Assembly: GCA_033032175.1 (NCBI GenBank)
Contig: JAVKPJ010000048.1
Span: 34,272-98,271 of the forward strand
Direction of reading: 5' to 3'
Source: Saturnia japonica
Taxonomy: Eukaryota > Arthropoda > Insecta > Lepidoptera > Saturniidae
DNA length: 64,000 nucleotides
Numbering within the stretch: position 1 is the stretch's first letter; each line of letters starts with the position of its first letter. The notes beneath the pieces are model-generated. The model was not told where the DNA came from. It saw nothing but the letters and a program-made list of their open reading frames with translations, and did not search any database. Positions 1 through 64,000 of this stretch are shown in pieces. Made by a program: the position numbers and the translations under genes.

Positions 1-269
1 TCTGGGGGGCATTCCCCAGCACGTGCAACGGCGGCAATTAGCTTCTCCACTGTAACGGAGTCATCTAGGCCCGAGATGCGCACGTCTGCACACCTCATAG
101 GCCTGGTCACCCGAATGTCATCAGCTGGAAAGGACGCCCTAATTTTTTCTGCAAGGGCGTCTGCTTGCGGACCACTCGTTGCACCTGGAACCTCTAAGAG
201 GGCAGCCCCTGTTGCTGCCCTTCTATAGTTGACGCCCTCAATGCCTAGAGCGCCCAGGTCGACTTGCTC
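1..269 (-). pseudogene. E1: ORF1 (Gag-like) fragment, cut by window edge
   Basis: This stretch is almost the same as 10350-10618 inside the ORF1 of element E4 and 64000 ends in the same gene. It covers the conserved core of ORF1 between the central Gag domain and the zinc knuckles. The homology stops abruptly at 269, where the sequence switches to the C-terminal part of an unrelated ORF2 (E2). There is no poly(T), no telomere repeat and no element end at the switch, so this is a rearrangement junction rather than an insertion. The rest of the element lies outside the window. Confidence 0.85.
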
Positions 270-3129
270 ACCACACTCGGCAGCGAGAGGTCCCCTCCAA
301 CGACTGCGGCCAGAGTGCGGCGCTGCTCCTCCCCACGCAGCACACTCACCAAGAGTGTGCTGCGCCGTATCCTCTGCAGCCCCGCACTCATGGCACACAG
401 GCGAGGGCTCCCTCCTGGCTATCTTGTGCAGGTACCATCCGAAGCATCCATGTCCGGACAGTACCTGCACAAGCCTAAATGCAGGGAGCCCTGCTCCCTG
501 GAACACCACATCCGGAGGACCGGACGGACAGCGTCAATGGAGTAGCGCCCATATCGCGCGTCCGCCAGGTCCTCCTCCCACCTCCTCAGCACATCCTCGC
601 GGACATCCCTCCGCACGGCTTCAACTTCTTCGGGAGCCGGAGGCTCTCCTGACGCCTTCCTCGCCGCCATGAATCTATACACGGCGGCGAGCACCTCCGC
701 CTCCAGCTCCCACGGCGGGGAGCCGGCGAGCACACAGGCCGCCCCCGCGGACACCGATCGGTATCCACGAACTACTCTCAGCGCCACGACACGCTGCGCA
801 GCACGCAGCACGCGTCTGTTCGTGGCGCTGAGGGCATCCACCCAGATCGGTGCCCCGTAGACGGCCATGCTCCGCACGACCCCCGCGAACAGCCGGCGAC
901 AGCTCGCGCCCGGCGGTCCCCCGAGTTCGGGAGGAGCCTACCGAGAGCTGCCGCCGCTCCCACAATGCGCGGTCCGAGCCCCTTAAATGGGGCTCGAACC
1001 GCCAACGCCCGTCCAGGACGAGGCCCAGATATTTCATCTGGGCCCCGACCCGGACCCTCGCCCCTTCTACATATATGTGGGCCCCAGGGGGCGGCCCACA
1101 CCGAGGTCCATGAAAAAGAAGTGCCTCGTCTTCTCCGCCGCCACCCTAAGACCCAACGCTTTGATGCGCCTGACCACGAGGGCCGTACCTTCCGTGGCCA
1201 GGCGCGCCACCTCAACATAACTCCCCCCCCGGGCTACGACCAAGGTGTCGTCCGCGTAGCAGAGTATGCGGACTCCCTCCGGAAGTGCTACGCGGAGCAC
1301 CCAGTCGTAGCCCATGTTCCACAGGAGCGGTCCCAACACCGACCCCTGTGGAACACCACACCCAACGCGGCGCCGGCCACAATCCCCCGTCCGCCGCGAA
1401 GACGACCTCCCTCTCTTGGAGGTAGTCCTCCAACAGCCGCCGCAGGTACGAGGGCACACCGAAAAACCGGAGTGCCTCCCGAATAACGTTGTGCGGCAGA
1501 CTGTTGAAGGCGTTGGCGATGTCGATTGACACCGCCAACAGCCTACCTCCCTCCCGGTCGCCTCCTCGGACCACGCCTTCAGGGTGGAGAGGGCGTCCAA
1601 AGTGGAGCGCCCTCTCCGGAAACCGAACTGCCAGTCCGATAGGACCGGCCCCACCTCCTCCATGTGCCGGATGACACGGGAGGCTATTATTCTCTCCAGC
1701 ATTTTCGCCGTGTCATCCAGCAGCACCAGGGGCCGGTATGAGGACGGGCAGTCCGGAGGGCGACCCTCCTTCGGCAACAGGCAGAGTCGCCCCACCTTCC
1801 AGAGCTTCGGGAACCGTCCGACCAGCAAACAGCGGTCGAACAGCTCCCGAAGCTCTCCCCCCATGTGTCCCAGCGCCACTCCTATAACTGGACCGGTACC
1901 CCGTCCGTTGGACATGGGAGGTGGGAGGAGCACCGGAGGTCGGGCAGCAATGTGGCCACGACCCTCCCTAGGACCTCTGGATCGATTGTTTCCGTAAAGG
2001 GGGCGTCTGCCCCCGGAACTTTCTCCTAACCATACGGTAAGGGCGCCCCCACGGATCCCGATCCAGGGTCCCAAGGAGCTCCTCCCATTTCTCGTCCTTG
2101 GCCCGGCCTATGGCTGCCTGCAGGGAATTACGGCATTCCCTGTAGGCAGCAAGCAACCGGCCCTCCTCGCCGTTCTGCTGAACTCGCGCCCGGCGGCAGC
2201 GTTGCAGCTGCCGCCGCGCCGCGGAGCAGGCCGCCCGGAGATCGGCAATCTCCGGGGACCACCAATACACCGCCCGTCTGTTTTGCGGGCGGTTATTACC
2301 CCGCGGCATCGACGCGTCGCAGACCGCCGTAAGGGCCCTACGGAAACGGTCCGCGATCGCGTCGATATCTTCACTCGCCGGAGCCGGCGCTCGCCAGCTC
2401 TGCACAATGGCCGCCTCCTCCGCCACCTCTCGGTCGAGGCGGCCAAGAACCCAACTGGGGAACGCCGACCCCCCACGACTACGACGCACCAGCTCCCCCA
2501 GGGAGGTGGAGACCTCAAACCGAATGTAGCGGTGATCAGAAAAGGTCTCCACCTCCTCCAGAACCCTCCAGTTCTCCACACGGCGCGCGACAGACGGCGT
2601 GGCAAATGAGACGTCAACCACGGACCCTCCGTTCTGCCGCACGCACGTGTGGACATATCCTCTGTTGAGGAGGGACAGCCCCATCTGGACTGTCCACTCC
2701 TCTACTGCCTCCCCCCGGGGGTCCGTGGCAGCCGCTCCCCATGCCTGCGACTTGGCGTTAAGGTCGCCAAGCAGGACAATAGGGAGCGGTGCTAGCCGCC
2801 TAACCGCCGCCCCCAGGGAGTCGAGAAACACCTCGAACTCCTTAGGGGCCGGTTTGGGGAGAAATAGACTCCGACAAATCCGAATCCTCCCCAGGCGGCC
2901 GCCACAAACCCCGACCCCTCTCCTTAATTGAAAGGGGAGACCCGGTACTGTGTATTGCCACGGAGCCGTCCAGATCACCTGCCCAGTAAGGTTGGGCAGG
3001 GACGCAGTACGGCTCCGCAGCCACCCCGACACTAATGTTCCACTCCGCCACTGACTGCACAAATAAGTCTTGTGCAGTGGCGGAGTGGTTCAGATTCGAC
3101 TGGAGGTAGTTAGTATGGTTCTGCTGCAT
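270..3129 (-). pseudogene. E2 ORF2 (endonuclease-reverse transcriptase), frameshifted and truncated
   Basis: Starts at the ATG at 3129 and reads in at least five frames. Recognisable parts in order: an N-terminal LQSNLNHSATAQDL of the APE endonuclease, GDLNAKSQAWG (endonuclease), SDHRYIRFEV (endonuclease end), FGFRRGRSTLDAL, VPQGSVLGPLLWN and CYADDTLVVARG (reverse transcriptase, the last near 1240). A short piece around the APGPDG motif expected just before the RT fingers seems deleted near 1900-1930. The C-terminal zinc finger region is entered and then lost at 270. Not functional. Weak selection on the frame suggests it has been inactive for some time. Confidence 0.85.
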
Positions 3130-3157
3130 TACTGAGCCATACTAACTACCCCCGACC

Positions 3158-4989
3158 TCAGTCCTCCTCGTCGCGCTCCGAGGTCCCCTTATTACTGGTG
3201 AGGGGCCTGCAGCTGGCCCCTCCCATGTAATGATCAGCCGGCTTACCGTCGGCGGCACATGCGGCGCAGTGCAACTTTGGTGATGCGCAATTAGTCGCCG
3301 CATGGCCCGAATCTCCGCACCTGAAGCACAGGTTGCCCCAGTTTACCGTACCAGGCAGGTTGGGCTGGTGTGGCCCAGGCCCATGCATTTGAAGCAACGC
3401 ATGGGCTTTTCTGCTAGTGGCAGTATACGGGCCGCACTCCACCCAACCAGTAGCCGCCCTGCCTCAGCCAGCTTCTTGTACCCCTCCACTGGAGTGACAC
3501 GAATGCCACTCCCCTCCCCGCTCGTTCCGGATGGAGCCAACCTTTATATAGTCTGGCTCACATCCAGTCGCCTTTGTTAAAGCTTCCCTAAGCTCCGCCT
3601 TATCTACCGATACATCCAATCCGATGATCCGAAGCTCCGCCCTTTTGACTGGCCTGGACACCACTGCCACGCCAGCCAGCGCGGTCTGCAGTTGTGTAGC
3701 CAGGCCAGCCGCCTTGCTTTCACCATCGGGGCCGTTGATCTCAATGATCTTGGCCCCCGTGGCCGTCGTGCGGAGCCTCGGATCACTGATCCCCAACTCT
3801 GCCAGCTTAACACTCTCCCGTGCCTTGAGTACTGCCGCCGCATAGGTTTCCCCCCTAAGCACCGCCTCAGGCTGCAGCGTGATGATCACTGCAGCCGAGC
3901 GCGGCACGGAGGGCATTTTCGGCCCAGCCTTTTTAGGCTCCAATCTTTTCTTGGGCGCAGAGAGCAGCTGGCACTGCTGGCGCCTTCGCCTTCTCGGACG
4001 CCGGACCACTGTGGTCCAGGTCTCCTCACCTGCCTCTGGTGGGCTTGGGAGGCCGCCCGGGAAACAGGCGCTCCCGGAAGAGAAGCCCACTCTACCCCAA
4101 GCGGAGCAACCGGGGCGGATGGCGGAGCCACTCCCTCCGACCTGGCCCGAGATACGGACCGGGGCCTCTTGCCCTTTCCCGACACCACCCACCACACTAG
4201 GGCCGGCACGAAGGGTTGACCCAGGTCCAGTTGTAGGCCCCAGTTTCTTCCCGGCAGCTTCAGGCCTTTTATCACCCGCGAGAGGTGGGCGAATTATCTT
4301 CTTGGGCAGGAGCCGCCCATCAACCTCCAGACTGTCGAATCGCGCGTCAATTACGCTTCCGACAGTGGTGCGGATGGACAGCTCCAGTCTGCCCACCATC
4401 TCCTCCAGCACCTTTTCCCAACCGTGAGGGGGCGCCTCTGGCTGAGCCGGCCGCGGTGGCGGGGTGGGGGAGGAGGCATGACCTTCCTCTCACCTGCCTC
4501 CCTGCGCCATGCAAGGACTTCCTCCTTGAGGTCCTTCACTTGCTGCCGAAGGACCTTAGACTCACGGCCCAAGCGGGCCGTCTCTTCATTTGAGGTGCGC
4601 TGCAGGAGCTCCTCCACCACCTCCTTCAAGGATTTGGCCGCCTCCTTAAGGGACTTGATACAAGTCCCTTTCAAGTTTCCCGAAATTCGACAAACTTCCA
4701 GGATGGCGGCCACTTCTTTCTCTGATCGGGCTCTTAGAGTCCCAGCATCGAGCTCATCTACACTGGTTGACCCCTCCCCATCATCCTTACCGCCAATGAA
4801 GACTACCTCTTCATCTTCCGAGGCCCCGTCGCCACCCCCGTCCTTTAGAAAGGAGCTAACTATGCCCTTTTTTGCCCAAACGGAGCGTTCTACGCTTTTC
4901 GAGCGTCCTAGTCCGCGAACTGCCCCCCTTCTGGCGGTTCCGCGCTTCGGAGCCTGGACTCCATCTCTCTCCGCTTCCAACGACGCCAT
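3158..4989 (-). pseudogene. E2 ORF1 (Gag-like RNA-binding protein), frameshifted
   Basis: Best start is the ATG at 4989, ahead of an acidic N-terminal region and the family motif NLKGTCIKSLKEAAKSL. A coiled-coil-like segment follows (about 4600-4480), then the core PRSAAVIITLQPEA, RAELRIIGLD, and three zinc knuckles: CFKCMGLGHTSPTC, CFRCGDSGHAATNC and HCAACAADGKPADH. The frame changes near 4380 and twice between 3440 and 3540, so the gene is broken. It ends in TGA at 3160-3158, with about 28 bases before the ORF2 ATG. Product would coat the element RNA. Sequence is closer to ORF1 of E6-E8 than to E4 or E9. Confidence 0.8.
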
Positions 4990-5445
4990 GGTAGACCCGA
5001 AGGGCGCTTCCCCAGCCTTCCAGACACCTCCGTATCACCCCTGGACGCCATGGGGAAGCTTTTCGCAACCGATGACGAAAACGTCGTCAAGGTACGAAGG
5101 TTTTTTACCTCCTGCCCATCAGTGAGCAAAGAATCTGCCAGTTTAAAACTGTCAGGGTAGAGGGAGTAAGGTTCTACCCTACCACTGCAGAAAAAATCCG
5201 AAAAACAAAAACCAGTCCACACGAAAAATCAAAATCCACAAAAAATTAAAGCCGAAAGTCGTAAACGGAAAAAACGCAATCAAATCCAAATGAGAAGCCG
5301 AGTCGTAAGTTTTTTCCACAAATCAAGATACGAGTAGCAATCCGCACAACAAACAAGAAGAAACAAGTCAGTAGCACCTAAGCCGGCCGAGATATTGACT
5401 TTCATAGGAACACCGACACACCCGAACCTACGAAAATCATACCTC

Positions 5446-5454
5446 AACCTAACC
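5446..5454 (-). repeat. Telomere repeat remnant between E2 and E3
   Basis: AACCTAACC on the + strand, i.e. GGTTAGGTT on the element sense strand, about two TTAGG units. It sits between the 5' end of E2 and the poly(A) of E3. Most junctions in the window keep the same phase: poly(A), then GGTTA, and TT before the next GGGG 5' end. Confidence 0.95.
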
Positions 5455-5482
5455 TTTTTTTTTTTTTTTTTTTTTTTTTTTA

Positions 5483-5569
5483 GTTTGGGAAAAACCCATC
5501 ATGGGTACCAGCCCGCCGCGGAGGACAGCAGACTGGTTATGTGGGACTGTACCCACTAAAAACCCAAAC
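5483..5569 (-). other. 3'-terminal RNA fold of E3
   Basis: Closing stem GTTTGGG/CCCAAAC directly next to the poly(T), a middle stem ACCAG/CTGGT, and a small hairpin GTGGG-ACTGTA-CCCAC. Compare alpha, beta and Gag-only elements, which keep the same layout with other stem sequences. Likely the site read by the ORF2 reverse transcriptase. Seen in sequence; role inferred from R1/R2-type elements that recognise their own 3' UTR. Confidence 0.8.
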
Positions 5570-5719
5570 ATCGCCTCCGGAGCGCTTGGCGTCGGGAGCA
5601 CGGAATCGCTTGCGCATTACTTCTGTGCCCACCGACAAGCGCTGCCCCCCCGAAGAGAGGCTCTCCCCACTGGGACGCCCATCACCGACCGCAGCCCCAG
5701 CCTCCGTTCAATTTTTTCA

Positions 5720-5951
5720 CGAGGTTTTTTCCTCGGTGATTTTTTAAGGAGGTTTTCTTCCTCCGGGTTCAGGCCCACACGTCCACCAGAACCCGAGCCT
5801 GGTGATTTTTTAACGAGGTTGTCTTCCTCGGTGATTTTTTAACGAGGTTTTCTTCCTCCAGGCTCCGGCCCCGCAAGACCAGAACCTCGCCCTTGTGATT
5901 TTTTAAAGAGGTTTTCTTCCTCTCAATTTTTTAGCGAGGTTTTCTTCCTCA
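5720..5951 (-). other. Six-copy short hairpin array in E3
   Basis: Hairpins at 5720-5735, 5748-5764, 5814-5830, 5843-5859, 5907-5923 and 5935-5951. On the sense strand each is GAGG-AAGAAAA-CCTC or a close variant, next to an A6 run. The pair flanking the 4-bp stem changes in step in several copies (C/G, G/C, A/T on the + strand). One copy of the same hairpin is present in the leaders of E4, E9, E11, E12 and E13. Function unknown. Confidence 0.75.
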
Positions 5952-5952
5952 C

Positions 5953-6119
5953 GGTCGCAGAGGATAGGGAGAGCGGCACAACGAAACACCGACACGCCTC
6001 TTCCCCTGCGACCCCACCGCGTCCGCCATCTTTTAGCGACGGTGGCGACCCCGTCGAGGCCGCGGAAGGTAGGGTGAGCGGCACAACGAAACACCGACAC
6101 ATCTCTCCCGCCGCGGCCT
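5953..6119 (-). other. Two large hairpins with one loop sequence and different stems (E3)
   Basis: The first is closed by GGTCGCAG/CTGCGACC (5953-6013), the second by AGGCCGCGG/CCGCGGCCT (6057-6119). Both contain GCGGCACAACGAAACACCGA in the loop half. A smaller hairpin CGACGG/CCGTCG lies between them. Constant loop with changed but paired stems suggests a protein-bound RNA motif. Confidence 0.7.
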
Positions 6120-6349
6120 GTCTCCTTCAGCTGCGGTGCCTCCCATACGACACCGCGGCTCGCCTCAGCGGCGGTGGCGCCCATACACCACCGCAACCTA
6201 CTGTTGGCCGCTTCGTCTGGGCTCTTATGCCCAAAGCCCTGACTAGCAGCCTCGCCTGTGGGTTCCTCTTGGCTTCACCGTGGGGGACCAAGCCACGGTT
6301 ACTAAGCCCCCCCGCCACGACAAGGCGGGAACCCTCCGGGGGGGACCTC

Positions 6350-6358
6350 AACCTAACC
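6350..6358 (-). repeat. Telomere repeat remnant between E3 and E4
   Basis: AACCTAACC, the same length and phase as at 5446-5454. Confidence 0.95.
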
Positions 6359-6380
6359 TTTTTTTTTTTTTTTTTTTTTA

Positions 6381-6465
6381 CGTGGGGAAATCCTGCATGT
6401 ATCCGCCTCCCGAGCCGGGCAGCTCGAGAGGGGTATGTCAGACTCTTACTGACTAAAACCCCACG
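6381..6465 (-). other. 3'-terminal RNA fold of E4 (alpha type)
   Basis: Closing stem CGTGGGG/CCCCACG, middle stem CGAGC/GCTCG, small hairpin GTCAG-ACTCTTA-CTGAC. Confidence 0.8.
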
Positions 6466-6707
6466 GTGTTCTCCACACACCAATGTGGCCGGGGAGCAGG
6501 AAATGCTGAAGCAATAACTTCTACTCAACCCGGCAGGTGTCAGCCCCTCATGAGGGGCCTCTTCCTTCGGTCTGAGGGGTCGGATGATTGGACACCCTCT
6601 GACGAACCGTCGAGGGGCGCAACGAACACCGATGCGCCTCGCCTCGGGCCTGTACATTAGCTGCAAGGGCGAAGGACGTGCCCGCGTCCAACGCCCGCAG
6701 GCCTTAT

Positions 6708-9700
6708 TTACGGCGGCTGTAGGTCATCCCTGACCCGTCGCCGCCGTACGGTTCGTCGACCGCGGGAGGGGAGCTGTGATGCCTGCTCTCTCTCCCTCTC
6801 CGCCGCCTCCTTAGTGAGCAGAACGTCCTCGCAGAATGAGGCGACGGAGTTCCATCCGGTCTCGCTCTCGACCATGGACTTCACAACAGTCGAGAGCGAG
6901 AGATCCAGGCCAATCACCGCGACGAGCTCGCAGCGTGGCGTTTCCCAGGCGGGACATTCTTCGAGGGTGTGCTGCGCGGTGTCCCTCGCACAGCCACAAT
7001 GGTGGCACCCTGCTGTCGGTTCCCGGCCTATACGACACAGGTAGCTCCCGAAACAGCCGTGTCCCGAGAGCACCTGCGTTAGCCGGAATGTCAGGGTGCC
7101 GTGCCGCCTGGTTAGCCATTCGGCCAATACGGGCCGAACGGCATCCACCGTTGCCACGCCCGAGCTCGGTCGCTCAAGTCGTCGGCGCCACTCGTCCACC
7201 ACTAGGACCTGGTGGAACTGTGACCTCAGCGCCTCAATTTCCCGAGGCGCGAGTCGTAAGCCTTGCTCCAACGCCTCCACGCGTCGAAGATATAGAGACG
7301 CGTGGGCTCTCGCCTCCAGGTCCCAGGGTGGGGATCCGGCTAGAAGGGAGGCCACCTCGAAAGAGATCGTGCGGTACCCACGTGTGGCCCTTATAGACAT
7401 CGCCCGCTGCGGTCTTCGCAATTGGGCAATGTTCGTGGCCGTCAGGCCGTACGCCCATACGGGTGCCCCGTACAAGGCCATAGACCGCACGATTCCTAGG
7501 TACAGCTTCCGGCAAGAGGAATTAGGCCCCCCCATGTTCGGCAGCAGTCGGGCTAACGCACCCGCTGCGCTCATGAGACGGGGAGCCAGTTGCCGGAAGT
7601 GCTCTTCGAAGGTCCATCGGCTGTCGAGGACGAGGCCGAGATACTTCATGGACGACTCGACACCGATGGACACGCCTCCCACGACAATCTGGGATCCTTG
7701 AGGCGGCGCATTCCGAGGCCCATGGAAGAACAGAGCCTCGGATTTACGCAGCGCCACCTCCAGCCCCAGTCGCCGGATCCTTCCAACGACTTGAGCGACA
7801 CACGCTGTCGCTAACATCATTGCGTCGCGGTGCGTCTTCCCCCGGGCTAACACCAGCGTGTCATCAGCGTAGCACACGACGCTAGCGCCTCGGAGGAGCG
7901 CACCGCGCAACACCCAGTCGTATCCGATGTTCCAGAGTAGGGGCCCTAACACTGACCCCTGGGGAACACCGGATACGACGTCTCGCCGACACATTCCACT
8001 CCGACCCGGGAAGACTACATACCTCTCGGAGAGGTACGCCCCGACTATGCGGCGGAGGTAGGACGGCACTCCGTGAAATCGGAGCGCCTCTGTAATTGTG
8101 GCCCAGGGCAAGGTGTTAAAGGCATTTGCGATGTCTAGAGACACCGCTATCACCACCTCGCCCCGAGCAATGGCCTCCTCCGCCAGACTCCTCACTTGCG
8201 CGATCGCGTCAATCGTGGAGCGCCCTCTGCGGAAACCGAACTGGTTCGCCGCCAAATCCGGCCCCACGTGCGTTAAATGGCCGACGAGGCGGTTTGCAAT
8301 CACTCTCTCGAAGAGTTTGCCCACCTCGTCGAGCAGCACAATGGGGCGGTACGCGGACGGTGAGTCCACCGGGCGCCCCGGCTTTTGGAGCAGGACTAGA
8401 CGGCCAGTTTTCCACTTCGACGGAAACCGGCCCTGCTCCAGACACACGCTGAGGAGTCCCAATAGTCGGGGCTCGAGGACCTCTTGGGCCAGGACCCACG
8501 CTCGACCAGGTAGGCCGTCGGGCCCTGGGGCGGTGTTTTTGGCCGCGAGGCGTTTCACCGCCGCCCTCAATTCTTCCCGGGTCACGTCGGGCACGTCGTC
8601 TCGGTCCACGTCGGGCTCGGCCGCGGGCGGAGCCATGTGGGGAGGTGAAAACTCCTCCCTGGAGGGAAACAGAGCGCTCACCACCTCCTCGAGGAACTCT
8701 GACTGGAGACTCTGGGTTACCGGTGGGGCCCATTGGCGAAGTTTGCCACGTACCATCCTGTACGGACGGCCCCACGGATCCCGATTGAGCGTCTCCAGGA
8801 ATTCCTCTCTGGCCAGAGCTTTTGCGCGCTCAATGGCCCGTCGGAGGGCGAGCTTAGCTGCTCTGTAACCCTCATGCAGCTCCGCCTCTCCGGGGCTTGC
8901 GACCTGCGAATGACGTCGTCTGCGCCTTATCCTGGTGTACTGGCGGCGCGCTGCTACGCAAAGTACACGCAGCTGCGCGATTTCAGCGTTCCACCAGTAC
9001 ACCTGGCGCTTAGCTGGACGACGCCCAACTCTCGGCATCGCCGCGTCACACATATGCGACACTGCGGCTCGCAGTCGCTCCGCCCCATCTTCGACATCGG
9101 CAGGCCTCTCGGGTGTTCCGTCCATCACCCAGGCTTGCACGATGGCGGCCTCGAGGAACACCTCGCAATCGAAACGTCCCAGAGCCCAACGTGGACTGTC
9201 CTCCTCAGGGCCTCTCGGGACCGTTCGTCCCGAGGTCTGGGCGGACACTTCGAACTGTATGTAAAGATGGTCCGAAAGTGTCTCTACCCCCTCCAGGACT
9301 CTCCAGTCCCGAACACGGCGTGCTATTGCAGGGCTTGCGAACGATATGTCCACTATGGATTCGCCCTGCGGTCGCACGCACGTGTTTATTGAGCCCCTGT
9401 TAAGGACGAGTAGGCCTGATGTTACGGCCCACTCTTCCAGCGCCTCACCCCTATTATCCGTGGATGGGGAACCCCAAGCCGTAGATTTGGCGTTGAAGTC
9501 CCCGAGGACTAGGACGGGGTGAGGGTGGCTGCCCGAGACGACAGTGCCCAACTCCACCAAAAGTGCCTCGAAGTCGGCGAGACTCCATCGAGGGGGTGCG
9601 TACACCCCCACCACCACAATGTCGCCGAGACGCGCCGCCACGTATCCCTGGCACTCCTTGATGTTAGCGAAGGGCGGGGAACCGGCGGCGGGTCGAGAAA

Positions 9701-9869
9701 TAATGGCAACCGAGCCATCTCGATCTCCCGCCCAGTTATCTCGGGGCGGCACGAAGTATGGCTCGGCTATCACGGCGACGTTGATTGACCACTGTGCCAT
9801 GCTTTGGACTAGCAGGTCCTGCGCACTGGCACAGTGGTTCAGATTCCCTTGAAGGATACGAATAGACAT
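6708..9869 (-). CDS. E4 ORF2: endonuclease-reverse transcriptase (alpha)
   Basis: 1053 aa, typical length for R1-clade ORF2. Residues 1-215 are an APE-type endonuclease (LQGNLNH at 6, AEPYFVP at 35, GDFNAKSTAWGS at 123, SDHLYIQF at 199), expected to nick the telomere repeat. Residues about 440-730 are the reverse transcriptase: APGPDG at 447, SLDIANAF with Asp579, VPQGSVLGP at 635, and YADD at 667-670. A zinc finger C955-X2-C958-X8-H967-X4-C972 follows, then a basic tail rich in RR. No RNase H domain, as in TRAS/SART. The ATG is two bases after the ORF1 stop (TAATAATG), so translation probably depends on reinitiation, as shown for Bombyx SART1. The frame is fully open. The stretch from about 7975 to 9860 is almost identical to E11, while the C-terminal third differs. 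Confidence 0.95.
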   Translation of the reverse strand: MSIRILQGNLNHCASAQDLLVQSMAQWSINVAVIAEPYFVPPRDNWAGDRDGSVAIISRPAAGSPPFANIKECQGYVAARLGDIVVVGVYAPPRWSLADFEALLVELGTVVSGSHPHPVLVLGDFNAKSTAWGSPSTDNRGEALEEWAVTSGLLVLNRGSINTCVRPQGESIVDISFASPAIARRVRDWRVLEGVETLSDHLYIQFEVSAQTSGRTVPRGPEEDSPRWALGRFDCEVFLEAAIVQAWVMDGTPERPADVEDGAERLRAAVSHMCDAAMPRVGRRPAKRQVYWWNAEIAQLRVLCVAARRQYTRIRRRRRHSQVASPGEAELHEGYRAAKLALRRAIERAKALAREEFLETLNRDPWGRPYRMVRGKLRQWAPPVTQSLQSEFLEEVVSALFPSREEFSPPHMAPPAAEPDVDRDDVPDVTREELRAAVKRLAAKNTAPGPDGLPGRAWVLAQEVLEPRLLGLLSVCLEQGRFPSKWKTGRLVLLQKPGRPVDSPSAYRPIVLLDEVGKLFERVIANRLVGHLTHVGPDLAANQFGFRRGRSTIDAIAQVRSLAEEAIARGEVVIAVSLDIANAFNTLPWATITEALRFHGVPSYLRRIVGAYLSERYVVFPGRSGMCRRDVVSGVPQGSVLGPLLWNIGYDWVLRGALLRGASVVCYADDTLVLARGKTHRDAMMLATACVAQVVGRIRRLGLEVALRKSEALFFHGPRNAPPQGSQIVVGGVSIGVESSMKYLGLVLDSRWTFEEHFRQLAPRLMSAAGALARLLPNMGGPNSSCRKLYLGIVRSMALYGAPVWAYGLTATNIAQLRRPQRAMSIRATRGYRTISFEVASLLAGSPPWDLEARAHASLYLRRVEALEQGLRLAPREIEALRSQFHQVLVVDEWRRRLERPSSGVATVDAVRPVLAEWLTRRHGTLTFRLTQVLSGHGCFGSYLCRIGREPTAGCHHCGCARDTAQHTLEECPAWETPRCELVAVIGLDLSLSTVVKSMVESETGWNSVASFCEDVLLTKEAAEREREQASQLPSRGRRTVRRRRVRDDLQPP

Positions 9870-9871
9870 TA

Positions 9872-12052
9872 TTAATTGGCTTCTTCCATCTCCTCCGTCT
9901 GGACCGTTGTCGGCGCTTTAGGAACAGTCGACGAGGTCAGGGGCTGTGTCGGGGCTTTTCCCCTCTTCCCCCTCCTTCTCTTCTTGGGTGGCGACGACGC
10001 AACGCATGTCTTGCCACCCACCCGGTGCCCAGCTGGTTTACCCGCACCGGCACATATTAAACAATGCGGGTCCGCTGTGCAGCCTGCCGCCTTATGGCCG
10101 GGTTGACTGCAGCGATAGCAGAGTGCACTGCAGTCAACTTCTGAGGAGCATTTTGCCCCCAGATGACCGGCCTGAAGGCAACGGAAACACCTCTGTGAGC
10201 GGGGCTGCAAGACTTTTACTCGCGCCGACACCCAACCCACCAATAGCTTACGGCCGTCGCCCAGTTTTTTGGCCACCGTCACTGGGCACGAAACCACGGC
10301 CGTTCCAGCCCCATTAAAGCTGGGGCGTGGATCAGTTGCCTTAACGTGCTCTGGGGGGCATTCCCCAGCACGTGCAACGGCGGCAATTAGCTTCTCCACT
10401 GTAACGGAGTCATCTAGGCCCGAGATGCGCACGTCTGCACACCTCATAGGCCTGGTCACCCGAATGTCATCACCTGGGAAGGACGCTCTAATTTTTTCTG
10501 CAAGGGCGTCTGCTTGCGGACCACTCGTGGCACCTGGAACCTCTAAGAGGGCAGCCCCTGTTGCTGCCCTTCTATAGTTGACGCCCTCAATGCCTAGAGC
10601 GCCAAGGTCGACTTGCTCCCATGTTTTCGTTAGCACCTCCCTGTAGGTGATGCCCCTCTTCGCAGCCTCAGGTTGCAGTGTTATAACCACCGCAGTGGAT
10701 TTGGAGGTGCGAAGTTTGGGGGCTCTGTTCCTTTTTGGAGGTGCTACTTTAGCCGCCTTTTTCACCTTTTTCTTTGTGGCCTTACCCCCCTTGCCTACTA
10801 AAACCCATTCTTCCTCAGAAGGTTTGGGAGTAGCCACCTTCTCACTATAGGAGGGGCGATAGGCGGGTGCAGCTGAATTGGGCCCTGCTTTCCCTGTTTT
10901 CTGGTTACCTTTCTTCGCAACCACTTGCTGGGGACCAGGCTGCCGTGGAAGCCGAGTTTCCGGCACTCTCGTTTTCGCCGTCTGCGTAACTTTCCTATCC
11001 GCTGCTAACGGAGGGCGGAGTTGTTTTTCTGGTAGGAGTCTATCCTCCAAGGCCTCGAAGCGAGCACTCATTATATTAAGTATACGCTCAAACTTCCCGT
11101 CAATGTCAGAACTCTCGCTCCGAGGCCTTCCTTGTTGGCGCTGAGGCAATGGCGGAAAATCCTCCCTCCCCCGTGGAGCTAAAGATGTTGAAGGTTCCGA
11201 TCCCGTTTCCTTTGCAAAGACTGAGGAGACTTCAACTCCTGGCGATGGCTGGCGAACCTTATTTAGGTCTACCCTCATTTCCGCGAGCTCCTTCCGGAGC
11301 TCTGCCAGTTCTTCCGCTTGTTTGGTGTTCGTTTCCTCTAGCCTTGCGTACGCTGCTTGGACCCTGGCCAACTCCTCGGTGGTGGTCCGACTGCGGTATT
11401 GTTCCACTGCATCCTTAATAGACACAGCCGCATCCTTGAGGGCCTTCTGGAAAGTGCCCTTTAGGTTCGCCGATTTTTTGGCGACCTTGAGGATCACCTC
11501 CACGTCGCCCAGCACCCTTTCACTTAATTGGGAGGAGAGCTCTTCCTCCGGTGCAGTGGCAATCTCCTTAGCGGACCTGTTGTATCGTGCCCGCGATGCC
11601 TCCTCCGCCAACTCTTCTTCAGCTGTTAGGCGAAGCAACTCCTCTTTCTTCCGGATATAATCCTCCTTCACCTTTGCCAACCCCACATATTCTCCTGTAG
11701 TTGGGGGCCGCCCCCTACCCTTTTTGGGGATAGAAACTGGCGTTTGCGTCTGGTCAGCACCTTCGACCTTCCTTTTCCGCCAGAAGGAGCTTGGCGGAGC
11801 GTCCTCAGCGCCAGACATAGGGTTCTCAGATGACCCTACCGTCACCATAGAAGCCTCACTTGACTCGCTACACACCGACAATCTGTCTAGTGAAGGGTCC
11901 CTTACGATAGCCACAACGGGGTTGAATTCCCCTTCGCGACCATCAACTCTCGCCTCACACGTAACTCCACTAGTGGAGCCACCGTCCTCGTCTTTCTTAA
12001 AACTAGGTTTATTTACAATATTTACAGAGTTTTGTTTTAAAAGTTGGCTCAT
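9872..12052 (-). CDS. E4 ORF1: Gag-like RNA-binding protein (alpha)
   Basis: I choose the ATG at 12052 (MSQLLKQ; context AAAAATGAG) giving 726 aa. The frame is open 45 codons further up, but that part is leader conserved at RNA level. Parts in order: PVVAIVRDPSLDRLSV (46-61), an AT-hook-like KKGRGRPPTTG (110-120), NLKGTFQKALKDA (196-208), a likely coiled coil (220-265), the Gag core TAVVITLQPEA to ADVRISGLDDSV (453-550), knuckles CFRCLQAGHLGAKC (622-635) and CYRCSQPGHKAAGC (645-658), a third one CLICAGAGKPAGH (664-676), and a basic tail KKRRRGKRGK. Such proteins bind element RNA and carry it to telomeres in the nucleus. Stop TAA is coupled to the ORF2 start. E16 and E1 carry nearly the same gene. 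Confidence 0.93.
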   Translation of the reverse strand: MSQLLKQNSVNIVNKPSFKKDEDGGSTSGVTCEARVDGREGEFNPVVAIVRDPSLDRLSVCSESSEASMVTVGSSENPMSGAEDAPPSSFWRKRKVEGADQTQTPVSIPKKGRGRPPTTGEYVGLAKVKEDYIRKKEELLRLTAEEELAEEASRARYNRSAKEIATAPEEELSSQLSERVLGDVEVILKVAKKSANLKGTFQKALKDAAVSIKDAVEQYRSRTTTEELARVQAAYARLEETNTKQAEELAELRKELAEMRVDLNKVRQPSPGVEVSSVFAKETGSEPSTSLAPRGREDFPPLPQRQQGRPRSESSDIDGKFERILNIMSARFEALEDRLLPEKQLRPPLAADRKVTQTAKTRVPETRLPRQPGPQQVVAKKGNQKTGKAGPNSAAPAYRPSYSEKVATPKPSEEEWVLVGKGGKATKKKVKKAAKVAPPKRNRAPKLRTSKSTAVVITLQPEAAKRGITYREVLTKTWEQVDLGALGIEGVNYRRAATGAALLEVPGATSGPQADALAEKIRASFPGDDIRVTRPMRCADVRISGLDDSVTVEKLIAAVARAGECPPEHVKATDPRPSFNGAGTAVVSCPVTVAKKLGDGRKLLVGWVSARVKVLQPRSQRCFRCLQAGHLGAKCSSEVDCSALCYRCSQPGHKAAGCTADPHCLICAGAGKPAGHRVGGKTCVASSPPKKRRRGKRGKAPTQPLTSSTVPKAPTTVQTEEMEEAN

Positions 12053-12473
12053 TTTTGTTCCCACGATTGTGGGGGAAGTAACAGTCCACCCAGGCAGTGC
12101 CCCCTGTGCCTGGGTAAGCCTAGCGTAACCCGTCAAGAGAGTCGGCCGGTTCTCTGACGGGGGTCGCACTCGTGACTGGTCTCCCACCAGCCACGCATCC
12201 CCTCGCGGTGCGCCGCCGCTTGGGATTAGGGTAATTTTTTATAGAGGTTTTCTTCCTCGCGGTCCGGGCGATTAAGCCAAGACCCTCGGTCCCATACGAA
12301 GCCGCGAGACGTGACCACGACACTCCGATGGGATTACGAGATCGTCGGCGACAAGCCGAACAAGTTGTCCAACCTGCCCGCCCGACGGCAGTGTGAGTGC
12401 ACGCCGAGCCCGCCAACACGCCACGTCTTCGAACCCTCTAAAGAGAAGATGAACGGTAAACGTCGCCCCCCCC

Positions 12474-12552
12474 GTCAGGTATTAGCCGTCGGCCGTGAAG
12501 CGGCCGCCGTTGCCCGGGATGCACCACGCGGAGGTTCCTGACTCGCCACCCC
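12474..12552 (-). ncRNA. HDV-like self-cleaving ribozyme at the 5' end of E4
   Basis: Same layout as in E9 (P2 GTCAGG/CCTGAC, P3 ACC/GGT, GGGCAAC, P4 GGCCG/CGGCC, catalytic GGCTAAT). P1 is damaged: the 5' strand has one extra base (GGGGTGGC instead of GGGGTGC against GCATCCC), so cleavage may be weak. Confidence 0.75.
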
Positions 12553-12561
12553 AACCTAACC
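12553..12561 (-). repeat. Telomere repeat remnant between E4 and E5
   Basis: AACCTAACC; same phase as the other junctions. Confidence 0.95.
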
Positions 12562-12586
12562 TTTTTTTTTTTTTTTTTTTTTTTCA

Positions 12587-12672
12587 GTTTGGGAAAACCC
12601 ATCATGGGTACCCGCCCGCCGCGGAGGACCGCAGACGGGTTATGTGGGACTGTACCCACTAAAAACCCAAAC
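12587..12672 (-). other. 3'-terminal RNA fold of E5
   Basis: GTTTGGG/CCCAAAC, middle stem ACCCG/CGGGT, hairpin GTGGG-ACTGTA-CCCAC. Confidence 0.8.
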
Positions 12673-12823
12673 ATCGCCTCCGGAGCGCTTGGCGTCGGGG
12701 GCACAGGAATCGCTTGCGCATTACCTCTGTGCCCACCGACAAGCGCTGCCCCCCCGAAGAGAGGCTCTCCCCACTGGGACGCCCATCACCGACCGCAGCC
12801 CCAGCCTCCGTTCAATTTTTTCA

Positions 12824-13057
12824 CGAGGTTTTATTCCTCGGTGATTTTTTAAGGAGGTTTTCTTCCTCCGGGTTCAGGCCCACACGTCCACCAGAACCCG
12901 ACGCCTGGTGATTTTTTAACGAGGTTGTCTTCCTCGGTGATTTTTTAACGAGGTTTTCTTCCTCCAGGCTCCGGCCCCGCAGGACCAGAACCCCGCCCTT
13001 GTTATTTTTTAAAGAGGTTCTCTTCCTCTCAATTTTTTAGCGAGGTTTTCTTCCTCA
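12824..13057 (-). other. Six-copy short hairpin array in E5
   Basis: Same six hairpins as in E3, first 12824-12840, last 13041-13057. The stems are kept; the differences from E3 fall in loops and spacers. Confidence 0.75.
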
Positions 13058-13058
13058 C

Positions 13059-13225
13059 GGTCGCAGAGGATAGGGAGAGCGGCACAACGAAACACCGACA
13101 CGCCTCTTCCCCTGCGACCCCACCGCGTCCGCCATCTTTTAGCGACGGTGGCGACCCCGTCGAGGCCGCGGAATGTAGGGTGAGCGGCACAACGAAACAC
13201 CGACACACCTCTCCCGCCGTGGCCT
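13059..13225 (-). other. Two large hairpins with a common loop (E5)
   Basis: GGTCGCAG/CTGCGACC (13059-13119) and AGGCCGCGG/CCGTGGCCT (13163-13225). The second stem has one mismatch on the sense RNA compared with E3. Confidence 0.65.
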
Positions 13226-13455
13226 GTCTCCTTCAGCCGCGGTGCCTCCCATACGACACCGCGGCTCGCCTCAGCGGCGGTGGCGCCCATACACCACCGC
13301 AACCTACTGTTGGCCGCTTCGTCTGGGCTCTTATGCCCAAAGCCCTGACTAGCAGCCTCGCCTGTGGGTTCCTCTTGGCTTCACCGTGGGGGACCACGCC
13401 ACGGTTACTAAGCCCCCCCGCCACGACAAGGCGGGAACCCTCCGGGGGGGACCCC

Positions 13456-13489
13456 AACCTAACCTAACCTAACCTAACCTAACCTAACC
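13456..13489 (-). repeat. Telomere repeats between E5 and E6
   Basis: Almost seven perfect CCTAA units (34 bases), one of the two longest runs in the window. Confidence 0.97.
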
Positions 13490-13497
13490 TTTTTTTT

Positions 13498-13552
<55 letters not shown>

Positions 13553-13553
<1 letters not shown>

Positions 13554-13633
13554 GTGGAGAAACCCGTCATGGGTACACACCCGCCCGGGGGGACGAGTGG
13601 TTATGTGAGACTCCTACTCACTAAAGCTCCACG
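13553..13633 (-). other. 3'-terminal RNA fold of E6 (Gag-only type)
   Basis: Closing stem CGTGGAG/CTCCACG, small hairpin GTGAG-ACTCCTA-CTCAC; middle stem weaker (CAC/GTG). Confidence 0.78.
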
Positions 13634-13886
13634 GTGTACCATCGGCCGCCATAGTGGGGCGCGCGGGCACTGCGGTTGCAATCTGCCGCAACGCCCCGGC
13701 GGCCGGCCCCAGTCGGGCCCCGGCGCTAAAGAGAGACAGTCTGGTACAACCCCAACTGTCTCCCAGACGGCCGAGCCAGTGCAATGGGAAGACGGGCCCC
13801 CCGACCCGTCTCCCCTGGTCCAGCAAGGGCAGAGGAAAGAGGCGGTTAAACACCCCCACCTACTGCCCATCGTCTACGCTCAACCC

Positions 13887-15800
13887 CTAAGGGGGTCTTG
13901 GCGCTGCAGGCGCTCTCCCCGTCATTTGGACGGGTGGCCTACATTTCGCCCCTCCCATGAAATGTTTCGCCTGCCTTCCGGCGTCGGCACACAGGGCACA
14001 GTGCAGCTTTGCAGCTGTGCACTCTTGCGCCTTGTGGCCAGGCTGTCCACAACGGAAGCAAAGGCCTCCCCTATCAACTGCCGAAGGGCATGTGGGCCGG
14101 GTATGGCCCACGTCCAGACACCTGAAACATCTCAAAGGCCCCCCTTGCAGGAGACGGACGCGTGCCATACTCCAGCCAACAAGGAGACGACCTAACTGCA
14201 CCAATGTCCTGGCAGCGGCGACTGGGAGTGACAAGTGAATTGCGCCATTGCCTCTCCCGTAGGGACGTATCTCACCAGCCCTAATAAGGGTTGGCTCGCA
14301 ACCGCCTTTAGCCGCCGCTGCCGCTACGACTTCATGCGCCGAGACGGAATCCTCCAATCCAATGATTCGGATGTCTGCTCTTTTAATGGGCCTCGCCACT
14401 GTGGCTACATCTGCCATAATCTCACTTAGCTTTAGGGCTAATTGATCCGCCTGCTCTACTCCCCGGGCACCCGGTATCTCAATAATACGGCTGCCCGAGG
14501 CAGTACACCGAATAGATATTTTATCGATCCCTAGGTCAGACAAAGGGAGACGGTCCCGTGCTCTAAGTAAAGCCTCACTATACGATAGCCCCTCCGCCAC
14601 AGCCTCAGGCCGCAGTGCAAGGAGCACTGCAGCCGAGCGCGGTGCCGAAGGAAGCTTAGGCTTGGGCTTGGGCCCAGGCATTCCCTTATGAGTGGAAATC
14701 ACCCCCGCAGTAGCCTTCAGATTCGATGAGGCCTTTTCCTTCTTTTTCCGTCGCTTGGCTACGGTCGTCCATCCCGATCCAGCTCCAGCCTGATCTTGGG
14801 CAGGAGCAGCAGGCACGGCCTCCTGTGGATGGACTGTCGTCGTCACATCAGGGATGGGCATCGAAGCCTTAGGCTTTGCAGCTTTGGACCTCGCGGCCTT
14901 TCGTCCTACAGGCTGAGATCCAGAAGGACCAGGAGCCAACCCTCTGTCCGCACCTAAGGGCGGGCGGACCACTTCGGAGGGTGGAAGACGATCGTCCAGA
15001 CGTGCGGATATCATCTCCCCTAACGACAGCCGGAGAGATCTCTCCATCCTGTCCATGTATCCATCTAGCACCTTGAGCAGTGTCTTTGGCAGGATATCTG
15101 TCACTTCGCTGGACAACTCCAGATTCACCTGCGGTGAAGCCTGAGGTAACACCTGTGGCAATGGTGACGGTGACGGAGGTGGACACTCCACCCGACAACG
15201 TAACGACGCAAGTTCCGCCCTCAGCTCCTCGACTTCACGACGCAGCCTCCCCGTCTCACGGCGCAGGAGAAGATTCTCTGAAGTCACCGTGCGCGTAAGA
15301 GCGGTGGCCGTTACTTCTCGCAGAGTCCATGCTGCTTCTTTGAGCGATTTAATGTAGGTACCCTTGAGGTTGCCAGATCTTTTGGCAACCTCAAGGATCT
15401 CATCAACATTCTCCGTCGCAAGAGCCCTCAGACTATCAGGGTCGAGCAACTCAATTCCCTCGAGCACTCCTACATCGGCGCTTTCCGACGGCTCATCCTT
15501 GATCGGTGTGGCAATAGCACAGTCATGTGACCCACCGGCCTTTCCAGCTTTCGTTGCACGAGTCGAACCCTTGTCACGGGATCTCCCTCTCCCCGCTGTC
15601 GAGACTTTGGCAGGAGGGATCTCCACCACAGCTACCTCGTCTCCATCGTCAGCTAGCGACCGCTTCCTACCATCCAAACTAGTCGTTGAGATCGACTTCT
15701 CAAAACTGTCCGTCCAATGTCGAACCGAGAATTTGTCCAACGACGGATTTCTCTCCACCGAAACGATAGGCAAGTCAGTTTTCCGTTGTTCATGTGCCAA
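13887..15800 (-). CDS. E6 ORF1: Gag-like protein of the Gag-only family
   Basis: 637 codons counted from a TTG at 15800; there is no in-frame ATG for roughly the first 240 codons. The conserved N-terminal motif LPIVSVERNPSLDKFSV lies right at this start and has counterparts in E4, E10 and E15, so the protein must start upstream. An ATG at 15948 (MDAKFKKSLPQEG) opens the other frame and would join ORF1 if the C9 run at 15838-15846 were eight. Later parts: NLKGTYIKSLKEAA, coiled coil, PRSAAVLLALRPEA core, ADIRIIGLEDSV, knuckles CFRCLDVGHTRPTC and CFRCGQPGHKAQEC, then CALCADAGRQAKHF. No AT-hook motif like that of E4. Stop TAG at 13889. Likely packages its own RNA; enzyme from elsewhere. Confidence 0.85.
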   Translation of the reverse strand: MAHEQRKTDLPIVSVERNPSLDKFSVRHWTDSFEKSISTTSLDGRKRSLADDGDEVAVVEIPPAKVSTAGRGRSRDKGSTRATKAGKAGGSHDCAIATPIKDEPSESADVGVLEGIELLDPDSLRALATENVDEILEVAKRSGNLKGTYIKSLKEAAWTLREVTATALTRTVTSENLLLRRETGRLRREVEELRAELASLRCRVECPPPSPSPLPQVLPQASPQVNLELSSEVTDILPKTLLKVLDGYMDRMERSLRLSLGEMISARLDDRLPPSEVVRPPLGADRGLAPGPSGSQPVGRKAARSKAAKPKASMPIPDVTTTVHPQEAVPAAPAQDQAGAGSGWTTVAKRRKKKEKASSNLKATAGVISTHKGMPGPKPKPKLPSAPRSAAVLLALRPEAVAEGLSYSEALLRARDRLPLSDLGIDKISIRCTASGSRIIEIPGARGVEQADQLALKLSEIMADVATVARPIKRADIRIIGLEDSVSAHEVVAAAAAKGGCEPTLIRAGEIRPYGRGNGAIHLSLPVAAARTLVQLGRLLVGWSMARVRLLQGGPLRCFRCLDVGHTRPTCPSAVDRGGLCFRCGQPGHKAQECTAAKLHCALCADAGRQAKHFMGGAKCRPPVQMTGRAPAAPRPP

Positions 15801-15826
15801 AGTCGTGTTATTTTTAAAAGAACTAC

Positions 15827-15942
15827 GCAGAATTCTGCCCCCCCCCAGAAGACGCGGGGCAGCCCGAGCTAGGCTCGGGGAGGGATTCTCCAGCTCCTGA
15901 GGAGCTGGTACCCTCCTGGGGTAATGATTTTTTAAATTTTGC
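15827..15942 (-). other. Structured 5' unit of E6, single copy
   Basis: Outer stem from GCAGAATT and AATTTTGC (one mismatch on RNA), then CCCCAG/CTGGGG, GAGGG/CCCTC, a variable hairpin CCAGCTCC-TGA-GGAGCTGG, and a hairpin near 15861-15879 (CCCGAGC/GCTCGGG). Contains the C9 run (15838-15846) and ends at the ATG 15948. Confidence 0.75.
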
Positions 15943-16185
15943 GTCCATATTAACTCCCTTAACCGTCAAGTTTGCGGTACGCCTGCCGGGACCGGTATAA
16001 AAGTTACCGATCCCGCCAGCCGCTGTCCGGAACTGGGCCCTTGGGGCTCAAATTGAGCCCTCATCGGCCCCAGCCCGGTACTGGGTGCGCCGCGCACATG
16101 CCACACCCAGGAGCTTTTAATGGCCCTCCAGCCAATACCCCTCCACAGTCCCCTCTGATAATCAGAGGGATACCGGGAGGAGTTT

Positions 16186-16261
16186 GTCAGGTATCAGCCG
16201 CCGACCAGACTGGTCGACGTTGCCCGGGGTGCACCACGAGGAGGTTCCTGACACGCACCCC
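16186..16261 (-). ncRNA. HDV-like self-cleaving ribozyme at the 5' end of E6
   Basis: P1 GGGGTGC/GCACCCC (perfect 7 bp, starting at the first base of the element), P2 GTCAGG/CCTGAC, P3 ACC/GGT, the J1.1/4 motif GGGCAAC, P4 CGACCA-GTC-TGGTCG, J4/2 GGCTGAT with the catalytic C in a C-N-R-A setting. P1 and P4 differ from E9 but stay paired. It would free the 5' end from a read-through transcript. Confidence 0.88.
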
Positions 16262-16280
16262 AACCTAACCTAACCTAACC
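16262..16280 (-). repeat. Telomere repeats between E6 and E7
   Basis: AACCTAACCTAACCTAACC, 19 bases. Confidence 0.97.
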
Positions 16281-16301
16281 TTTTTTTTTTTTTTTTTTAT
16301 A

Positions 16302-16382
16302 CGTGGAGAAACCCTTCATGGGTACACACCCGCCCGGGGGGACGAGTGGTTATGTGAGACTCCTACTCACTAAAACTCCACG
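16302..16382 (-). other. 3'-terminal RNA fold of E7
   Basis: CGTGGAG/CTCCACG and GTGAG-ACTCCTA-CTCAC, identical in plan to E6. Confidence 0.78.
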
Positions 16383-16611
16383 GTGTTCCATCGGCCGCCA
16401 TAGCGGGACGCCGCGGGCAATGCGGTTGCAATCGGCCGCGACGCCCCGGCAGCCGGCCCAAGTCGGGCCCCGGCGCTAAAGAGAGACAGTCTGGTACAAC
16501 CCCAACTGTCTCCCAGACGGCTGAACCAGTGCAATGGGAAGACGAGCCCCCCGACCCGTCTCCCCTTGGTTCAGCTAGAGCAGAGGAAGGAGGCAAAAGC
16601 GCCCCCCCTTT

Positions 16612-17507
16612 CTACCCAACGTCTACGCTAACCTCTGCTGAGGTATTTGGCATCGGCGGCGCCTTGCCCTTAGTGGTCGGCGGCCTGCAGCTAGCTCCTC
16701 CCATTTGATGCCCAGCCGGTCTCCCGGCATCGGCACATACGGCGCAGTGGTGCTTTTCAGCGCACTGCAGCGCCTTGTGGCCGGGCAGCCCACATCGGAA
16801 GCACAGGGCCCCGCGGTCAACTGTCGACGGGCAGAGTGGGCGAGTGTGGCCCACACCCATGCACCTGAAACAGCGCATGGGCCCACCTTCCAGGAGGCGC
16901 ACACGAGCCGCACTCCACCCGACAAGGAGGCGACCTGCCTCAACCAACACCTTCGCAGCCGCGACGGGGAGCGAGAGGTGCACTGCACCTGTGCCTCTGC
17001 CATAGGCCCGTATGGCTCCAGCCCTAATTAGGGGTTTCTCACAGCCGGTCTTAGCAGCCACAGCTGCCACAACCTCTTCCACCGACACTGAGTCGTCCAA
17101 CCCAATAACGCGAACGTCCGCCCTTTTAACCGGCCTGGCGATGGTAGCCTCGCCCACCAACACCGTCTGTAGGATTTCGGCTATCCGGTCCGCCTGTTCC
17201 GGGCCACGGGAGCCCCGGATCTCCACAATCCTGGATCCCGTAGCTGTGGCCCTAGTGGATATATTCTCGATACCGAGATCCGCCAACACAACTTGGTCCC
17301 GAGCCTTTAAGAGAGCTTCGCTATAGCTCAGTCCCCTCGCCAAGGCCTCTGGCTGCAGTGTAATAAGCACTGCAGCTGAGCGCGGTGTCGAGGGGAGCTT
17401 TGCCTTAGGCTTATGCCCAGGTGCCCTCCCAACAGGTACGGGAGCTACTCCCACAGAAGGCCTCGGTACCGTGGAGAGCTTCTCCCTTCTTCTTCGGCGG
17501 CGACGGG
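16612..17507 (-). pseudogene. E7 ORF1, C-terminal part only
   Basis: About 298 codons in one open frame, from RSRRRRRR at the truncation to the stop at 16612. Contains the core PRSAAVLITLQPEA, ADVRVIGLDDSV, and knuckles CFRCMGVGHTRPLC, CFRCGLPGHKALQC and CAVCADAGRPAGH. The N-terminal third with NLKGT and the coiled coil is missing. The open frame reads on through the poly(A) of E8 as lysines, which is accidental. No promoter or start is visible, so it is unlikely to be made. Confidence 0.85.
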
Positions 17508-17511
17508 ACCT

Positions 17512-17514
<3 letters not shown>
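17508..17514 (-). repeat. Telomere repeat remnant between E7 and E8
   Basis: ACCTAAC only; the phase is shifted by one base on each side relative to the usual AACCTAACC, as expected for an irregular 5'-truncation junction. Confidence 0.85.
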
Positions 17515-17573
<59 letters not shown>

Positions 17574-17574
<1 letters not shown>

Positions 17575-17654
17575 GTGGAGAAACCCGTCATGGGTACACA
17601 CCCGCCCGGGGGGACGAGTGGTTATGTGAGACTCCTACTCACTAAAACTCCACG
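17574..17654 (-). other. 3'-terminal RNA fold of E8
   Basis: CGTGGAG/CTCCACG and GTGAG-ACTCCTA-CTCAC. Confidence 0.78.
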
Positions 17655-17908
17655 GTGTACCATCGGCCGCCATAGTGGGACGCGCGGGCACTGCGGATGC
17701 AATCTGCCGCGACGCCCCGGCGGCCGGCCCCAGTCGGGCCCCGGCGCTAAAGAGAGACAGTCTGGTACAACCCCAACTGTCTCCCAGACGGCTGAGCCAG
17801 TGCAATGGGAAGACGGGCCCCCCGACCCGTCTCCCCTTGGTCCAGCAAGGTAGAGGAGAAGGCAGAAAACGCCCTCCTTCCCTTTACCTATTCGTCTGCG
17901 CTAAAACC

Positions 17909-19867
17909 TCAAGGAGGTTCTGGTGCGGATGGTGCCTTCCCTTTACCTGAAGAGTTTGGCCTGCATCCGGCTCCCCCCATGTAATGTGCCGCCGACTTTC
18001 CTGCGTCAGCACAAACGGCGCAATGCAGTGCCTCTGCCTCACAATCTCGTGCCCTGTGACCAGGTTTACCGCAGCGGAAGCAGAGCACTCCCCTGTCAAC
18101 TGCTGACGGGCATAAGGGCCGAGTGTGGCCTAGACCCATGCACTTGAAACAGCGCATTGGCTTGTATTCAAGCACATGAACCCGGGCCGCGCTCCAACCG
18201 ACAAGGAGGCGCCCAGCCTCCGTCAGGGTCCTAGCCGCGGCTACGGGCACAGACAAATGTATCGCACCCAGGCCTCCTCTAAAATTGCGAATTTCGCCAG
18301 CCCTTATATGGGCTGGCTGGCATCCGCCCTTTAACGCCGTGGCGGCAACAACCTCATCTCTGGTCACAGAGTCATCCAAGCCGACGATGCGGACGCTAAC
18401 CCTCTTAACAGGCCGGTTGATCAAGGCAACGTCCGCCAACGCCGCCTGGAGACTCTGCGCCAGTCTGTCGGCTTGCTCCGGGCCTTGGGAGCCAGGAATT
18501 TCGAAGATTCTTGCTCCCGTTTTAGTCTGACGGAACGAGAGCCTATCAATTCCCATCGACGTCAGATTTACAGCCTCTCTAGCCATCAGTAGAGCCGTTT
18601 TGTAGCTCATCCCCTGAGCCACTGCCTGGGGCTGCAGTGTCATGACCACTGCAGCCGCACGCGGGCTCGGGGGGAGCTTCACCTTGGACTTCCGAGGTGC
18701 ACCCTTCTGAGGAGTGGAAGCTGCCTTCGCAGACGGTACCACCTTCCTCTTCTTATTCCTTTTCTTTTTGCGACGGGATACTTCGGTCCACGTCGCTTCG
18801 GCATTTTGCGCCGTGGTTGGAGTCGTATCCAGGACCACTCTAGGGACCGACTCTTGGAATGGCGCTGCCCCAGAGGTCGCAGCACAATGTGCAGGTGCGG
18901 GTTTAGCCGGTTTCTTCTTGGCACCAGCGGGCTTACACTTTGGCCCCCCTACAGGCCCAGCTTTCTCCAGCCTCCTATCCACGGCCAAGGATGGACGAAC
19001 CACCTCTGCAGGGGGAAGACGATCATCCAAGCGGGCGGTAATCATCTCACCGAGAGATACCCGAAGGGAATGTTCCATGTTGTCCATACGGACCATCATC
19101 GCATCCAGCAACGCCTGAGGAACGATTTCCTGCTCCCGGTGAGGGACCTCCGGCACCACCTGCACTGGCGCAGCCTTTACCTGGCCACGCAGAGCGGCGA
19201 GTTCCACTCTCATCTCGGTCGCCTCTTCGCGTAGCTTACGCATCTCGCGCCGGAGGATAAGCGTTTCCTGCTCTACCGTGCGCTTGAGCGCTGTAGCTGT
19301 GACCTCCTCCAGGGTCCTGGCCGCCTCCTTTAGTTTTTTAATAGAAGTACCCTTGAGGTTGCCAGATGTCTTGCACACCTCAAGGATATTTTTAACTCTG
19401 CTGGTAGCCAGAGCCCTCAGTCGCTCTGGATCAAGGGTCTCTATGTCCAACGGCGGCTCCTCGTCCACCTCCTGATGAGCATCACCGCACTGGGTGCTTC
19501 CAGAGGGAATAGGCCCAGATAACTCGTCTACGGATGCGGGGACGCTCTTCGCCCTGGAAGAACTGCCCAAGTCACGTGCCTTACCACGCCGAGCCGTTGT
19601 AATTTTACAGGGAGAGACTTCCACAACATCATCATCGTGTGCATCTTCCAAATGCAACCGCTTTCTCCCTTCAGCCCCCAATGCCGTTAAACTACTGGAG
19701 CTATTAGACCAGTGCTTGACTGTAAATCGGTCAAGCGACTGATCTCGCTCCAGGACCACAACGGGTCTATCAATTAACCGTTTTTCCTTAGCCAAGGTCG
19801 TCGTTTTAGTGGAATCAGTCGTCAGTTTACTAGCCAGTGTCGTCGTGTGTTTTCTCGAATCTTGCAA
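17909..19867 (-). CDS. E8 ORF1: Gag-like protein of the Gag-only family
   Basis: 652 codons from a TTG at 19867, without an in-frame ATG near the start. Parts: two TTTLA repeats, PVVVLERDQSLDRFTV, NLKGTSIKKLKEAARTL, a coiled coil (LRREMRKLREEATEMRVEL), PRAAAVVMTLQPQA, VSVRIVGLDDSV, and knuckles CFKCMGLGHTRPLC, CFRCGKPGHRARDC and CAVCADAGKSAAHY. The upstream ATG at 19977 (MDSAKFKSKLPQEG) is in another frame; the C-run between them is seven (19875-19881) and a run of eight would put both in one frame. ORF1 is open and intact. Probable role as in E6: RNA binding and telomere delivery with ORF2 supplied in trans. Confidence 0.85.
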   Translation of the reverse strand: MQDSRKHTTTLASKLTTDSTKTTTLAKEKRLIDRPVVVLERDQSLDRFTVKHWSNSSSSLTALGAEGRKRLHLEDAHDDDVVEVSPCKITTARRGKARDLGSSSRAKSVPASVDELSGPIPSGSTQCGDAHQEVDEEPPLDIETLDPERLRALATSRVKNILEVCKTSGNLKGTSIKKLKEAARTLEEVTATALKRTVEQETLILRREMRKLREEATEMRVELAALRGQVKAAPVQVVPEVPHREQEIVPQALLDAMMVRMDNMEHSLRVSLGEMITARLDDRLPPAEVVRPSLAVDRRLEKAGPVGGPKCKPAGAKKKPAKPAPAHCAATSGAAPFQESVPRVVLDTTPTTAQNAEATWTEVSRRKKKRNKKRKVVPSAKAASTPQKGAPRKSKVKLPPSPRAAAVVMTLQPQAVAQGMSYKTALLMAREAVNLTSMGIDRLSFRQTKTGARIFEIPGSQGPEQADRLAQSLQAALADVALINRPVKRVSVRIVGLDDSVTRDEVVAATALKGGCQPAHIRAGEIRNFRGGLGAIHLSVPVAAARTLTEAGRLLVGWSAARVHVLEYKPMRCFKCMGLGHTRPLCPSAVDRGVLCFRCGKPGHRARDCEAEALHCAVCADAGKSAAHYMGGAGCRPNSSGKGKAPSAPEPP

Positions 19868-19968
19868 AATTTTGCCCCCCCAGAAGACGCGGGGCAGCCC
19901 GAGCTAGGCTCGGGGAGGGATTCTCCCTTTCGGGTACCCTCCTGGGGTAGTTTACTCTTAAATTTTGC
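19864..19968 (-). other. Structured 5' unit of E8, single copy
   Basis: Outer stem GCAAAATT/AATTTTGC, CCCCAG/CTGGGG, GAGGG/CCCTC, short variable hairpin CCC-TTTC-GGG, hairpin CCCGAGC/GCTCGGG, C7 run. Confidence 0.75.
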
Positions 19969-20213
19969 CGAATCCATCGCTATTTTCTTTAACGTCAGTT
20001 TGCGGTACGCCTGCCGGGACCGGTATAAAAGCTACCGATCCCGCCAGCCGCTGTCCGGAACTGGGCCCTTGGGGCTCAAATTGAGCCCTCATTGGCCCCA
20101 GCCCGGTACTGGGTGCGCCGCGCACATGCCACACCCAGGAGCTTTTAATGGCCCTCCAGCCACTACCCCTCCACAGTCCCCTCTGATAATCAGAGGGATA
20201 CCGGGAGGAGTTT

Positions 20214-20289
20214 GTCAGGTATCAGCCGCCGACCAGACTGGTCGACGTTGCCCGGGGTGCACCACGAGGAGGTTCCTGACACGCACCCC
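20214..20289 (-). ncRNA. HDV-like self-cleaving ribozyme at the 5' end of E8
   Basis: Same sequence and pairing as in E6 (P1 GGGGTGC/GCACCCC, P2 GTCAGG/CCTGAC, P4 CGACCA/TGGTCG, GGCTGAT). Four bases of unknown origin lie 5' of the cleavage point. Confidence 0.87.
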
Positions 20290-20293
20290 CGGG

Positions 20294-20331
20294 ACCTAAC
20301 CTAACCTAACCTAACCTAACCTAACCTAACC
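20294..20331 (-). repeat. Telomere repeats between E8 and E9
   Basis: 38 bases of perfect CCTAA repeats, the longest run in the window. Confidence 0.97.
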
Positions 20332-20351
20332 TTTTTTTTTTTTTTTTTTTA

Positions 20352-20439
20352 CATGGGGAAATCCTGCATTGGATACACCTCCCGCCGTCGGGGGACAGCG
20401 AGAGGGTTATGCCGGACTCCTACCGGCTAAAACCCCATG
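20352..20439 (-). other. 3'-terminal RNA fold of E9 (beta type)
   Basis: Closing stem CATGGGG/CCCCATG, middle stem with CGC/GCG, small hairpin GCCGG-ACTCCTA-CCGGC. Confidence 0.8.
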
Positions 20440-20675
20440 GCCGCATCAGCGCGTATGTGAAACAGGGTTGCGGGAAAGGCGGCAAGCATGCTACCGCTAC
20501 CCTGTTCACGCGCTCGGGTCACCCGAAGGTGGTGAAAGCGGGGACCCTCTTCTCGTGGACAGACTGACTCTCTCTCAGGCTTCCTCTTCCTCCTCAGCGG
20601 CTACCCGAACTCTTCCTTCACGGGACCTCATTTATACGACAATAGGCGCCCCCGCGTCTATTGCCTTGTGGTTTA

Positions 20676-23600
20676 CTAAGGGGGCCTCTGATGATATAGG
20701 CCTCTTGGCCTGCCATGCCTGGATCTTCCGCGACGAATCAACGGCGCTCCTGGTGCTCTCTCCCTCTGTCTCTCTATTTCTTCTTTCTGCGACAAGACAG
20801 CTTCACAGAAAGAGACCACAGCATTCCATGTTCTCTCATCCCTAACCATAGCTCGAATCACTGAAGGCAGAGTAAGGTCATCACCAATAACGGCCCTGAG
20901 CTCTCGACGCTCCCCAGACCACGCAGAGCATTCCTCCAACGTGTGCTGCGATGTATCAACCTCGCACTCGTCGCAGTGATGACACCTTGCTGTGAGCTCC
21001 CTCCCAGCTATCTGGTGCAGATACTTGCCAAAACAACCATGACCGGTCAGTATCTGCACCAGGCGGAAAGTCAGGGTTCCGTGGACCCTACCCACCCATT
21101 CCCAAAAAACAGGGCGGATCGCCTCAATTATTGTAGTTCCAGCACTGGGTGAGGCCAAAGATTCCCGCCAACTCCGAAACATCATACGCTGCAAATGCGC
21201 TCTCTGCAACTTCTTCTCTCTCGAGGCGACATTCATTCCACCAACGAATTTCTCGGCACACCAGAAATATAACGCTGCATAACAATGAGCCACCAACTCC
21301 CATGGCGGAGAGCTCCCCAGCAGACACGCTGCCTCGAACGATATCGTCCTGTACCCGCGTATCCCTCTGATAGCCATTAACCGTTGCAGCCTACGCAAGA
21401 TGGCAGAACAGCGAGGAGTTAAGGCGTCATGCCAAACTGGGGCTCCATACAAAGCCATAGATCGTATAACCCCCAAGTAGAGATTACGACATCCGGTACC
21501 GGCACCTCCAAGGTTGGGTAAAAGACCTGCAAGCGCAGAAGCACACCGCGTGACTTTAGAAGCCAGCTGGGCAAAATGCTCGTCAAACCGCCAACGACTG
21601 TCTAAGACAAGGCCGAGGTACTTTAATTTAGAGCTCACACGAATGCGGACACCACAAACCTCAATATGCGCATTGGGGGGAGGAGCTCTACGAGGGCCAT
21701 GGAAGCAAATAGCCTCCGTTTTGCTTAGAGCCACTTCTAATCCGAGCATCCGAATCCTCCCAACGACCTGCGTGACACTAACCGTCATGAGCCGAATAGC
21801 GGCCTGAAAATCTTCACCACGTGCCGTCACCAGCGTATCATCGGCATAGCACGTCACCGCGGCGCCAGGCAAGAGCGCGCCCCTCAACACCCAATCATAC
21901 CCCAAGTTCCACAGGAGAGGACCAAGAACCGACCCCTGTGGAACACCACACGTTATCACTCTCTGATGAGCACGCGCGTCCTGCCCAACACAGATTACCT
22001 TCCTGTCTTCCAGGTAAGAACCAATCAATCGACGCAGATACAACGGCACCCCATGGTATCGCAGCGCCTCCTTTATACATTCCCAGGGGAGGCTGTTGAA
22101 GGCGTTAGCAATGTCTAATGACACTGCCAACAGCACACCCCCCTGGGAAACCGCCTCACTTGAGAGGGATTTGACACGCAAAACAGCGTCAACCGTCGAT
22201 CTACCCTCCCTAAAACCATATTGCACCGGCGAAAGATCAGGCCCCACCCCAGATAAACACTGGTACAGGCGCCGCGCAACAATACGCTCCAAAAGCTTCC
22301 CAGCTTCATCCAACAAGACAATAGGACGAAACGCATTAGGAGAGTCTGAAGGGCGTCCCTGCTTTCGAAGTAACACAAGGCGTCCCACCTTCCACAGGAG
22401 AGGAAAGTGCCCCTGCTCCATGCAAGCATCAAACAACCGCCTAAGCCTTACCCCCAATTCCGACATAACCAGCACCCAAACGCGGCCAGGTATTCCGTCC
22501 GGCCCCGGAGCAGAATTCTTAACTCGGAGCCGTCTCACAGCCGCATCCAACTCAGCTTCAGTGACCAAAGGCACTTCACCCGAATCTCCCTGAGTGAAAG
22601 TCACGGATGCTCTAAAAGGAGCTGCATGCTCTGGCCTCGACGGAAAAAGCGTCGACAATATTGTCTCCAAAACCTGCGGCTGCAAACTCTCAGTAATCGG
22701 AGGTGCCCACGGGCGCAACAAACCCAACACCATACGGTATGGACGTCCCCACGGATCACCGTCCAAAGTATTTAGAAGGTCCTCCCTCGCCCGAGACTTA
22801 GCCGCCCTAATAGCTGCTCGAAGTTCCTTCTTGGCCTCCTTATAAGTGGCGTACATCTGTGCCTCTATAGCTACATCTCGTCCCCGACGCAGCCTACGGT
22901 GCCTAGAATAAAGGCGCCTAGCTGCTACACACTCAGACCGCAACCGTGCGATCTCGCAAGACCACCAATAGACTCGTCGCTTAGGCGGCTGTAGCCGGAG
23001 TTTAGGCATCGCAGCATCCGAAATACGTGTCATAGCCTCCCGGAACCAACGAGCTTCATCGACAACGCTCACCTGCCCACCCGGCGATGAGAGCCAAGAC
23101 TCCACCACAGAAGCCTCCATCAATGCCTGCTTATTGAGGCGCTTAACGGCCCATCTAGGCGACGTCGAGATTCCAGAAGACGGTACAATTGGAGAGCGAC
23201 TGAGATCAAATCTGATATACAGATGATCTGATAGACTCTCCGCTTCTTCTACAACTCTCCAGTTTTGGATTCGGCGGGCAACCATAGGGGTGGCAAAGGT
23301 GACATCTACAATGGAGCCCCCCTCCCGCCGAACACAAGTGTTGATAGTCCCTTGGTTGACCACAGTGAGGCCGATCTCGATTGTCCACTCGTTCAGAGCT
23401 CTACCACGAACATCAGTGACGGGAGATCCCCAGGCAATGGATTTCGCATTGAAATCCCCCGCCACTAACAAAGGGCAGGGTAACATCCGGTTAATCAAGG
23501 TTCCCACCCGTTCCAGAAACTCTTCAAAATCTGCCAACGATCTATTAGGGGAAAAATAGACCCCCACTATCACAATTTCCGCCAACCTGACCACTACATA

Positions 23601-23825
23601 TCCTACATCTCTTGCTAATACTGTCATAACAGGAGATCCTGCAGTTCCTGACGAAACAACAGCCACTGTACCCGTAGCATCCCCAACCCAAGTTTCTCTG
23701 GAGGGGACGAAATAGGGCTCAGCAACCACCGCAAGTTGTATTGTCCACTCAGCCATGGTCTGCAGCAAGAGATCTTGAGCTGCAGACGAGTGATTGATGT
23801 TACATTGAAGAAACCTAAAATCCAT
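20676..23825 (-). CDS. E9 ORF2: endonuclease-reverse transcriptase (beta)
   Basis: 1049 aa from the ATG at 23825 (MDFRFLQCNINH), one base after the ORF1 stop (TAGTATG). The frame is open 15 codons further up but overlaps ORF1. Endonuclease: AEPYFVPSRETW, GDFNAKSIAWGS, SDHLYIRFDL. Reverse transcriptase: SAPGPDGIPGR, FREGRSTVDA, SLDIANAF, VPQGSVLGP, CYADDTLVTARG. C-terminal finger CHHCDECEVDTSQHTLEEC, then a short RR-rich tail. All catalytic motifs are present, so the enzyme may work. Differs clearly from the alpha ORF2 across its whole length. Expected to prime on nicked TTAGG DNA using the 3' UTR fold. Confidence 0.94.
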   Translation of the reverse strand: MDFRFLQCNINHSSAAQDLLLQTMAEWTIQLAVVAEPYFVPSRETWVGDATGTVAVVSSGTAGSPVMTVLARDVGYVVVRLAEIVIVGVYFSPNRSLADFEEFLERVGTLINRMLPCPLLVAGDFNAKSIAWGSPVTDVRGRALNEWTIEIGLTVVNQGTINTCVRREGGSIVDVTFATPMVARRIQNWRVVEEAESLSDHLYIRFDLSRSPIVPSSGISTSPRWAVKRLNKQALMEASVVESWLSSPGGQVSVVDEARWFREAMTRISDAAMPKLRLQPPKRRVYWWSCEIARLRSECVAARRLYSRHRRLRRGRDVAIEAQMYATYKEAKKELRAAIRAAKSRAREDLLNTLDGDPWGRPYRMVLGLLRPWAPPITESLQPQVLETILSTLFPSRPEHAAPFRASVTFTQGDSGEVPLVTEAELDAAVRRLRVKNSAPGPDGIPGRVWVLVMSELGVRLRRLFDACMEQGHFPLLWKVGRLVLLRKQGRPSDSPNAFRPIVLLDEAGKLLERIVARRLYQCLSGVGPDLSPVQYGFREGRSTVDAVLRVKSLSSEAVSQGGVLLAVSLDIANAFNSLPWECIKEALRYHGVPLYLRRLIGSYLEDRKVICVGQDARAHQRVITCGVPQGSVLGPLLWNLGYDWVLRGALLPGAAVTCYADDTLVTARGEDFQAAIRLMTVSVTQVVGRIRMLGLEVALSKTEAICFHGPRRAPPPNAHIEVCGVRIRVSSKLKYLGLVLDSRWRFDEHFAQLASKVTRCASALAGLLPNLGGAGTGCRNLYLGVIRSMALYGAPVWHDALTPRCSAILRRLQRLMAIRGIRGYRTISFEAACLLGSSPPWELVAHCYAALYFWCAEKFVGGMNVASREKKLQRAHLQRMMFRSWRESLASPSAGTTIIEAIRPVFWEWVGRVHGTLTFRLVQILTGHGCFGKYLHQIAGRELTARCHHCDECEVDTSQHTLEECSAWSGERRELRAVIGDDLTLPSVIRAMVRDERTWNAVVSFCEAVLSQKEEIERQRERAPGAPLIRRGRSRHGRPRGLYHQRPP

Positions 23826-23826
23826 A

Positions 23827-25977
23827 CTAATTTTCTTCATGCACCACACGGGCGGCTGTCGGTGCCTCACATATAGCCGACATCAGCGAAGTCTGTGAAG
23901 GAGCCTTATTCTCCCTTCCCTTCTTCTTCCTGTTCCCCTGATTGGGTAAAGACGCAAGCCTAGTACAAGAGTTGCCACCCACACGATGGTCCGCAGGTTT
24001 ACCTGTATCTGCACATACCGCACAATGTGGTTTGGCAGTACACACATTGGCTTTGTGTCCCGGCTGAAAACATCGGAAGCACAACTGACTGCGATCAACA
24101 TTTGAAGAACATTTTGTCCCTACGTGTCCTTCCTGCAAACATTTATAACACCTCTGTGGTCTGGTTGGCAGGACTTTAACGTGAGCCGAAACCCAACCAA
24201 CCAGCAGTCGACGCCCATCATCGAGTTTTTTTGCCACAGCTACAGGGCAAGAGACCACAGACGTATAAAGACTCCTCAACCCGAGTCGTATGCCACTAGT
24301 CCTCACATGATCCGAAGAACATCCAGTAGCCTTGACAATGGCAGCAACTATTTCCTCCACAGTCACCGCCTCATCAAGGCCCGAAATGCGCACGTCTGCA
24401 CACCTCATAGGCCGAGCTACCTTAACACCCTCAGCAGGGACAACAGCTTTGATTCTCGCTGCCAGAGCATCAGCTTTCTCACCGCTGGCAGCTCCCGGGA
24501 CCTCTAACAGATATCCACCTGCAGCCGTCTTTCTCCATCGGATCCCAGGTATACCAATGTCAGACACTTTAACCTCTGCCTTAATTCTATTAAGGACTTC
24601 CAAATAAGAAAGTCCCTTTTCCTCCGCTCCCGGCTGCAGAGTAACAGATACCGCCGTAGTTTTGGGAGGCCGATTAATATTCGATGCCTTATCTTTCTTA
24701 GAGATTGGCTTCTTTTTATTCCTAGGCTGTCTCTTCGGTCGGCCATTTTTACCCACCAACACCCACTCGCCTTCCTTTGGTCTAGGTGCTGGTAAAATCT
24801 CTTTACTGGGAGATAAAGAGATGGAGGTTGCATGCACATGCGTAGGTCCCTTGCTGATCTTCTTACTACCCTCGCTTTCGCCAGTCTCCTGAATAACAGT
24901 AGTAGTAGGTACTGCATCGGATGCAGCCATCACCGTAACCACTGACTGAACGCTTTCCCGGTTCGCACTGGAGGAAGACCATTCTCCCTGCAGTAGCCTC
25001 TGCTCAATAGCCTCCAAACGAGAAAACATACCCTCCATACGACCCAACACACAATCAAGCCTTTTACTATCTTCCCCTCCATTTTGAGCGAAATTACGCT
25101 TCTGCGTTAATGAGGGAAAGGCCTCACCCCCATCAATATCAGTGGGAACACAGGTGACAGACCTAATAGGCTCAGGGAGACGAGTTCTTTCCATTTCCGC
25201 CCTGAGCTCCGCCAGCTGTCTTCGCAGCTCAACAAGTTCAGCCGCCTGCCTAGACTCCTTAGCCGCCAACTCTGCGTACGCTGCCTGAAGCATCATTACC
25301 TCATCCGAGACAGTACGAGATTGTAATTCCTCGACTACCTCTTCAATAGACGAGGCCGCGTCATTGAGGGCACGCTGGAAAGTGCCCTTGAGGTTTTTTG
25401 ATTTCATAGCGACTTTGCGAATAACCTCAACATCTACATTAACCCTTTTATTCAGATCAGCGGCCATCTGTTCATCCGCACCTGAACCTGGGACCCGGGC
25501 TCGCGCAGCCGCTCTCTCCCGCCTCGCTCTAGAAGCCATCTGCGCAACCTCTCCCTCAGCCTTGACGCGGAGTTCCTCCTGCTCCAAGCGAATTAACTCC
25601 GCCTTAGCTTTCGCCAGATCCTTATAATGCCCCGTTGTCGGAGGACGACCCCTGACTTTTTTCTTGAGAACGGGGGTACATTGTCCAGTCATGCCAGTTT
25701 CAGGCTCGCTCCCTGACGATAAGCCCTCCTGAAAAAGAAGGCGTCCTCTTTCTTTAAGCTTGCGAACTTCCGCAAGGGGGACATCACTTCCCTCACTGGC
25801 CGTTACCATAATGGATCTGCCACTGTCCGTGATATCCGAAAGGCACTCCAGCGACACCTCTCTCTCCAGGCCCACAGTGGAGCAATCAGTTGCAGTGGCA
25901 CCACTCTCTGTAAAAAGGCCATCATTCTCCTTAACATTCTTCGGTTTTGTTTTATTTTTTAAAAATGCACTCTTCAT
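23827..25977 (-). CDS. E9 ORF1: Gag-like RNA-binding protein (beta)
   Basis: 716 aa from the ATG at 25977 (MKSAFLKNK); an upstream GTG in frame is less likely. Features in order: acidic serine-rich N-terminus, AT-hook-like KVRGRPPTTGHY, NLKGTFQRALNDAASSI, coiled coil (about 230-290, AELVELRRQLAELRAEMER), core TTAVSVTLQPGA, ADVRISGLDEAV, knuckles CYKCLQEGHVGTKC and CFRCFQPGHKANVC, then CAVCADTGKPADH, and a KKKGRENK tail. Ends in TAG, coupled to ORF2. Same domain order as E4 ORF1. Confidence 0.92.
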   Translation of the reverse strand: MKSAFLKNKTKPKNVKENDGLFTESGATATDCSTVGLEREVSLECLSDITDSGRSIMVTASEGSDVPLAEVRKLKERGRLLFQEGLSSGSEPETGMTGQCTPVLKKKVRGRPPTTGHYKDLAKAKAELIRLEQEELRVKAEGEVAQMASRARRERAAARARVPGSGADEQMAADLNKRVNVDVEVIRKVAMKSKNLKGTFQRALNDAASSIEEVVEELQSRTVSDEVMMLQAAYAELAAKESRQAAELVELRRQLAELRAEMERTRLPEPIRSVTCVPTDIDGGEAFPSLTQKRNFAQNGGEDSKRLDCVLGRMEGMFSRLEAIEQRLLQGEWSSSSANRESVQSVVTVMAASDAVPTTTVIQETGESEGSKKISKGPTHVHATSISLSPSKEILPAPRPKEGEWVLVGKNGRPKRQPRNKKKPISKKDKASNINRPPKTTAVSVTLQPGAEEKGLSYLEVLNRIKAEVKVSDIGIPGIRWRKTAAGGYLLEVPGAASGEKADALAARIKAVVPAEGVKVARPMRCADVRISGLDEAVTVEEIVAAIVKATGCSSDHVRTSGIRLGLRSLYTSVVSCPVAVAKKLDDGRRLLVGWVSAHVKVLPTRPQRCYKCLQEGHVGTKCSSNVDRSQLCFRCFQPGHKANVCTAKPHCAVCADTGKPADHRVGGNSCTRLASLPNQGNRKKKGRENKAPSQTSLMSAICEAPTAARVVHEEN

Positions 25978-26401
25978 TTCTAATCCCACGAGAATGGGGG
26001 AAACAACCGGTCCACCCAGGCATTGCCCCCTGTACCTGGGTAAGCCTAGCGTAACCCGTCAAGAGAGTCGGCCGGTTCTCTGACGGGGGTCGCACTCGTG
26101 ACTGGTCTCCCACCAGCCACGCATCCCCTCGCGGTGCGCCGCCGCTTGGGATTAGGGTAATTTTTTATAGAGGTTTTCTTCCTCGCGGTCCGGGCGGTGA
26201 AGCCAAGACCCTCGGTCCCATACGAAGCCGCGAGACGTGACCACGACACTCCGATGGGATTACGAGATCGACGGCGACAAGCCGAACAAGTTGTCAGGTC
26301 TGTCCGCCCGACGGCAGTGTGAGTACTCGCCGAGCCCGCCAACACACCACGTTCTTCGACACCTCTGACTAGCAGAGGAACGGTAAACGTAGCCCCCCCC
26401 C

Positions 26402-26479
26402 GTCAGGTATTAGCCGTCGGCCGTGAAGCGGCCGCCGTTGCCCGGGATGCACCACGCGGAGGTTCCTGACTCGCACCCC
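26402..26479 (-). ncRNA. HDV-like self-cleaving ribozyme at the 5' end of E9
   Basis: P1 GGGGTGC/GCATCCC (7 bp with one G-U), P2 GTCAGG/CCTGAC, P3 ACC/GGT with a seven-base loop, GGGCAAC, P4 GGCCG-CTTCA-CGGCC, J4/2 GGCTAAT (catalytic C in C-T-A-A). The same order and spacing as known delta-type ribozymes. SART elements are already reported to carry such ribozymes. Confidence 0.88.
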
Positions 26480-26486
26480 AACCTAA

Positions 26487-26488
<2 letters not shown>
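26480..26488 (-). repeat. Telomere repeat remnant between E9 and E10
   Basis: AACCTAACC. Confidence 0.95.
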
Positions 26489-26544
<56 letters not shown>

Positions 26545-26546
<2 letters not shown>

Positions 26547-26632
26547 TGGGGAAATCCTACATTGGATATACCTCCCGCCGTCGGGGGACAGCGAGAGGGT
26601 TATGCCGGACTCCTACCGGCTAAAACCCCATG
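26545..26632 (-). other. 3'-terminal RNA fold of E10
   Basis: CATGGGG/CCCCATG and GCCGG-ACTCCTA-CCGGC. Confidence 0.8.
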
Positions 26633-26868
26633 GCCGCATCGGCGCGTGTGTGAACAGGGTCTCGGGAAACGCGGCAAGCATGCACCGCGGCCCCATTCAC
26701 GCGCTCGGGTCACCCGCAGATGGTAAAATAACGGGGACCCTCATCTCTGGGAGATTAATAGCACTCTCCCACGCTTCTCAGATGAAGCGGCGGCAAAACC
26801 GTGCTTCGTCGTCACGGGCCTTCAATGTGCAGTAACGAACGCCCCCGCGTCCGTTACCTTAAGGCTTG

Positions 26869-29800
26869 TTAGGGAGGTAGTGCATGATGAGCACCCCTTC
26901 CCCTCCTCCTTCTTCCGCGTCCTCTCTCTCGACGCGCTGTCGGAGCTGCGGGATCTCTTTCCCTGGCTCTTTCTGTCTCTTCCTTTACAGAGAGAACAGC
27001 CTCGCAGAATGTCAAAACGGCGCTCCATGATCTCTCACTGCTAACCATTTCTCGGATGAGGGTCGGTAGAGAAAGATCATTACCAACTATCGCAGTGAGG
27101 TCACCACGTTGTTCCGCCCATGCAGGGCAGTGCTCCAAAGTATGTTCTGCCGTGTCCACGTCACACCCGTCACAATGGAAGCATCTAGGTGTAAGTTCTT
27201 TCCTTGCTATTTGGTGCAGATACTTACCAAAACAGCCGTGGCCACTAAGCATCTGCACCAGCCGGAATGTAAGTGCTCCATGTGTCCTTTGCACCCATTC
27301 CGTAAGTACTGGGCGAATTGCCTCGATAGTCTTGACGCCGACACTTGTTGAAGAGAGTCTCTCCTTCCACGTCATCAGCACTACTCGCTGGATGTGAGAC
27401 TTTTGTGCTTCTTCCTCCCTGGGCGGAAAGATCTCGCCGCGAGCGATTTTCTCTGCACGCCACGTATACATGGCGGCATATGCATGCGCCACCAGTTCCC
27501 ACGGTGGGGTTCTTGCCAACAGGCACGCTGCCTCATATGATATAGTGCGGTAGCCACGCACCACCCTAACAGCCATAACTTTTTGCAGATTCCGCAAAAC
27601 TGCAGAATTACCAGCCGTCAGGGCTTCATGCCACACCGGCGCTCCGTACAATAACATTGACCGGATAACTCCCAAATACAGAGACCGGCAGCCATCACCA
27701 GCACCACCGAGGTTGGGAAGGAGACCTGCCAGTGCTGAGGCACTCCTTAAGACTTTTGGAGCCATTTGACGAAAATGCTCACAAAAGGTCCAGCGACTGT
27801 CCAAGATTAATCCTAAGTACTTCATAGTGGATCCAACTTCGATTTGAACTCCACCAATGATCAGATGTGTGCCACGCGGAGGTGCTCTACGTGAGCCGTG
27901 AAAGCATATGGCTTCCGTCTTATTAAGAGCGACCTCTAACCCTAGTAGCCTGATTCTCCCCACAACTTGTGCAACACTCGCAGTTGCCAAACGAATTGCA
28001 TCTCTCAGGGTGTTTCCGCGAGCCGTAACGAGAGTGTCATCAGCATAGCATGTCACTGCTGCGCCAGGCAGGAGAGCACCTCGCAGCACCCAGTCATACC
28101 CGATGTTCCACAGGAGCGGACCGAGGACTGACCCCTGTTGAACACCGCACGACATCTCCCTTTGGTGGGCGCTTCCATCCTGCCCGACGCATGTGACACG
28201 CCTATCCTCTAAGTAGGACTGGACGATCTTACACAGATAATGGGGTACCCCGTGATATCTCAACGCTTCCATTATGCATTCCCAGGGCAAGCTGTTAAAG
28301 GCGTTGGCTATATCCAAAGACACAGCCAACAGCACTCCGCCCTGGGAAACAACTTCGTCCGAGAGGGTCTTAACTCGTAAAATCGCGTCAACCGTCGACC
28401 GACCCTGTCGGAAACCAAACTGTACCTCTGATAGGTCGGGTCCAATGCGGGTCAGGTGTTTAACGAGACGCCGCGAGATGACACGCTCCAAAAGTTTTCC
28501 TGCCTCATCAAGGAGGACAATAGGCCGATAGGCAGACGGCGAGTCCGCAGGACGACCCTGTTTCCTTAGAAGGACGAGACGGCCTGTCTTCCACTGAGGG
28601 GGAAACTGACCTGACTGTAAACAAGCACTAAAAAGCCTCCTCAACCTGTCCCCTAAAAATTCCAGTGCAAGAACCCAGGCGCGACCTGGGATTCCATCGG
28701 GCCCCGGAGCAGTATTTTTAGCACGGAGCCGTTTCACGGCCTCGCCCAATTCCACCTCAGATACTGGAGGCACCTCATCGTAATTATCCTGTCCATTCGG
28801 TATGGATGGAGCTAAAAAAGGAGGCGTATGCTCTGACCTTTGCGGGAAGAGCACAGATAGAATGGCCTCTAAAAGTTGCGGCTGGAGACTCTGCGTGATT
28901 GGGGGAGCCCAAGGGCGCAAGAAGCTCAACACCATTCGATAAGGGCGTCCCCACGGATCACTGTCCAGAGTCTCCAGAAGGTCCTCCCTTGCTTGAGTTT
29001 TGGCTCTCCTAATCGAGATCTGCAGTGCTTTTTTGGCCTCTCTATATGCTTCGTGTAATTGTGCCTCAACCGTGACATCCCGTCCTCGACGCAACCTACG
29101 GTATCGGGTGTATCGGCGCCTTACAGCCACGCATACAGCCCGCAACCGTGCAATCTCAGTAGACCACCAATATACGCGACGTCTTGCTGGTTGATGTCGG
29201 ACCCGTGGCATGGCAGCATCGGAAATGCGCGTCATCGTATCCCTGAACCAACGTGTTTCCTCGACAATGTCCACCGGTCCATCAGGAATTGGTGGCCAGG
29301 ACGCAACTATAGAGGCTTCAGCCAGCAAATCACTATTAAGCCCCTTTACAGCCCATCTAGGTGATGATGACAAATCTGAATTGAAATTTCGGTTCAATAC
29401 AGAGAGACTGATGTTAAACCTAATATATTGGTGGTCGGACAAAGACTCTGCCTTTTCCACAACTCTCCAATCTTGAGTTCGTTGAGCGACGACAGATGTA
29501 CCAAAAGTGAGATCCACAATGGATCCACCCTGTTGTCGAACGCAGGTGTTTACAGACCCTCGATTCATTATGGAGAGGCCAGTTTCTACTGCCCATTCTT
29601 CTAAGGCCCTACCACGTATATCCGTGACGGGAGATCCCCACGCCGAAGACTTAGCATTGAAGTCCCCCGCCACCAATATGGGACAGGGCAAAGTCCGTGT
29701 AATGAAGGTTCCTACGCGGTCCAGGAACTCTTCAAACTCCACAAGAGTCCTGTTTGGAGAGAAGTAAACACTAATGAGAACTAGTTCTCCCCACCGTACC

Positions 29801-30033
29801 GCGACATATCCAGTATCCCTCTTGAGGATGGTCATAATTGGAGACCCCACAGTATTTACAGATACGATGGCTGCCGCACCTGTTGTATCCCCGACCCAGT
29901 TATCCCTTGAAGGGACAAAGTACGGTTCAGAGACAATCGCTACCTGTATCGACCATTCGGCCATGGTTTGAACAAGAAGATCCTGTGCCACGGCCGAGTG
30001 GTTGATATTTACCTGCAAAAACTTATGGGCCAT
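26869..30033 (-). CDS. E10 ORF2: endonuclease-reverse transcriptase (beta)
   Basis: 1054 aa from the ATG at 30033 (MAHKFLQVNINH). The ORF1 stop is eight bases upstream (TAG, then ATG in TAGTGATCAGTATG); a GTG overlaps the stop and could also serve. Endonuclease motifs SEPYFVPSRDNW, GDFNAKSSAWGS and SDHQYIRFNI; RT motifs APGPDGIPGR, FRQGRSTVDA, SLDIANAF, CYADDTLVTARG; finger CFHCDGCDVDTAEHTLEHC. Oddity: the RT motif that is VPQGSVLGP in E9 reads VQQGSVLGP here, a proline to glutamine change in a very constant site, which may weaken the enzyme. Otherwise open and complete. Confidence 0.93.
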   Translation of the reverse strand: MAHKFLQVNINHSAVAQDLLVQTMAEWSIQVAIVSEPYFVPSRDNWVGDTTGAAAIVSVNTVGSPIMTILKRDTGYVAVRWGELVLISVYFSPNRTLVEFEEFLDRVGTFITRTLPCPILVAGDFNAKSSAWGSPVTDIRGRALEEWAVETGLSIMNRGSVNTCVRQQGGSIVDLTFGTSVVAQRTQDWRVVEKAESLSDHQYIRFNISLSVLNRNFNSDLSSSPRWAVKGLNSDLLAEASIVASWPPIPDGPVDIVEETRWFRDTMTRISDAAMPRVRHQPARRRVYWWSTEIARLRAVCVAVRRRYTRYRRLRRGRDVTVEAQLHEAYREAKKALQISIRRAKTQAREDLLETLDSDPWGRPYRMVLSFLRPWAPPITQSLQPQLLEAILSVLFPQRSEHTPPFLAPSIPNGQDNYDEVPPVSEVELGEAVKRLRAKNTAPGPDGIPGRAWVLALEFLGDRLRRLFSACLQSGQFPPQWKTGRLVLLRKQGRPADSPSAYRPIVLLDEAGKLLERVISRRLVKHLTRIGPDLSEVQFGFRQGRSTVDAILRVKTLSDEVVSQGGVLLAVSLDIANAFNSLPWECIMEALRYHGVPHYLCKIVQSYLEDRRVTCVGQDGSAHQREMSCGVQQGSVLGPLLWNIGYDWVLRGALLPGAAVTCYADDTLVTARGNTLRDAIRLATASVAQVVGRIRLLGLEVALNKTEAICFHGSRRAPPRGTHLIIGGVQIEVGSTMKYLGLILDSRWTFCEHFRQMAPKVLRSASALAGLLPNLGGAGDGCRSLYLGVIRSMLLYGAPVWHEALTAGNSAVLRNLQKVMAVRVVRGYRTISYEAACLLARTPPWELVAHAYAAMYTWRAEKIARGEIFPPREEEAQKSHIQRVVLMTWKERLSSTSVGVKTIEAIRPVLTEWVQRTHGALTFRLVQMLSGHGCFGKYLHQIARKELTPRCFHCDGCDVDTAEHTLEHCPAWAEQRGDLTAIVGNDLSLPTLIREMVSSERSWSAVLTFCEAVLSVKEETERARERDPAAPTARRERGRGRRRRGRGAHHALPP

Positions 30034-30041
30034 ACTGATCA

Positions 30042-32201
30042 CTAGGTTTCCATATCTCCTCCTACCCTGGACATCATAGACGTACCAGGAGCAGCCTCAG
30101 CTGCAGATTCCTTGGGTGGCTGCGATCTTTTGACCGTTACCTTCCTCATATTCGTTGACGGAGCGCATGGCCTGCTCCCTAAACGATGATTAGCCGGACG
30201 TTTTGCGTCAGCACACACCGAGCAATGCGGAGTAGCCGAGCAGCTTAAGGCTTTATGGCCTGCCTCTCCACAGCGGAAGCACTGTCCACTGCGGTCCACT
30301 ATTGAAGTGCACTTCTGCATAACGTGTCCAACCTCCAAGCAGCGGAAACATCTCGCAACTCTTGGCTCTAGCAGCCTAACTCGTACCGCAGCCCAGCCAA
30401 TTAACAGCCTGCCCTCTTGAGCCACCTTCTTTGCTGCCTCCACTGGGCAGCGCAACCATGCGGTTCCAGTACCATGTGGAGCCCGGCGTATTTCTCCCAC
30501 TTTAATCTGATTCACGGTACAGCCGCCCTTTGTCGCCACTATTGCCGCTATATCTTCCTTGGTCACAGAGTCATCCAGGCCCATAATACGAAGATCAGTA
30601 CATTTACTAGGCCTGGACACTTCAACCATCCCTTCTCCAAAGACCTGGACAAAGGTCGCTGTCAGCTTTTCAGCAACCCGATCTGCTTTTTCAGCGCTCG
30701 TTACTCCGGGCACCTCAAGTTTACGAGCGCCGGTAGCAGTCTCTTTAATATTAAGGTACGGAATGTCCAAACTGGCAACATCCACCTTGTCTTTAGCCAC
30801 TGTGATAACCTTTTTATAATCTATACCCCTATCCCCTGCACCCGGCTGAAGAGTCAACACAATTACCGAGGATCGTGGGATAGACAATTTGGCTGGAGTC
30901 AGTCTAGATTTTTGTGCCCTTCTCTGATCTAAACGTTTCTTGGCGCCCTTCTTCACTACCGTTGTCCACATTTCTTCCTGTACTATAGGTGCCGAAGGAG
31001 GTAAATGCATTATCGGTGGCGGCTCACTTGTTTTAGCTGTCGTAGCAGGCTTTTTCTTTATCTTCTTTGCCTGTTTAATTCCGGCTGGAGCATCAGCAGA
31101 CAATTTAGGCACTCTTGCTCCTGGCGCTGCATCATAAGCAGTCTTTTGCCGGTCTGCAGCTAATGGAGGGCGTAAACGTTCTTCGGGAAGAAGTCTATCC
31201 TCTATTCCCTCAAATCGAGCGTTCATAATGCTCCTAATTTGACTCATTTCCGAGCGCAACGTCTCCTCGAATATAGAACGAACTTCCGAGAGGACATCGG
31301 ATTGAGTACTATCCTGAAGCCGCTTAGGCAGCGGTGGGAATTCCTCTCTTACTACTCTCTTTGGAAGAGAACTAGATTCTCTCACACCAGTTTCGGACAC
31401 GCTAAGCAGAGACGCCGCAGATCTTTCAGCGCGTAGTCCTTCGAAATTCTTTTTCATCTCAGCGAGCTCTCTTCGGAGCTCAGCTATTTCCGCCTGTTGG
31501 CGTTCGAGATCTGCCCTCATGCGGGCGTTGTCGGCCTCTAGGCGGGAAGTCTCATCTGAGGCGGTTCGGTGCCGATATTCCTCCAATACCGCCGTAAGAG
31601 ATTTTGCCGCATCCTTAAGGGAACGCTGATAGGTGCCCTTCAAGTTCCCTGAATTTTTTGCAACCTCGAGAATGACCCCGATGTCACATTTCACAATCTC
31701 TCTCAGATCGCGGGTCTCATCTTCTTTGGGATTTTTCGACCACGTGGATGCACGCAGCCGTCTTGCCTCGGAAGCCATTTCTTCCATGTCTTTTTCCGCC
31801 CTTAACCGAAGCTCCTCCCTTTCAGAACGGATGTACATCTCTTTCGCCGCAGCTCGGCCAATGTATTCCCCGGTGGTCGGGGGACGGCCCCTACCTCTTT
31901 TTGGTGCGTTTATGCAACCCTTCAACGAAACTTCGCCAGAGTCAGAAAGAGAGCCAAAGTCTGAAGCAGCACCATCATCATCTAATTCAGAGCCCTTTCG
32001 CTTATTTTTCCTTTGGAAGAATTTACCCTGAGAAGGAGATTCTCTACCATCAACGCTATCCACCGTCTCCATTGTGTTTGTACTGCCGTCGCTGCTCATA
32101 GACAGACGGTCAATTGACTCGCATCTTTCTAAGAGCACAATCGGTATTGCATCGGTTGTCCTGTTGGATGCCAAAGTCGTCGTTACATCTTCACCTCGCA
32201 A
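30042..32201 (-). CDS. E10 ORF1: Gag-like protein with repeated N-terminal modules
   Basis: 719 codons from a TTG at 32201; the first in-frame ATG is about 26 codons in (MSSDGS) and would drop the conserved IPIVLLERCESIDRLS. A second open frame (32655-32191) begins at the ATG 32553, runs through the outer unit, an inter-unit TTTLACTRT segment and the second ATG 32322 (MDSAKLKNKLPQEG), and stops just past a C9 run at 32209-32217. Eight bases there would fuse it to ORF1. Main part: KRGRGRPPTTGEY, NLKGTYQRSLKDAAKSL, coiled coil, SSVIVLTLQPGA core, TDLRIMGLDDSV, knuckles CFRCLEVGHVMQKC and CFRCGEAGHKALSC, then CSVCADAKRPANH. Confidence 0.85.
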   Translation of the reverse strand: MRGEDVTTTLASNRTTDAIPIVLLERCESIDRLSMSSDGSTNTMETVDSVDGRESPSQGKFFQRKNKRKGSELDDDGAASDFGSLSDSGEVSLKGCINAPKRGRGRPPTTGEYIGRAAAKEMYIRSEREELRLRAEKDMEEMASEARRLRASTWSKNPKEDETRDLREIVKCDIGVILEVAKNSGNLKGTYQRSLKDAAKSLTAVLEEYRHRTASDETSRLEADNARMRADLERQQAEIAELRRELAEMKKNFEGLRAERSAASLLSVSETGVRESSSLPKRVVREEFPPLPKRLQDSTQSDVLSEVRSIFEETLRSEMSQIRSIMNARFEGIEDRLLPEERLRPPLAADRQKTAYDAAPGARVPKLSADAPAGIKQAKKIKKKPATTAKTSEPPPIMHLPPSAPIVQEEMWTTVVKKGAKKRLDQRRAQKSRLTPAKLSIPRSSVIVLTLQPGAGDRGIDYKKVITVAKDKVDVASLDIPYLNIKETATGARKLEVPGVTSAEKADRVAEKLTATFVQVFGEGMVEVSRPSKCTDLRIMGLDDSVTKEDIAAIVATKGGCTVNQIKVGEIRRAPHGTGTAWLRCPVEAAKKVAQEGRLLIGWAAVRVRLLEPRVARCFRCLEVGHVMQKCTSIVDRSGQCFRCGEAGHKALSCSATPHCSVCADAKRPANHRLGSRPCAPSTNMRKVTVKRSQPPKESAAEAAPGTSMMSRVGGDMET

Positions 32202-32313
32202 AATTGTGCCCCCCCCCAGAAAACGCGGGGCAGTCCGGGCTAGGCCCGGAGAGGGATTCTCCTGCTCCGTTGGAGCCGGTACCCTCCTGGGGTAGTTTAT
32301 TTTTTAATTTTGC
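32198..32313 (-). other. Structured 5' unit of E10, copy next to ORF1
   Basis: Outer stem GCAAAATT/AATTTTGC, CCCCAG/CTGGGG, GAGGG/CCCTC, variable hairpin GCTCC-GTT-GGAGC, second hairpin from GGGCT and GGCCC, C9 run at 32209-32217. Confidence 0.75.
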
Positions 32314-32432
32314 ACTATCCATTATTCCATCATTGATTTCAGCGGTCCGTGTGCATGCCAGAGTCGTCGTGGAATCTTCTTGCTCGGAGATCCATTTGCG
32401 TGCCAATGTCATCGTATTTAAGTTCAGTTCAT

Positions 32433-32546
32433 GTACAAATCTGCCCCCCCCAGAAAACGTGGGGCAGCCCGGGTTAAGCCCGGGGAGGGATTCTCCAACT
32501 CCTGAGGAGCTGGTACCCTCCTGGGGTAGTACTATTATATTTGTAC
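32433..32546 (-). other. Structured 5' unit of E10, outer copy
   Basis: Outer stem changed to GTACAAAT/ATTTGTAC, still fully complementary; variable hairpin ACTCC-TGA-GGAG; hairpin CCCGGG-TTAAG-CCCGGG; C8 run at 32444-32451. Confidence 0.77.
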
Positions 32547-32917
32547 CGTCCATCCCTTTTAACTCCTCCTCCAGTTCGCAGTGCGCCTGCCAGGACCGAT
32601 ATGAAGACAACCAGTCCCGCCAGCCGCTCCCCGGAATTGGGCCCTTGGGACTCAACTTGAGCCCTCATCGGCCCCAACCCGGTACTGAGTGTGCTGCTCA
32701 CACGCCACACCCAGGAGTGCTTATCGGCTCTCCAGCCTAGATCCGTAGTGTTCAGCGAGACAGGGTCACCTCGAGAAGGATGTGGCTCTTCACCACGCAC
32801 TACGGTCTTGAGGTGGCAGGCTAAGGCTCTCTCCGAAAGGAAAGAGCTGTATTGCGCCTGTGGGTCCACCCCCTGCAGATCAGAGATACAAGTACCTCAT
32901 CACGCCTGCTCGACCCC

Positions 32918-32936
32918 AACCTAACCTAACCTAACC
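32918..32936 (-). repeat. Telomere repeats between E10 and E11
   Basis: AACCTAACCTAACCTAACC. Confidence 0.97.
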
Positions 32937-32957
32937 TTTTTTTTTTTTTTTTTTTTA

Positions 32958-33042
32958 CGTGGGGAAATCCTACATGGATCCGCCTCCCGAGCCGGGCAGC
33001 TCGAGAGGGGTATGTCAGACTCTTACTGACTAAAACCCCACG
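32958..33042 (-). other. 3'-terminal RNA fold of E11
   Basis: CGTGGGG/CCCCACG, CGAGC/GCTCG, GTCAG-ACTCTTA-CTGAC. Confidence 0.8.
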
Positions 33043-33282
33043 GTGTTCCTCTTTCACCCATTTGGCCGGGGAGTAGGGACAGCTTGCGCATTACTTCTAC
33101 TCGCCCGACGGGTGTAGGCCCCTCATAAGGGGCCACCTTCAGCGGTCTGAGGGGTCGAGATGTGTGACACCCTCCGACGAACCTACGAGGGGCGCATCGA
33201 ACACTGATGCGCCTCGCCTCGGGCCTGTGCATTGGCTGCAAGGGCGAAGGACGTGCCCGCGTCCGACACCCGCAGGCCGTTT

Positions 33283-36200
33283 TTACGGCGGCAGGAGGTC
33301 ATTCCTGACCCTACGCCGCCGGGTTCGTCGACCGCGGGAGGGGAGCTCTGACGTCTGCTCCCTCTCCCTCTCCGCCGCCTCCTTTGCGAGCATGACGTCC
33401 TCGCAGAATGAGGCGACGGAGTTCCACCCGCTCTCACTCGCAACCATGGACGAAACGACGGTCGGGAGTGAGAGATCGGGCCCTATAGCCGCGATGAGTT
33501 CGCGGCGTGACGAGTCCCATGCGGGACAGGCGGTCAGTGTGTGCTGCGCGTTATCGACCTCGCAGCCACAATGATGGCACCCAGTTGTTGGCTCTCGGCC
33601 TATACGACACAGGTAACTCCCGAAACATCCATGTCCCGAGAGCACCTGCGTCAGCCGGAAGGTTAGGGTGCCGTGCCGCCTCCGTACCCACGCCGTCAAA
33701 TGAGGCCTCACGGCCTCGACGGTCGTCACGCCGGCGCTGGGGTGCTCCAGTCGTCGGTCCCACTCTGCCATGACTATGATCTGGTGGAGCTCTGCCCTCC
33801 GCGCCTCGATCTCACGAGGCGCAGGTCGTATTCCTCTCTCCAACGCCTCCCCGCGCCACCTGTAGAGCGACGCGAGGGCTTCCGCCTCCAGATCCCATGG
33901 CGGAGATCCGGCCAGTAGGGAGGCTGCCTCGAAGGAGATCGTGCGATATCCCCGGGCTGCTCTGACGGCCATCGCTCTCTGCGGCTTGCGCAGAGCGGCG
34001 ATATTACGGGCCGCCAGGTTCTCAGCCCACACCGGGGCCCCGTAAAGGGCCATGGACCGCACGATCCCCATGTAGAGCCTTCGGCACGCGGAATTTGGAC
34101 CCCCCAGGTTGGGCAACAGCCGCGCTAACGCGGCCGCAGCGCCCATAAGACGGGGGGTCAGCTGCCTGAAGTGCTCTACAAAGTCCCATCGGCTATCCAG
34201 AACGAGTCCAAGATATTTCATATTGGACTGGATGCTGATTGGGACGCCTCCCACGATGATCTGGGACCCTCTCGGTGGCGCATTCCGAGGCCCATGGAAA
34301 CACAGAGCCTCAGATTTTTGCAGCGCCACTTTTAGTCCCAGACGCCGAATCCGACCGACGACGTGTGCCACCCCAGCTGTTACCAATATCGCGGCTTCGC
34401 GGTGCGACTTAGCTCTCGACGTGACCAGTGTGTCGTCGGCATAACATACGACACTGAGGCCACGGAGGAGCGCACCGCGCAACACCCAGTCGTATCCGAT
34501 GTTCCAGAGAAGAGGGCCCAAAACTGACCCATGGGGAACACCGGATACGACGTCTCGCCGACACATTCCACTCCGACCCGGGAAGACTACATACCTCTCG
34601 GAGAGGTACGCCCCGACTATGCGGCGGAGGTAGGACGGCACTCCGTGAAATCGGAGCGCCTCTCTAATTGTGGCCCAGGGCAAGGTGTTAAAGGCATTTG
34701 CGATGTCTAAAGACACCGCTATCACCACCTCGCCCCGAGCAATGGCCTCCTCCGCCAGACTCCTCACTTGCGCGATCGCGTCAATCGTGGAGCGCCCTCT
34801 GCGGAAACCGAACTGGTTCGCCGCCAAATCCGGCCCCACGTGCGTTAAATGGCCGACGAGGCGGTTTGCAATCACTCTCTCGAAGAGTTTGCCCACCTCG
34901 TCGAGCAGCACAATGGGGCGGTACGCGGACGGCGAGTCCGCCGGGCGCCCCGGCTTTTGGAGCAGGACTAGACGGCCGGTTTTCCACTTCGACGGAAACC
35001 GGCCCTGCTCCAGACACACGCTGAGGAGTCCCAATAGTCGGGGCTCGAGGACCTCTTGGGCCAGGACCCACGCTCGACCAGGCAGGCCGTCGGGCCCTGG
35101 GGCGGTGTTTTTGGCCGCGAGGCGTTTCACCGCCGCCCTCAATTCTTCCCGGGTCACGTCGGGCACGTCGTCTCGGTCCACGTCGGGCTCGGCCGCGGAC
35201 GGAGCCATGTGGGGAGGTGAAAACTCCTCCCTGGAGGGAAACAGAGCGCTCACCACCTCCTCGAGGAACTCTGACTGGAGACTCTGGGTTACCGGGGGGG
35301 CCCATTGGCGAAATTTGCCGCGTACCATCCTGTACGGGCGGCCCCACGGATCCCGATTGAGCGTCTCCAGGAATTCCTCTCTGGCCAGAGCTTTTGCGCG
35401 CTCAATGGCCCGTCGGAGGGTGAGCTTAGCTGCTCTGTAACCCTCATGCAGCTCCGCCTCTCCGGGGCTTGCGACCTGCGAATGACGTCGTCTGCGCCTT
35501 ATCCTGGTGTACTGGCGGCGCGCTGCTACGCAAAGTGCACGCAGCTGCGCGATTTCAGCGTTCCACCAGTACACCTGGCGCTTAGCTGGACGACGCCCAA
35601 CTCTCGGCATCGCCGCGTCACATATATGCGACACTGCGGCTCGCAGTCGCTCCGCCCCATCTTCGACATCGGCAGGCCTCTCGGGTGTTCCATCCATCAC
35701 CCAGGCCTGCACGATGGCGGCCTCGACGAACACCTCGCGATCGAGGCGTCCCAGAGCCCAACGTGGACTGTCCTCTTCCAGGGCTCTCGGGACCGGTCGT
35801 CCCGAGGTCTGGGCGGACACTTCGAACTGTATGTAAAGATGGTCCGAAAGTGTCTCTACCCCCTCCAGGACTCTCCAGTCCCGAACACGGCGTGCTATTG
35901 CAGGGCTACCGAACGATAGGTCCACTATGGATTCGCCCTGCGGTCGCACGCACGTGTTTATTGAGCCCCTGTTAAGGACGAGTAGGCCTGATGTTACGGC
36001 CCACTCTTCCAGCGCCTCACCCCTATTGTCCGTGGATGGGGAACCCCAAGCCGTAGATTTGGCGTTGAAGTCCCCGAGGACTAGGACAGGGTGAGGGTGG
36101 CTGCCCGAGACGACAGTGCCCAACTCCACCAAAAGTGCCTCGAAGTCGGCGAGACTCCATCGAGGGGGTGCGTACACCCCCACCACCACAATGTCGCCGA

Positions 36201-36441
36201 GACGCGCCGCCACGTATCCCTGGCCCTCCTTGATGTTAGCGTAGGGCGGGGAACCGGCGGCGGGTCGGGAAATGATGGCCACCGAGCCATCTCGATCTCC
36301 CGCCCAGTTATCTCGGGGCGGCACGAAGTATGGCTCGGCTATCACGGCGACGCTGATTGACCACTGTGCCATGCTTTGGACTAACAAGTCTTGTGCACTG
36401 GCACAATGGTTCAGATTCCCTTGGAGGAGACGGATAGCCAT
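33283..36441 (-). CDS. E11 ORF2: endonuclease-reverse transcriptase (alpha)
   Basis: 1052 aa from the ATG at 36441, which overlaps the ORF1 stop by one base (TAATG). Endonuclease AEPYFVPPRDNW, GDFNAKSTAWGS, SDHLYIQFEV; RT APGPDGLPGR, FRRGRSTIDA, SLDIANAF, CYADDTLVTSRA; finger CHHCGCEVDNAQHTLTAC. The usual VPQGSVLGP reads VPHGSVLGP: the glutamine, which is nearly invariant in reverse transcriptases, is histidine (one base, near 34529). This copy may therefore be defective although its frame is open. Basic RRTRRRRVR tail. Identical to E4 over a long tract upstream of about 34560. Confidence 0.94.
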   Translation of the reverse strand: MAIRLLQGNLNHCASAQDLLVQSMAQWSISVAVIAEPYFVPPRDNWAGDRDGSVAIISRPAAGSPPYANIKEGQGYVAARLGDIVVVGVYAPPRWSLADFEALLVELGTVVSGSHPHPVLVLGDFNAKSTAWGSPSTDNRGEALEEWAVTSGLLVLNRGSINTCVRPQGESIVDLSFGSPAIARRVRDWRVLEGVETLSDHLYIQFEVSAQTSGRPVPRALEEDSPRWALGRLDREVFVEAAIVQAWVMDGTPERPADVEDGAERLRAAVSHICDAAMPRVGRRPAKRQVYWWNAEIAQLRALCVAARRQYTRIRRRRRHSQVASPGEAELHEGYRAAKLTLRRAIERAKALAREEFLETLNRDPWGRPYRMVRGKFRQWAPPVTQSLQSEFLEEVVSALFPSREEFSPPHMAPSAAEPDVDRDDVPDVTREELRAAVKRLAAKNTAPGPDGLPGRAWVLAQEVLEPRLLGLLSVCLEQGRFPSKWKTGRLVLLQKPGRPADSPSAYRPIVLLDEVGKLFERVIANRLVGHLTHVGPDLAANQFGFRRGRSTIDAIAQVRSLAEEAIARGEVVIAVSLDIANAFNTLPWATIREALRFHGVPSYLRRIVGAYLSERYVVFPGRSGMCRRDVVSGVPHGSVLGPLLWNIGYDWVLRGALLRGLSVVCYADDTLVTSRAKSHREAAILVTAGVAHVVGRIRRLGLKVALQKSEALCFHGPRNAPPRGSQIIVGGVPISIQSNMKYLGLVLDSRWDFVEHFRQLTPRLMGAAAALARLLPNLGGPNSACRRLYMGIVRSMALYGAPVWAENLAARNIAALRKPQRAMAVRAARGYRTISFEAASLLAGSPPWDLEAEALASLYRWRGEALERGIRPAPREIEARRAELHQIIVMAEWDRRLEHPSAGVTTVEAVRPHLTAWVRRRHGTLTFRLTQVLSGHGCFGSYLCRIGREPTTGCHHCGCEVDNAQHTLTACPAWDSSRRELIAAIGPDLSLPTVVSSMVASESGWNSVASFCEDVMLAKEAAEREREQTSELPSRGRRTRRRRVRNDLLPP

Positions 36442-36443
36442 TA
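36439..36443 (-). promoter_or_regulatory. TAATG stop-start coupling site of E11
   Basis: ORF1 stop TAA and ORF2 start ATG share one A, the same pentamer shown to couple translation in Bombyx SART1. The other copies here keep short but different spacings. Confidence 0.85.
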
Positions 36444-38657
36444 ACTAGTTTGTTCCATCTCATCCGTCTGGACCGTCGTCGGCGCTTTAGGAACAGCCGA
36501 CGAGGTCAGGGGCTGTGTCGGGGCTTTTCCCCTCCTAACCCTCTTTGCTTTCTTTGACTTGGGTGTCGGCGAAACACACGCTCCGCCCCCCATCCGATGT
36601 CCCGTTGGTTTACCCGCTCGTGCGCAGACAGCACAGTGTGGGTTCGCTTTACAGTCTCCAGCTTTGTGACCAGGTTGACTACAGCGATAACATAGCTGAC
36701 TGTAGTCAACATCGCAGGGACAATTAAGCCCAACGTGGCCAACCTGGAAGCAGCGGAAACACCGTTGTGGGCGAGGCTGCAGGATCTTCACCCGCGCCGA
36801 CACCCATCCCACCAGTAACCGTCGGCCGTCACCAAGCTTCTTCGCTGTTGCTACTGGACAAGTCACTATGGCCGTTCCAGTCCCATCCGGTCCGGGACGC
36901 GGGTCATTACTTTTTATCAGTCCAGGTGGGCATTCTCCTGCAGAGGCGACGGCTGCGATTAGTTTCTCGGCCGTGACCGAGTCGTCCAGGCCTGAGATGC
37001 GCACGCTTGCACTCCTCACCGGCCTGGACACCTTAATGTACCCCTCTGGGAAGGACAGCCTTATTTTATTCGCCAAAGCATCAGCTTTATCATTGCTGTC
37101 AGCGCCAGGTACCTCCAATATAGCTGCTCCAGTCACCGCCCTCCTGTAATTCACACCCTCGATTCCGAGGCTTCCTAGGTCTACACTGTCCCAGGTTTTG
37201 GACAGCACCTCTTTGTACGTAAGACCACTCGTTGCCGCCTCCGACTGCAGCGTGATTACCACTGCAGTGGACTTTGAGGCACGAAGTCTACGAGTCTTTT
37301 TACTCTTCTTAGGAGGCGCTGCCTTAGGCTTTGCCTTCTTGGACCTTGACGCCTGTTTGCCCCCCTTGCCGACTAACACCCATTCCCCCTCAGAGGTCTT
37401 GGGAGCAGCCAGCTTCTCGCTGTAGGAGGAGGGACGAGAATTGGGTGCAGCTGAGATAGGTACTGCTTTCCCTACCTTCGAGCTGTTCTTCTTCACAGCC
37501 GCTTGCCGGGAGTCTGCCAGCCGTGAAGGCCGAGTTTCGGGAACTACCGGTTTCGACGAGAGCTGTGCAGCCTTTCTGTCCGCCGCTAAAGGAGGGCGAA
37601 GTCGTTGTTCCGGGAGGAGCCTATCCTCCAACGCCTCGAAGCGTGCACTCATTATATTGAGAATCTCCCTGAATTTCCCATCAATATCCGAAGTGTCGCT
37701 CCGAGGACGCTTTTGTTGCCTCTGAGGCAAAGGAGGAAACTCTTCCCTCGAAAGTCTTCTTGGAGGTGAAGAGGGTGGCGCGACAACGGAAGAGACGCTG
37801 GCTTCAGGCACTGGCTGGCGGACCTTCAAGAAGTCCGCTCTTAACTCCGCGAGCTCTTTGCGGAGCTCTGCCAGTTCTTCTGCCTGTCTTCTGTTTCTCT
37901 CCTCTACTCGCGTGTATGCAGCTTGGACCCTCTCCAACTCCTCGGTGGTGGTCCGATTGCTGAATTTTTCCACTGCGTCCTTAATGGAAGCAGCTGCATC
38001 CTTGAGGGCTTTTGTGAACGTGCCCTTGAGGTTCGTCGACTTTTGAGCGACCTTGAGGATCACCTCAACGTCACCCAGCACCCTGTCTGTTAAGTGGGAG
38101 GAGGGTTCCTCCTCCGGAGCAGTTGCGATATCTTTCACGGCCCTATTTTGCCGCGTCCGTGCTGCCACCTTCGCAATCTCCTCCTCGGCTGAGAGGCGGA
38201 TACCCTCTTCCTTTAGACGCAAGTATTCGGCCTTTTGTTTGGCTAGGCCTGCGTATTCACCTGTTGTAATGGGGCGACCCCTTCCTTTCTTTGGAACAGG
38301 AGTGGTACACCCTAATTCCACTGGCTGGGAATCGGACTCCGAGCCCGTATCTTCGGCCTCCACCCGGTCCAAGCTACCACCTTTCCTTTTTTCGCCCCTC
38401 TTTGTGTCCCAGAAGGCGCCAGAAGGAATGTCCTCGGTGGACTCCACTGTAATCATGGAAGCCTGACTGGATTCGCTGCAGACCGACACCCGGTCCAGCG
38501 ATAAGTCCCTCTCGATTATCACGACGGGATTCATCACCGCCGCTTCCACATCTAACGTACCTCCACTGCTGGAGGCACCCTCCACATTTTCCTTAAAACT
38601 AGAATTACAATTAGGGCTATATACAATATTTACAGTTTTTTTAGAAGTTTCGCTCAT
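36441..38657 (-). CDS. E11 ORF1: Gag-like RNA-binding protein (alpha)
   Basis: 738 aa from the ATG at 38657 (MSETSKKTVN; AAAAATGAG context); the frame is open 28 codons further into the leader hairpins. Contains NPVVIIERDLSLDRVSV, KKGRGRPITTGEY (AT-hook-like), NLKGTFTKALKDAAASI, a coiled coil (AEELAELRKELAELRADF), EEFPPLPQRQQ, the core TAVVITLQSEA, ASVRISGLDDSV, knuckles CFRCFQVGHVGLNC and CYRCSQPGHKAGDC, then CAVCARAGKPTGH, and a KKAKRVRRGK tail. Clearly related to E4 ORF1 but diverged along its length, while ORF2 just downstream is nearly identical to E4. Confidence 0.93.
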   Translation of the reverse strand: MSETSKKTVNIVYSPNCNSSFKENVEGASSSGGTLDVEAAVMNPVVIIERDLSLDRVSVCSESSQASMITVESTEDIPSGAFWDTKRGEKRKGGSLDRVEAEDTGSESDSQPVELGCTTPVPKKGRGRPITTGEYAGLAKQKAEYLRLKEEGIRLSAEEEIAKVAARTRQNRAVKDIATAPEEEPSSHLTDRVLGDVEVILKVAQKSTNLKGTFTKALKDAAASIKDAVEKFSNRTTTEELERVQAAYTRVEERNRRQAEELAELRKELAELRADFLKVRQPVPEASVSSVVAPPSSPPRRLSREEFPPLPQRQQKRPRSDTSDIDGKFREILNIMSARFEALEDRLLPEQRLRPPLAADRKAAQLSSKPVVPETRPSRLADSRQAAVKKNSSKVGKAVPISAAPNSRPSSYSEKLAAPKTSEGEWVLVGKGGKQASRSKKAKPKAAPPKKSKKTRRLRASKSTAVVITLQSEAATSGLTYKEVLSKTWDSVDLGSLGIEGVNYRRAVTGAAILEVPGADSNDKADALANKIRLSFPEGYIKVSRPVRSASVRISGLDDSVTAEKLIAAVASAGECPPGLIKSNDPRPGPDGTGTAIVTCPVATAKKLGDGRRLLVGWVSARVKILQPRPQRCFRCFQVGHVGLNCPCDVDYSQLCYRCSQPGHKAGDCKANPHCAVCARAGKPTGHRMGGGACVSPTPKSKKAKRVRRGKAPTQPLTSSAVPKAPTTVQTDEMEQTS

Positions 38658-39081
38658 TTTTGTTCCCACGATTGTGGGGGAAGTAACGATCCACCCAGGC
38701 AGTGCCCCCTGTACCTGGGTAAGCCTAGCGTAACCCGTCAAGAGAGTCGGCCGGTTCTATGACGGGGGTCGCACTAGAGACTGAACATCCCATCAGCCAT
38801 GCATCCTCTCGCGGTGCGCCGCCGCTTAGGATTTGGGGTAATTTTTTATAGAGGTTGTCTTCCTCGCGGTCCGGGCGGTAAAGCCAAGACCCTCGGTCCC
38901 ATACAAAGCCGCGAAACGTGACCACGACACTCCGATGGGATTACGAGATCGACGGTGGCAAGCCGGACAACGTGTCCAACCTGTCCGCCCGACGGCAGTG
39001 TGAGCGCACGCCGAGCCCGCCAACAAGCCATGTCCTTCGTCAGCTCTGAGGAGCAGAGAGTAGAGAAACGAGGCCCCCCCT

Positions 39082-39159
39082 GTCAGGTATTAGCCGTCGG
39101 CCGTGAAGCGGCCGCCGTTGCCCGGGATGCACCACGCGGAGGTTCCTGACTCGCACCCC
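39082..39159 (-). ncRNA. HDV-like self-cleaving ribozyme at the 5' end of E11
   Basis: Matches the E9 ribozyme: P1 GGGGTGC/GCATCCC, P2 GTCAGG/CCTGAC, P4 GGCCG/CGGCC, GGCTAAT. Confidence 0.87.
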
Positions 39160-39173
39160 AACCTAACCTAACC
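39160..39173 (-). repeat. Telomere repeats between E11 and E12
   Basis: AACCTAACCTAACC. Confidence 0.96.
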
Positions 39174-39423
39174 TTTTTTTAAACCCCATGGCCGCATCGG
39201 CGCGTATGTGGGCAGGGTCGCGGGAAAGGCGGTAAGCAAACGACCGCTACCCTGCTCACGCGCTTGAGTCTCTGTGATGTTATAAATCAGAGACCTCACC
39301 TCTGGGAGAGCTTGCTCTCTCCCATGCTTCCACCAGAAGCAGCGGCTTCCCGTGCTCCTCCATCACGGGACCTCCACTATGTGGCAACAGACGCCCCCGC
39401 GTCTACTGCCTGGAGGCTTGTTA

Positions 39424-42400
39424 CTATGGAGGCAAGGTGTGGAATTGCCCCCTACCTCTTCTCCCTCTACGTCCGGTTCTTCCACGACGAATTTCAGGAG
39501 CTCCGACTGCCCTTTCCCTCTCTCGCTCAGCTTCCTCCTTCTGCGAGAGGACGCTCTCACAAAAGGAGGAAACCGCATTCCACGACAGCTCCTCACTTAC
39601 CATGGAACGAACTACAGCAGGTAGAGAGAGATCATTGCCTATCGTGCTAACGAGATCAGAGCGCTCAGCAGACCACGCTGGGCATACCTCAAGGGTATGC
39701 TGTGCTGTATCCCTTTCAGAGTCACAATGATGACACTTAGATGTTGGCTCTCTACCAGCTATCCGGCACAGATACTCACCAAAACAACCATGGCCAGTAA
39801 GCACCTGCACCAAACGAAAGGTGAGTGTACCGTGACTACGGTCCAACCAATCCCCAAATACAGGGCGAATCGCCTCAACACTTCTGAGGCCAGCGCTGGG
39901 TGAGGCCAAGGTCACCTCCCACCTACGCAACATGACTCGATGCAAATACATTTTCTGCCTTTCCTTCTCCCTTGGAGCAATGGTTCCTCCTCGAGCAAGT
40001 TTCTCAGTGCCCCATTTGTATAACTCAGCATAGGAATGAGCCAACAATCCCCACGGTACAGAGCTCGACAGCAGGCACGCCGCCTCGTACGAAATCGTAC
40101 GGTAACCACGGATAACCCTGATCGCCATCAAACGTTGTAGCCTACGAAGGGTGGCAAGACCCGATGGTGCCAAAGTCTCGTGCCAAACTGGAGCCCCATA
40201 CAAGGACATGGATCGTACCACACCCATGTACAAAGAGCGGCAACTAGTACTGGCGCCCCCCAGATTAGGCAGGAGGCTAGACAATGCAGCGGCACAACGC
40301 ATAGCCCTGGGAGCCAAACCCTGAAAATGTCCATCAAACCTCCAGTGACTATCCAAGACTAGACCCAGGTATTTCAGTGAGGAGCCAACATTAATGCGGA
40401 CTCCACCTACAACCAAATGTGTACCGGGAGGTGGAGCTCTACGAGGGCCATGGAAGCAAATTGCTTCTGTCTTATTTAGGGCCACCTCGAGACCAAGCAT
40501 CCGTATCCTATCAACCACCTGGGCCACAGATACCGTGGCCAACATAACGGCATCCCGGATTGTATCGCCACGCGCCGTCACAAGCGTGTCATCAGCATAG
40601 CAAGTCACAGAGGCGCCCGGCAAGAGCGCACCCTGCAGCACCCAATCATAGCCGATGTTCCACAGGAGTGGACCAAGAACAGACCCCTGTGGAACACCGC
40701 ACGTGATTTCTCTGTGGTAGGAGCACGCATCCTGCCCAACGCATGTGACCCGCCTACCCTCCAGATAGGATCCTATCAAGCGGCACAGATAAAAAGGCAC
40801 CCCATGGTATCTCAACGCTTCTCTAATACATTCCCAGGGGAGGCTGTTGAAAGCATTGGCTATGTCTAATGACACAGCCAATAGCACAGCACCCTGGGAA
40901 ACTGCGACATCTGAGAGAGCCCTAACGCGAAGGATCGCGTCGATCGTAGAACGACGCTCACGGAAACCGAACTGCATCGCTGAGAGGTCAGGTCCTATTC
41001 TGGTTAGATGACGGACCAGGCGCTGCGCAATTATCCGTTCAAAGATTTTACCCACCTCATTGAGCAACACTATCGGACGATACGCGGAAGGTGAATCAGC
41101 ATTGCGTCCTTGCTTCCGCAATAAAACTAAGCGGCCCACCTTCCACAGCAGAGGGAACTGCCCCAGCTCCAGGCAGGCACTGAAAAGACGCCTAAGCCTA
41201 ACCCCCAGAGCCTCCATAGCCAGAATCCAGGCACGACCTGGAACTCCGTCTGGCCCCGGAGCTGCGCATTTCATTTGGAGCCGTCTCACGGCCAAGCCTA
41301 ATTCTGCCTCAGTGACAGGAGGTACCTCATCACCTACAACTTGTGCTGATACAGTGGCTGGTGCCACAAAGGGAGGCGAGAAACCTACTCTCCTCGGGAA
41401 CAACGTAGACATTACGTCCTCAAGCATTCGCGGTGCGATACTCATCGTGATCGGTGGAGCCCATGGGCGCAAGTATCCCATAACCATCCTATAAGGTCGC
41501 CCCCATGGATCACCATCTAAAGTCTGCAACAGTTCTTCTCGTGCTCTGTCTTTAGCAAGCCTAATTGCCAGCTGCAATGCCTTCTTAGCATCCCTATAAT
41601 TATTATACAGCTGCGCCTCGAAAGTTGGATCCCGTCCCCGGCGCAACCTTCGATGCCGGGCATACCTGCGCCTCGCAGCCACGCAAGATGCACGCAAACA
41701 CGCAATGTCACGAGACCACCAATAAACCCGCTGCTTGTGCGGCCGGGATAAGACTCTAGGCATGGCGGCATCACAAATACGTACCATGGAATCCTGAAAC
41801 CAACCCGCTTCTCTGTCGATGTTTATAGGTCCGTCTGGAATTGACGACCAGGACGCAACAATCGAGGCCTCCACCAAGAGGTCCTCATTAAGGCGCTTTA
41901 AGGCCCACTTTGGGGCCGCAGTCAAATCTGGATTTGGAGATGAAGCTAAGTGTAAGGGATAAATATCGAACCTAATATAAAGGTGGTCTGAAAAAGATTC
42001 AGCCTCCTCGACGACTCTCCAACCCCTGATACGTCTTGCGACAGCAGAAGACGCAAACGTGATGTCCACAATAGAACCCCCCTGCTGCCGCACACAAGTG
42101 TTCACCAATCCCCTGTTAATAACAGAAAGACCAGTTATCACAGCCCAATCCTGTAAAACCCTGCCCCGCGCATCAGTGACAAGAGATCCCCACGCCGACG
42201 ACTTAGCATTGAAATCCCCTGCCACCAAAACAGGACAGGGTAACGTACGACCTATAAAGTCTCCCAGATCGTCCAAACAGGCCTCGAACTGCACAAGGTT
42301 CCTATTAGGAGACAAATATACACCAACTACCATTATTTCCCCCCATTGAACTGCGATATATCCAGAGCCTCTCCTTTTTACCACGAGGGTTGGATTCCCC

Positions 42401-42588
42401 TCTGACATTGAGGTAACTATAGCCACCGACCCCGTAAGATCACCTGCCCAGTTATTTCTAGGAGGGACAAAATACGGTTCGGCTACAACCGCCACTCTGA
42501 TCGACCACTCGGCCATGGCCTGCATCAAGAGATCCTGAGCCACGACCGAGTGATTGATATTCACCTGCAGGAATTTATTAGCTATCAT
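39424..42588 (-). CDS. E12 ORF2: endonuclease-reverse transcriptase (beta)
   Basis: 1054 aa from the ATG at 42588 (MIANKFLQVNINH), five bases after the ORF1 TAG (TAGTTAAAATG). Endonuclease AEPYFVPPRNNW, GDFNAKSSAWGS, SDHLYIRFDI; RT APGPDGVPGR, SLDIANAF, VPQGSVLGP, CYADDTLVTARG; finger CHHCDSERDTAQHTLEVC; basic RTGRRGRRGRG tail. The motif FREGRST of related copies is FRERRST here (Gly to Arg). Otherwise all hallmark residues are kept. No RNase H. Confidence 0.94.
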   Translation of the reverse strand: MIANKFLQVNINHSVVAQDLLMQAMAEWSIRVAVVAEPYFVPPRNNWAGDLTGSVAIVTSMSEGNPTLVVKRRGSGYIAVQWGEIMVVGVYLSPNRNLVQFEACLDDLGDFIGRTLPCPVLVAGDFNAKSSAWGSLVTDARGRVLQDWAVITGLSVINRGLVNTCVRQQGGSIVDITFASSAVARRIRGWRVVEEAESFSDHLYIRFDIYPLHLASSPNPDLTAAPKWALKRLNEDLLVEASIVASWSSIPDGPINIDREAGWFQDSMVRICDAAMPRVLSRPHKQRVYWWSRDIACLRASCVAARRRYARHRRLRRGRDPTFEAQLYNNYRDAKKALQLAIRLAKDRAREELLQTLDGDPWGRPYRMVMGYLRPWAPPITMSIAPRMLEDVMSTLFPRRVGFSPPFVAPATVSAQVVGDEVPPVTEAELGLAVRRLQMKCAAPGPDGVPGRAWILAMEALGVRLRRLFSACLELGQFPLLWKVGRLVLLRKQGRNADSPSAYRPIVLLNEVGKIFERIIAQRLVRHLTRIGPDLSAMQFGFRERRSTIDAILRVRALSDVAVSQGAVLLAVSLDIANAFNSLPWECIREALRYHGVPFYLCRLIGSYLEGRRVTCVGQDACSYHREITCGVPQGSVLGPLLWNIGYDWVLQGALLPGASVTCYADDTLVTARGDTIRDAVMLATVSVAQVVDRIRMLGLEVALNKTEAICFHGPRRAPPPGTHLVVGGVRINVGSSLKYLGLVLDSHWRFDGHFQGLAPRAMRCAAALSSLLPNLGGASTSCRSLYMGVVRSMSLYGAPVWHETLAPSGLATLRRLQRLMAIRVIRGYRTISYEAACLLSSSVPWGLLAHSYAELYKWGTEKLARGGTIAPREKERQKMYLHRVMLRRWEVTLASPSAGLRSVEAIRPVFGDWLDRSHGTLTFRLVQVLTGHGCFGEYLCRIAGREPTSKCHHCDSERDTAQHTLEVCPAWSAERSDLVSTIGNDLSLPAVVRSMVSEELSWNAVSSFCESVLSQKEEAERERERAVGAPEIRRGRTGRRGRRGRGQFHTLPP

Positions 42589-42593
42589 TTTAA

Positions 42594-44645
42594 CTATTGG
42601 GTATCCAAATCCCGCTCATCCTCAGGCCCTGAATAGAGACCGGGTACCGATTTAGCCCCTTTACTGCCTTTCCTTGATGATGATACACAGGCGCCACTCC
42701 CTAGCACGTGGTTCGCTGGCCTATTTGCATCTTCGCATAGAGAGCAGTGTGGTGCAGCTAAACACTCTGCAACTTTGTGGTCTCCCTTCCCGCAACGGAA
42801 ACATTGACCGCTGCGGTCCACATCCGCCTTACAATGCTGTCGGATATGCCCTATTTCCCGGCAACGAAAACACCTCGCCTGCCTGGGCTGCAGCAACCTC
42901 ACCTGTGCCGCTACCCAGCCAAGTAGTAGCCTACGCTCTTGCGCCACCTTCCTAGCTGCTAACACTGGACAGCGCACCCATATAGTTAAAGTCCCGTAAG
43001 GAGCACGACGCACTTCCCCGACCTTAACTTGACTGACAAGACACTTCCCCTTGGTTGCCACAGCAGTTGCGACCTCCTCAGCGGTCACAGCATCGTCTAA
43101 ACCCGAGATGCGCAATTCAGCGCATTTAGAAGGTCTGGACACCTCAACCGCTCCCGCACCGAGCGTTTCGGAAAATATAGCCCTCAACTCCTCAGCCAAG
43201 CGATCGGCCTTATCCGAACTGGTGATGCCAGGCACCTCCAACTTCCGGGCACCAGTAGCCGTTTCTTTAAACTTGAGAAAGGGAATATCAAATTTGGCCA
43301 CATCCACTTTACCTTTAGCCACTGATACCATCTTCAAGTAATCGACCCCATTCTCTATTGCCCGCGGCTGAAGTGTCATCACGACAGCTGAAGTCCGCGG
43401 CACAACTAGTTTAGCGGGAGTCATCCTTGACGACGGCACCCTCGCAATCGCCACACGTTTTTTGGCGCCACGCTTTACCACCGTTGACCAGCCTTCCCCC
43501 ACCACTGTATTCACCAGGGAAGGAACAAATCCCTCCTCCGTTAATGGCTCCAGCGTGGTAGGAATATTTTGTGAAGCGGATTCTGCCACTGCCCGTGCTG
43601 CCAGAGACTTTCTCCTCTTTCTCTTGTTTCTCCTGGCAGGAGAAACAGAGCCTTCAACGTTGGAAGTATGTACAATAGGTTCCTCGAGCGAAGATTGGCC
43701 TACCTGATCAGCAACCACTGATGAGCCTATTATCCTCCTCTCCAGAGATTCAAAGTAAGCCTTCATTTGGCCTCCTATTTCAGATTTTATACTGTCCAAC
43801 GCCTCATTAAGAGTGCTTTTAGTCACTACATCAGGTAGGGTGCAGCTCGTTGCAGGTAGAGGAGCAACCCCCTCAATGCGCCTATCCCTACAAAGACTTT
43901 CCTTCAGCTCGACTAATTCTTTACGAAGTAGGTCTATCTCCACCCCCTGCTTTACCTCGTTTTCCTTCAGCCTGTCATATGACTCCTGGAGTCGTATTAC
44001 CTCTTCCGATGACGATCTGCTGGCCAACACGAAAGCCTTATCCGCAATAGAGGAGGCTGCTTCTTTGAGGGCACGCTGGAACGTGCCCTTCAAATTCTTC
44101 GATTTTTCCGCGACTTTCAGAACAACTTCAACATCGTCAAGAATACCCTTCTTAATATCCGCCACAAGCAGCTCATCCGTCTTTGGAGGGTTATTCCTCA
44201 TCACAGCACGATCTACTCTTACACGCGATGCTATATCCGCCACTTCTTCCTCCGCCCTAAGACGAAGTTCCTCCTCTCTGAGTCGGTTAAGGTCCATCTT
44301 GGCTTTTGCCAGGCCTTTATAATACCCCGTTGTTGGCGGGCGACCCCTACCTTTCTTGGAAACAGGGGTACACGTAGAATACTGACCACCATCTTGAAGT
44401 TCCGAATCCGAAGATGAAGATGAGTCTGTAGCCAAACATACTCTGCTCTTATGACCGCGAATGGTCGCAACAGGAATATCACTGCCCTCACTGGCAGTAG
44501 CCATACCAAATGCGCTACAGTCTGAACGCACCAAATCGCTCTCCAAGCCCACAGTTGTAGTGGCACCACCCTCAGTACCAAGGACATCTTCCTCCTCAAT
44601 CAATTTAACTTTTTTAGATTTTGTTTTTGTTTTTGAACTCTTCAT
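42594..44645 (-). CDS. E12 ORF1: Gag-like RNA-binding protein (beta)
   Basis: 683 aa from the ATG at 44645 (MKSSKTKTKSKK). Basic start, serine-rich acidic stretch, KKGRGRPPTTGYY (AT-hook-like), NLKGTFQRALKEAASSI, coiled coil (GVEIDLLRKELVELKESL), a basic RRNKRKRRKS patch, core SAVVMTLQPRA, AELRISGLDDAV, knuckles CFRCREIGHIRQHC and CFRCGKGDHKVAEC, then CSLCEDANRPANH. Shorter than E9 ORF1 and quite diverged from it, closer to E13 in its C-terminal half. Ends in TAG. Confidence 0.92.
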   Translation of the reverse strand: MKSSKTKTKSKKVKLIEEEDVLGTEGGATTTVGLESDLVRSDCSAFGMATASEGSDIPVATIRGHKSRVCLATDSSSSSDSELQDGGQYSTCTPVSKKGRGRPPTTGYYKGLAKAKMDLNRLREEELRLRAEEEVADIASRVRVDRAVMRNNPPKTDELLVADIKKGILDDVEVVLKVAEKSKNLKGTFQRALKEAASSIADKAFVLASRSSSEEVIRLQESYDRLKENEVKQGVEIDLLRKELVELKESLCRDRRIEGVAPLPATSCTLPDVVTKSTLNEALDSIKSEIGGQMKAYFESLERRIIGSSVVADQVGQSSLEEPIVHTSNVEGSVSPARRNKRKRRKSLAARAVAESASQNIPTTLEPLTEEGFVPSLVNTVVGEGWSTVVKRGAKKRVAIARVPSSRMTPAKLVVPRTSAVVMTLQPRAIENGVDYLKMVSVAKGKVDVAKFDIPFLKFKETATGARKLEVPGITSSDKADRLAEELRAIFSETLGAGAVEVSRPSKCAELRISGLDDAVTAEEVATAVATKGKCLVSQVKVGEVRRAPYGTLTIWVRCPVLAARKVAQERRLLLGWVAAQVRLLQPRQARCFRCREIGHIRQHCKADVDRSGQCFRCGKGDHKVAECLAAPHCSLCEDANRPANHVLGSGACVSSSRKGSKGAKSVPGLYSGPEDERDLDTQ

Positions 44646-45068
44646 TTCTGATCCCACGAGAATGGGGGAAGTAAACGGTCCACCCAGGCAGTGCCCCCTG
44701 TGCCTGGGTAAGCCTAGCGTAACCCGTCAGAGAGTCGGCCGGTTCCCTGACGGGGGTCGCACTCGTGACTGGTCTCCCACCAGCCACGCATCCCCTCGTG
44801 GTGCGCCGCCACTTGGGATTAGGGTAATTTTTTATAGAGGTTTTCTTCCTCGCGGTCCGGGCGGTGAAGCCAAGACCCTCGGTCCCATTCGAAGCCGCGA
44901 GACGTGACCACGACACTCCGAAATGGGATTACGAAATCGACGACGACAAGCCGGACAAGGTGCCAAACCTGCCCGCCCGACGGCAGTGTAAGTGCACGCC
45001 GAACCCGCCAACACACCACGTTCTTCGATACCTCTGACTAACAGAGCGACGGTAAACGTAGCCCCCCC

Positions 45069-45146
45069 GTCAGGTATTAGCCGTCGGCCGTGAAGCGACC
45101 GCCGTTGCCCGGGATGCACCACGCGGAGGTTCCTGACTCGCACCCC
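45069..45146 (-). ncRNA. HDV-like self-cleaving ribozyme at the 5' end of E12
   Basis: As in E9, with P4 GGTCG-CTTCA-CGGCC, where one pair has become G-U on the sense RNA but is kept. Confidence 0.86.
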
Positions 45147-45170
45147 AACCTAACCTAACCTAACCTAACC
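45147..45170 (-). repeat. Telomere repeats between E12 and E13
   Basis: 24 bases, nearly five perfect units. Confidence 0.97.
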
Positions 45171-45189
45171 TTTTTTTTTTTTTTTTTTA

Positions 45190-45277
45190 CATGGGGAAAT
45201 CCTACATTGGATACACCTCCCGCCGTCGGGGGACAGCGAGAGGGTTATGCCGGACTCCTACCGGCTAAAACCCCATG
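45190..45277 (-). other. 3'-terminal RNA fold of E13
   Basis: CATGGGG/CCCCATG and GCCGG-ACTCCTA-CCGGC. Confidence 0.8.
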
Positions 45278-45517
45278 GCCGCATCAGCGCGTATGTGAAA
45301 CAGGGTCGCGGGAAAGGCGGTAAGCAAACGACCGCTACCCTGTTCACGCGCTCGGGTCACCCGCAGGTGGTGAAAGCAGGGACCCTCATCTTGTGGAGAG
45401 ACTGATTCTCTCTCAGGCTTCCTATATATGAAGCAGCGGCTTCCCGTGCTTCTACGTCACGGTTCTCCTCTTCAAGGCAACAGACACCCCCGTGTCCATT
45501 GCCAGGAGATCTAATCA

Positions 45518-48500
45518 TCAAGGAGGCCTATCATGATGATAGCCTCCGGCTCTTCTTCTTCTGCCGCGCCCAGTTCTTCCGCGGCGAACTACGGATGTTA
45601 CAGGCGCTCTTTCCCGCTCTCGCTCTGCATCTTCCTTCTTAAGCATGACACACTCACTGAAAGAGACGACGGCGTTCCATTCACTCTCTCCGTTAACCAT
45701 GGAGCGAACTACAGCTGGTAGTGAGAGATCATCGCCAATAGCTCGTATGAGCTCCCTCCTTTCATCATCCCATGCTGAACACTCCTCCACTGTGTGGAAA
45801 GCGGTATCCGTCTGGCTGTCGCAGTGGTGACACTGAGAGGTCGTCTCTTTACCAGCGATTTGGTGCAGGTACTTGCCAAAGCAACCGTGGCTAGTGAGCA
45901 CCTGTACCAACCGAAACGTGAGCGACCCATAACTGCGATCGATCCAATCCCTGAAAACAGGTCGGATAGCCTCTATAATTGCAAGACCAGCACTAGGTGA
46001 AATCAAGGCCTCCGACCAACGCAATAACACAGCCTCACGAAGGTGCTTTCTCTGCGATTCTTTTTCCATGAGAGCAGTTCTTACTCCACGAGCAACTCTC
46101 TCAGCAGTCCACATGTAGAGTTCAGCATGGGAGCGTGCGACTAGTTCCCAAGGAGCAGAGCTCGCCAACAGGCATGCCGCCTCAAAAGATACTGTACGGT
46201 ATCCGCGGATCACCCTGACAGCCATTATACGCTGTAACCTTCGTAAAATGGCAGCACTGCCTGGCGTTAGGGCATTATGCCACACCGGGGCTCCGTACAA
46301 AACCATGGACTGCACAACTCCCATGTACAAAGAACGAACTCCGACACCAGCACCACCAAGGTTAGGCAAAAGGCTCGATAGTGCAGAAGCACATCTCATA
46401 ACTCTGGGGGCTAATTGCTGGAAGTGATTATCAAATCTCCAACGGGCGTCTAGAATTAGTCCCAAATACTTTAACGAGGAGCCAACATGTATACGAACTC
46501 CACCAACAGTTATGTGCATGTCAGGAGGCAGTGCTTTGCGGGGCCCATGGAAACAAACTGCTTCTGTTTTATCCAGAGCTACTTCGAGCCCAAGCAACCG
46601 GATCCTCCCGACAACCTGAGCCACACTCGCCGTAGCCAACATGAGGGCATCCCGAACGGAATCGCCACGCGCCGTCACCAAAGTATCATCTGCATAACAA
46701 GTAATAGAAACACCGGGTAGAAGGGCACACCGCAACACCCAATCGTAACCGATGTTCCACAAGAGCGGGCCAAGGACTGACCCCTGTGGAACACCGCACG
46801 ATAGCTCCCTCTGGTGGGTGCAAGCGTCCTGCCCAACGCATGTAACCTGCCTATCCATTAAGTAGGACCCAATAACTCTATATAAATAATGAGGCACTCT
46901 GTGGTACTTTAGAGCTTCCCTGATGCATTCCCAGGGTAAGCTGTTAAAAGCGTTGGCTATGTCTAACGACACAGCTAACAGCACTCCACCCTGGGAAATC
47001 GCTTCATCCGAGAGGGTCTTTACGCGCAAAATCGCGTCAACTGTCGATCGACCCTCTCGGAAACCGAACTGCGTTGATGAGAGATCTGGCCCCATGCAAA
47101 CCAAATGTGTAATGAGGCGCCGTGACATAATTCGCTCAAAAATCTTGCCGACCTCATCCAGGAGAACAATAGGCCGGTACGCCGACGGAGACTCTGCCGG
47201 ACGTCCCTGTTTCCTCAATAGGACGAGGCGACCTATCTTCCACTGAGGTGGAAACTGACCCGACACCAGACAAGCACTGAAGAGCCGCCTAAGCCGATTC
47301 CCCAGAGCACCCGCCGCAAGAGCCCAGGCACGACCTGGAATTCCATCAGGCCCCGGAGAAGTATTCTTCGCCCGAAGCCGTCTTACAGCCGTATCTAATT
47401 CATCCTCCGAGACTGGAGGAATGCTCTCATAATCGTCCTGATCTTTAGTGGCCGACAATGCCACAAACGGAGGTGTATACTCCAACCTCTGTGGAAAAAG
47501 CTGAGACAGAATGGAATCCAAGAACTGCGGCTGAAGACTCTGCGTGATCGGAGGAGCCCAGGGGCGCAAGAAACCCAACACCATACGGTAGGGGCGTCCC
47601 CACGGATCTCCGTCCAAAGTCTCCAGCAGGTTTTCCCTTGCCCGAGCCTTCGCCTTTTTAATGGCTATTTGAAGATCTTTTCTAGCCTCTTTGTAATACG
47701 TATACAATTGCTCTTCAACAGCTGTATCCCGTCCCAGGCGCAATCTCCGATGTCTAGTATATTGGCGTCTAGTGGCCACACACCTAGTTCGCAGTCGAGC
47801 GATTTCACCAGACCACCAATAAACTCGTCGCTTAGGTGGATCAGATCTGACCCGGGGCATAGCAGCATCAGAAATATGCGTCATAGTATCCCGAAACCAA
47901 TGAGCTTCCTCTGTGACGTTCACTGGCCCTTCCGGTGGTGGGATCCAGGACGCAACTATAGCAGCCTCTATCAGCAAATCCTCATTGAGTCGCTTAATGG
48001 CCCACCTAGTTGTTAACGAAGTTTGCCTACCAACAACTGGGATGGTGGGCAAAACAGAGACGTCAAACCGGACATATAAATGATCCGATAGAGATTCCGT
48101 ACCCTCCTCAACTCTCCAGTTTTGAATTCGTCGATCGAGAACAGGAGAAGCAAAGGTTATATCAACAATGGAACCACCCCGTTGCCGAATGCAAGTATTT
48201 ATAGTCCCACGATTGACGACTGCAAGACCAATTTCTAAAGCCCATTCCTCTAAGGCTCTGCCACGCATATCAGTGACAGGAGACCCCCAAGCTGAAGACT
48301 TAGCATTAAAGTCCCCAGCCACTAACATGGGACAGGGCAATGTTCGTCTAATGAAGGATCCTAAACTGTCCAGGAACCTCTCAAATTCCAGGAATGGCTT
48401 ATTCGGAGAAATGTACACCCCTATCAAGAAAAGTTCTCCCCATTGCGCAGCAACGAACCCTACATCACTCATTAAAATGGTCAAAACTGGAGACCCAACA

Positions 48501-48682
48501 GTGTTAGCAGATACAATGGCTGCTGTGCGCGTTACATCCGCAACCCAATTGCTCCGAGAAGGAACGAAATAAGGTTCAGCGACAATCATTACTTGGATCG
48601 ACCACTCAGCCTTGGTATGAACCAGAAGATCCTGAGCCACGGCCGAGTGGTTTATATTTGCCTGTAAAAACTTATGAGCCAT
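45518..48682 (-). CDS. E13 ORF2: endonuclease-reverse transcriptase (beta)
   Basis: 1054 aa from the ATG at 48682 (MAHKFLQANINH), five bases after the ORF1 TAA (TAAATAATATG). Endonuclease AEPYFVPSRSNW, GDFNAKSSAWGS, SDHLYVRFDV; RT SPGPDGIPGR, FREGRSTVDA, SLDIANAF, VPQGSVLGP, CYADDTLVTARG; finger CHHCDSQTDTAFHTVEEC; basic RTGRGRRRR tail. All hallmark motifs intact and frame open. Because its own ORF1 is broken, it would depend on Gag from another copy, or act as an enzyme source for others. Confidence 0.94.
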   Translation of the reverse strand: MAHKFLQANINHSAVAQDLLVHTKAEWSIQVMIVAEPYFVPSRSNWVADVTRTAAIVSANTVGSPVLTILMSDVGFVAAQWGELFLIGVYISPNKPFLEFERFLDSLGSFIRRTLPCPMLVAGDFNAKSSAWGSPVTDMRGRALEEWALEIGLAVVNRGTINTCIRQRGGSIVDITFASPVLDRRIQNWRVEEGTESLSDHLYVRFDVSVLPTIPVVGRQTSLTTRWAIKRLNEDLLIEAAIVASWIPPPEGPVNVTEEAHWFRDTMTHISDAAMPRVRSDPPKRRVYWWSGEIARLRTRCVATRRQYTRHRRLRLGRDTAVEEQLYTYYKEARKDLQIAIKKAKARARENLLETLDGDPWGRPYRMVLGFLRPWAPPITQSLQPQFLDSILSQLFPQRLEYTPPFVALSATKDQDDYESIPPVSEDELDTAVRRLRAKNTSPGPDGIPGRAWALAAGALGNRLRRLFSACLVSGQFPPQWKIGRLVLLRKQGRPAESPSAYRPIVLLDEVGKIFERIMSRRLITHLVCMGPDLSSTQFGFREGRSTVDAILRVKTLSDEAISQGGVLLAVSLDIANAFNSLPWECIREALKYHRVPHYLYRVIGSYLMDRQVTCVGQDACTHQRELSCGVPQGSVLGPLLWNIGYDWVLRCALLPGVSITCYADDTLVTARGDSVRDALMLATASVAQVVGRIRLLGLEVALDKTEAVCFHGPRKALPPDMHITVGGVRIHVGSSLKYLGLILDARWRFDNHFQQLAPRVMRCASALSSLLPNLGGAGVGVRSLYMGVVQSMVLYGAPVWHNALTPGSAAILRRLQRIMAVRVIRGYRTVSFEAACLLASSAPWELVARSHAELYMWTAERVARGVRTALMEKESQRKHLREAVLLRWSEALISPSAGLAIIEAIRPVFRDWIDRSYGSLTFRLVQVLTSHGCFGKYLHQIAGKETTSQCHHCDSQTDTAFHTVEECSAWDDERRELIRAIGDDLSLPAVVRSMVNGESEWNAVVSFSECVMLKKEDAERERERAPVTSVVRRGRTGRGRRRRAGGYHHDRPP

Positions 48683-48687
48683 ATTAT

Positions 48688-50819
48688 TTACTGCTCTACT
48701 ATTACCTGCTCTTCCTCTACCCTTACTTGGGAACTGGGAGCGTCCTTAACTACCGATCTATTATTGAACTGTATTTTCCTGGCTGCTTTACCCTGATTTT
48801 TATTTTTAGGCACACACGATTTGCTACCCAAGCGATGATCTGCCGGTCGCTTTGCATCAGCGCACACCGAGCAATGCGGAATGGCCGAACAATCAGATGC
48901 CTTATGTCCTACCATACCGCAACGAAAACACTGCTCACTACGATCGATTTGCGCAGTACATTTTTGCTTAATGTGGCCTACTTCCAAGCAACGGAAACAT
49001 CTAGCTACCTTAGGCTGCAACAATGTTACTTGCACAGCCACCCAACCCAAAAGGAGCCTGCGTTCCTGTGCCACCTTTTTGGCAGCCGCCACCGGGCAGC
49101 GCACCCACACAGTGTTAGTCCCATAGGGAGCTCGTCTCACTTCTCCTACCTTCACCTGACTCACATGGCAGTCCCCTTTCGCTGCTATAGCAGCCGCCAC
49201 CTCTTCTTTGGTCGAAGCATCGTCTAAACCTGTGACGCGGAGCTCCACACATTTCATGGGCCTCGACACCTGGACCAATCCATCACCCACTGTTTCTTTA
49301 AATATCGTCGACAGCCTCTCAGCTAGTAAATCTGCCTTCTCAGCGCTAGCTACACCAGGCACTTCCAGCTTGCGAGCTCCTGAAGCCGTCTCCTTGACCT
49401 TTATAAAGGCGATATCAAAACCAGTCATGTCTATCTTCTCTTTGGCAACCGATATTAACTTTCTATAGTCAATACCTTTTTCCTTTGCCTCTGGTTGGAG
49501 AGTCAGAACAATAGCCGAAGACCGAGGGACAACTAGTTTGGCCGGTAATATTTTTCCTTTCGGTGCTTGTAGTGCTGCTAAGCGCTTTTTAGCACCTCGC
49601 GCCACTACGGTCGACCATGTTTCCTGCGCCACAGGCTCCGGCTGAGAAGGAACTTGCTGCAAAAGGGAGGCCTTTGCATCCTGCGACGCCAGTGATTTCT
49701 TTTTGCCCTTGCCAATCCTTTTACGGGCTGGAACAGCAGAACCATTAGAGCCAGATGGATCAGCAGAACCGAGAGGGCCAGGTGGTCGTGTCTCTGACCT
49801 CCCTGTCATATCCAGCGCTTGAGTAGGAGCATTCAAGAGTCTTCTTTCTACCGACTCTATGCAGAATCTCATCTCCTGCATCATATTGTGCATGACATTA
49901 TCCAGCATTTCCTTGGTAACCACCGATGGCACCTCCTTCTGAGACCTTATTCCTCGCTGCCGTAATGGGGAAACTTCACTTCTTGCGCTGACCGTGACAG
50001 GTGAAATATTGGCTGCTGAGACAATTCCCCATGTCGGGCCAACTGCAGCTCTACTCTCAACTCAACCATTTCCTTGCGAAGTTCCTCAATTTCTGCCGCT
50101 TGTTTGGCCTCACTAGCCTTTAACCTATCACAGGAGTCTTGGAGCTTTCTTAGCTCTTCAGAAGCATTTCTGTTGGCCAAAATAGTTGCTCTATCCACAA
50201 TAGATGCAGCTGCCTCCTTGAGAGCATGCTGGAAGGTGCCCTTCAAGTTCTTTGATTTTTGCACGACTCCGAGAATAACATCGACGTCGGCAAGAATTCC
50301 TTTCTGAAGATCCGCCGCAAGTTGCTCCTCTGAAATGGGAGCATTGAGTTTTACGGCAACTCGTTCACACCTTGCCCTCGAGGCAATCTCAGCCATCTCA
50401 TGTTCTGCTCTGAGACGCAGCTCCTCTTCTCCGAGGCGTATAAGTTCTGCCTTGGCTTTTGCCAGGCCCCTGTATTGTCCAGTGGTTACAGGACGGCCTC
50501 TGCCTATCTTTTTAGATGTAGGAGTACACTGGCCGGTCACTCCAACTTCGGGTTCCGAGTCAGACGATGAATCCACCGGCAGCTGTAGACGTTCTCCATC
50601 TCTACGCAAACGAACCTCAGACAAGGGCACATCGCTGCCATCGCTGGCTGTCACCATAGCATCTCTGCTGTGTTCACTGGCGTCTGAGGGGCTCTTTAGT
50701 GTCGGATTTTCTAAGCCATACACCACTGGCCAATTTGCAGTAGAATCAGTACCAGTCCCACTTTTTCCATCATTTTTCTTTCCTTTTTTATTTTTATTGA
50801 AATGGTTTGAACTCTTCAT
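48688..50819 (-). pseudogene. E13 ORF1 (Gag-like), one frameshift
   Basis: The N-terminal part (ATG 50819, MKSSNHFNKN) runs about 290 codons through KIGRGRPVTTGQY, NLKGTFQHALKEAAASI and a coiled coil, then stops at 49947. The C-terminal part (49932-48688) continues in another frame with the core SAIVLTLQPEA, VELRVTGLDDAS, knuckles CFRCLEVGHIKQKC and CFRCGMVGHKASDC, and CSVCADAKRPADH. The frame change lies at about 49935-49990. One indel explains it, so it is either a recent mutation or a base-calling error. Confidence 0.85.
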
Positions 50820-51241
50820 TTCTAATCCCACGAGAATGGGGGAAACAACCGGTCCACCCAGGCAGTGCCCCCTGTGCCTGGGTAAGCCTAGCGTAACCCG
50901 TCAGAGAGTCGGCCGGTTCTCTGACGGGGGTCGCACTCGTGACTGGTCTCCCACCAGCCACGCATCCCCTCGCGGTGCGCCGCCGCTTGGGATTAGGGTA
51001 ATTTTTTATAGAGGTTTTCTTCCTCGCGGTCCAGGCGGTGAAGCCAAGACCCTCGGTCCCATACGAAGCCGCGAGACGTGACCACGACACTCCGATGGGA
51101 TTACGAGATCGACGGCGACAAGCCGAACAAGTTGTCAGGTCTGTCCGCCCGACGGCAGTGTGAGTACTCGCCGAGCCCGCCAACACACCACGTTCTTCGA
51201 CCCCTCTGACTAGCAGAGGAACGGTAAACGTAGCCCCCCCC

Positions 51242-51319
51242 GTCAGGTATTAGCCGTCGGCCGTGAAGCGGCCGCCGTTGCCCGGGATGCACCACGCGGA
51301 GGTTCCTGACTCGCACCCC
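51242..51319 (-). ncRNA. HDV-like self-cleaving ribozyme at the 5' end of E13
   Basis: Same as E9: P1 GGGGTGC/GCATCCC, P2 GTCAGG/CCTGAC, P4 GGCCG/CGGCC, GGCTAAT. Confidence 0.87.
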
Positions 51320-51333
51320 AACCTAACCTAACC
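51320..51333 (-). repeat. Telomere repeats between E13 and E14
   Basis: AACCTAACCTAACC. Confidence 0.96.
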
Positions 51334-51361
51334 TTTTTTTTTTTTTTTTTTTTTTTTTTTA

Positions 51362-51449
51362 CATGGGGAAATCCTACATTGGATACACCTCCCGCCGTCG
51401 GGGGACAGCGAGAGGGTTATGCCGGACTCCTACCGGCTAAAACCCCATG
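51362..51449 (-). other. 3'-terminal RNA fold of E14
   Basis: CATGGGG/CCCCATG and GCCGG-ACTCCTA-CCGGC. Confidence 0.8.
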
Positions 51450-51686
51450 GCCGCATCAGCGCGTATGTGAAACAGGGTCGCGGGAAAGGCGGCAAGCATG
51501 CTACCGCTACCCTGTTCACGCGCTCGGGTCACCCGCAGGTGGAGAAAGCGGGGACCCTCGTCTCAGGAAGACGAAATCACTTTCCTCACGCTTCATAAAT
51601 TGAAGCGGCGGCAGAACCGTGCTTCATCTTCACGGGCCTTGTTTCAACGGCAACAGACGCCCCCGCATCTGTCAACTGAAGGATTA

Positions 51687-53471
51687 TCAGCGAGGCATCA
51701 GGTGGGGGGGATTAAATCCCCTCCTCCCACCACGTCCAGTCCTCTGACGTCGGATCATGGGAGCATCCGGCTCCCTTTCTCTCGACCTTTCCGCAACTTC
51801 CTTTTGTTGGAGAACACACTCGCAGAAAGCAACAACAGCAGACCAAGCCCTATCATTTTCCACCATTGCTCTGACCAACGTCGGTAGAGATATATCACTA
51901 CCTACTACTTCAATGAGCTCTCTGCGATGATCAGCCCACGCCGGGCATAGTTCCAGAGTGTGCTGAGCTGTGTCTATATCACACCCGACACAATGGTGGC
52001 ACCTGGATGTCAATTCCTTCCTGGCCACTTGGTTCAAGTACTTACCAAAGCAACCATGGCCTGTCAGCAACTGAACAAGACGGAAAGTGAGTCCCCCATG
52101 AGGTCTTTCTATCCATTGCATAAATATAGGGTACAGTGCCTGTATAGTCCAAAGACCAGCACTTGGTGAGGAAAGCCTCTCTTTCCACACTATTAATACC
52201 ACCTCTTGTAAGTGGTTTCTCTGCGCCTTCTCCTCCCGTGGATGAATAGCTGCCCCTCGGGCAAGCCTCTGTGTGCGCCATTCATACATGGTCGCATGCA
52301 CTTTTGCAACTAAATCCCAAGGTGTAGAACCCGCCAACAAGCACGCCGCCTCGTACGATATGGTACGGTAACCACGTATTACCCTGATAGCCATTATCCT
52401 CTGCAGTTTCCGCAGAGCAGCAGAATTACTCGCCGTCAGGGCATCGCACCATACTGGGGCTCCATACAAGGCCATGGATCTTATCACGCCTAAGTATAAG
52501 GAGCGGCAACTAGCCCCAACGCCTCCAAGATTAGGCAGGAGGCTTGCCAAGGTGGAAGCACATCGCAACACCCTAGGGGTCATTCGGTCAAAGTGCTCAG
52601 GAAATGTCCACCGACTATCAAGGACTACACCCAGGTATTTAAGCTTAGAGTTAACCTCCACCCGAACTCCACTTATGACAAGGTGAGAGCCCGGCGGAGG
52701 TGCCCTCCGCGCACCATGAAAACATATTGACTCAGTCTTATCAAGAGCAACCTCAAGTCCTAGCATTCTGATTCTTCCTATAACCTGAGCCATGCTAACA
52801 GTCGCTAAACGCATGGCATCACTCAGAGCAGAACCCCGTACTGTCACCAGCGTATCGTCTGCGTAACATGTCAACGCAACACCAGGCAAGAGAGCACCTC
52901 GCAGCACCCAATCATACCCGATGTTCCACAGAAGTGGGCCAAGCACTGACCCCTGTGGAACACCGCATGACACCTCCCTTTGGTGGGTACTTGCATCCTG
53001 CCCAATGTACGTGACATATCTGTCATTTAAATATGACCCAATGATCCTACGCAGATACAGTGGTACGTCATGGTATAACAACGCATCACGAATGCGATTA
53101 AAGGGTAGGCAGTTAAACGCGTTGGCTATGTCTAGCGACACAGCCAACATCACTCCACCCTGGGAAACTGCTTCTTCCGAAAGTGTCCTGACGCGCAAAA
53201 TCGCGTCAAGCGTTGATCGACCCTCCCGGAAGCCAAATTGCACTGGAGACAAATCTGGCCCTGTTCGAGTCAAATGTCTGACTATCCGCCGCGAAATAAT
53301 ACACTCGAACATCTTACCTACCTCGTCTAAAAGGACTATAGGCCGATACGCAGCTGAAGAATCCGCTGGACGGCCCAGCTTTTTCAGAAGGACAAGGCGA
53401 CCTACTTTCCACTGGGTGGGGAATCGACTGGTCTGTAAGCAAGCAGTGAAGAGCCTCCTAAGTCGATCCCC
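51687..53471 (-). pseudogene. E14 ORF2, C-terminal part (RT fingers onwards)
   Basis: Open frame of about 595 codons from DRLRRLFTACLQ to the stop at 51687. The endonuclease and the APGPDG motif are lost. Kept: FREGRSTLDA, SLDIANAF, VPQGSVLGP, CYADDTLVTVRG, and the finger CHHCVGCDIDTAQHTLELC. No start codon belongs to it. The reading frame is undamaged, which suggests a recent insertion. Confidence 0.88.
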
Positions 53472-53495
53472 TTTTTTTTTTTTTTTTTTTTTTAC

Positions 53496-53579
53496 GTGGG
53501 GAAATCCTACATGGATCCACCTCCCGAGCCGGGCAGCTCGAGAGGGGTATGTCAGACTCTTACTGACTAAAACCCCACG
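53496..53579 (-). other. 3'-terminal RNA fold of E15
   Basis: CGTGGGG/CCCCACG, CGAGC/GCTCG, GTCAG-ACTCTTA-CTGAC. Confidence 0.8.
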
Positions 53580-53819
53580 GTGTTCTCCGCACACCTATGT
53601 GGCCGGGGAGCAGGAACTGCAAGCAAAAACTTCTACTCAACCCGGCAGGTGTCAGCCCCTCATGAGGGGCCTCTTCCTTCGGTCTGAGGGGTTGGATGAT
53701 TGGACACCCTCTGACGAACCGTCGAGGGGCGCATCGAACACAGATGCGCCTCGCCTCGGGCCTGTACACTAACTGCAAGGGCGAAGGACGTGCCCGCGTC
53801 CAACGCCCGCAGGCCTTAT

Positions 53820-56800
53820 TTACGGCGGCTGTAGGTCATCCCTGACCCGTCGCCGCCGTACGGTTCGTCGACCGCGGGAGGGGAGCTGTGATGCCTGCTC
53901 CCCTCCCTCTCCGCCGCCTCCTTAGTGAGCATAACGTCCTCGCAGAATGAGGCGACGGAGTTCCATCCGGTCTCGCTCTCGACCATGGACTTCACAACAG
54001 TCGAGAGCGAGAGATCCAGGCCAATCCCCGCAACGAGCTCGCGGCGTGGCGTTTCCCAGGCGGGACATTCTTCGAGGGTGTGCTGCGCGGTGTCCCTCGC
54101 ACAACCACAATGGTGGCACCCTGCTGTCGGTTCCCGGCCTATACGACACAGGTAGCTCCCGAAACAGCCGTGTCCCGAGAGCACCTGTGTCAGCCGGAAT
54201 GTCAGGGTGCCGTGCCGCCTGGTTAGCCATTCGGCCAATACGGGCCGAACGGCTTCCACTGTTGCCACTCCCGAGCTCGGTCGCTCAAGTCGTCGGCGCC
54301 ACTCGTCCACCACTAGGACCTGGTGGAGCTGTGACCTCAGCGCCTCGATTTCCCGAGGCGCGAGTCGTAAACATTGCTCCAGCGCCTCCACGCGTCGAAG
54401 ATACAGAGACGCGTGGGCTCTCGCCTCCAGGTCCCAGGGTGGGGATCCGGCTAATAGGGAGGCCGCCTCGAAAGAAATCGTGCGGTACCCTCGGACGGCT
54501 CTGATGGCCATCGCCCGCTGCGGTTTCCGCAATTGGGCGATATTTTTAGCCGTCAAGCTATACGCCCACACGGGGGCCCCATACAGGACTATGGACCGCA
54601 CGATCCCTAAATACAGCTTCCGGCAAGTGGAATTAGGCCCCCCCAGGTTGGGTAGCAGACGAGCTAATGCACCCGCTGCTCCCATGAGACGGGGGGCCAA
54701 GTGCCGGAAGTGCTCTTCGAAGGTCCATCGGCTGTCGAGGACGAGGCCGAGATACCTCATTGTCGACTCGACACCGATGGACACGCCTCCCACGACTATT
54801 TGAGCTCCTTGAGGCGGCGCATTCCGAGGTCCATGGAAAAACAGGGCCTCGGATTTACGGGCGCCACCTCCAGCCCCAGACGCCGAATCCTACCGACGAC
54901 TTGAGCGACGCCGGCCGTAGCCAGCATCGTCGCATTGCGGTGCGTCTTCCCCCGGGCTAACACTAGCGTGTCGTCAGCGTAACAGACAACGCTGACGCCT
55001 CGGAGGAGCGCACCGCGCAACACCCAGTCGTATCCGATGTTCCAGAGAAGGGGCCCTAACACTGACCCCTGGGGAACACCGGATACGACATCTCGCCGAC
55101 TCATCCCTCGCTGACCCGGGAAGGTCACGTACCTCTCACTGAGGTACGCCCCGACTATACGGCGGAGGTAGGACGGCACTCCATGAAACCGGAGTGCCTC
55201 TCTAATTGTAGCCCAGGGCAAGGTGTTAAAAGCGTTGGCGATGTCAAGAGACACCGCCAGAACCACCTCGCCCCGAGCAATTGCTTCCTCCCTGGATCTT
55301 CACACGCATTATGGCGTCAATCGTGGGCGCCCCTGGCGGAAACCAAACTGGTTATCCGCCAGATCCGGCCCTATCGTTGTTAAGTGTCGGACGAGGCGGA
55401 CTGCGATTATTCGCTCGCAGAGCTTCGCCACATCGTCCAACAACACTATGGGCCGGTATGCGGACGGAGAGTCCGCAGGGCGCCCCTCTTTCTTCAGCAG
55501 GACTAGTTTGCCGGTTTTCCCACGCGGAAACCGGCCCTGTTGAAGACACACTGTGAAATCCCCAAAAGTCGGGGCTCGAGGGCCTCTAGAGCCAGGACCC
55601 ATGCACGACCAGGTATGCCGTCCGGTCCTGGGGCGGTGTTTTTTGCTTGCATGCGTTTCACCGCCGCCCTCACTCTTGGGTCACCTCGGGTGCATCGTCG
55701 TCGCCCTCCGCTTTGGGCATGGCTGCGAACGGAGCCATCGTGGGAGGTGTATGCTCTGCCCCCGAAGGAAACAGAGGGACTACATCTTGGAGGAGCTCTG
55801 GCTGGAGACTCTTTGTTATCGGGGGAGCCCATTGGCGTAATTTGCCACGTACCATTCGGTACGGGCGCCCCCATGGATTCCGGTTGAGCGTCTCCAGCTG
55901 CTCCTCCCTGGCCAGAGCTTTCGCCTGCTCAATGGCCTTTTTGAGCGCCAACTTGGCCGCTCTGTACCCTTCGTAGAGTTCTATCTCTCTGGCGGACGCG
56001 TCCTGCGTGCGACCCCGCCTGCGCCGCTCTCTGGTGTACTGGCGCCGAACCGCCACACACGCGGCACGCAATTGCGCGATTTCGGCGGTCCACCAGTACA
56101 CTTGACGCCTGGCGGGCATCGGCCCCTTTATTCGGGGCATCGCCGCGTCGCAGACACGCGTCATATCTGCGCGCAGTGACTCCGCCTCTTCGTTGACATC
56201 AGCAAGCCTGTCGGGCGGTTCACCGGAAACCCAGGCCTGCATGACGGCAGCTTCCAGAAGTACCTCACGGTCTAGGCGCTTCAATGCCCAACGCGGACCG
56301 TCCTCTACGGAGGTCCTACGGGCCGGTACATCCGAGGCCGGGTGGAGATGTCGAACCGTATATATCGGTGGTCCGACAACGTCTCCACTCCCTCAAGGAC
56401 TGTCCAGCCCCGAACTCGGCGTGCTAAAGCAGGGCTTGCAAACGTAATATCCACTATAGAACCGCCCTGCTGTCGCACGCACGTGTTAACGGACCCCGAT
56501 TGAGGACAAGTAGGCCCATTAATATAGCCCACTCCTCAAGAGCCTCACCCCTAGCGTCCGTTGACGGGGAACCCCAAGCTGTTGATTTAGCGTTAAAGTC
56601 CCCGAGGACCAGGACGGGGTGAGGATGGATACGACCGACAACGATTTGCATCTCCCCGAGGAATCCCTCAAAGTCAGCGAGACTTCTACTTGGGGGCATA
56701 TACACCCCTACTACGACCATGTCACCGAGATGTGCTGCTACGTACCCCCGACCCCTCGAGATGTTGGAGAAAGGCGGGGCACCAGCAGCGGCCTGGGACA

Positions 56801-56969
56801 CTAAGGCCACCGAACCGTCCAAGTCACCCACCCAGTTATCTGCCGGTGGAACATAGTACGGCTCGGCCATCACGGCGATGTGGATCAACCACTGCGCCAT
56901 GCTCTGGAACAAGAGGTCTTGAGCTCTGGCACAGTGGTTGAGATTACCTTGTAAGAAATTGAGTGCCAT
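53820..56969 (-). pseudogene. E15 ORF2 (alpha), many frameshifts
   Basis: ATG at 56969 (MALNFLQGNLNH), TAATAATG coupling kept. The frame changes at least six times, near 56490, 56300, 55680, 55520, 55300, 54800 and close to the C-terminus (about 53905). Recognisable: AEPYYVPPADNW, GDFNAKSTAWGS, APGPDGIPGR, FRQGRP.. , SLDIANAF, VPQGSVLGP, CYADDTLVLARG, finger CHHCGCARDTAQHTLEEC. Most lesions are single-base indels within otherwise well-preserved sequence. Confidence 0.88.
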
Positions 56970-56971
56970 TA

Positions 56972-59260
56972 TTATTGATGACACTCCATTTCGCCTTCAT
57001 GGGAAGTCGCCGGCGTCTCAGTGACAACCGATGACGTCGAGGGCTGGGCCGGGTTCTTACCCCTGCTCCTGCCCCTATTTTCTTCGCCCCGTTTTTGGTT
57101 GAGGGCGCAGGCTTACCACAATCCCTGCTACCCACTCGATGGGCAGCAGGACTGCCTGAAGCTGCGCAAACCGCACAGTGTGGCTCCGCACTGCACTCAA
57201 CGGCTTTATGCCCCGGTTGACTGCACCGGAAGCATAGCTGACTACAGTCAACCTGGCAGGTGCATTTATTGCCCAGATGTCCGGCTTGTAAGCATCTAAA
57301 GCATTTTCGAGACCGAGGCTCCAAGAGCTTAATTTGTGCCGACACCCACCCAATCAGAAGTCGTCGGCCGTCCGTGATTTTTTCGCTGCCGCCACAGGAC
57401 AAGAAACTACAGCCGTACAGAGCCCCCTTAGCCCTGGACGTACTCCATTCGTTTTCACCTGCTCCCGGGGACATCCGCCAGTCTCGGCCACAGCAGCGAT
57501 AACTTCATCTGCTGTGACGGATTCGTCTAGGCCCGAGATACGAATGTCTGCACACCTCATGGGCCTGGATATTTTAATGCCCTCTGCTGGAAGCACCTCT
57601 TTAAATCTGGCTGCCAGGGCATCTGCTTTATCTCCACTGGCGGCACCAGGAATTGGACAAGGTAACCACCGTTCGCTGCTCTCCTCCAACGGATCCCTTC
57701 AATACCCAGGTCAGCCAGCTTGACGTTGGTTTTTATTCCTTGGAGCACCTGCAAGTAGGAAAAACCCTTCTTCTCCGCCTCCGGCTGCAGAGTAACTGAC
57801 ACCGCAGTTGTTCTTGGTGCTCGGAGTTTACGGCCCTTCTCCTTCTTAGGAGTTGACTTCTTCGATTTAGCTGGCTTTTTAGGGCGACCGTTCTTACCAA
57901 CTAGCACCCATTCCCCTTCTACGGTTTAGGCACTACCGGCTGCTCCCTATTTGTGGAAGGAGCTAACGAAGCTGGAATTGCCGTAGCATTGTTAGCCTTT
58001 CCTTGGTTCCTCTTTTTACGTTTTTGACGGCTGACAACGGAGGAGTTGGAAGTTTAGAGGACCGTTCTTCAGGTACGAGTACTGCTTTTGCATTAGCATT
58101 CCTACGATCTGCGGCCAATGGAGGTCGCATCCGCTCCTCCGGCGGGAGCCTGTTCTCCATAGCCTCTAGCCGAGCGAACATTATGTTTTCCATTCGGAGC
58201 ATCGCCTGCTCGAATCTTTCAGCAGAGACTACTTGAGGCGGCTCCATCTGAATCCTCGACTCGCGCGGCTGCGGCAGGGGAGGAAATTCCTCCCTCGCCG
58301 CCTTCTTGCGAGGTGGCACAATCTGCTGCCCGGGACCGTAATGGGCTGTGACGCCTGTGCTTGAGGGTGCAGCTGGCTTATTTGCACTCTCATATCAGCT
58401 AGCTCCTTTCGAAGCTCCCCATCTCCGTTGTTGACGGAGTAAGTCCTCTTTTAGGCGGTCATTGTCCGCTTTTAAGCGAGCCGTTTCACTATTTGTGGTC
58501 CGGCATTGGAGCACTTCCAAGATCTCTTTTAAAGAGTCTGCAGCATGGTTTAAGGCTTTTTGGAAAGTCCCCTTCAGATTGCGGATCTCTTGGCTACTTT
58601 GAGAACCACCTCTACGCTCTTTTTAGCCAATTCGTTCAGGTCAAGAGTAGCCTCCGGTTGATTTGTACCATGGCCCTAGTGGCAACTCGGAGTTGCCTGG
58701 CTTCCTCATCCAGGTCTGCCACCTCTTGCTCCGCACGGAGACGGAGCTCTTCCTGCTCAAGGCGGATTAATTCCTTTTGTGCCACATACTGACCCACATA
58801 TTTACCTGTGGTCGGAGGGCGACCCCTGCCTTTCTTCGCGGGAGTTATACGAGCATCCTTCGTGATATTGTCCGGTCAACGTCAGAACCCGCCTCTGGGG
58901 CAGAACCTTCATCCAAGTTTTTCCCTTTCCGCTTACGGAAAAACTTACTTAAGCAAGGATACTCACTCCCCTCAATGGATTCAACGGTCTCAAAGGTGTC
59001 CGCACTGCAGTTACTACTGTCTGAGAGACATTCAACAGACGCCATTCTTTCAAGAGCCGGCAGCCTTTCCAGTACAACAATTGGTGAAGCAACAGAAGTC
59101 CTTGAGCAAGCCAAAGTCGTCGGAGTAGTTGAGTCTCGCAACAATTCGCCCCCCCAGAAAACGCGGGGCAGCCCGGGCCAAGCCCGGAGAGGGATTCTCC
59201 AGCACGAGTAGTGCTGGTACCCTCCTGGGGTAGTTTACTATTTACTGTTGCACTGTCCAT
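56972..59260 (-). pseudogene. E15 ORF1 (Gag-like), many frameshifts
   Basis: Pieces in at least five frames. The upstream piece (59144-58845) carries SPIVVLERLPALERMASV, as in the other families, with the ATG 59260 (MDSATVNSKLPQEG) in a different frame across a C7 run (59149-59155). Later pieces hold EEFPPLPQP, LEAMENRLPPEERMRPP, TTAVSVTLQPEA, ADIRISGLDESV, and knuckles CFRCLQAGHLGNKC and CFRCSQPGHKAVEC. Ends in TAA two bases before ORF2. Core resembles E9 more than E4, although the 3' half of the element is alpha. Confidence 0.82.
59138..59251 (-). other. Structured 5' unit of E15, copy next to ORF1
   Basis: Outer stem GCAACA/TGTTGC (changed on both sides against E8), CCCCAG/CTGGGG, variable hairpin CCAGCAC-GAGTA-GTGCTGG, C7 run 59149-59155. 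Confidence 0.77.
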
Positions 59261-59321
59261 CATGTTTTCTTCATCGGATACCATTTTCGCGCCAAAGTCA
59301 TCGTGTTTAAATCCAACTCAT

Positions 59322-59426
59322 GCAAAATTTTGCCCCCCCCAGAAAACGTGGGGCAGCCCGGGACAAGCCCGGGGAGGGATTCTCGGTTAAGGTACCCTCC
59401 TGGGGTAGTTCAAATTGTAATTTTGC
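59322..59426 (-). other. Structured 5' unit of E15, middle copy
   Basis: Outer stem GCAAAATT/AATTTTGC, short variable hairpin (GGT/ACC), C8 run 59333-59340. Confidence 0.74.
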
Positions 59427-59560
59427 ACTATCCATGTTAAACGATCGATCAGTAGTCCATTTTCGTGCCATAGTCGTCGGTTTATCCATCAGTTCGACAT
59501 CCAAATCGTTTCCATCAAGAGTCCTTGTACTCGCCAAAGTAGTCGTTGTGTGTAAATTTC

Positions 59561-59665
59561 GCAAAGCTTTGCCCCCCCCAGAAAACGGGGGCAGCCCGAG
59601 ACGTGCTCGGAGAGGGATTCTCCCGTTAGGGTACCCTCCTGGGGTAGTCGATTTTTCAACTTTGC
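59561..59665 (-). other. Structured 5' unit of E15, outer copy
   Basis: Outer stem GCAAAG/CTTTGC (again changed in step), variable hairpin CCC-GTTA-GGG, C8 run 59572-59579. One base is missing after AAAACG relative to the other copies. Confidence 0.75.
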
Positions 59666-60044
59666 GTCCATACTTCCTTACTCCTCTTCCAGTTCGCAGT
59701 ACGCCTGCCGGGCCGGTATGAAAACCACCAGTCCCGCCAGCCGCTGTCCGGAAATGGGCCCTTGGGACTCAACTTGAGCCCTCATCGGCCCCAACCCGGC
59801 ACTGAGTGCGCTGCTCACACGCCACACCCAGGAGTATTTATCGGCTCTCCAGCCTAGATCCGTAGTGTTCAGCGTGACAGGGTCACCTCGAGAAGGATGT
59901 GGTTCTTCACCACGCACTACGGTCTTGAGGTGGCAGGCTAAGGCTCTCTCCGAAAGGAAAGAGCTGTATTGCGCCTGTGGGTCCACCCCCTGCAGATCAG
60001 AGATACAAGTACCTCATCACGCCTGCTCGACCCCCCTCGACCCC

Positions 60045-60059
60045 AAACCTAACCTAACC
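60045..60059 (-). repeat. Telomere repeats between E15 and E16
   Basis: AAACCTAACCTAACC; one extra A at the 5' junction of E15. Confidence 0.96.
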
Positions 60060-60081
60060 TTTTTTTTTTTTTTTTTTTTAT

Positions 60082-60166
60082 CGTGGGGAAATCCTGCATG
60101 GATCCGCCTCCCGAGCCGGGCAGCTCGAGAGGGGTATGTCAGACTCTTACTGACTAAAACCCCACG
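60082..60166 (-). other. 3'-terminal RNA fold of E16
   Basis: CGTGGGG/CCCCACG, CGAGC/GCTCG, GTCAG-ACTCTTA-CTGAC. Confidence 0.8.
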
Positions 60167-60407
60167 GTGTTCCTCTTTCACCCATTTGGCCGGGGAGCAG
60201 GGACAGCTTACGCATTACTTCTACTCGCCCGACGGGTGTAGGCCCCTCATAAAGGGGCCACCTTCAGCGGTCTGAGGGGTCGAAATGTGTGACACCCTCC
60301 GACGAACCTACGAGGGGCGCATCGAACACTGATGCGCCACGCCTCGGGCCTGTGCATTAGCTGCAAGGGCGAAGGACGTGCCCGCGTCTGACACCCGCAG
60401 GCCGTTA

Positions 60408-63400
60408 TTACGGCGGCAGAAGGTCATTCCTGACCCTGCGCCGTCGGGTTCGTCGACCGCGGGAGGGGAGCTCTGACGTCTGCTCCCTCTCCCTCTCCGC
60501 CGCCTCCTTTGCGAGCATGACGTCCTCGCAGAATGAGGCGACGGAGTTCCACCCGCTCTCACTCGCAACCATGGACGAAACGACGGTCGGGAGTGAGAGA
60601 TTGGGCCCTATAGCCGCGATGAGGTCGCGGCGTGACGAGTCCCATGCGGGACAGGCGGCAAGTGTATGCTGCGCGTTGTCGACCGCGCAGCCACAATGAT
60701 GGCACCCAGTTGTTGACTCTCTGCCTATGCGACACAGGTAACTCCCGAAACATCCGTGTCCCGAGAGCACCTGCGTCAGCCGGAAGGTTAGGGTGCCGTG
60801 CCGCCTCCGTACCCATGCCGTCAAATGAGGCCTCACGGCCTCGACGGTCGTCACGCCGGCGCTGGGGTGCTCCAGTCGTCGGTCCCACTCCGCCATGACC
60901 AGGATCTGGTGGAGCTCTGCTCTACGCGCCTCAATCTCACGAGGCGCAGGTCGTATTCCTCTCTCCAACGCCTCGCCGCGCCACCTGTAGAGCGACGCGA
61001 GGGCTCTCGCCTCCAGATCCCATGGCGGAGATCCGGCCAATAGGGAGGCCGCCTCGAAGGAGATCGTGCGATATCCCCGGGCCACTCTGACGGCCATCGC
61101 CCTCTGCGGTTTGCGCAGAGCGGCGATATTTAGGGCCGCCAGGTTTTCTTCAGCCCACACCGGGGCACCGTAAAGGGCCATGGACCGCACGATCCCCATG
61201 TAGAGCCTTCGGCAAGCGGAATTTGGACCCCCAAGTTGGGCAACAGCCGCGCTAACGCGGCCGCAGCGCCATAAGACGGGGGGTCAGCTGCCTGAAGTGC
61301 TCTACAAAGTCCCATCGGCTATCCAGAACGAGTCCAAGATATTTCATATTGGACTGGATGCCGATTGGGACGCCTCCCACGATGATCTGGGACCCTCTCG
61401 GTGGCGCATTCCGAGGCCCAGGAAACACAGAGCCTCAGATTTGTGCAGCGCCACATTTAGTCCCAGACGCCGGATCCGACCGACGACGTGTGCCACCCCA
61501 GCGGTTGCCAATATCGCGGCTTCGCGATGCGACTTAGCTCTCGACGTGACCAGTGTGTCGTCGGCATAACACACGACACTGAGGCCACGGAGGAGCGCAC
61601 CGCGCAACACCCAGTCGTATCCGATGTTCCAGAGAAGGGGGCCCAAAACTGACCCCTGGGGAACACCGGATACGACGTCTCGCCGACACATTCCACTCCG
61701 ACCCGGGAAGACTACGTACCTCTCGCAGAGGTACGCCCCGACTATGCGGCGGAGGTAGGACGGCACTCCGTGAAATCGGAGCGCCTCTCTAATTGTGGCC
61801 CAGGGCAAGGTGTTAAAGGCATTTGCGATGTCTAAAGACACCGCTATCACCACCTCGCCCCGAGCAATGGCCTCCTCCGCCAGACTCCTGACTTGCGCGA
61901 TCGCATCAATCGTGGACGCCCTCTGCGGAAACCGAACTGGTTCTCCGCCAAATCCGGCCCCACGTGCGTTAAGTGGCCGACGAGGCGGTTTGCAATCACT
62001 CTCTCGAAGAGTTTGCCCACCTCGTCGAGCAGCACAATGGGGCGGTACGCGGACGGCGAGTCCCCGGGCGCCCCGGCTTTTGGAGCAGGACTAGACGGCC
62101 GGTTTTCCACTTCGACGGAAACCGGCCCTGCTCCAGACACGCGCTCAGGAGTCCCAATAGTCGGGGCTCGAGGACATCTTGGGCCAGGACCCACGCTCGA
62201 CCAGGCAGGCCGTCGGGCCCTGGGGCGGTGTTTTTGGCCGCGAGGCGTTTCACCGCCGCCCTCAATTCTTCCCGGGTCACGTCGGGCACTTCGTCTCGGT
62301 CCACGTCGGGCTCGGCCGGGGCGGAGCCATGTGGGGAGGTGAAAACTCCTCCCTGGAGGGAAACAGAGCGCTCACACCTCCTCGAGGAACTCTAACTGGA
62401 GACTCTGGGTTACCGGTGGGGCCCATTGGCGAAGTTTGCCACGTACCATCCTGTACGGGCGGCCCCACGGATCCCGATTGAGCGTCTCCAGGAATTCCTC
62501 TCTGGCCAGAGCTTTTGCGCGCTCAATGGCCGTCGGAGGGTGAGCTTAGCTGCTCTGTAACCCTCATGCAGCTCCGCCTCTCCGGGGCTTGCGACCTGCG
62601 AATGACGTCGTCTGCGCCTTATCCTGGTGTACTGGCGGCGCGCTGCTACGCAAAGTGCGCGCAGCTGCGCGATTTCAGCGTTCCACCAGTACACCTGGCG
62701 CTTAGCTGGACGACGCCCAACTCTCGGCATCGCCGCGTCACACATATGCGACACGGGGCTCGCAGTCGCTCCGCCCCATCTTCGACATCGGCAGGCCTCT
62801 CGGGTGTTCCATCCATCACCCAGGCTTGCACGATGGCGGCCTCGAGGAACACCTCGCGATCGAGGCGTCCCAGAGCCCAACGTGGACTGTCCTCCTCAGG
62901 GCCTCTCGGGACCGGTCGTCCCGAGGTCTGGGCGGACACTTCGAACTGTATGTAAAGATGGTCCGAAAGTGTCTCTACCCCCTCCAGGACTCTCCAGTCC
63001 CGAACACGGCGTGCTATTGCAGGGCTTGCGAACGATATGTCCACTATGGATTCGCCCTGCGGTCGCACGCACGTGTTTACGGAGCCCCTATTGAGAACGA
63101 GTAGGCCAGATGTTACGGCCCACTCTTCCAGCACCTCACCCCTTGCGTCCGTGGACGGGGAACCCCAAGCCGTAGATTTTGCATTGAAGTCCCCGAGGAC
63201 TAGGACAGGGTGAGGGTGGCTGCCCGAGACGACAGTGCCCAACTCCACCAAAAGTGCCTCGAAGTCAGCGAGACTCCATCGAGGGGGTGCGTACACCCCC
63301 ACCACCACAATGTCGCCGAGACGTGCCGCCACGTATCCCTGGCCCTCCTTGATGTTAGCGAAGGGCGGGGAACCGGCGGCGGGTCGAGAAATAATGGCAA

Positions 63401-63560
63401 CCGAGCTATCTCGATTACCCGCCCAGTTATCTCGGGGCGGCACGAAGTATGGCTCGGCTATCACGGCGACGTTGATTGACCACTGTGCCATGCTTTGGAC
63501 TAGCAGGTCCTGCGCACTGGCACAGTGGTTCAGATTCCCTTGAAGGATACGAATAGACAT
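60408..63560 (-). pseudogene. E16 ORF2 (alpha), several one-base deletions
   Basis: ATG at 63560 (MSIRILQGNLNH). Endonuclease is open down to about 62750. Compared with E11, single bases are missing near 62755, 62530, 62375, 62320, 62065, 61915, 61420, 61270 and 61233, so the RT is split over several frames. Motifs are unchanged: SLDIANAF, VPQGSVLGP, CYADDTLVTSRA, finger CHHCGCAVDNAQHTLAAC. Most lesions are in homopolymers or doublets in sequence that is otherwise nearly identical to E11. Confidence 0.88.
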
Positions 63561-63562
63561 TA

Positions 63563-64000
63563 TTAATTGGCTTCTTCCATCTCCTCCGTCTGGACCGTTG
63601 TCGGCGCTGTAGGAACAGCCGACGAGGTCAGGGGCTGTGTCGGGGCTTTTCCCCTCTTCCCCCTCCTTCTCTTCTTGGGTGGCGACGACGCAAGCATGTC
63701 TTGCCACCCACCCGGTGCCCAGCTGGTTTACCCGCCCCGGACATATTAAACAATGCGGGTCCGCTGTGCAGCCTGCCGCCTTATGGCCGGGTTGACTGCA
63801 GCGATAGCAGAGTGCACTGCAGTCAACTTCTGAGGAGCATTTTGCCCCCAGATGACCGGCCTGAAGGCAACGGAAACACCTCTGTGAGCGGGGCTGCAAG
63901 ACTTTTACTCGCGCCGACACCCAACCCACCAATAGCTTACGGCCGTCGCCGAGTTTTTTGGCCACCGTCACTGGGCACGAAACCACGGCCGTTCCAGCCC
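63563..64000 (-). pseudogene. E16 ORF1 (Gag-like), C-terminal part with a frameshift
   Basis: Nearly identical to the last 146 codons of E4 ORF1, with knuckles CFRCLQAGHLGAKC and CYRCSQPGHKAAGC. A missing base near 63740 and another near 63690 change the frame inside the third knuckle, so the frame reads past the normal stop and into ORF2. The upstream part is outside the window; 64000 corresponds to about 10312 in E4. Confidence 0.87.

Follow-up and report, generated by a model that had tools for sequence, protein, structure and literature searches.

A translated RNA structure at the coding start of SART-like LINEs in Saturnia japonica, with a possible role in translation initiation

An RNA structure of ~110 bases begins at the ORF1 start codon of LINE retrotransposons in Saturnia japonica and spans approximately the first 40 codons. 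We studied this unit in a 64,000-nucleotide stretch of contig JAVKPJ010000048.1 (the window) and among its relatives. It is translated in frame, its helices covary, its codons are held constant, its pairing is that of the sense strand, and it is shared by two LINE lineages. Selection on the RNA pairing of the unit is well supported, and we infer, more tentatively, that it is a conserved cis-acting RNA of the LINE coding start that acts in translation initiation. The initial annotation of this DNA was right in recognizing a structured unit, but missed both the ORF1 start codon and the translation of the unit; we also correct it as to the functional strand, which is the minus strand.

Much of the window consists of LINE retrotransposons arrayed on the minus strand, in a host genome of 580 Mb and 402 contigs. 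We retain the element names E6, E8, E10 and E15 from the initial annotation. On the plus strand, CCTAA repeats are followed directly by poly(T) at 13458-13550, 16264-16298, 20295-20350, 32920-32956 and 60047-60079, which in sense orientation is the TTAGG insertion with a poly(A) tail that marks a SART-like telomeric LINE. In E10, ORF1 contains a CCHC knuckle and ORF2 encodes AP endonuclease and reverse transcriptase (Pfam zf-CCHC, Exo_endo_phos_2 and RVT_1); the best solved relative of this endonuclease is TRAS1 ORF2p. E6 and E8 carry ORF1 only. The unit, the 5' UTR and the final ~90 nt of the 3' UTR are common to these ORF1-only elements and to unit-bearing E10 and E15. By description, orientation and TTAGG target, the unit-bearing elements of the window thus fit telomere-type, SART-like LINEs. 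Protein matches to the elements are found in moths and butterflies.

The comparison with SART1Bm, a telomeric LINE of Bombyx mori, extends to the TTAGG insertion, ORF1, an ORF2 with endonuclease and reverse transcriptase, the 3' UTR and poly(A), as given in the accessible part of its description (PMC7265360), and the unit is not mentioned in that part. Several elements of the SART kind in the window have no unit. Because such unit-less elements live in the same array, the unit is not required by all SART-like elements.

Table 1. Features of the window; positions are those of the whole 64,000-nucleotide stretch.
Feature	Position	Strand	Evidence	Remarks
E6 single unit	15822..15954	-	125.4 bits	AUG 15946-15948; nine Gs, frame broken
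E6 conserved structured 5' UTR segment	15968..16112	-	alignment A3, pair counts	
HDV-like ribozyme, E6 5' end	16183..16261	-	RF02682, 38.6 bits, under gathering score 44	
E8 single unit	19859..19980	-	122.6 bits	AUG 19975-19977; seven Gs, frame broken
E8 conserved structured 5' UTR segment	19996..20140	-	alignment A3, pair counts	
HDV-like ribozyme, E8 5' end	20211..20289	-	RF02682, 38.6 bits, under gathering score 44	
E10 ORF2, stop to stop	26869..30096	-		AP-type endonuclease and reverse transcriptase
E10 ORF1 downstream frame, stop to stop	30042..32303	-		CCHC zinc knuckle near end
E10 unit 2	32193..32325	-	123.4 bits	own AUG 32320-32322; nine Gs, frame broken
E10 unit 1	32428..32558	-	116.6 bits	AUG 32551-32553 starts ORF1; outer stem GTACAAAT/ATTTGTAC
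E10 conserved structured 5' UTR segment	32571..32716	-	alignment A3, pair counts	
E15 unit 3	59133..59263	-	120 bits	own AUG 59258-59260; ORF1 next; seven Gs, versus eight in most relatives seen
E15 unit 2	59317..59438	-	116.7 bits	own AUG 59433-59435; in-frame repeat in relatives
E15 unit 1	59556..59677	-	113.3 bits	in-frame AUG 59669-59671, 27 nt ahead of CCCCAG, would start ORF1; frame broken, one base missing before CGTTTT
E15 conserved structured 5' UTR segment, three stem-loops	59689..59833	-	alignment A3, pair counts	

With a covariance model made from 27 copies, seven units are detected in the window at E<1. All lie on the minus strand, arranged as one, one, two and three copies, as the initial annotation had counted them, and all seven are themselves among the 27 training rows. 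In the whole 580-Mb genome, the core pattern CCCCAGGAGGGTACC-N{5,45}-GAGAATCCCTC has 685 + 778 = 1463 matches and its reversed control has 0 + 0, which excludes a chance origin. The same pattern has no match in prokaryote genome contigs and none in viral contigs. The copies studied come from one genome, and were collected mainly through the exact core.

The AUG sits at the 5' foot of the unit or within its outer stem, and in relative L039 the outer stem ATGTCAAAATT/AATTTTGACAT includes it. Each of the seven window units has an in-frame AUG 27 or 30 nt ahead of CCCCAG, and among 64 distinct copies, 59 have their core 24, 27 or 30 nt past the A of the AUG, with a purine at -3 in 54 of these 59. 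No in-frame AUG was found within 60 nt in the remaining five. The outer stem starts 6-9 nt past the AUG. Spacing in steps of three is also expected from the reading frame alone.

The encoded peptide reads M...LPQEGT[variable]GESL....GCP.FSGGG, and in relatives its frame runs on into ORF1. Tandem copies are in-frame repeats, and relatives with three units (L005) and two units (L051) have open frames of at least 679 and at least 593 codons, respectively, reaching the end of the sequence retrieved for each. In the window, the frame reads through the unit at 32428-32558, and the other six units have frame-changing length differences at or near a run of Gs or in the variable hairpin, most of them carrying 1-nt indels. 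This G-run has eight residues in 31 of the 64 distinct copies, seven in 9 and nine in 6, and is of other length or unparsed in the rest; the odd lengths resemble indels within a homopolymer, either in the copies or in the assembly.

The structural analysis is based on 119 units, of which three could not be parsed (L059, L061 and L066) and the rest were collapsed to 31 at 95% similarity. Alignment A2 contains 27 of the 31, omitting L043, L060, L063 and L064 as decayed, partly deleted or having very long G-runs. In sense order the helices are an outer stem (P1), CCCCAG/CTGGGG (P2), GGAGGG/CCCTCC (P3), a variable hairpin (P4), a hairpin CCGRG/CYCGG (P5) that adds to the helices originally described, and TGCCCC/GGGGCA (P6), a possible pseudoknot helix that would cross P2. 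Eight Gs barely suffice for four each in P2 and P6. All eight sequences that were folded are more stable than their shuffles (z from -2.4 to -6.0, with 0 to 3 of 200 shuffles as stable), and P1, P3, P4, P5 and P6 are present in six of the eight optimum folds, L024 and L061 being the ones that deviate.

Among the 27 aligned copies, 92.5% of the paired cells are able to pair, compared with 87.3% after shuffling, and sliding one strand by 1-3 columns reduces pairing to 38-63%. Cells with double changes number 43, against 13.6 in shuffled alignments. Pairs showing a double change number 9 versus 6.2 (12 of 500 shuffles reach 9), and further pair types are in modest excess, at 25 versus 21.6 (32 of 500 shuffles reach 25). 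The double changes need at least 25 events on trees made from unpaired columns, or at least 18 on trees from all columns, as sums of per-pair minima in which the counts for P4 hinge on gap placement. When each arm was scored with its own or with swapped partners in 28 distinct copies, out of 111 units parsed, the own partner was better, with p ~5e-5 for P1, 5e-5 for P4 and 1e-4 for P5, values that ignore kinship among copies. G-U pairs are present, in 6 of 27 copies at columns 39-76; because these would be C-A on the other strand, the sense RNA is the strand that pairs.

These results bear out the earlier observation that the two arms of the outer stem change together, now in 28 distinct copies, and the four outer stems that were named are present as written. 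The earlier statement that the inner hairpin pairs in nearly every copy holds in that its arms pair best with their own partners, but pairing is weak in some short copies, such as CCTTAACC in the unit at 59317-59438. CCCCAG/CTGGGG and most of GAGGG/CCCTC are indeed constant, and therefore provide no evidence of covariation. P2 and P6 pair in nearly all 27 copies and neither ever changes on both sides; double changes were looked for in P2, P3 and P6 of these copies and none was seen. Support for the proposed RNA device under selection for pairing comes from covariation, from double changes on trees and from codon usage: three helices show compensatory changes, double changes recur, codons are fixed, and the G-U pairs exist only in the sense RNA.

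The codon evidence comes from 15 ORF1s, ten of them open to the end of the sequence retrieved and five stopping inside it. Downstream of the unit their amino-acid identity is 30% (median, 103 of 105 pairs), whereas the nucleotides of the unit are 85% identical (median), bases fixed by the search pattern included. With codons inside the search pattern omitted, all seven testable columns of the unit use a single codon, whereas across 50 columns farther downstream the commonest codon has a mean share of 0.53 (p=1e-5). Two codons in P5, GAG and TCG (E and S), switch jointly to GGG and CCG (G and P), which keeps one base pair; in the 27 copies this pair is A-U in 16, G-C in nine, G-U in one and unpaired in one.

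The region upstream of the unit is also conserved. Approximately 145 nt of 5' UTR have a mean column identity of 91% in 19 elements (alignment A3, with 19 of 23 sequences; L060, L062, L065 and L068 are omitted) and fold as three stem-loops, whereas the ~20-25 nt just ahead of the AUG are variable. Pairing occurs in 98.3% of cells versus 96.8% when shuffled, and drops to 29-47% in slides. Pairs with double changes number 7 versus 1.8, and the covariation score exceeds that of all shuffles; further pair types, at 28 versus 27.2, are matched by 173 of 500 shuffles. All four window elements that bear the unit have two upstream AUGs apiece.

E6 and E8 begin with HDV-like ribozymes (Table 1), a kind of structured 5' RNA known from LINEs; the accessible text of one study reports them for SART (PMC11620745). 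This ribozyme is distinct from the unit and lies over 200 nt upstream of it. An RNA whose 5' end is made by it would be uncapped. Matches were found in seven of 16 other loci, but none in the other nine at E<=0.05 and none at the 5' end of E15 at E<=10, and therefore cap loss is not general on present evidence.

The unit is not confined to SART-like elements. A search with one divergent copy, L061, gave 12 matches including itself, several of them partial. Copies of this type do not have the SART 5' UTR: blastn of one of them, L070, against the 5' region of E6 gives two pieces, both within the unit. L070 has a frame of 229 codons that starts at the unit AUG and enters an endonuclease sharing 64% identity with a Dendrolimus protein; the frame is broken in the other copies of this type that we examined. 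This endonuclease, whose annotated relatives amount to 23 matches, bears little resemblance to that of E10 (35% over 49 residues). The covariance model, whose training set contained none of these copies, recovers L070, L073, L071, L072, L061, L074, L059 and L076, with scores from 81 down to 31 bits. They have a long and divergent P5 arm that is still paired, CTGGGCGTCCACGCTCAGG with CCTGAGCGTGGATGCCCAG. By eye, P2 and P6 lie on separate stretches in L072 and likewise in L070, where P6 is TGCCCTC/GAGGGCA, and P6 is partly broken in L071, L073 and L076. L069 was discarded as evidence on P6, its 3' arm being deleted. The unit is thus common to two LINE lineages, the SART-like elements and a distant L061/L070 type with an unrelated 5' UTR. 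The protein behind it is ORF1 in the former and an endonuclease ORF in L070, and the unit remains at the AUG.

Because of its position, its spacing and the changing protein behind it, we favor a role for the unit at the start of translation over a function of the encoded protein. The initial annotation offered an IRES, a frameshift signal or a ribozyme, and an IRES or start-site element is the leading idea among these. A compact domain consisting of P1, the branched core and a possible pseudoknot might keep the small ribosomal subunit at the correct start codon or guide it there, the core helix starting a fixed 24-30 nt past the AUG. The unit could thereby help a message that has upstream AUGs and, in some elements at least, a ribozyme-made 5' end. 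Tandem units would have arisen through in-frame duplication, with an AUG retained in each. The upstream AUGs and structured 5' UTR are compatible with, rather than indicative of, an IRES.

A precedent is known from Sindbis virus, in whose subgenomic mRNA a hairpin (DLP/DSH) in the coding region, 27 nt past the AUG, signals the start codon, according to the accessible text of PMC5850377. Like the unit, with its core at 24, 27 or 30 nt, this hairpin is stable and lies within coding sequence, starting some 27 nt past the AUG. However, it is a single hairpin in a capped viral subgenomic mRNA, adapted to vertebrate cells, whereas the unit is branched, has an outer stem closer to the AUG and occurs in insect LINEs.

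The unit could instead be a binding site for the ORF1p or ORF2p of the element, acting in packaging, choice of the own message or control of integration, an explanation that is possible though doubtful. It draws on analogy with the 5' RNA of R2 (R2Bm), which lies at the 5' terminus of the ORF, contains a conserved pseudoknot and has proposed roles in translation initiation and integration, as stated in the accessible text of PMC12203849. By that description, both RNAs are structured, lie downstream of a 5' UTR and overlap the coding sequence, although the unit belongs to another LINE clade, precedes ORF1 in SART-like elements and occurs in tandem repeats. The presence of unit and 5' UTR in E6 and E8, which have only ORF1 and must borrow ORF2, also agrees with protein binding. 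On the other hand, the L070-type LINE has no SART-like ORF1 and its endonuclease is hardly similar, and because these proteins differ a single conserved partner is hard to envisage; furthermore, SART-like elements without the unit share the array, and protein binding does not demand a strict AUG spacing. We regard it as unlikely that LPQEGT...GESL...GCP.FSGGG is a functional N-terminal peptide motif with the RNA fold as a by-product. Length differences in the variable hairpin do preserve the frame, and a Bombyx mandarina protein (LOC114245572) has the same N-terminal peptide. A search with the unit peptide of protein record P0002 returned P0002 alone, and a scan of 25 protein records for the motif again matched only P0002; perhaps the gene models of other annotated proteins start downstream. 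However, codons are fixed beyond the residues they encode, E and S give way jointly to G and P while a P5 base pair is kept, G-U pairs are maintained on the sense strand, and in L070 another protein follows the same motif. It is very unlikely that the similarity is fully explained by elements having recently exchanged or gene-converted their 5' regions, with no selection on the fold. Such exchange would agree with the unit and 5' UTR being much more alike than the remainder of ORF1, and with the occurrence of the unit in two lineages, and exchange may account for the spread of the unit, but by itself it does not make the many paired compensatory differences among copies.

The two other functions originally suggested fared worse. 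A self-cleaving ribozyme of a new type is highly improbable, although the fold is compact with a possible pseudoknot and some of these elements carry HDV-like ribozymes at their 5' ends. The unit has no match in Rfam, the HDV-like model included (E15 stretch up to E=10, window at 0.1), which also speaks against an HDV-like fold for the unit itself. In addition, cleavage would cut the ORF1 message and separate the AUG from ORF1, and elements with two and three units hold one frame throughout. We give almost no credence to a programmed frameshift or slippage signal at the G-run. It was suspected since window copies with seven or nine Gs enter and exit in different frames, but eight Gs is the commonest length, and eight-G relatives stay in a single frame through one, two or three units. 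No frameshift is needed, because the frame of relatives runs straight through the unit.

A more speculative extension of the proposed role in translation initiation, possible but doubtful, is that the unit is a portable start module: a probably pseudoknotted domain that comes with an AUG of its own and the first ~40 codons, would place ribosomes on LINE RNA that is uncapped and ribozyme-processed, passes between distant lineages of LINEs ahead of different proteins and multiplies as in-frame tandem copies. If true, this would make it a translation element that is translated along with the protein and inherited in one piece. Among the titles and abstract openings listed by our literature search, outside which most subscription papers lay, none describes such a structure in R1-clade or lepidopteran LINEs. 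The unit provides an example of a coding RNA structure that can pass for a conserved protein motif, and its occurrence in two lineages of LINEs suggests that retrotransposons exchange 5' control modules. It bears on how ORF1 is translated from ribozyme-processed, presumably uncapped LINE RNA, and on which RNA signal lets LINE proteins pick their own message. With a compact conserved RNA, 1463 exact cores, variants of one to three copies and relatives without the unit, both questions are testable.

Two short elements of the SART-like group, E6 and E8, contain only ORF1 together with the unit, the ~110-nt folded RNA at the ORF1 start codon. Both have a match to the HDV-like ribozyme family (Rfam RF02682) at the 5' end, and their final ~90 nt are similar to the 3' ends of ORF2-carrying elements. 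Cores, the exact search pattern within the unit, recur at ~2.8 kb intervals on contig C1, and this spacing hints that many further ~2.7-kb elements of the same type may exist. E6 and E8 resemble in spirit Drosophila HeT-A, which is described as not encoding reverse transcriptase (PMC5537684).

Four HDV-like matches also lie at the 5' ends of elements without the unit, with E-values of 0.025-0.035, under the gathering score. The 5' ends of the unit-bearing elements E10 and E15 are unlike those of E6 and E8. By eye, GGGTC/GGACCC and GCAGGC/GCCTGC could form an HDV-like layout in them; the E15 5' end matched no Rfam family when the E15 stretch was searched up to E=10.

Three unit copies in the genome carry an expanded homopolymer at the G-run, with 14 (L046), 26 (L063) and 28 (L064) residues versus the usual eight. 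The gain is a multiple of three in L046 and L063.

Features in the window
Feature	Positions	Strand	Remark
E6	13551-16261	minus	~2.7 kb, ORF1 only
E8	17572-20289	minus	~2.7 kb, ORF1 only
E10 5' end	32560-32925	minus	unlike E6/E8 5' ends
E15 5' end	59690-60046	minus	unlike E6/E8 5' ends
HDV-like ribozyme match	26401-26479	minus	5' end of element without unit
HDV-like ribozyme match	39081-39159	minus	5' end of element without unit
HDV-like ribozyme match	45068-45146	minus	5' end of element without unit
HDV-like ribozyme match	51241-51319	minus	5' end of element without unit
mir-3389 matches	1301-1369, 7914-7982, 21891-21957, 28090-28156, 34486-34554	plus	Rfam
mir-3389 matches	40642-40710, 46739-46805, 52908-52974, 55024-55092, 61611-61679	plus	Rfam

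All ten Rfam matches to mir-3389 in the window are antisense to LINE genes, and at least seven lie within ORF2 frames. The mir-3389 microRNA family looks either to have originated from SART-like ORF2 or to have been confused with one.
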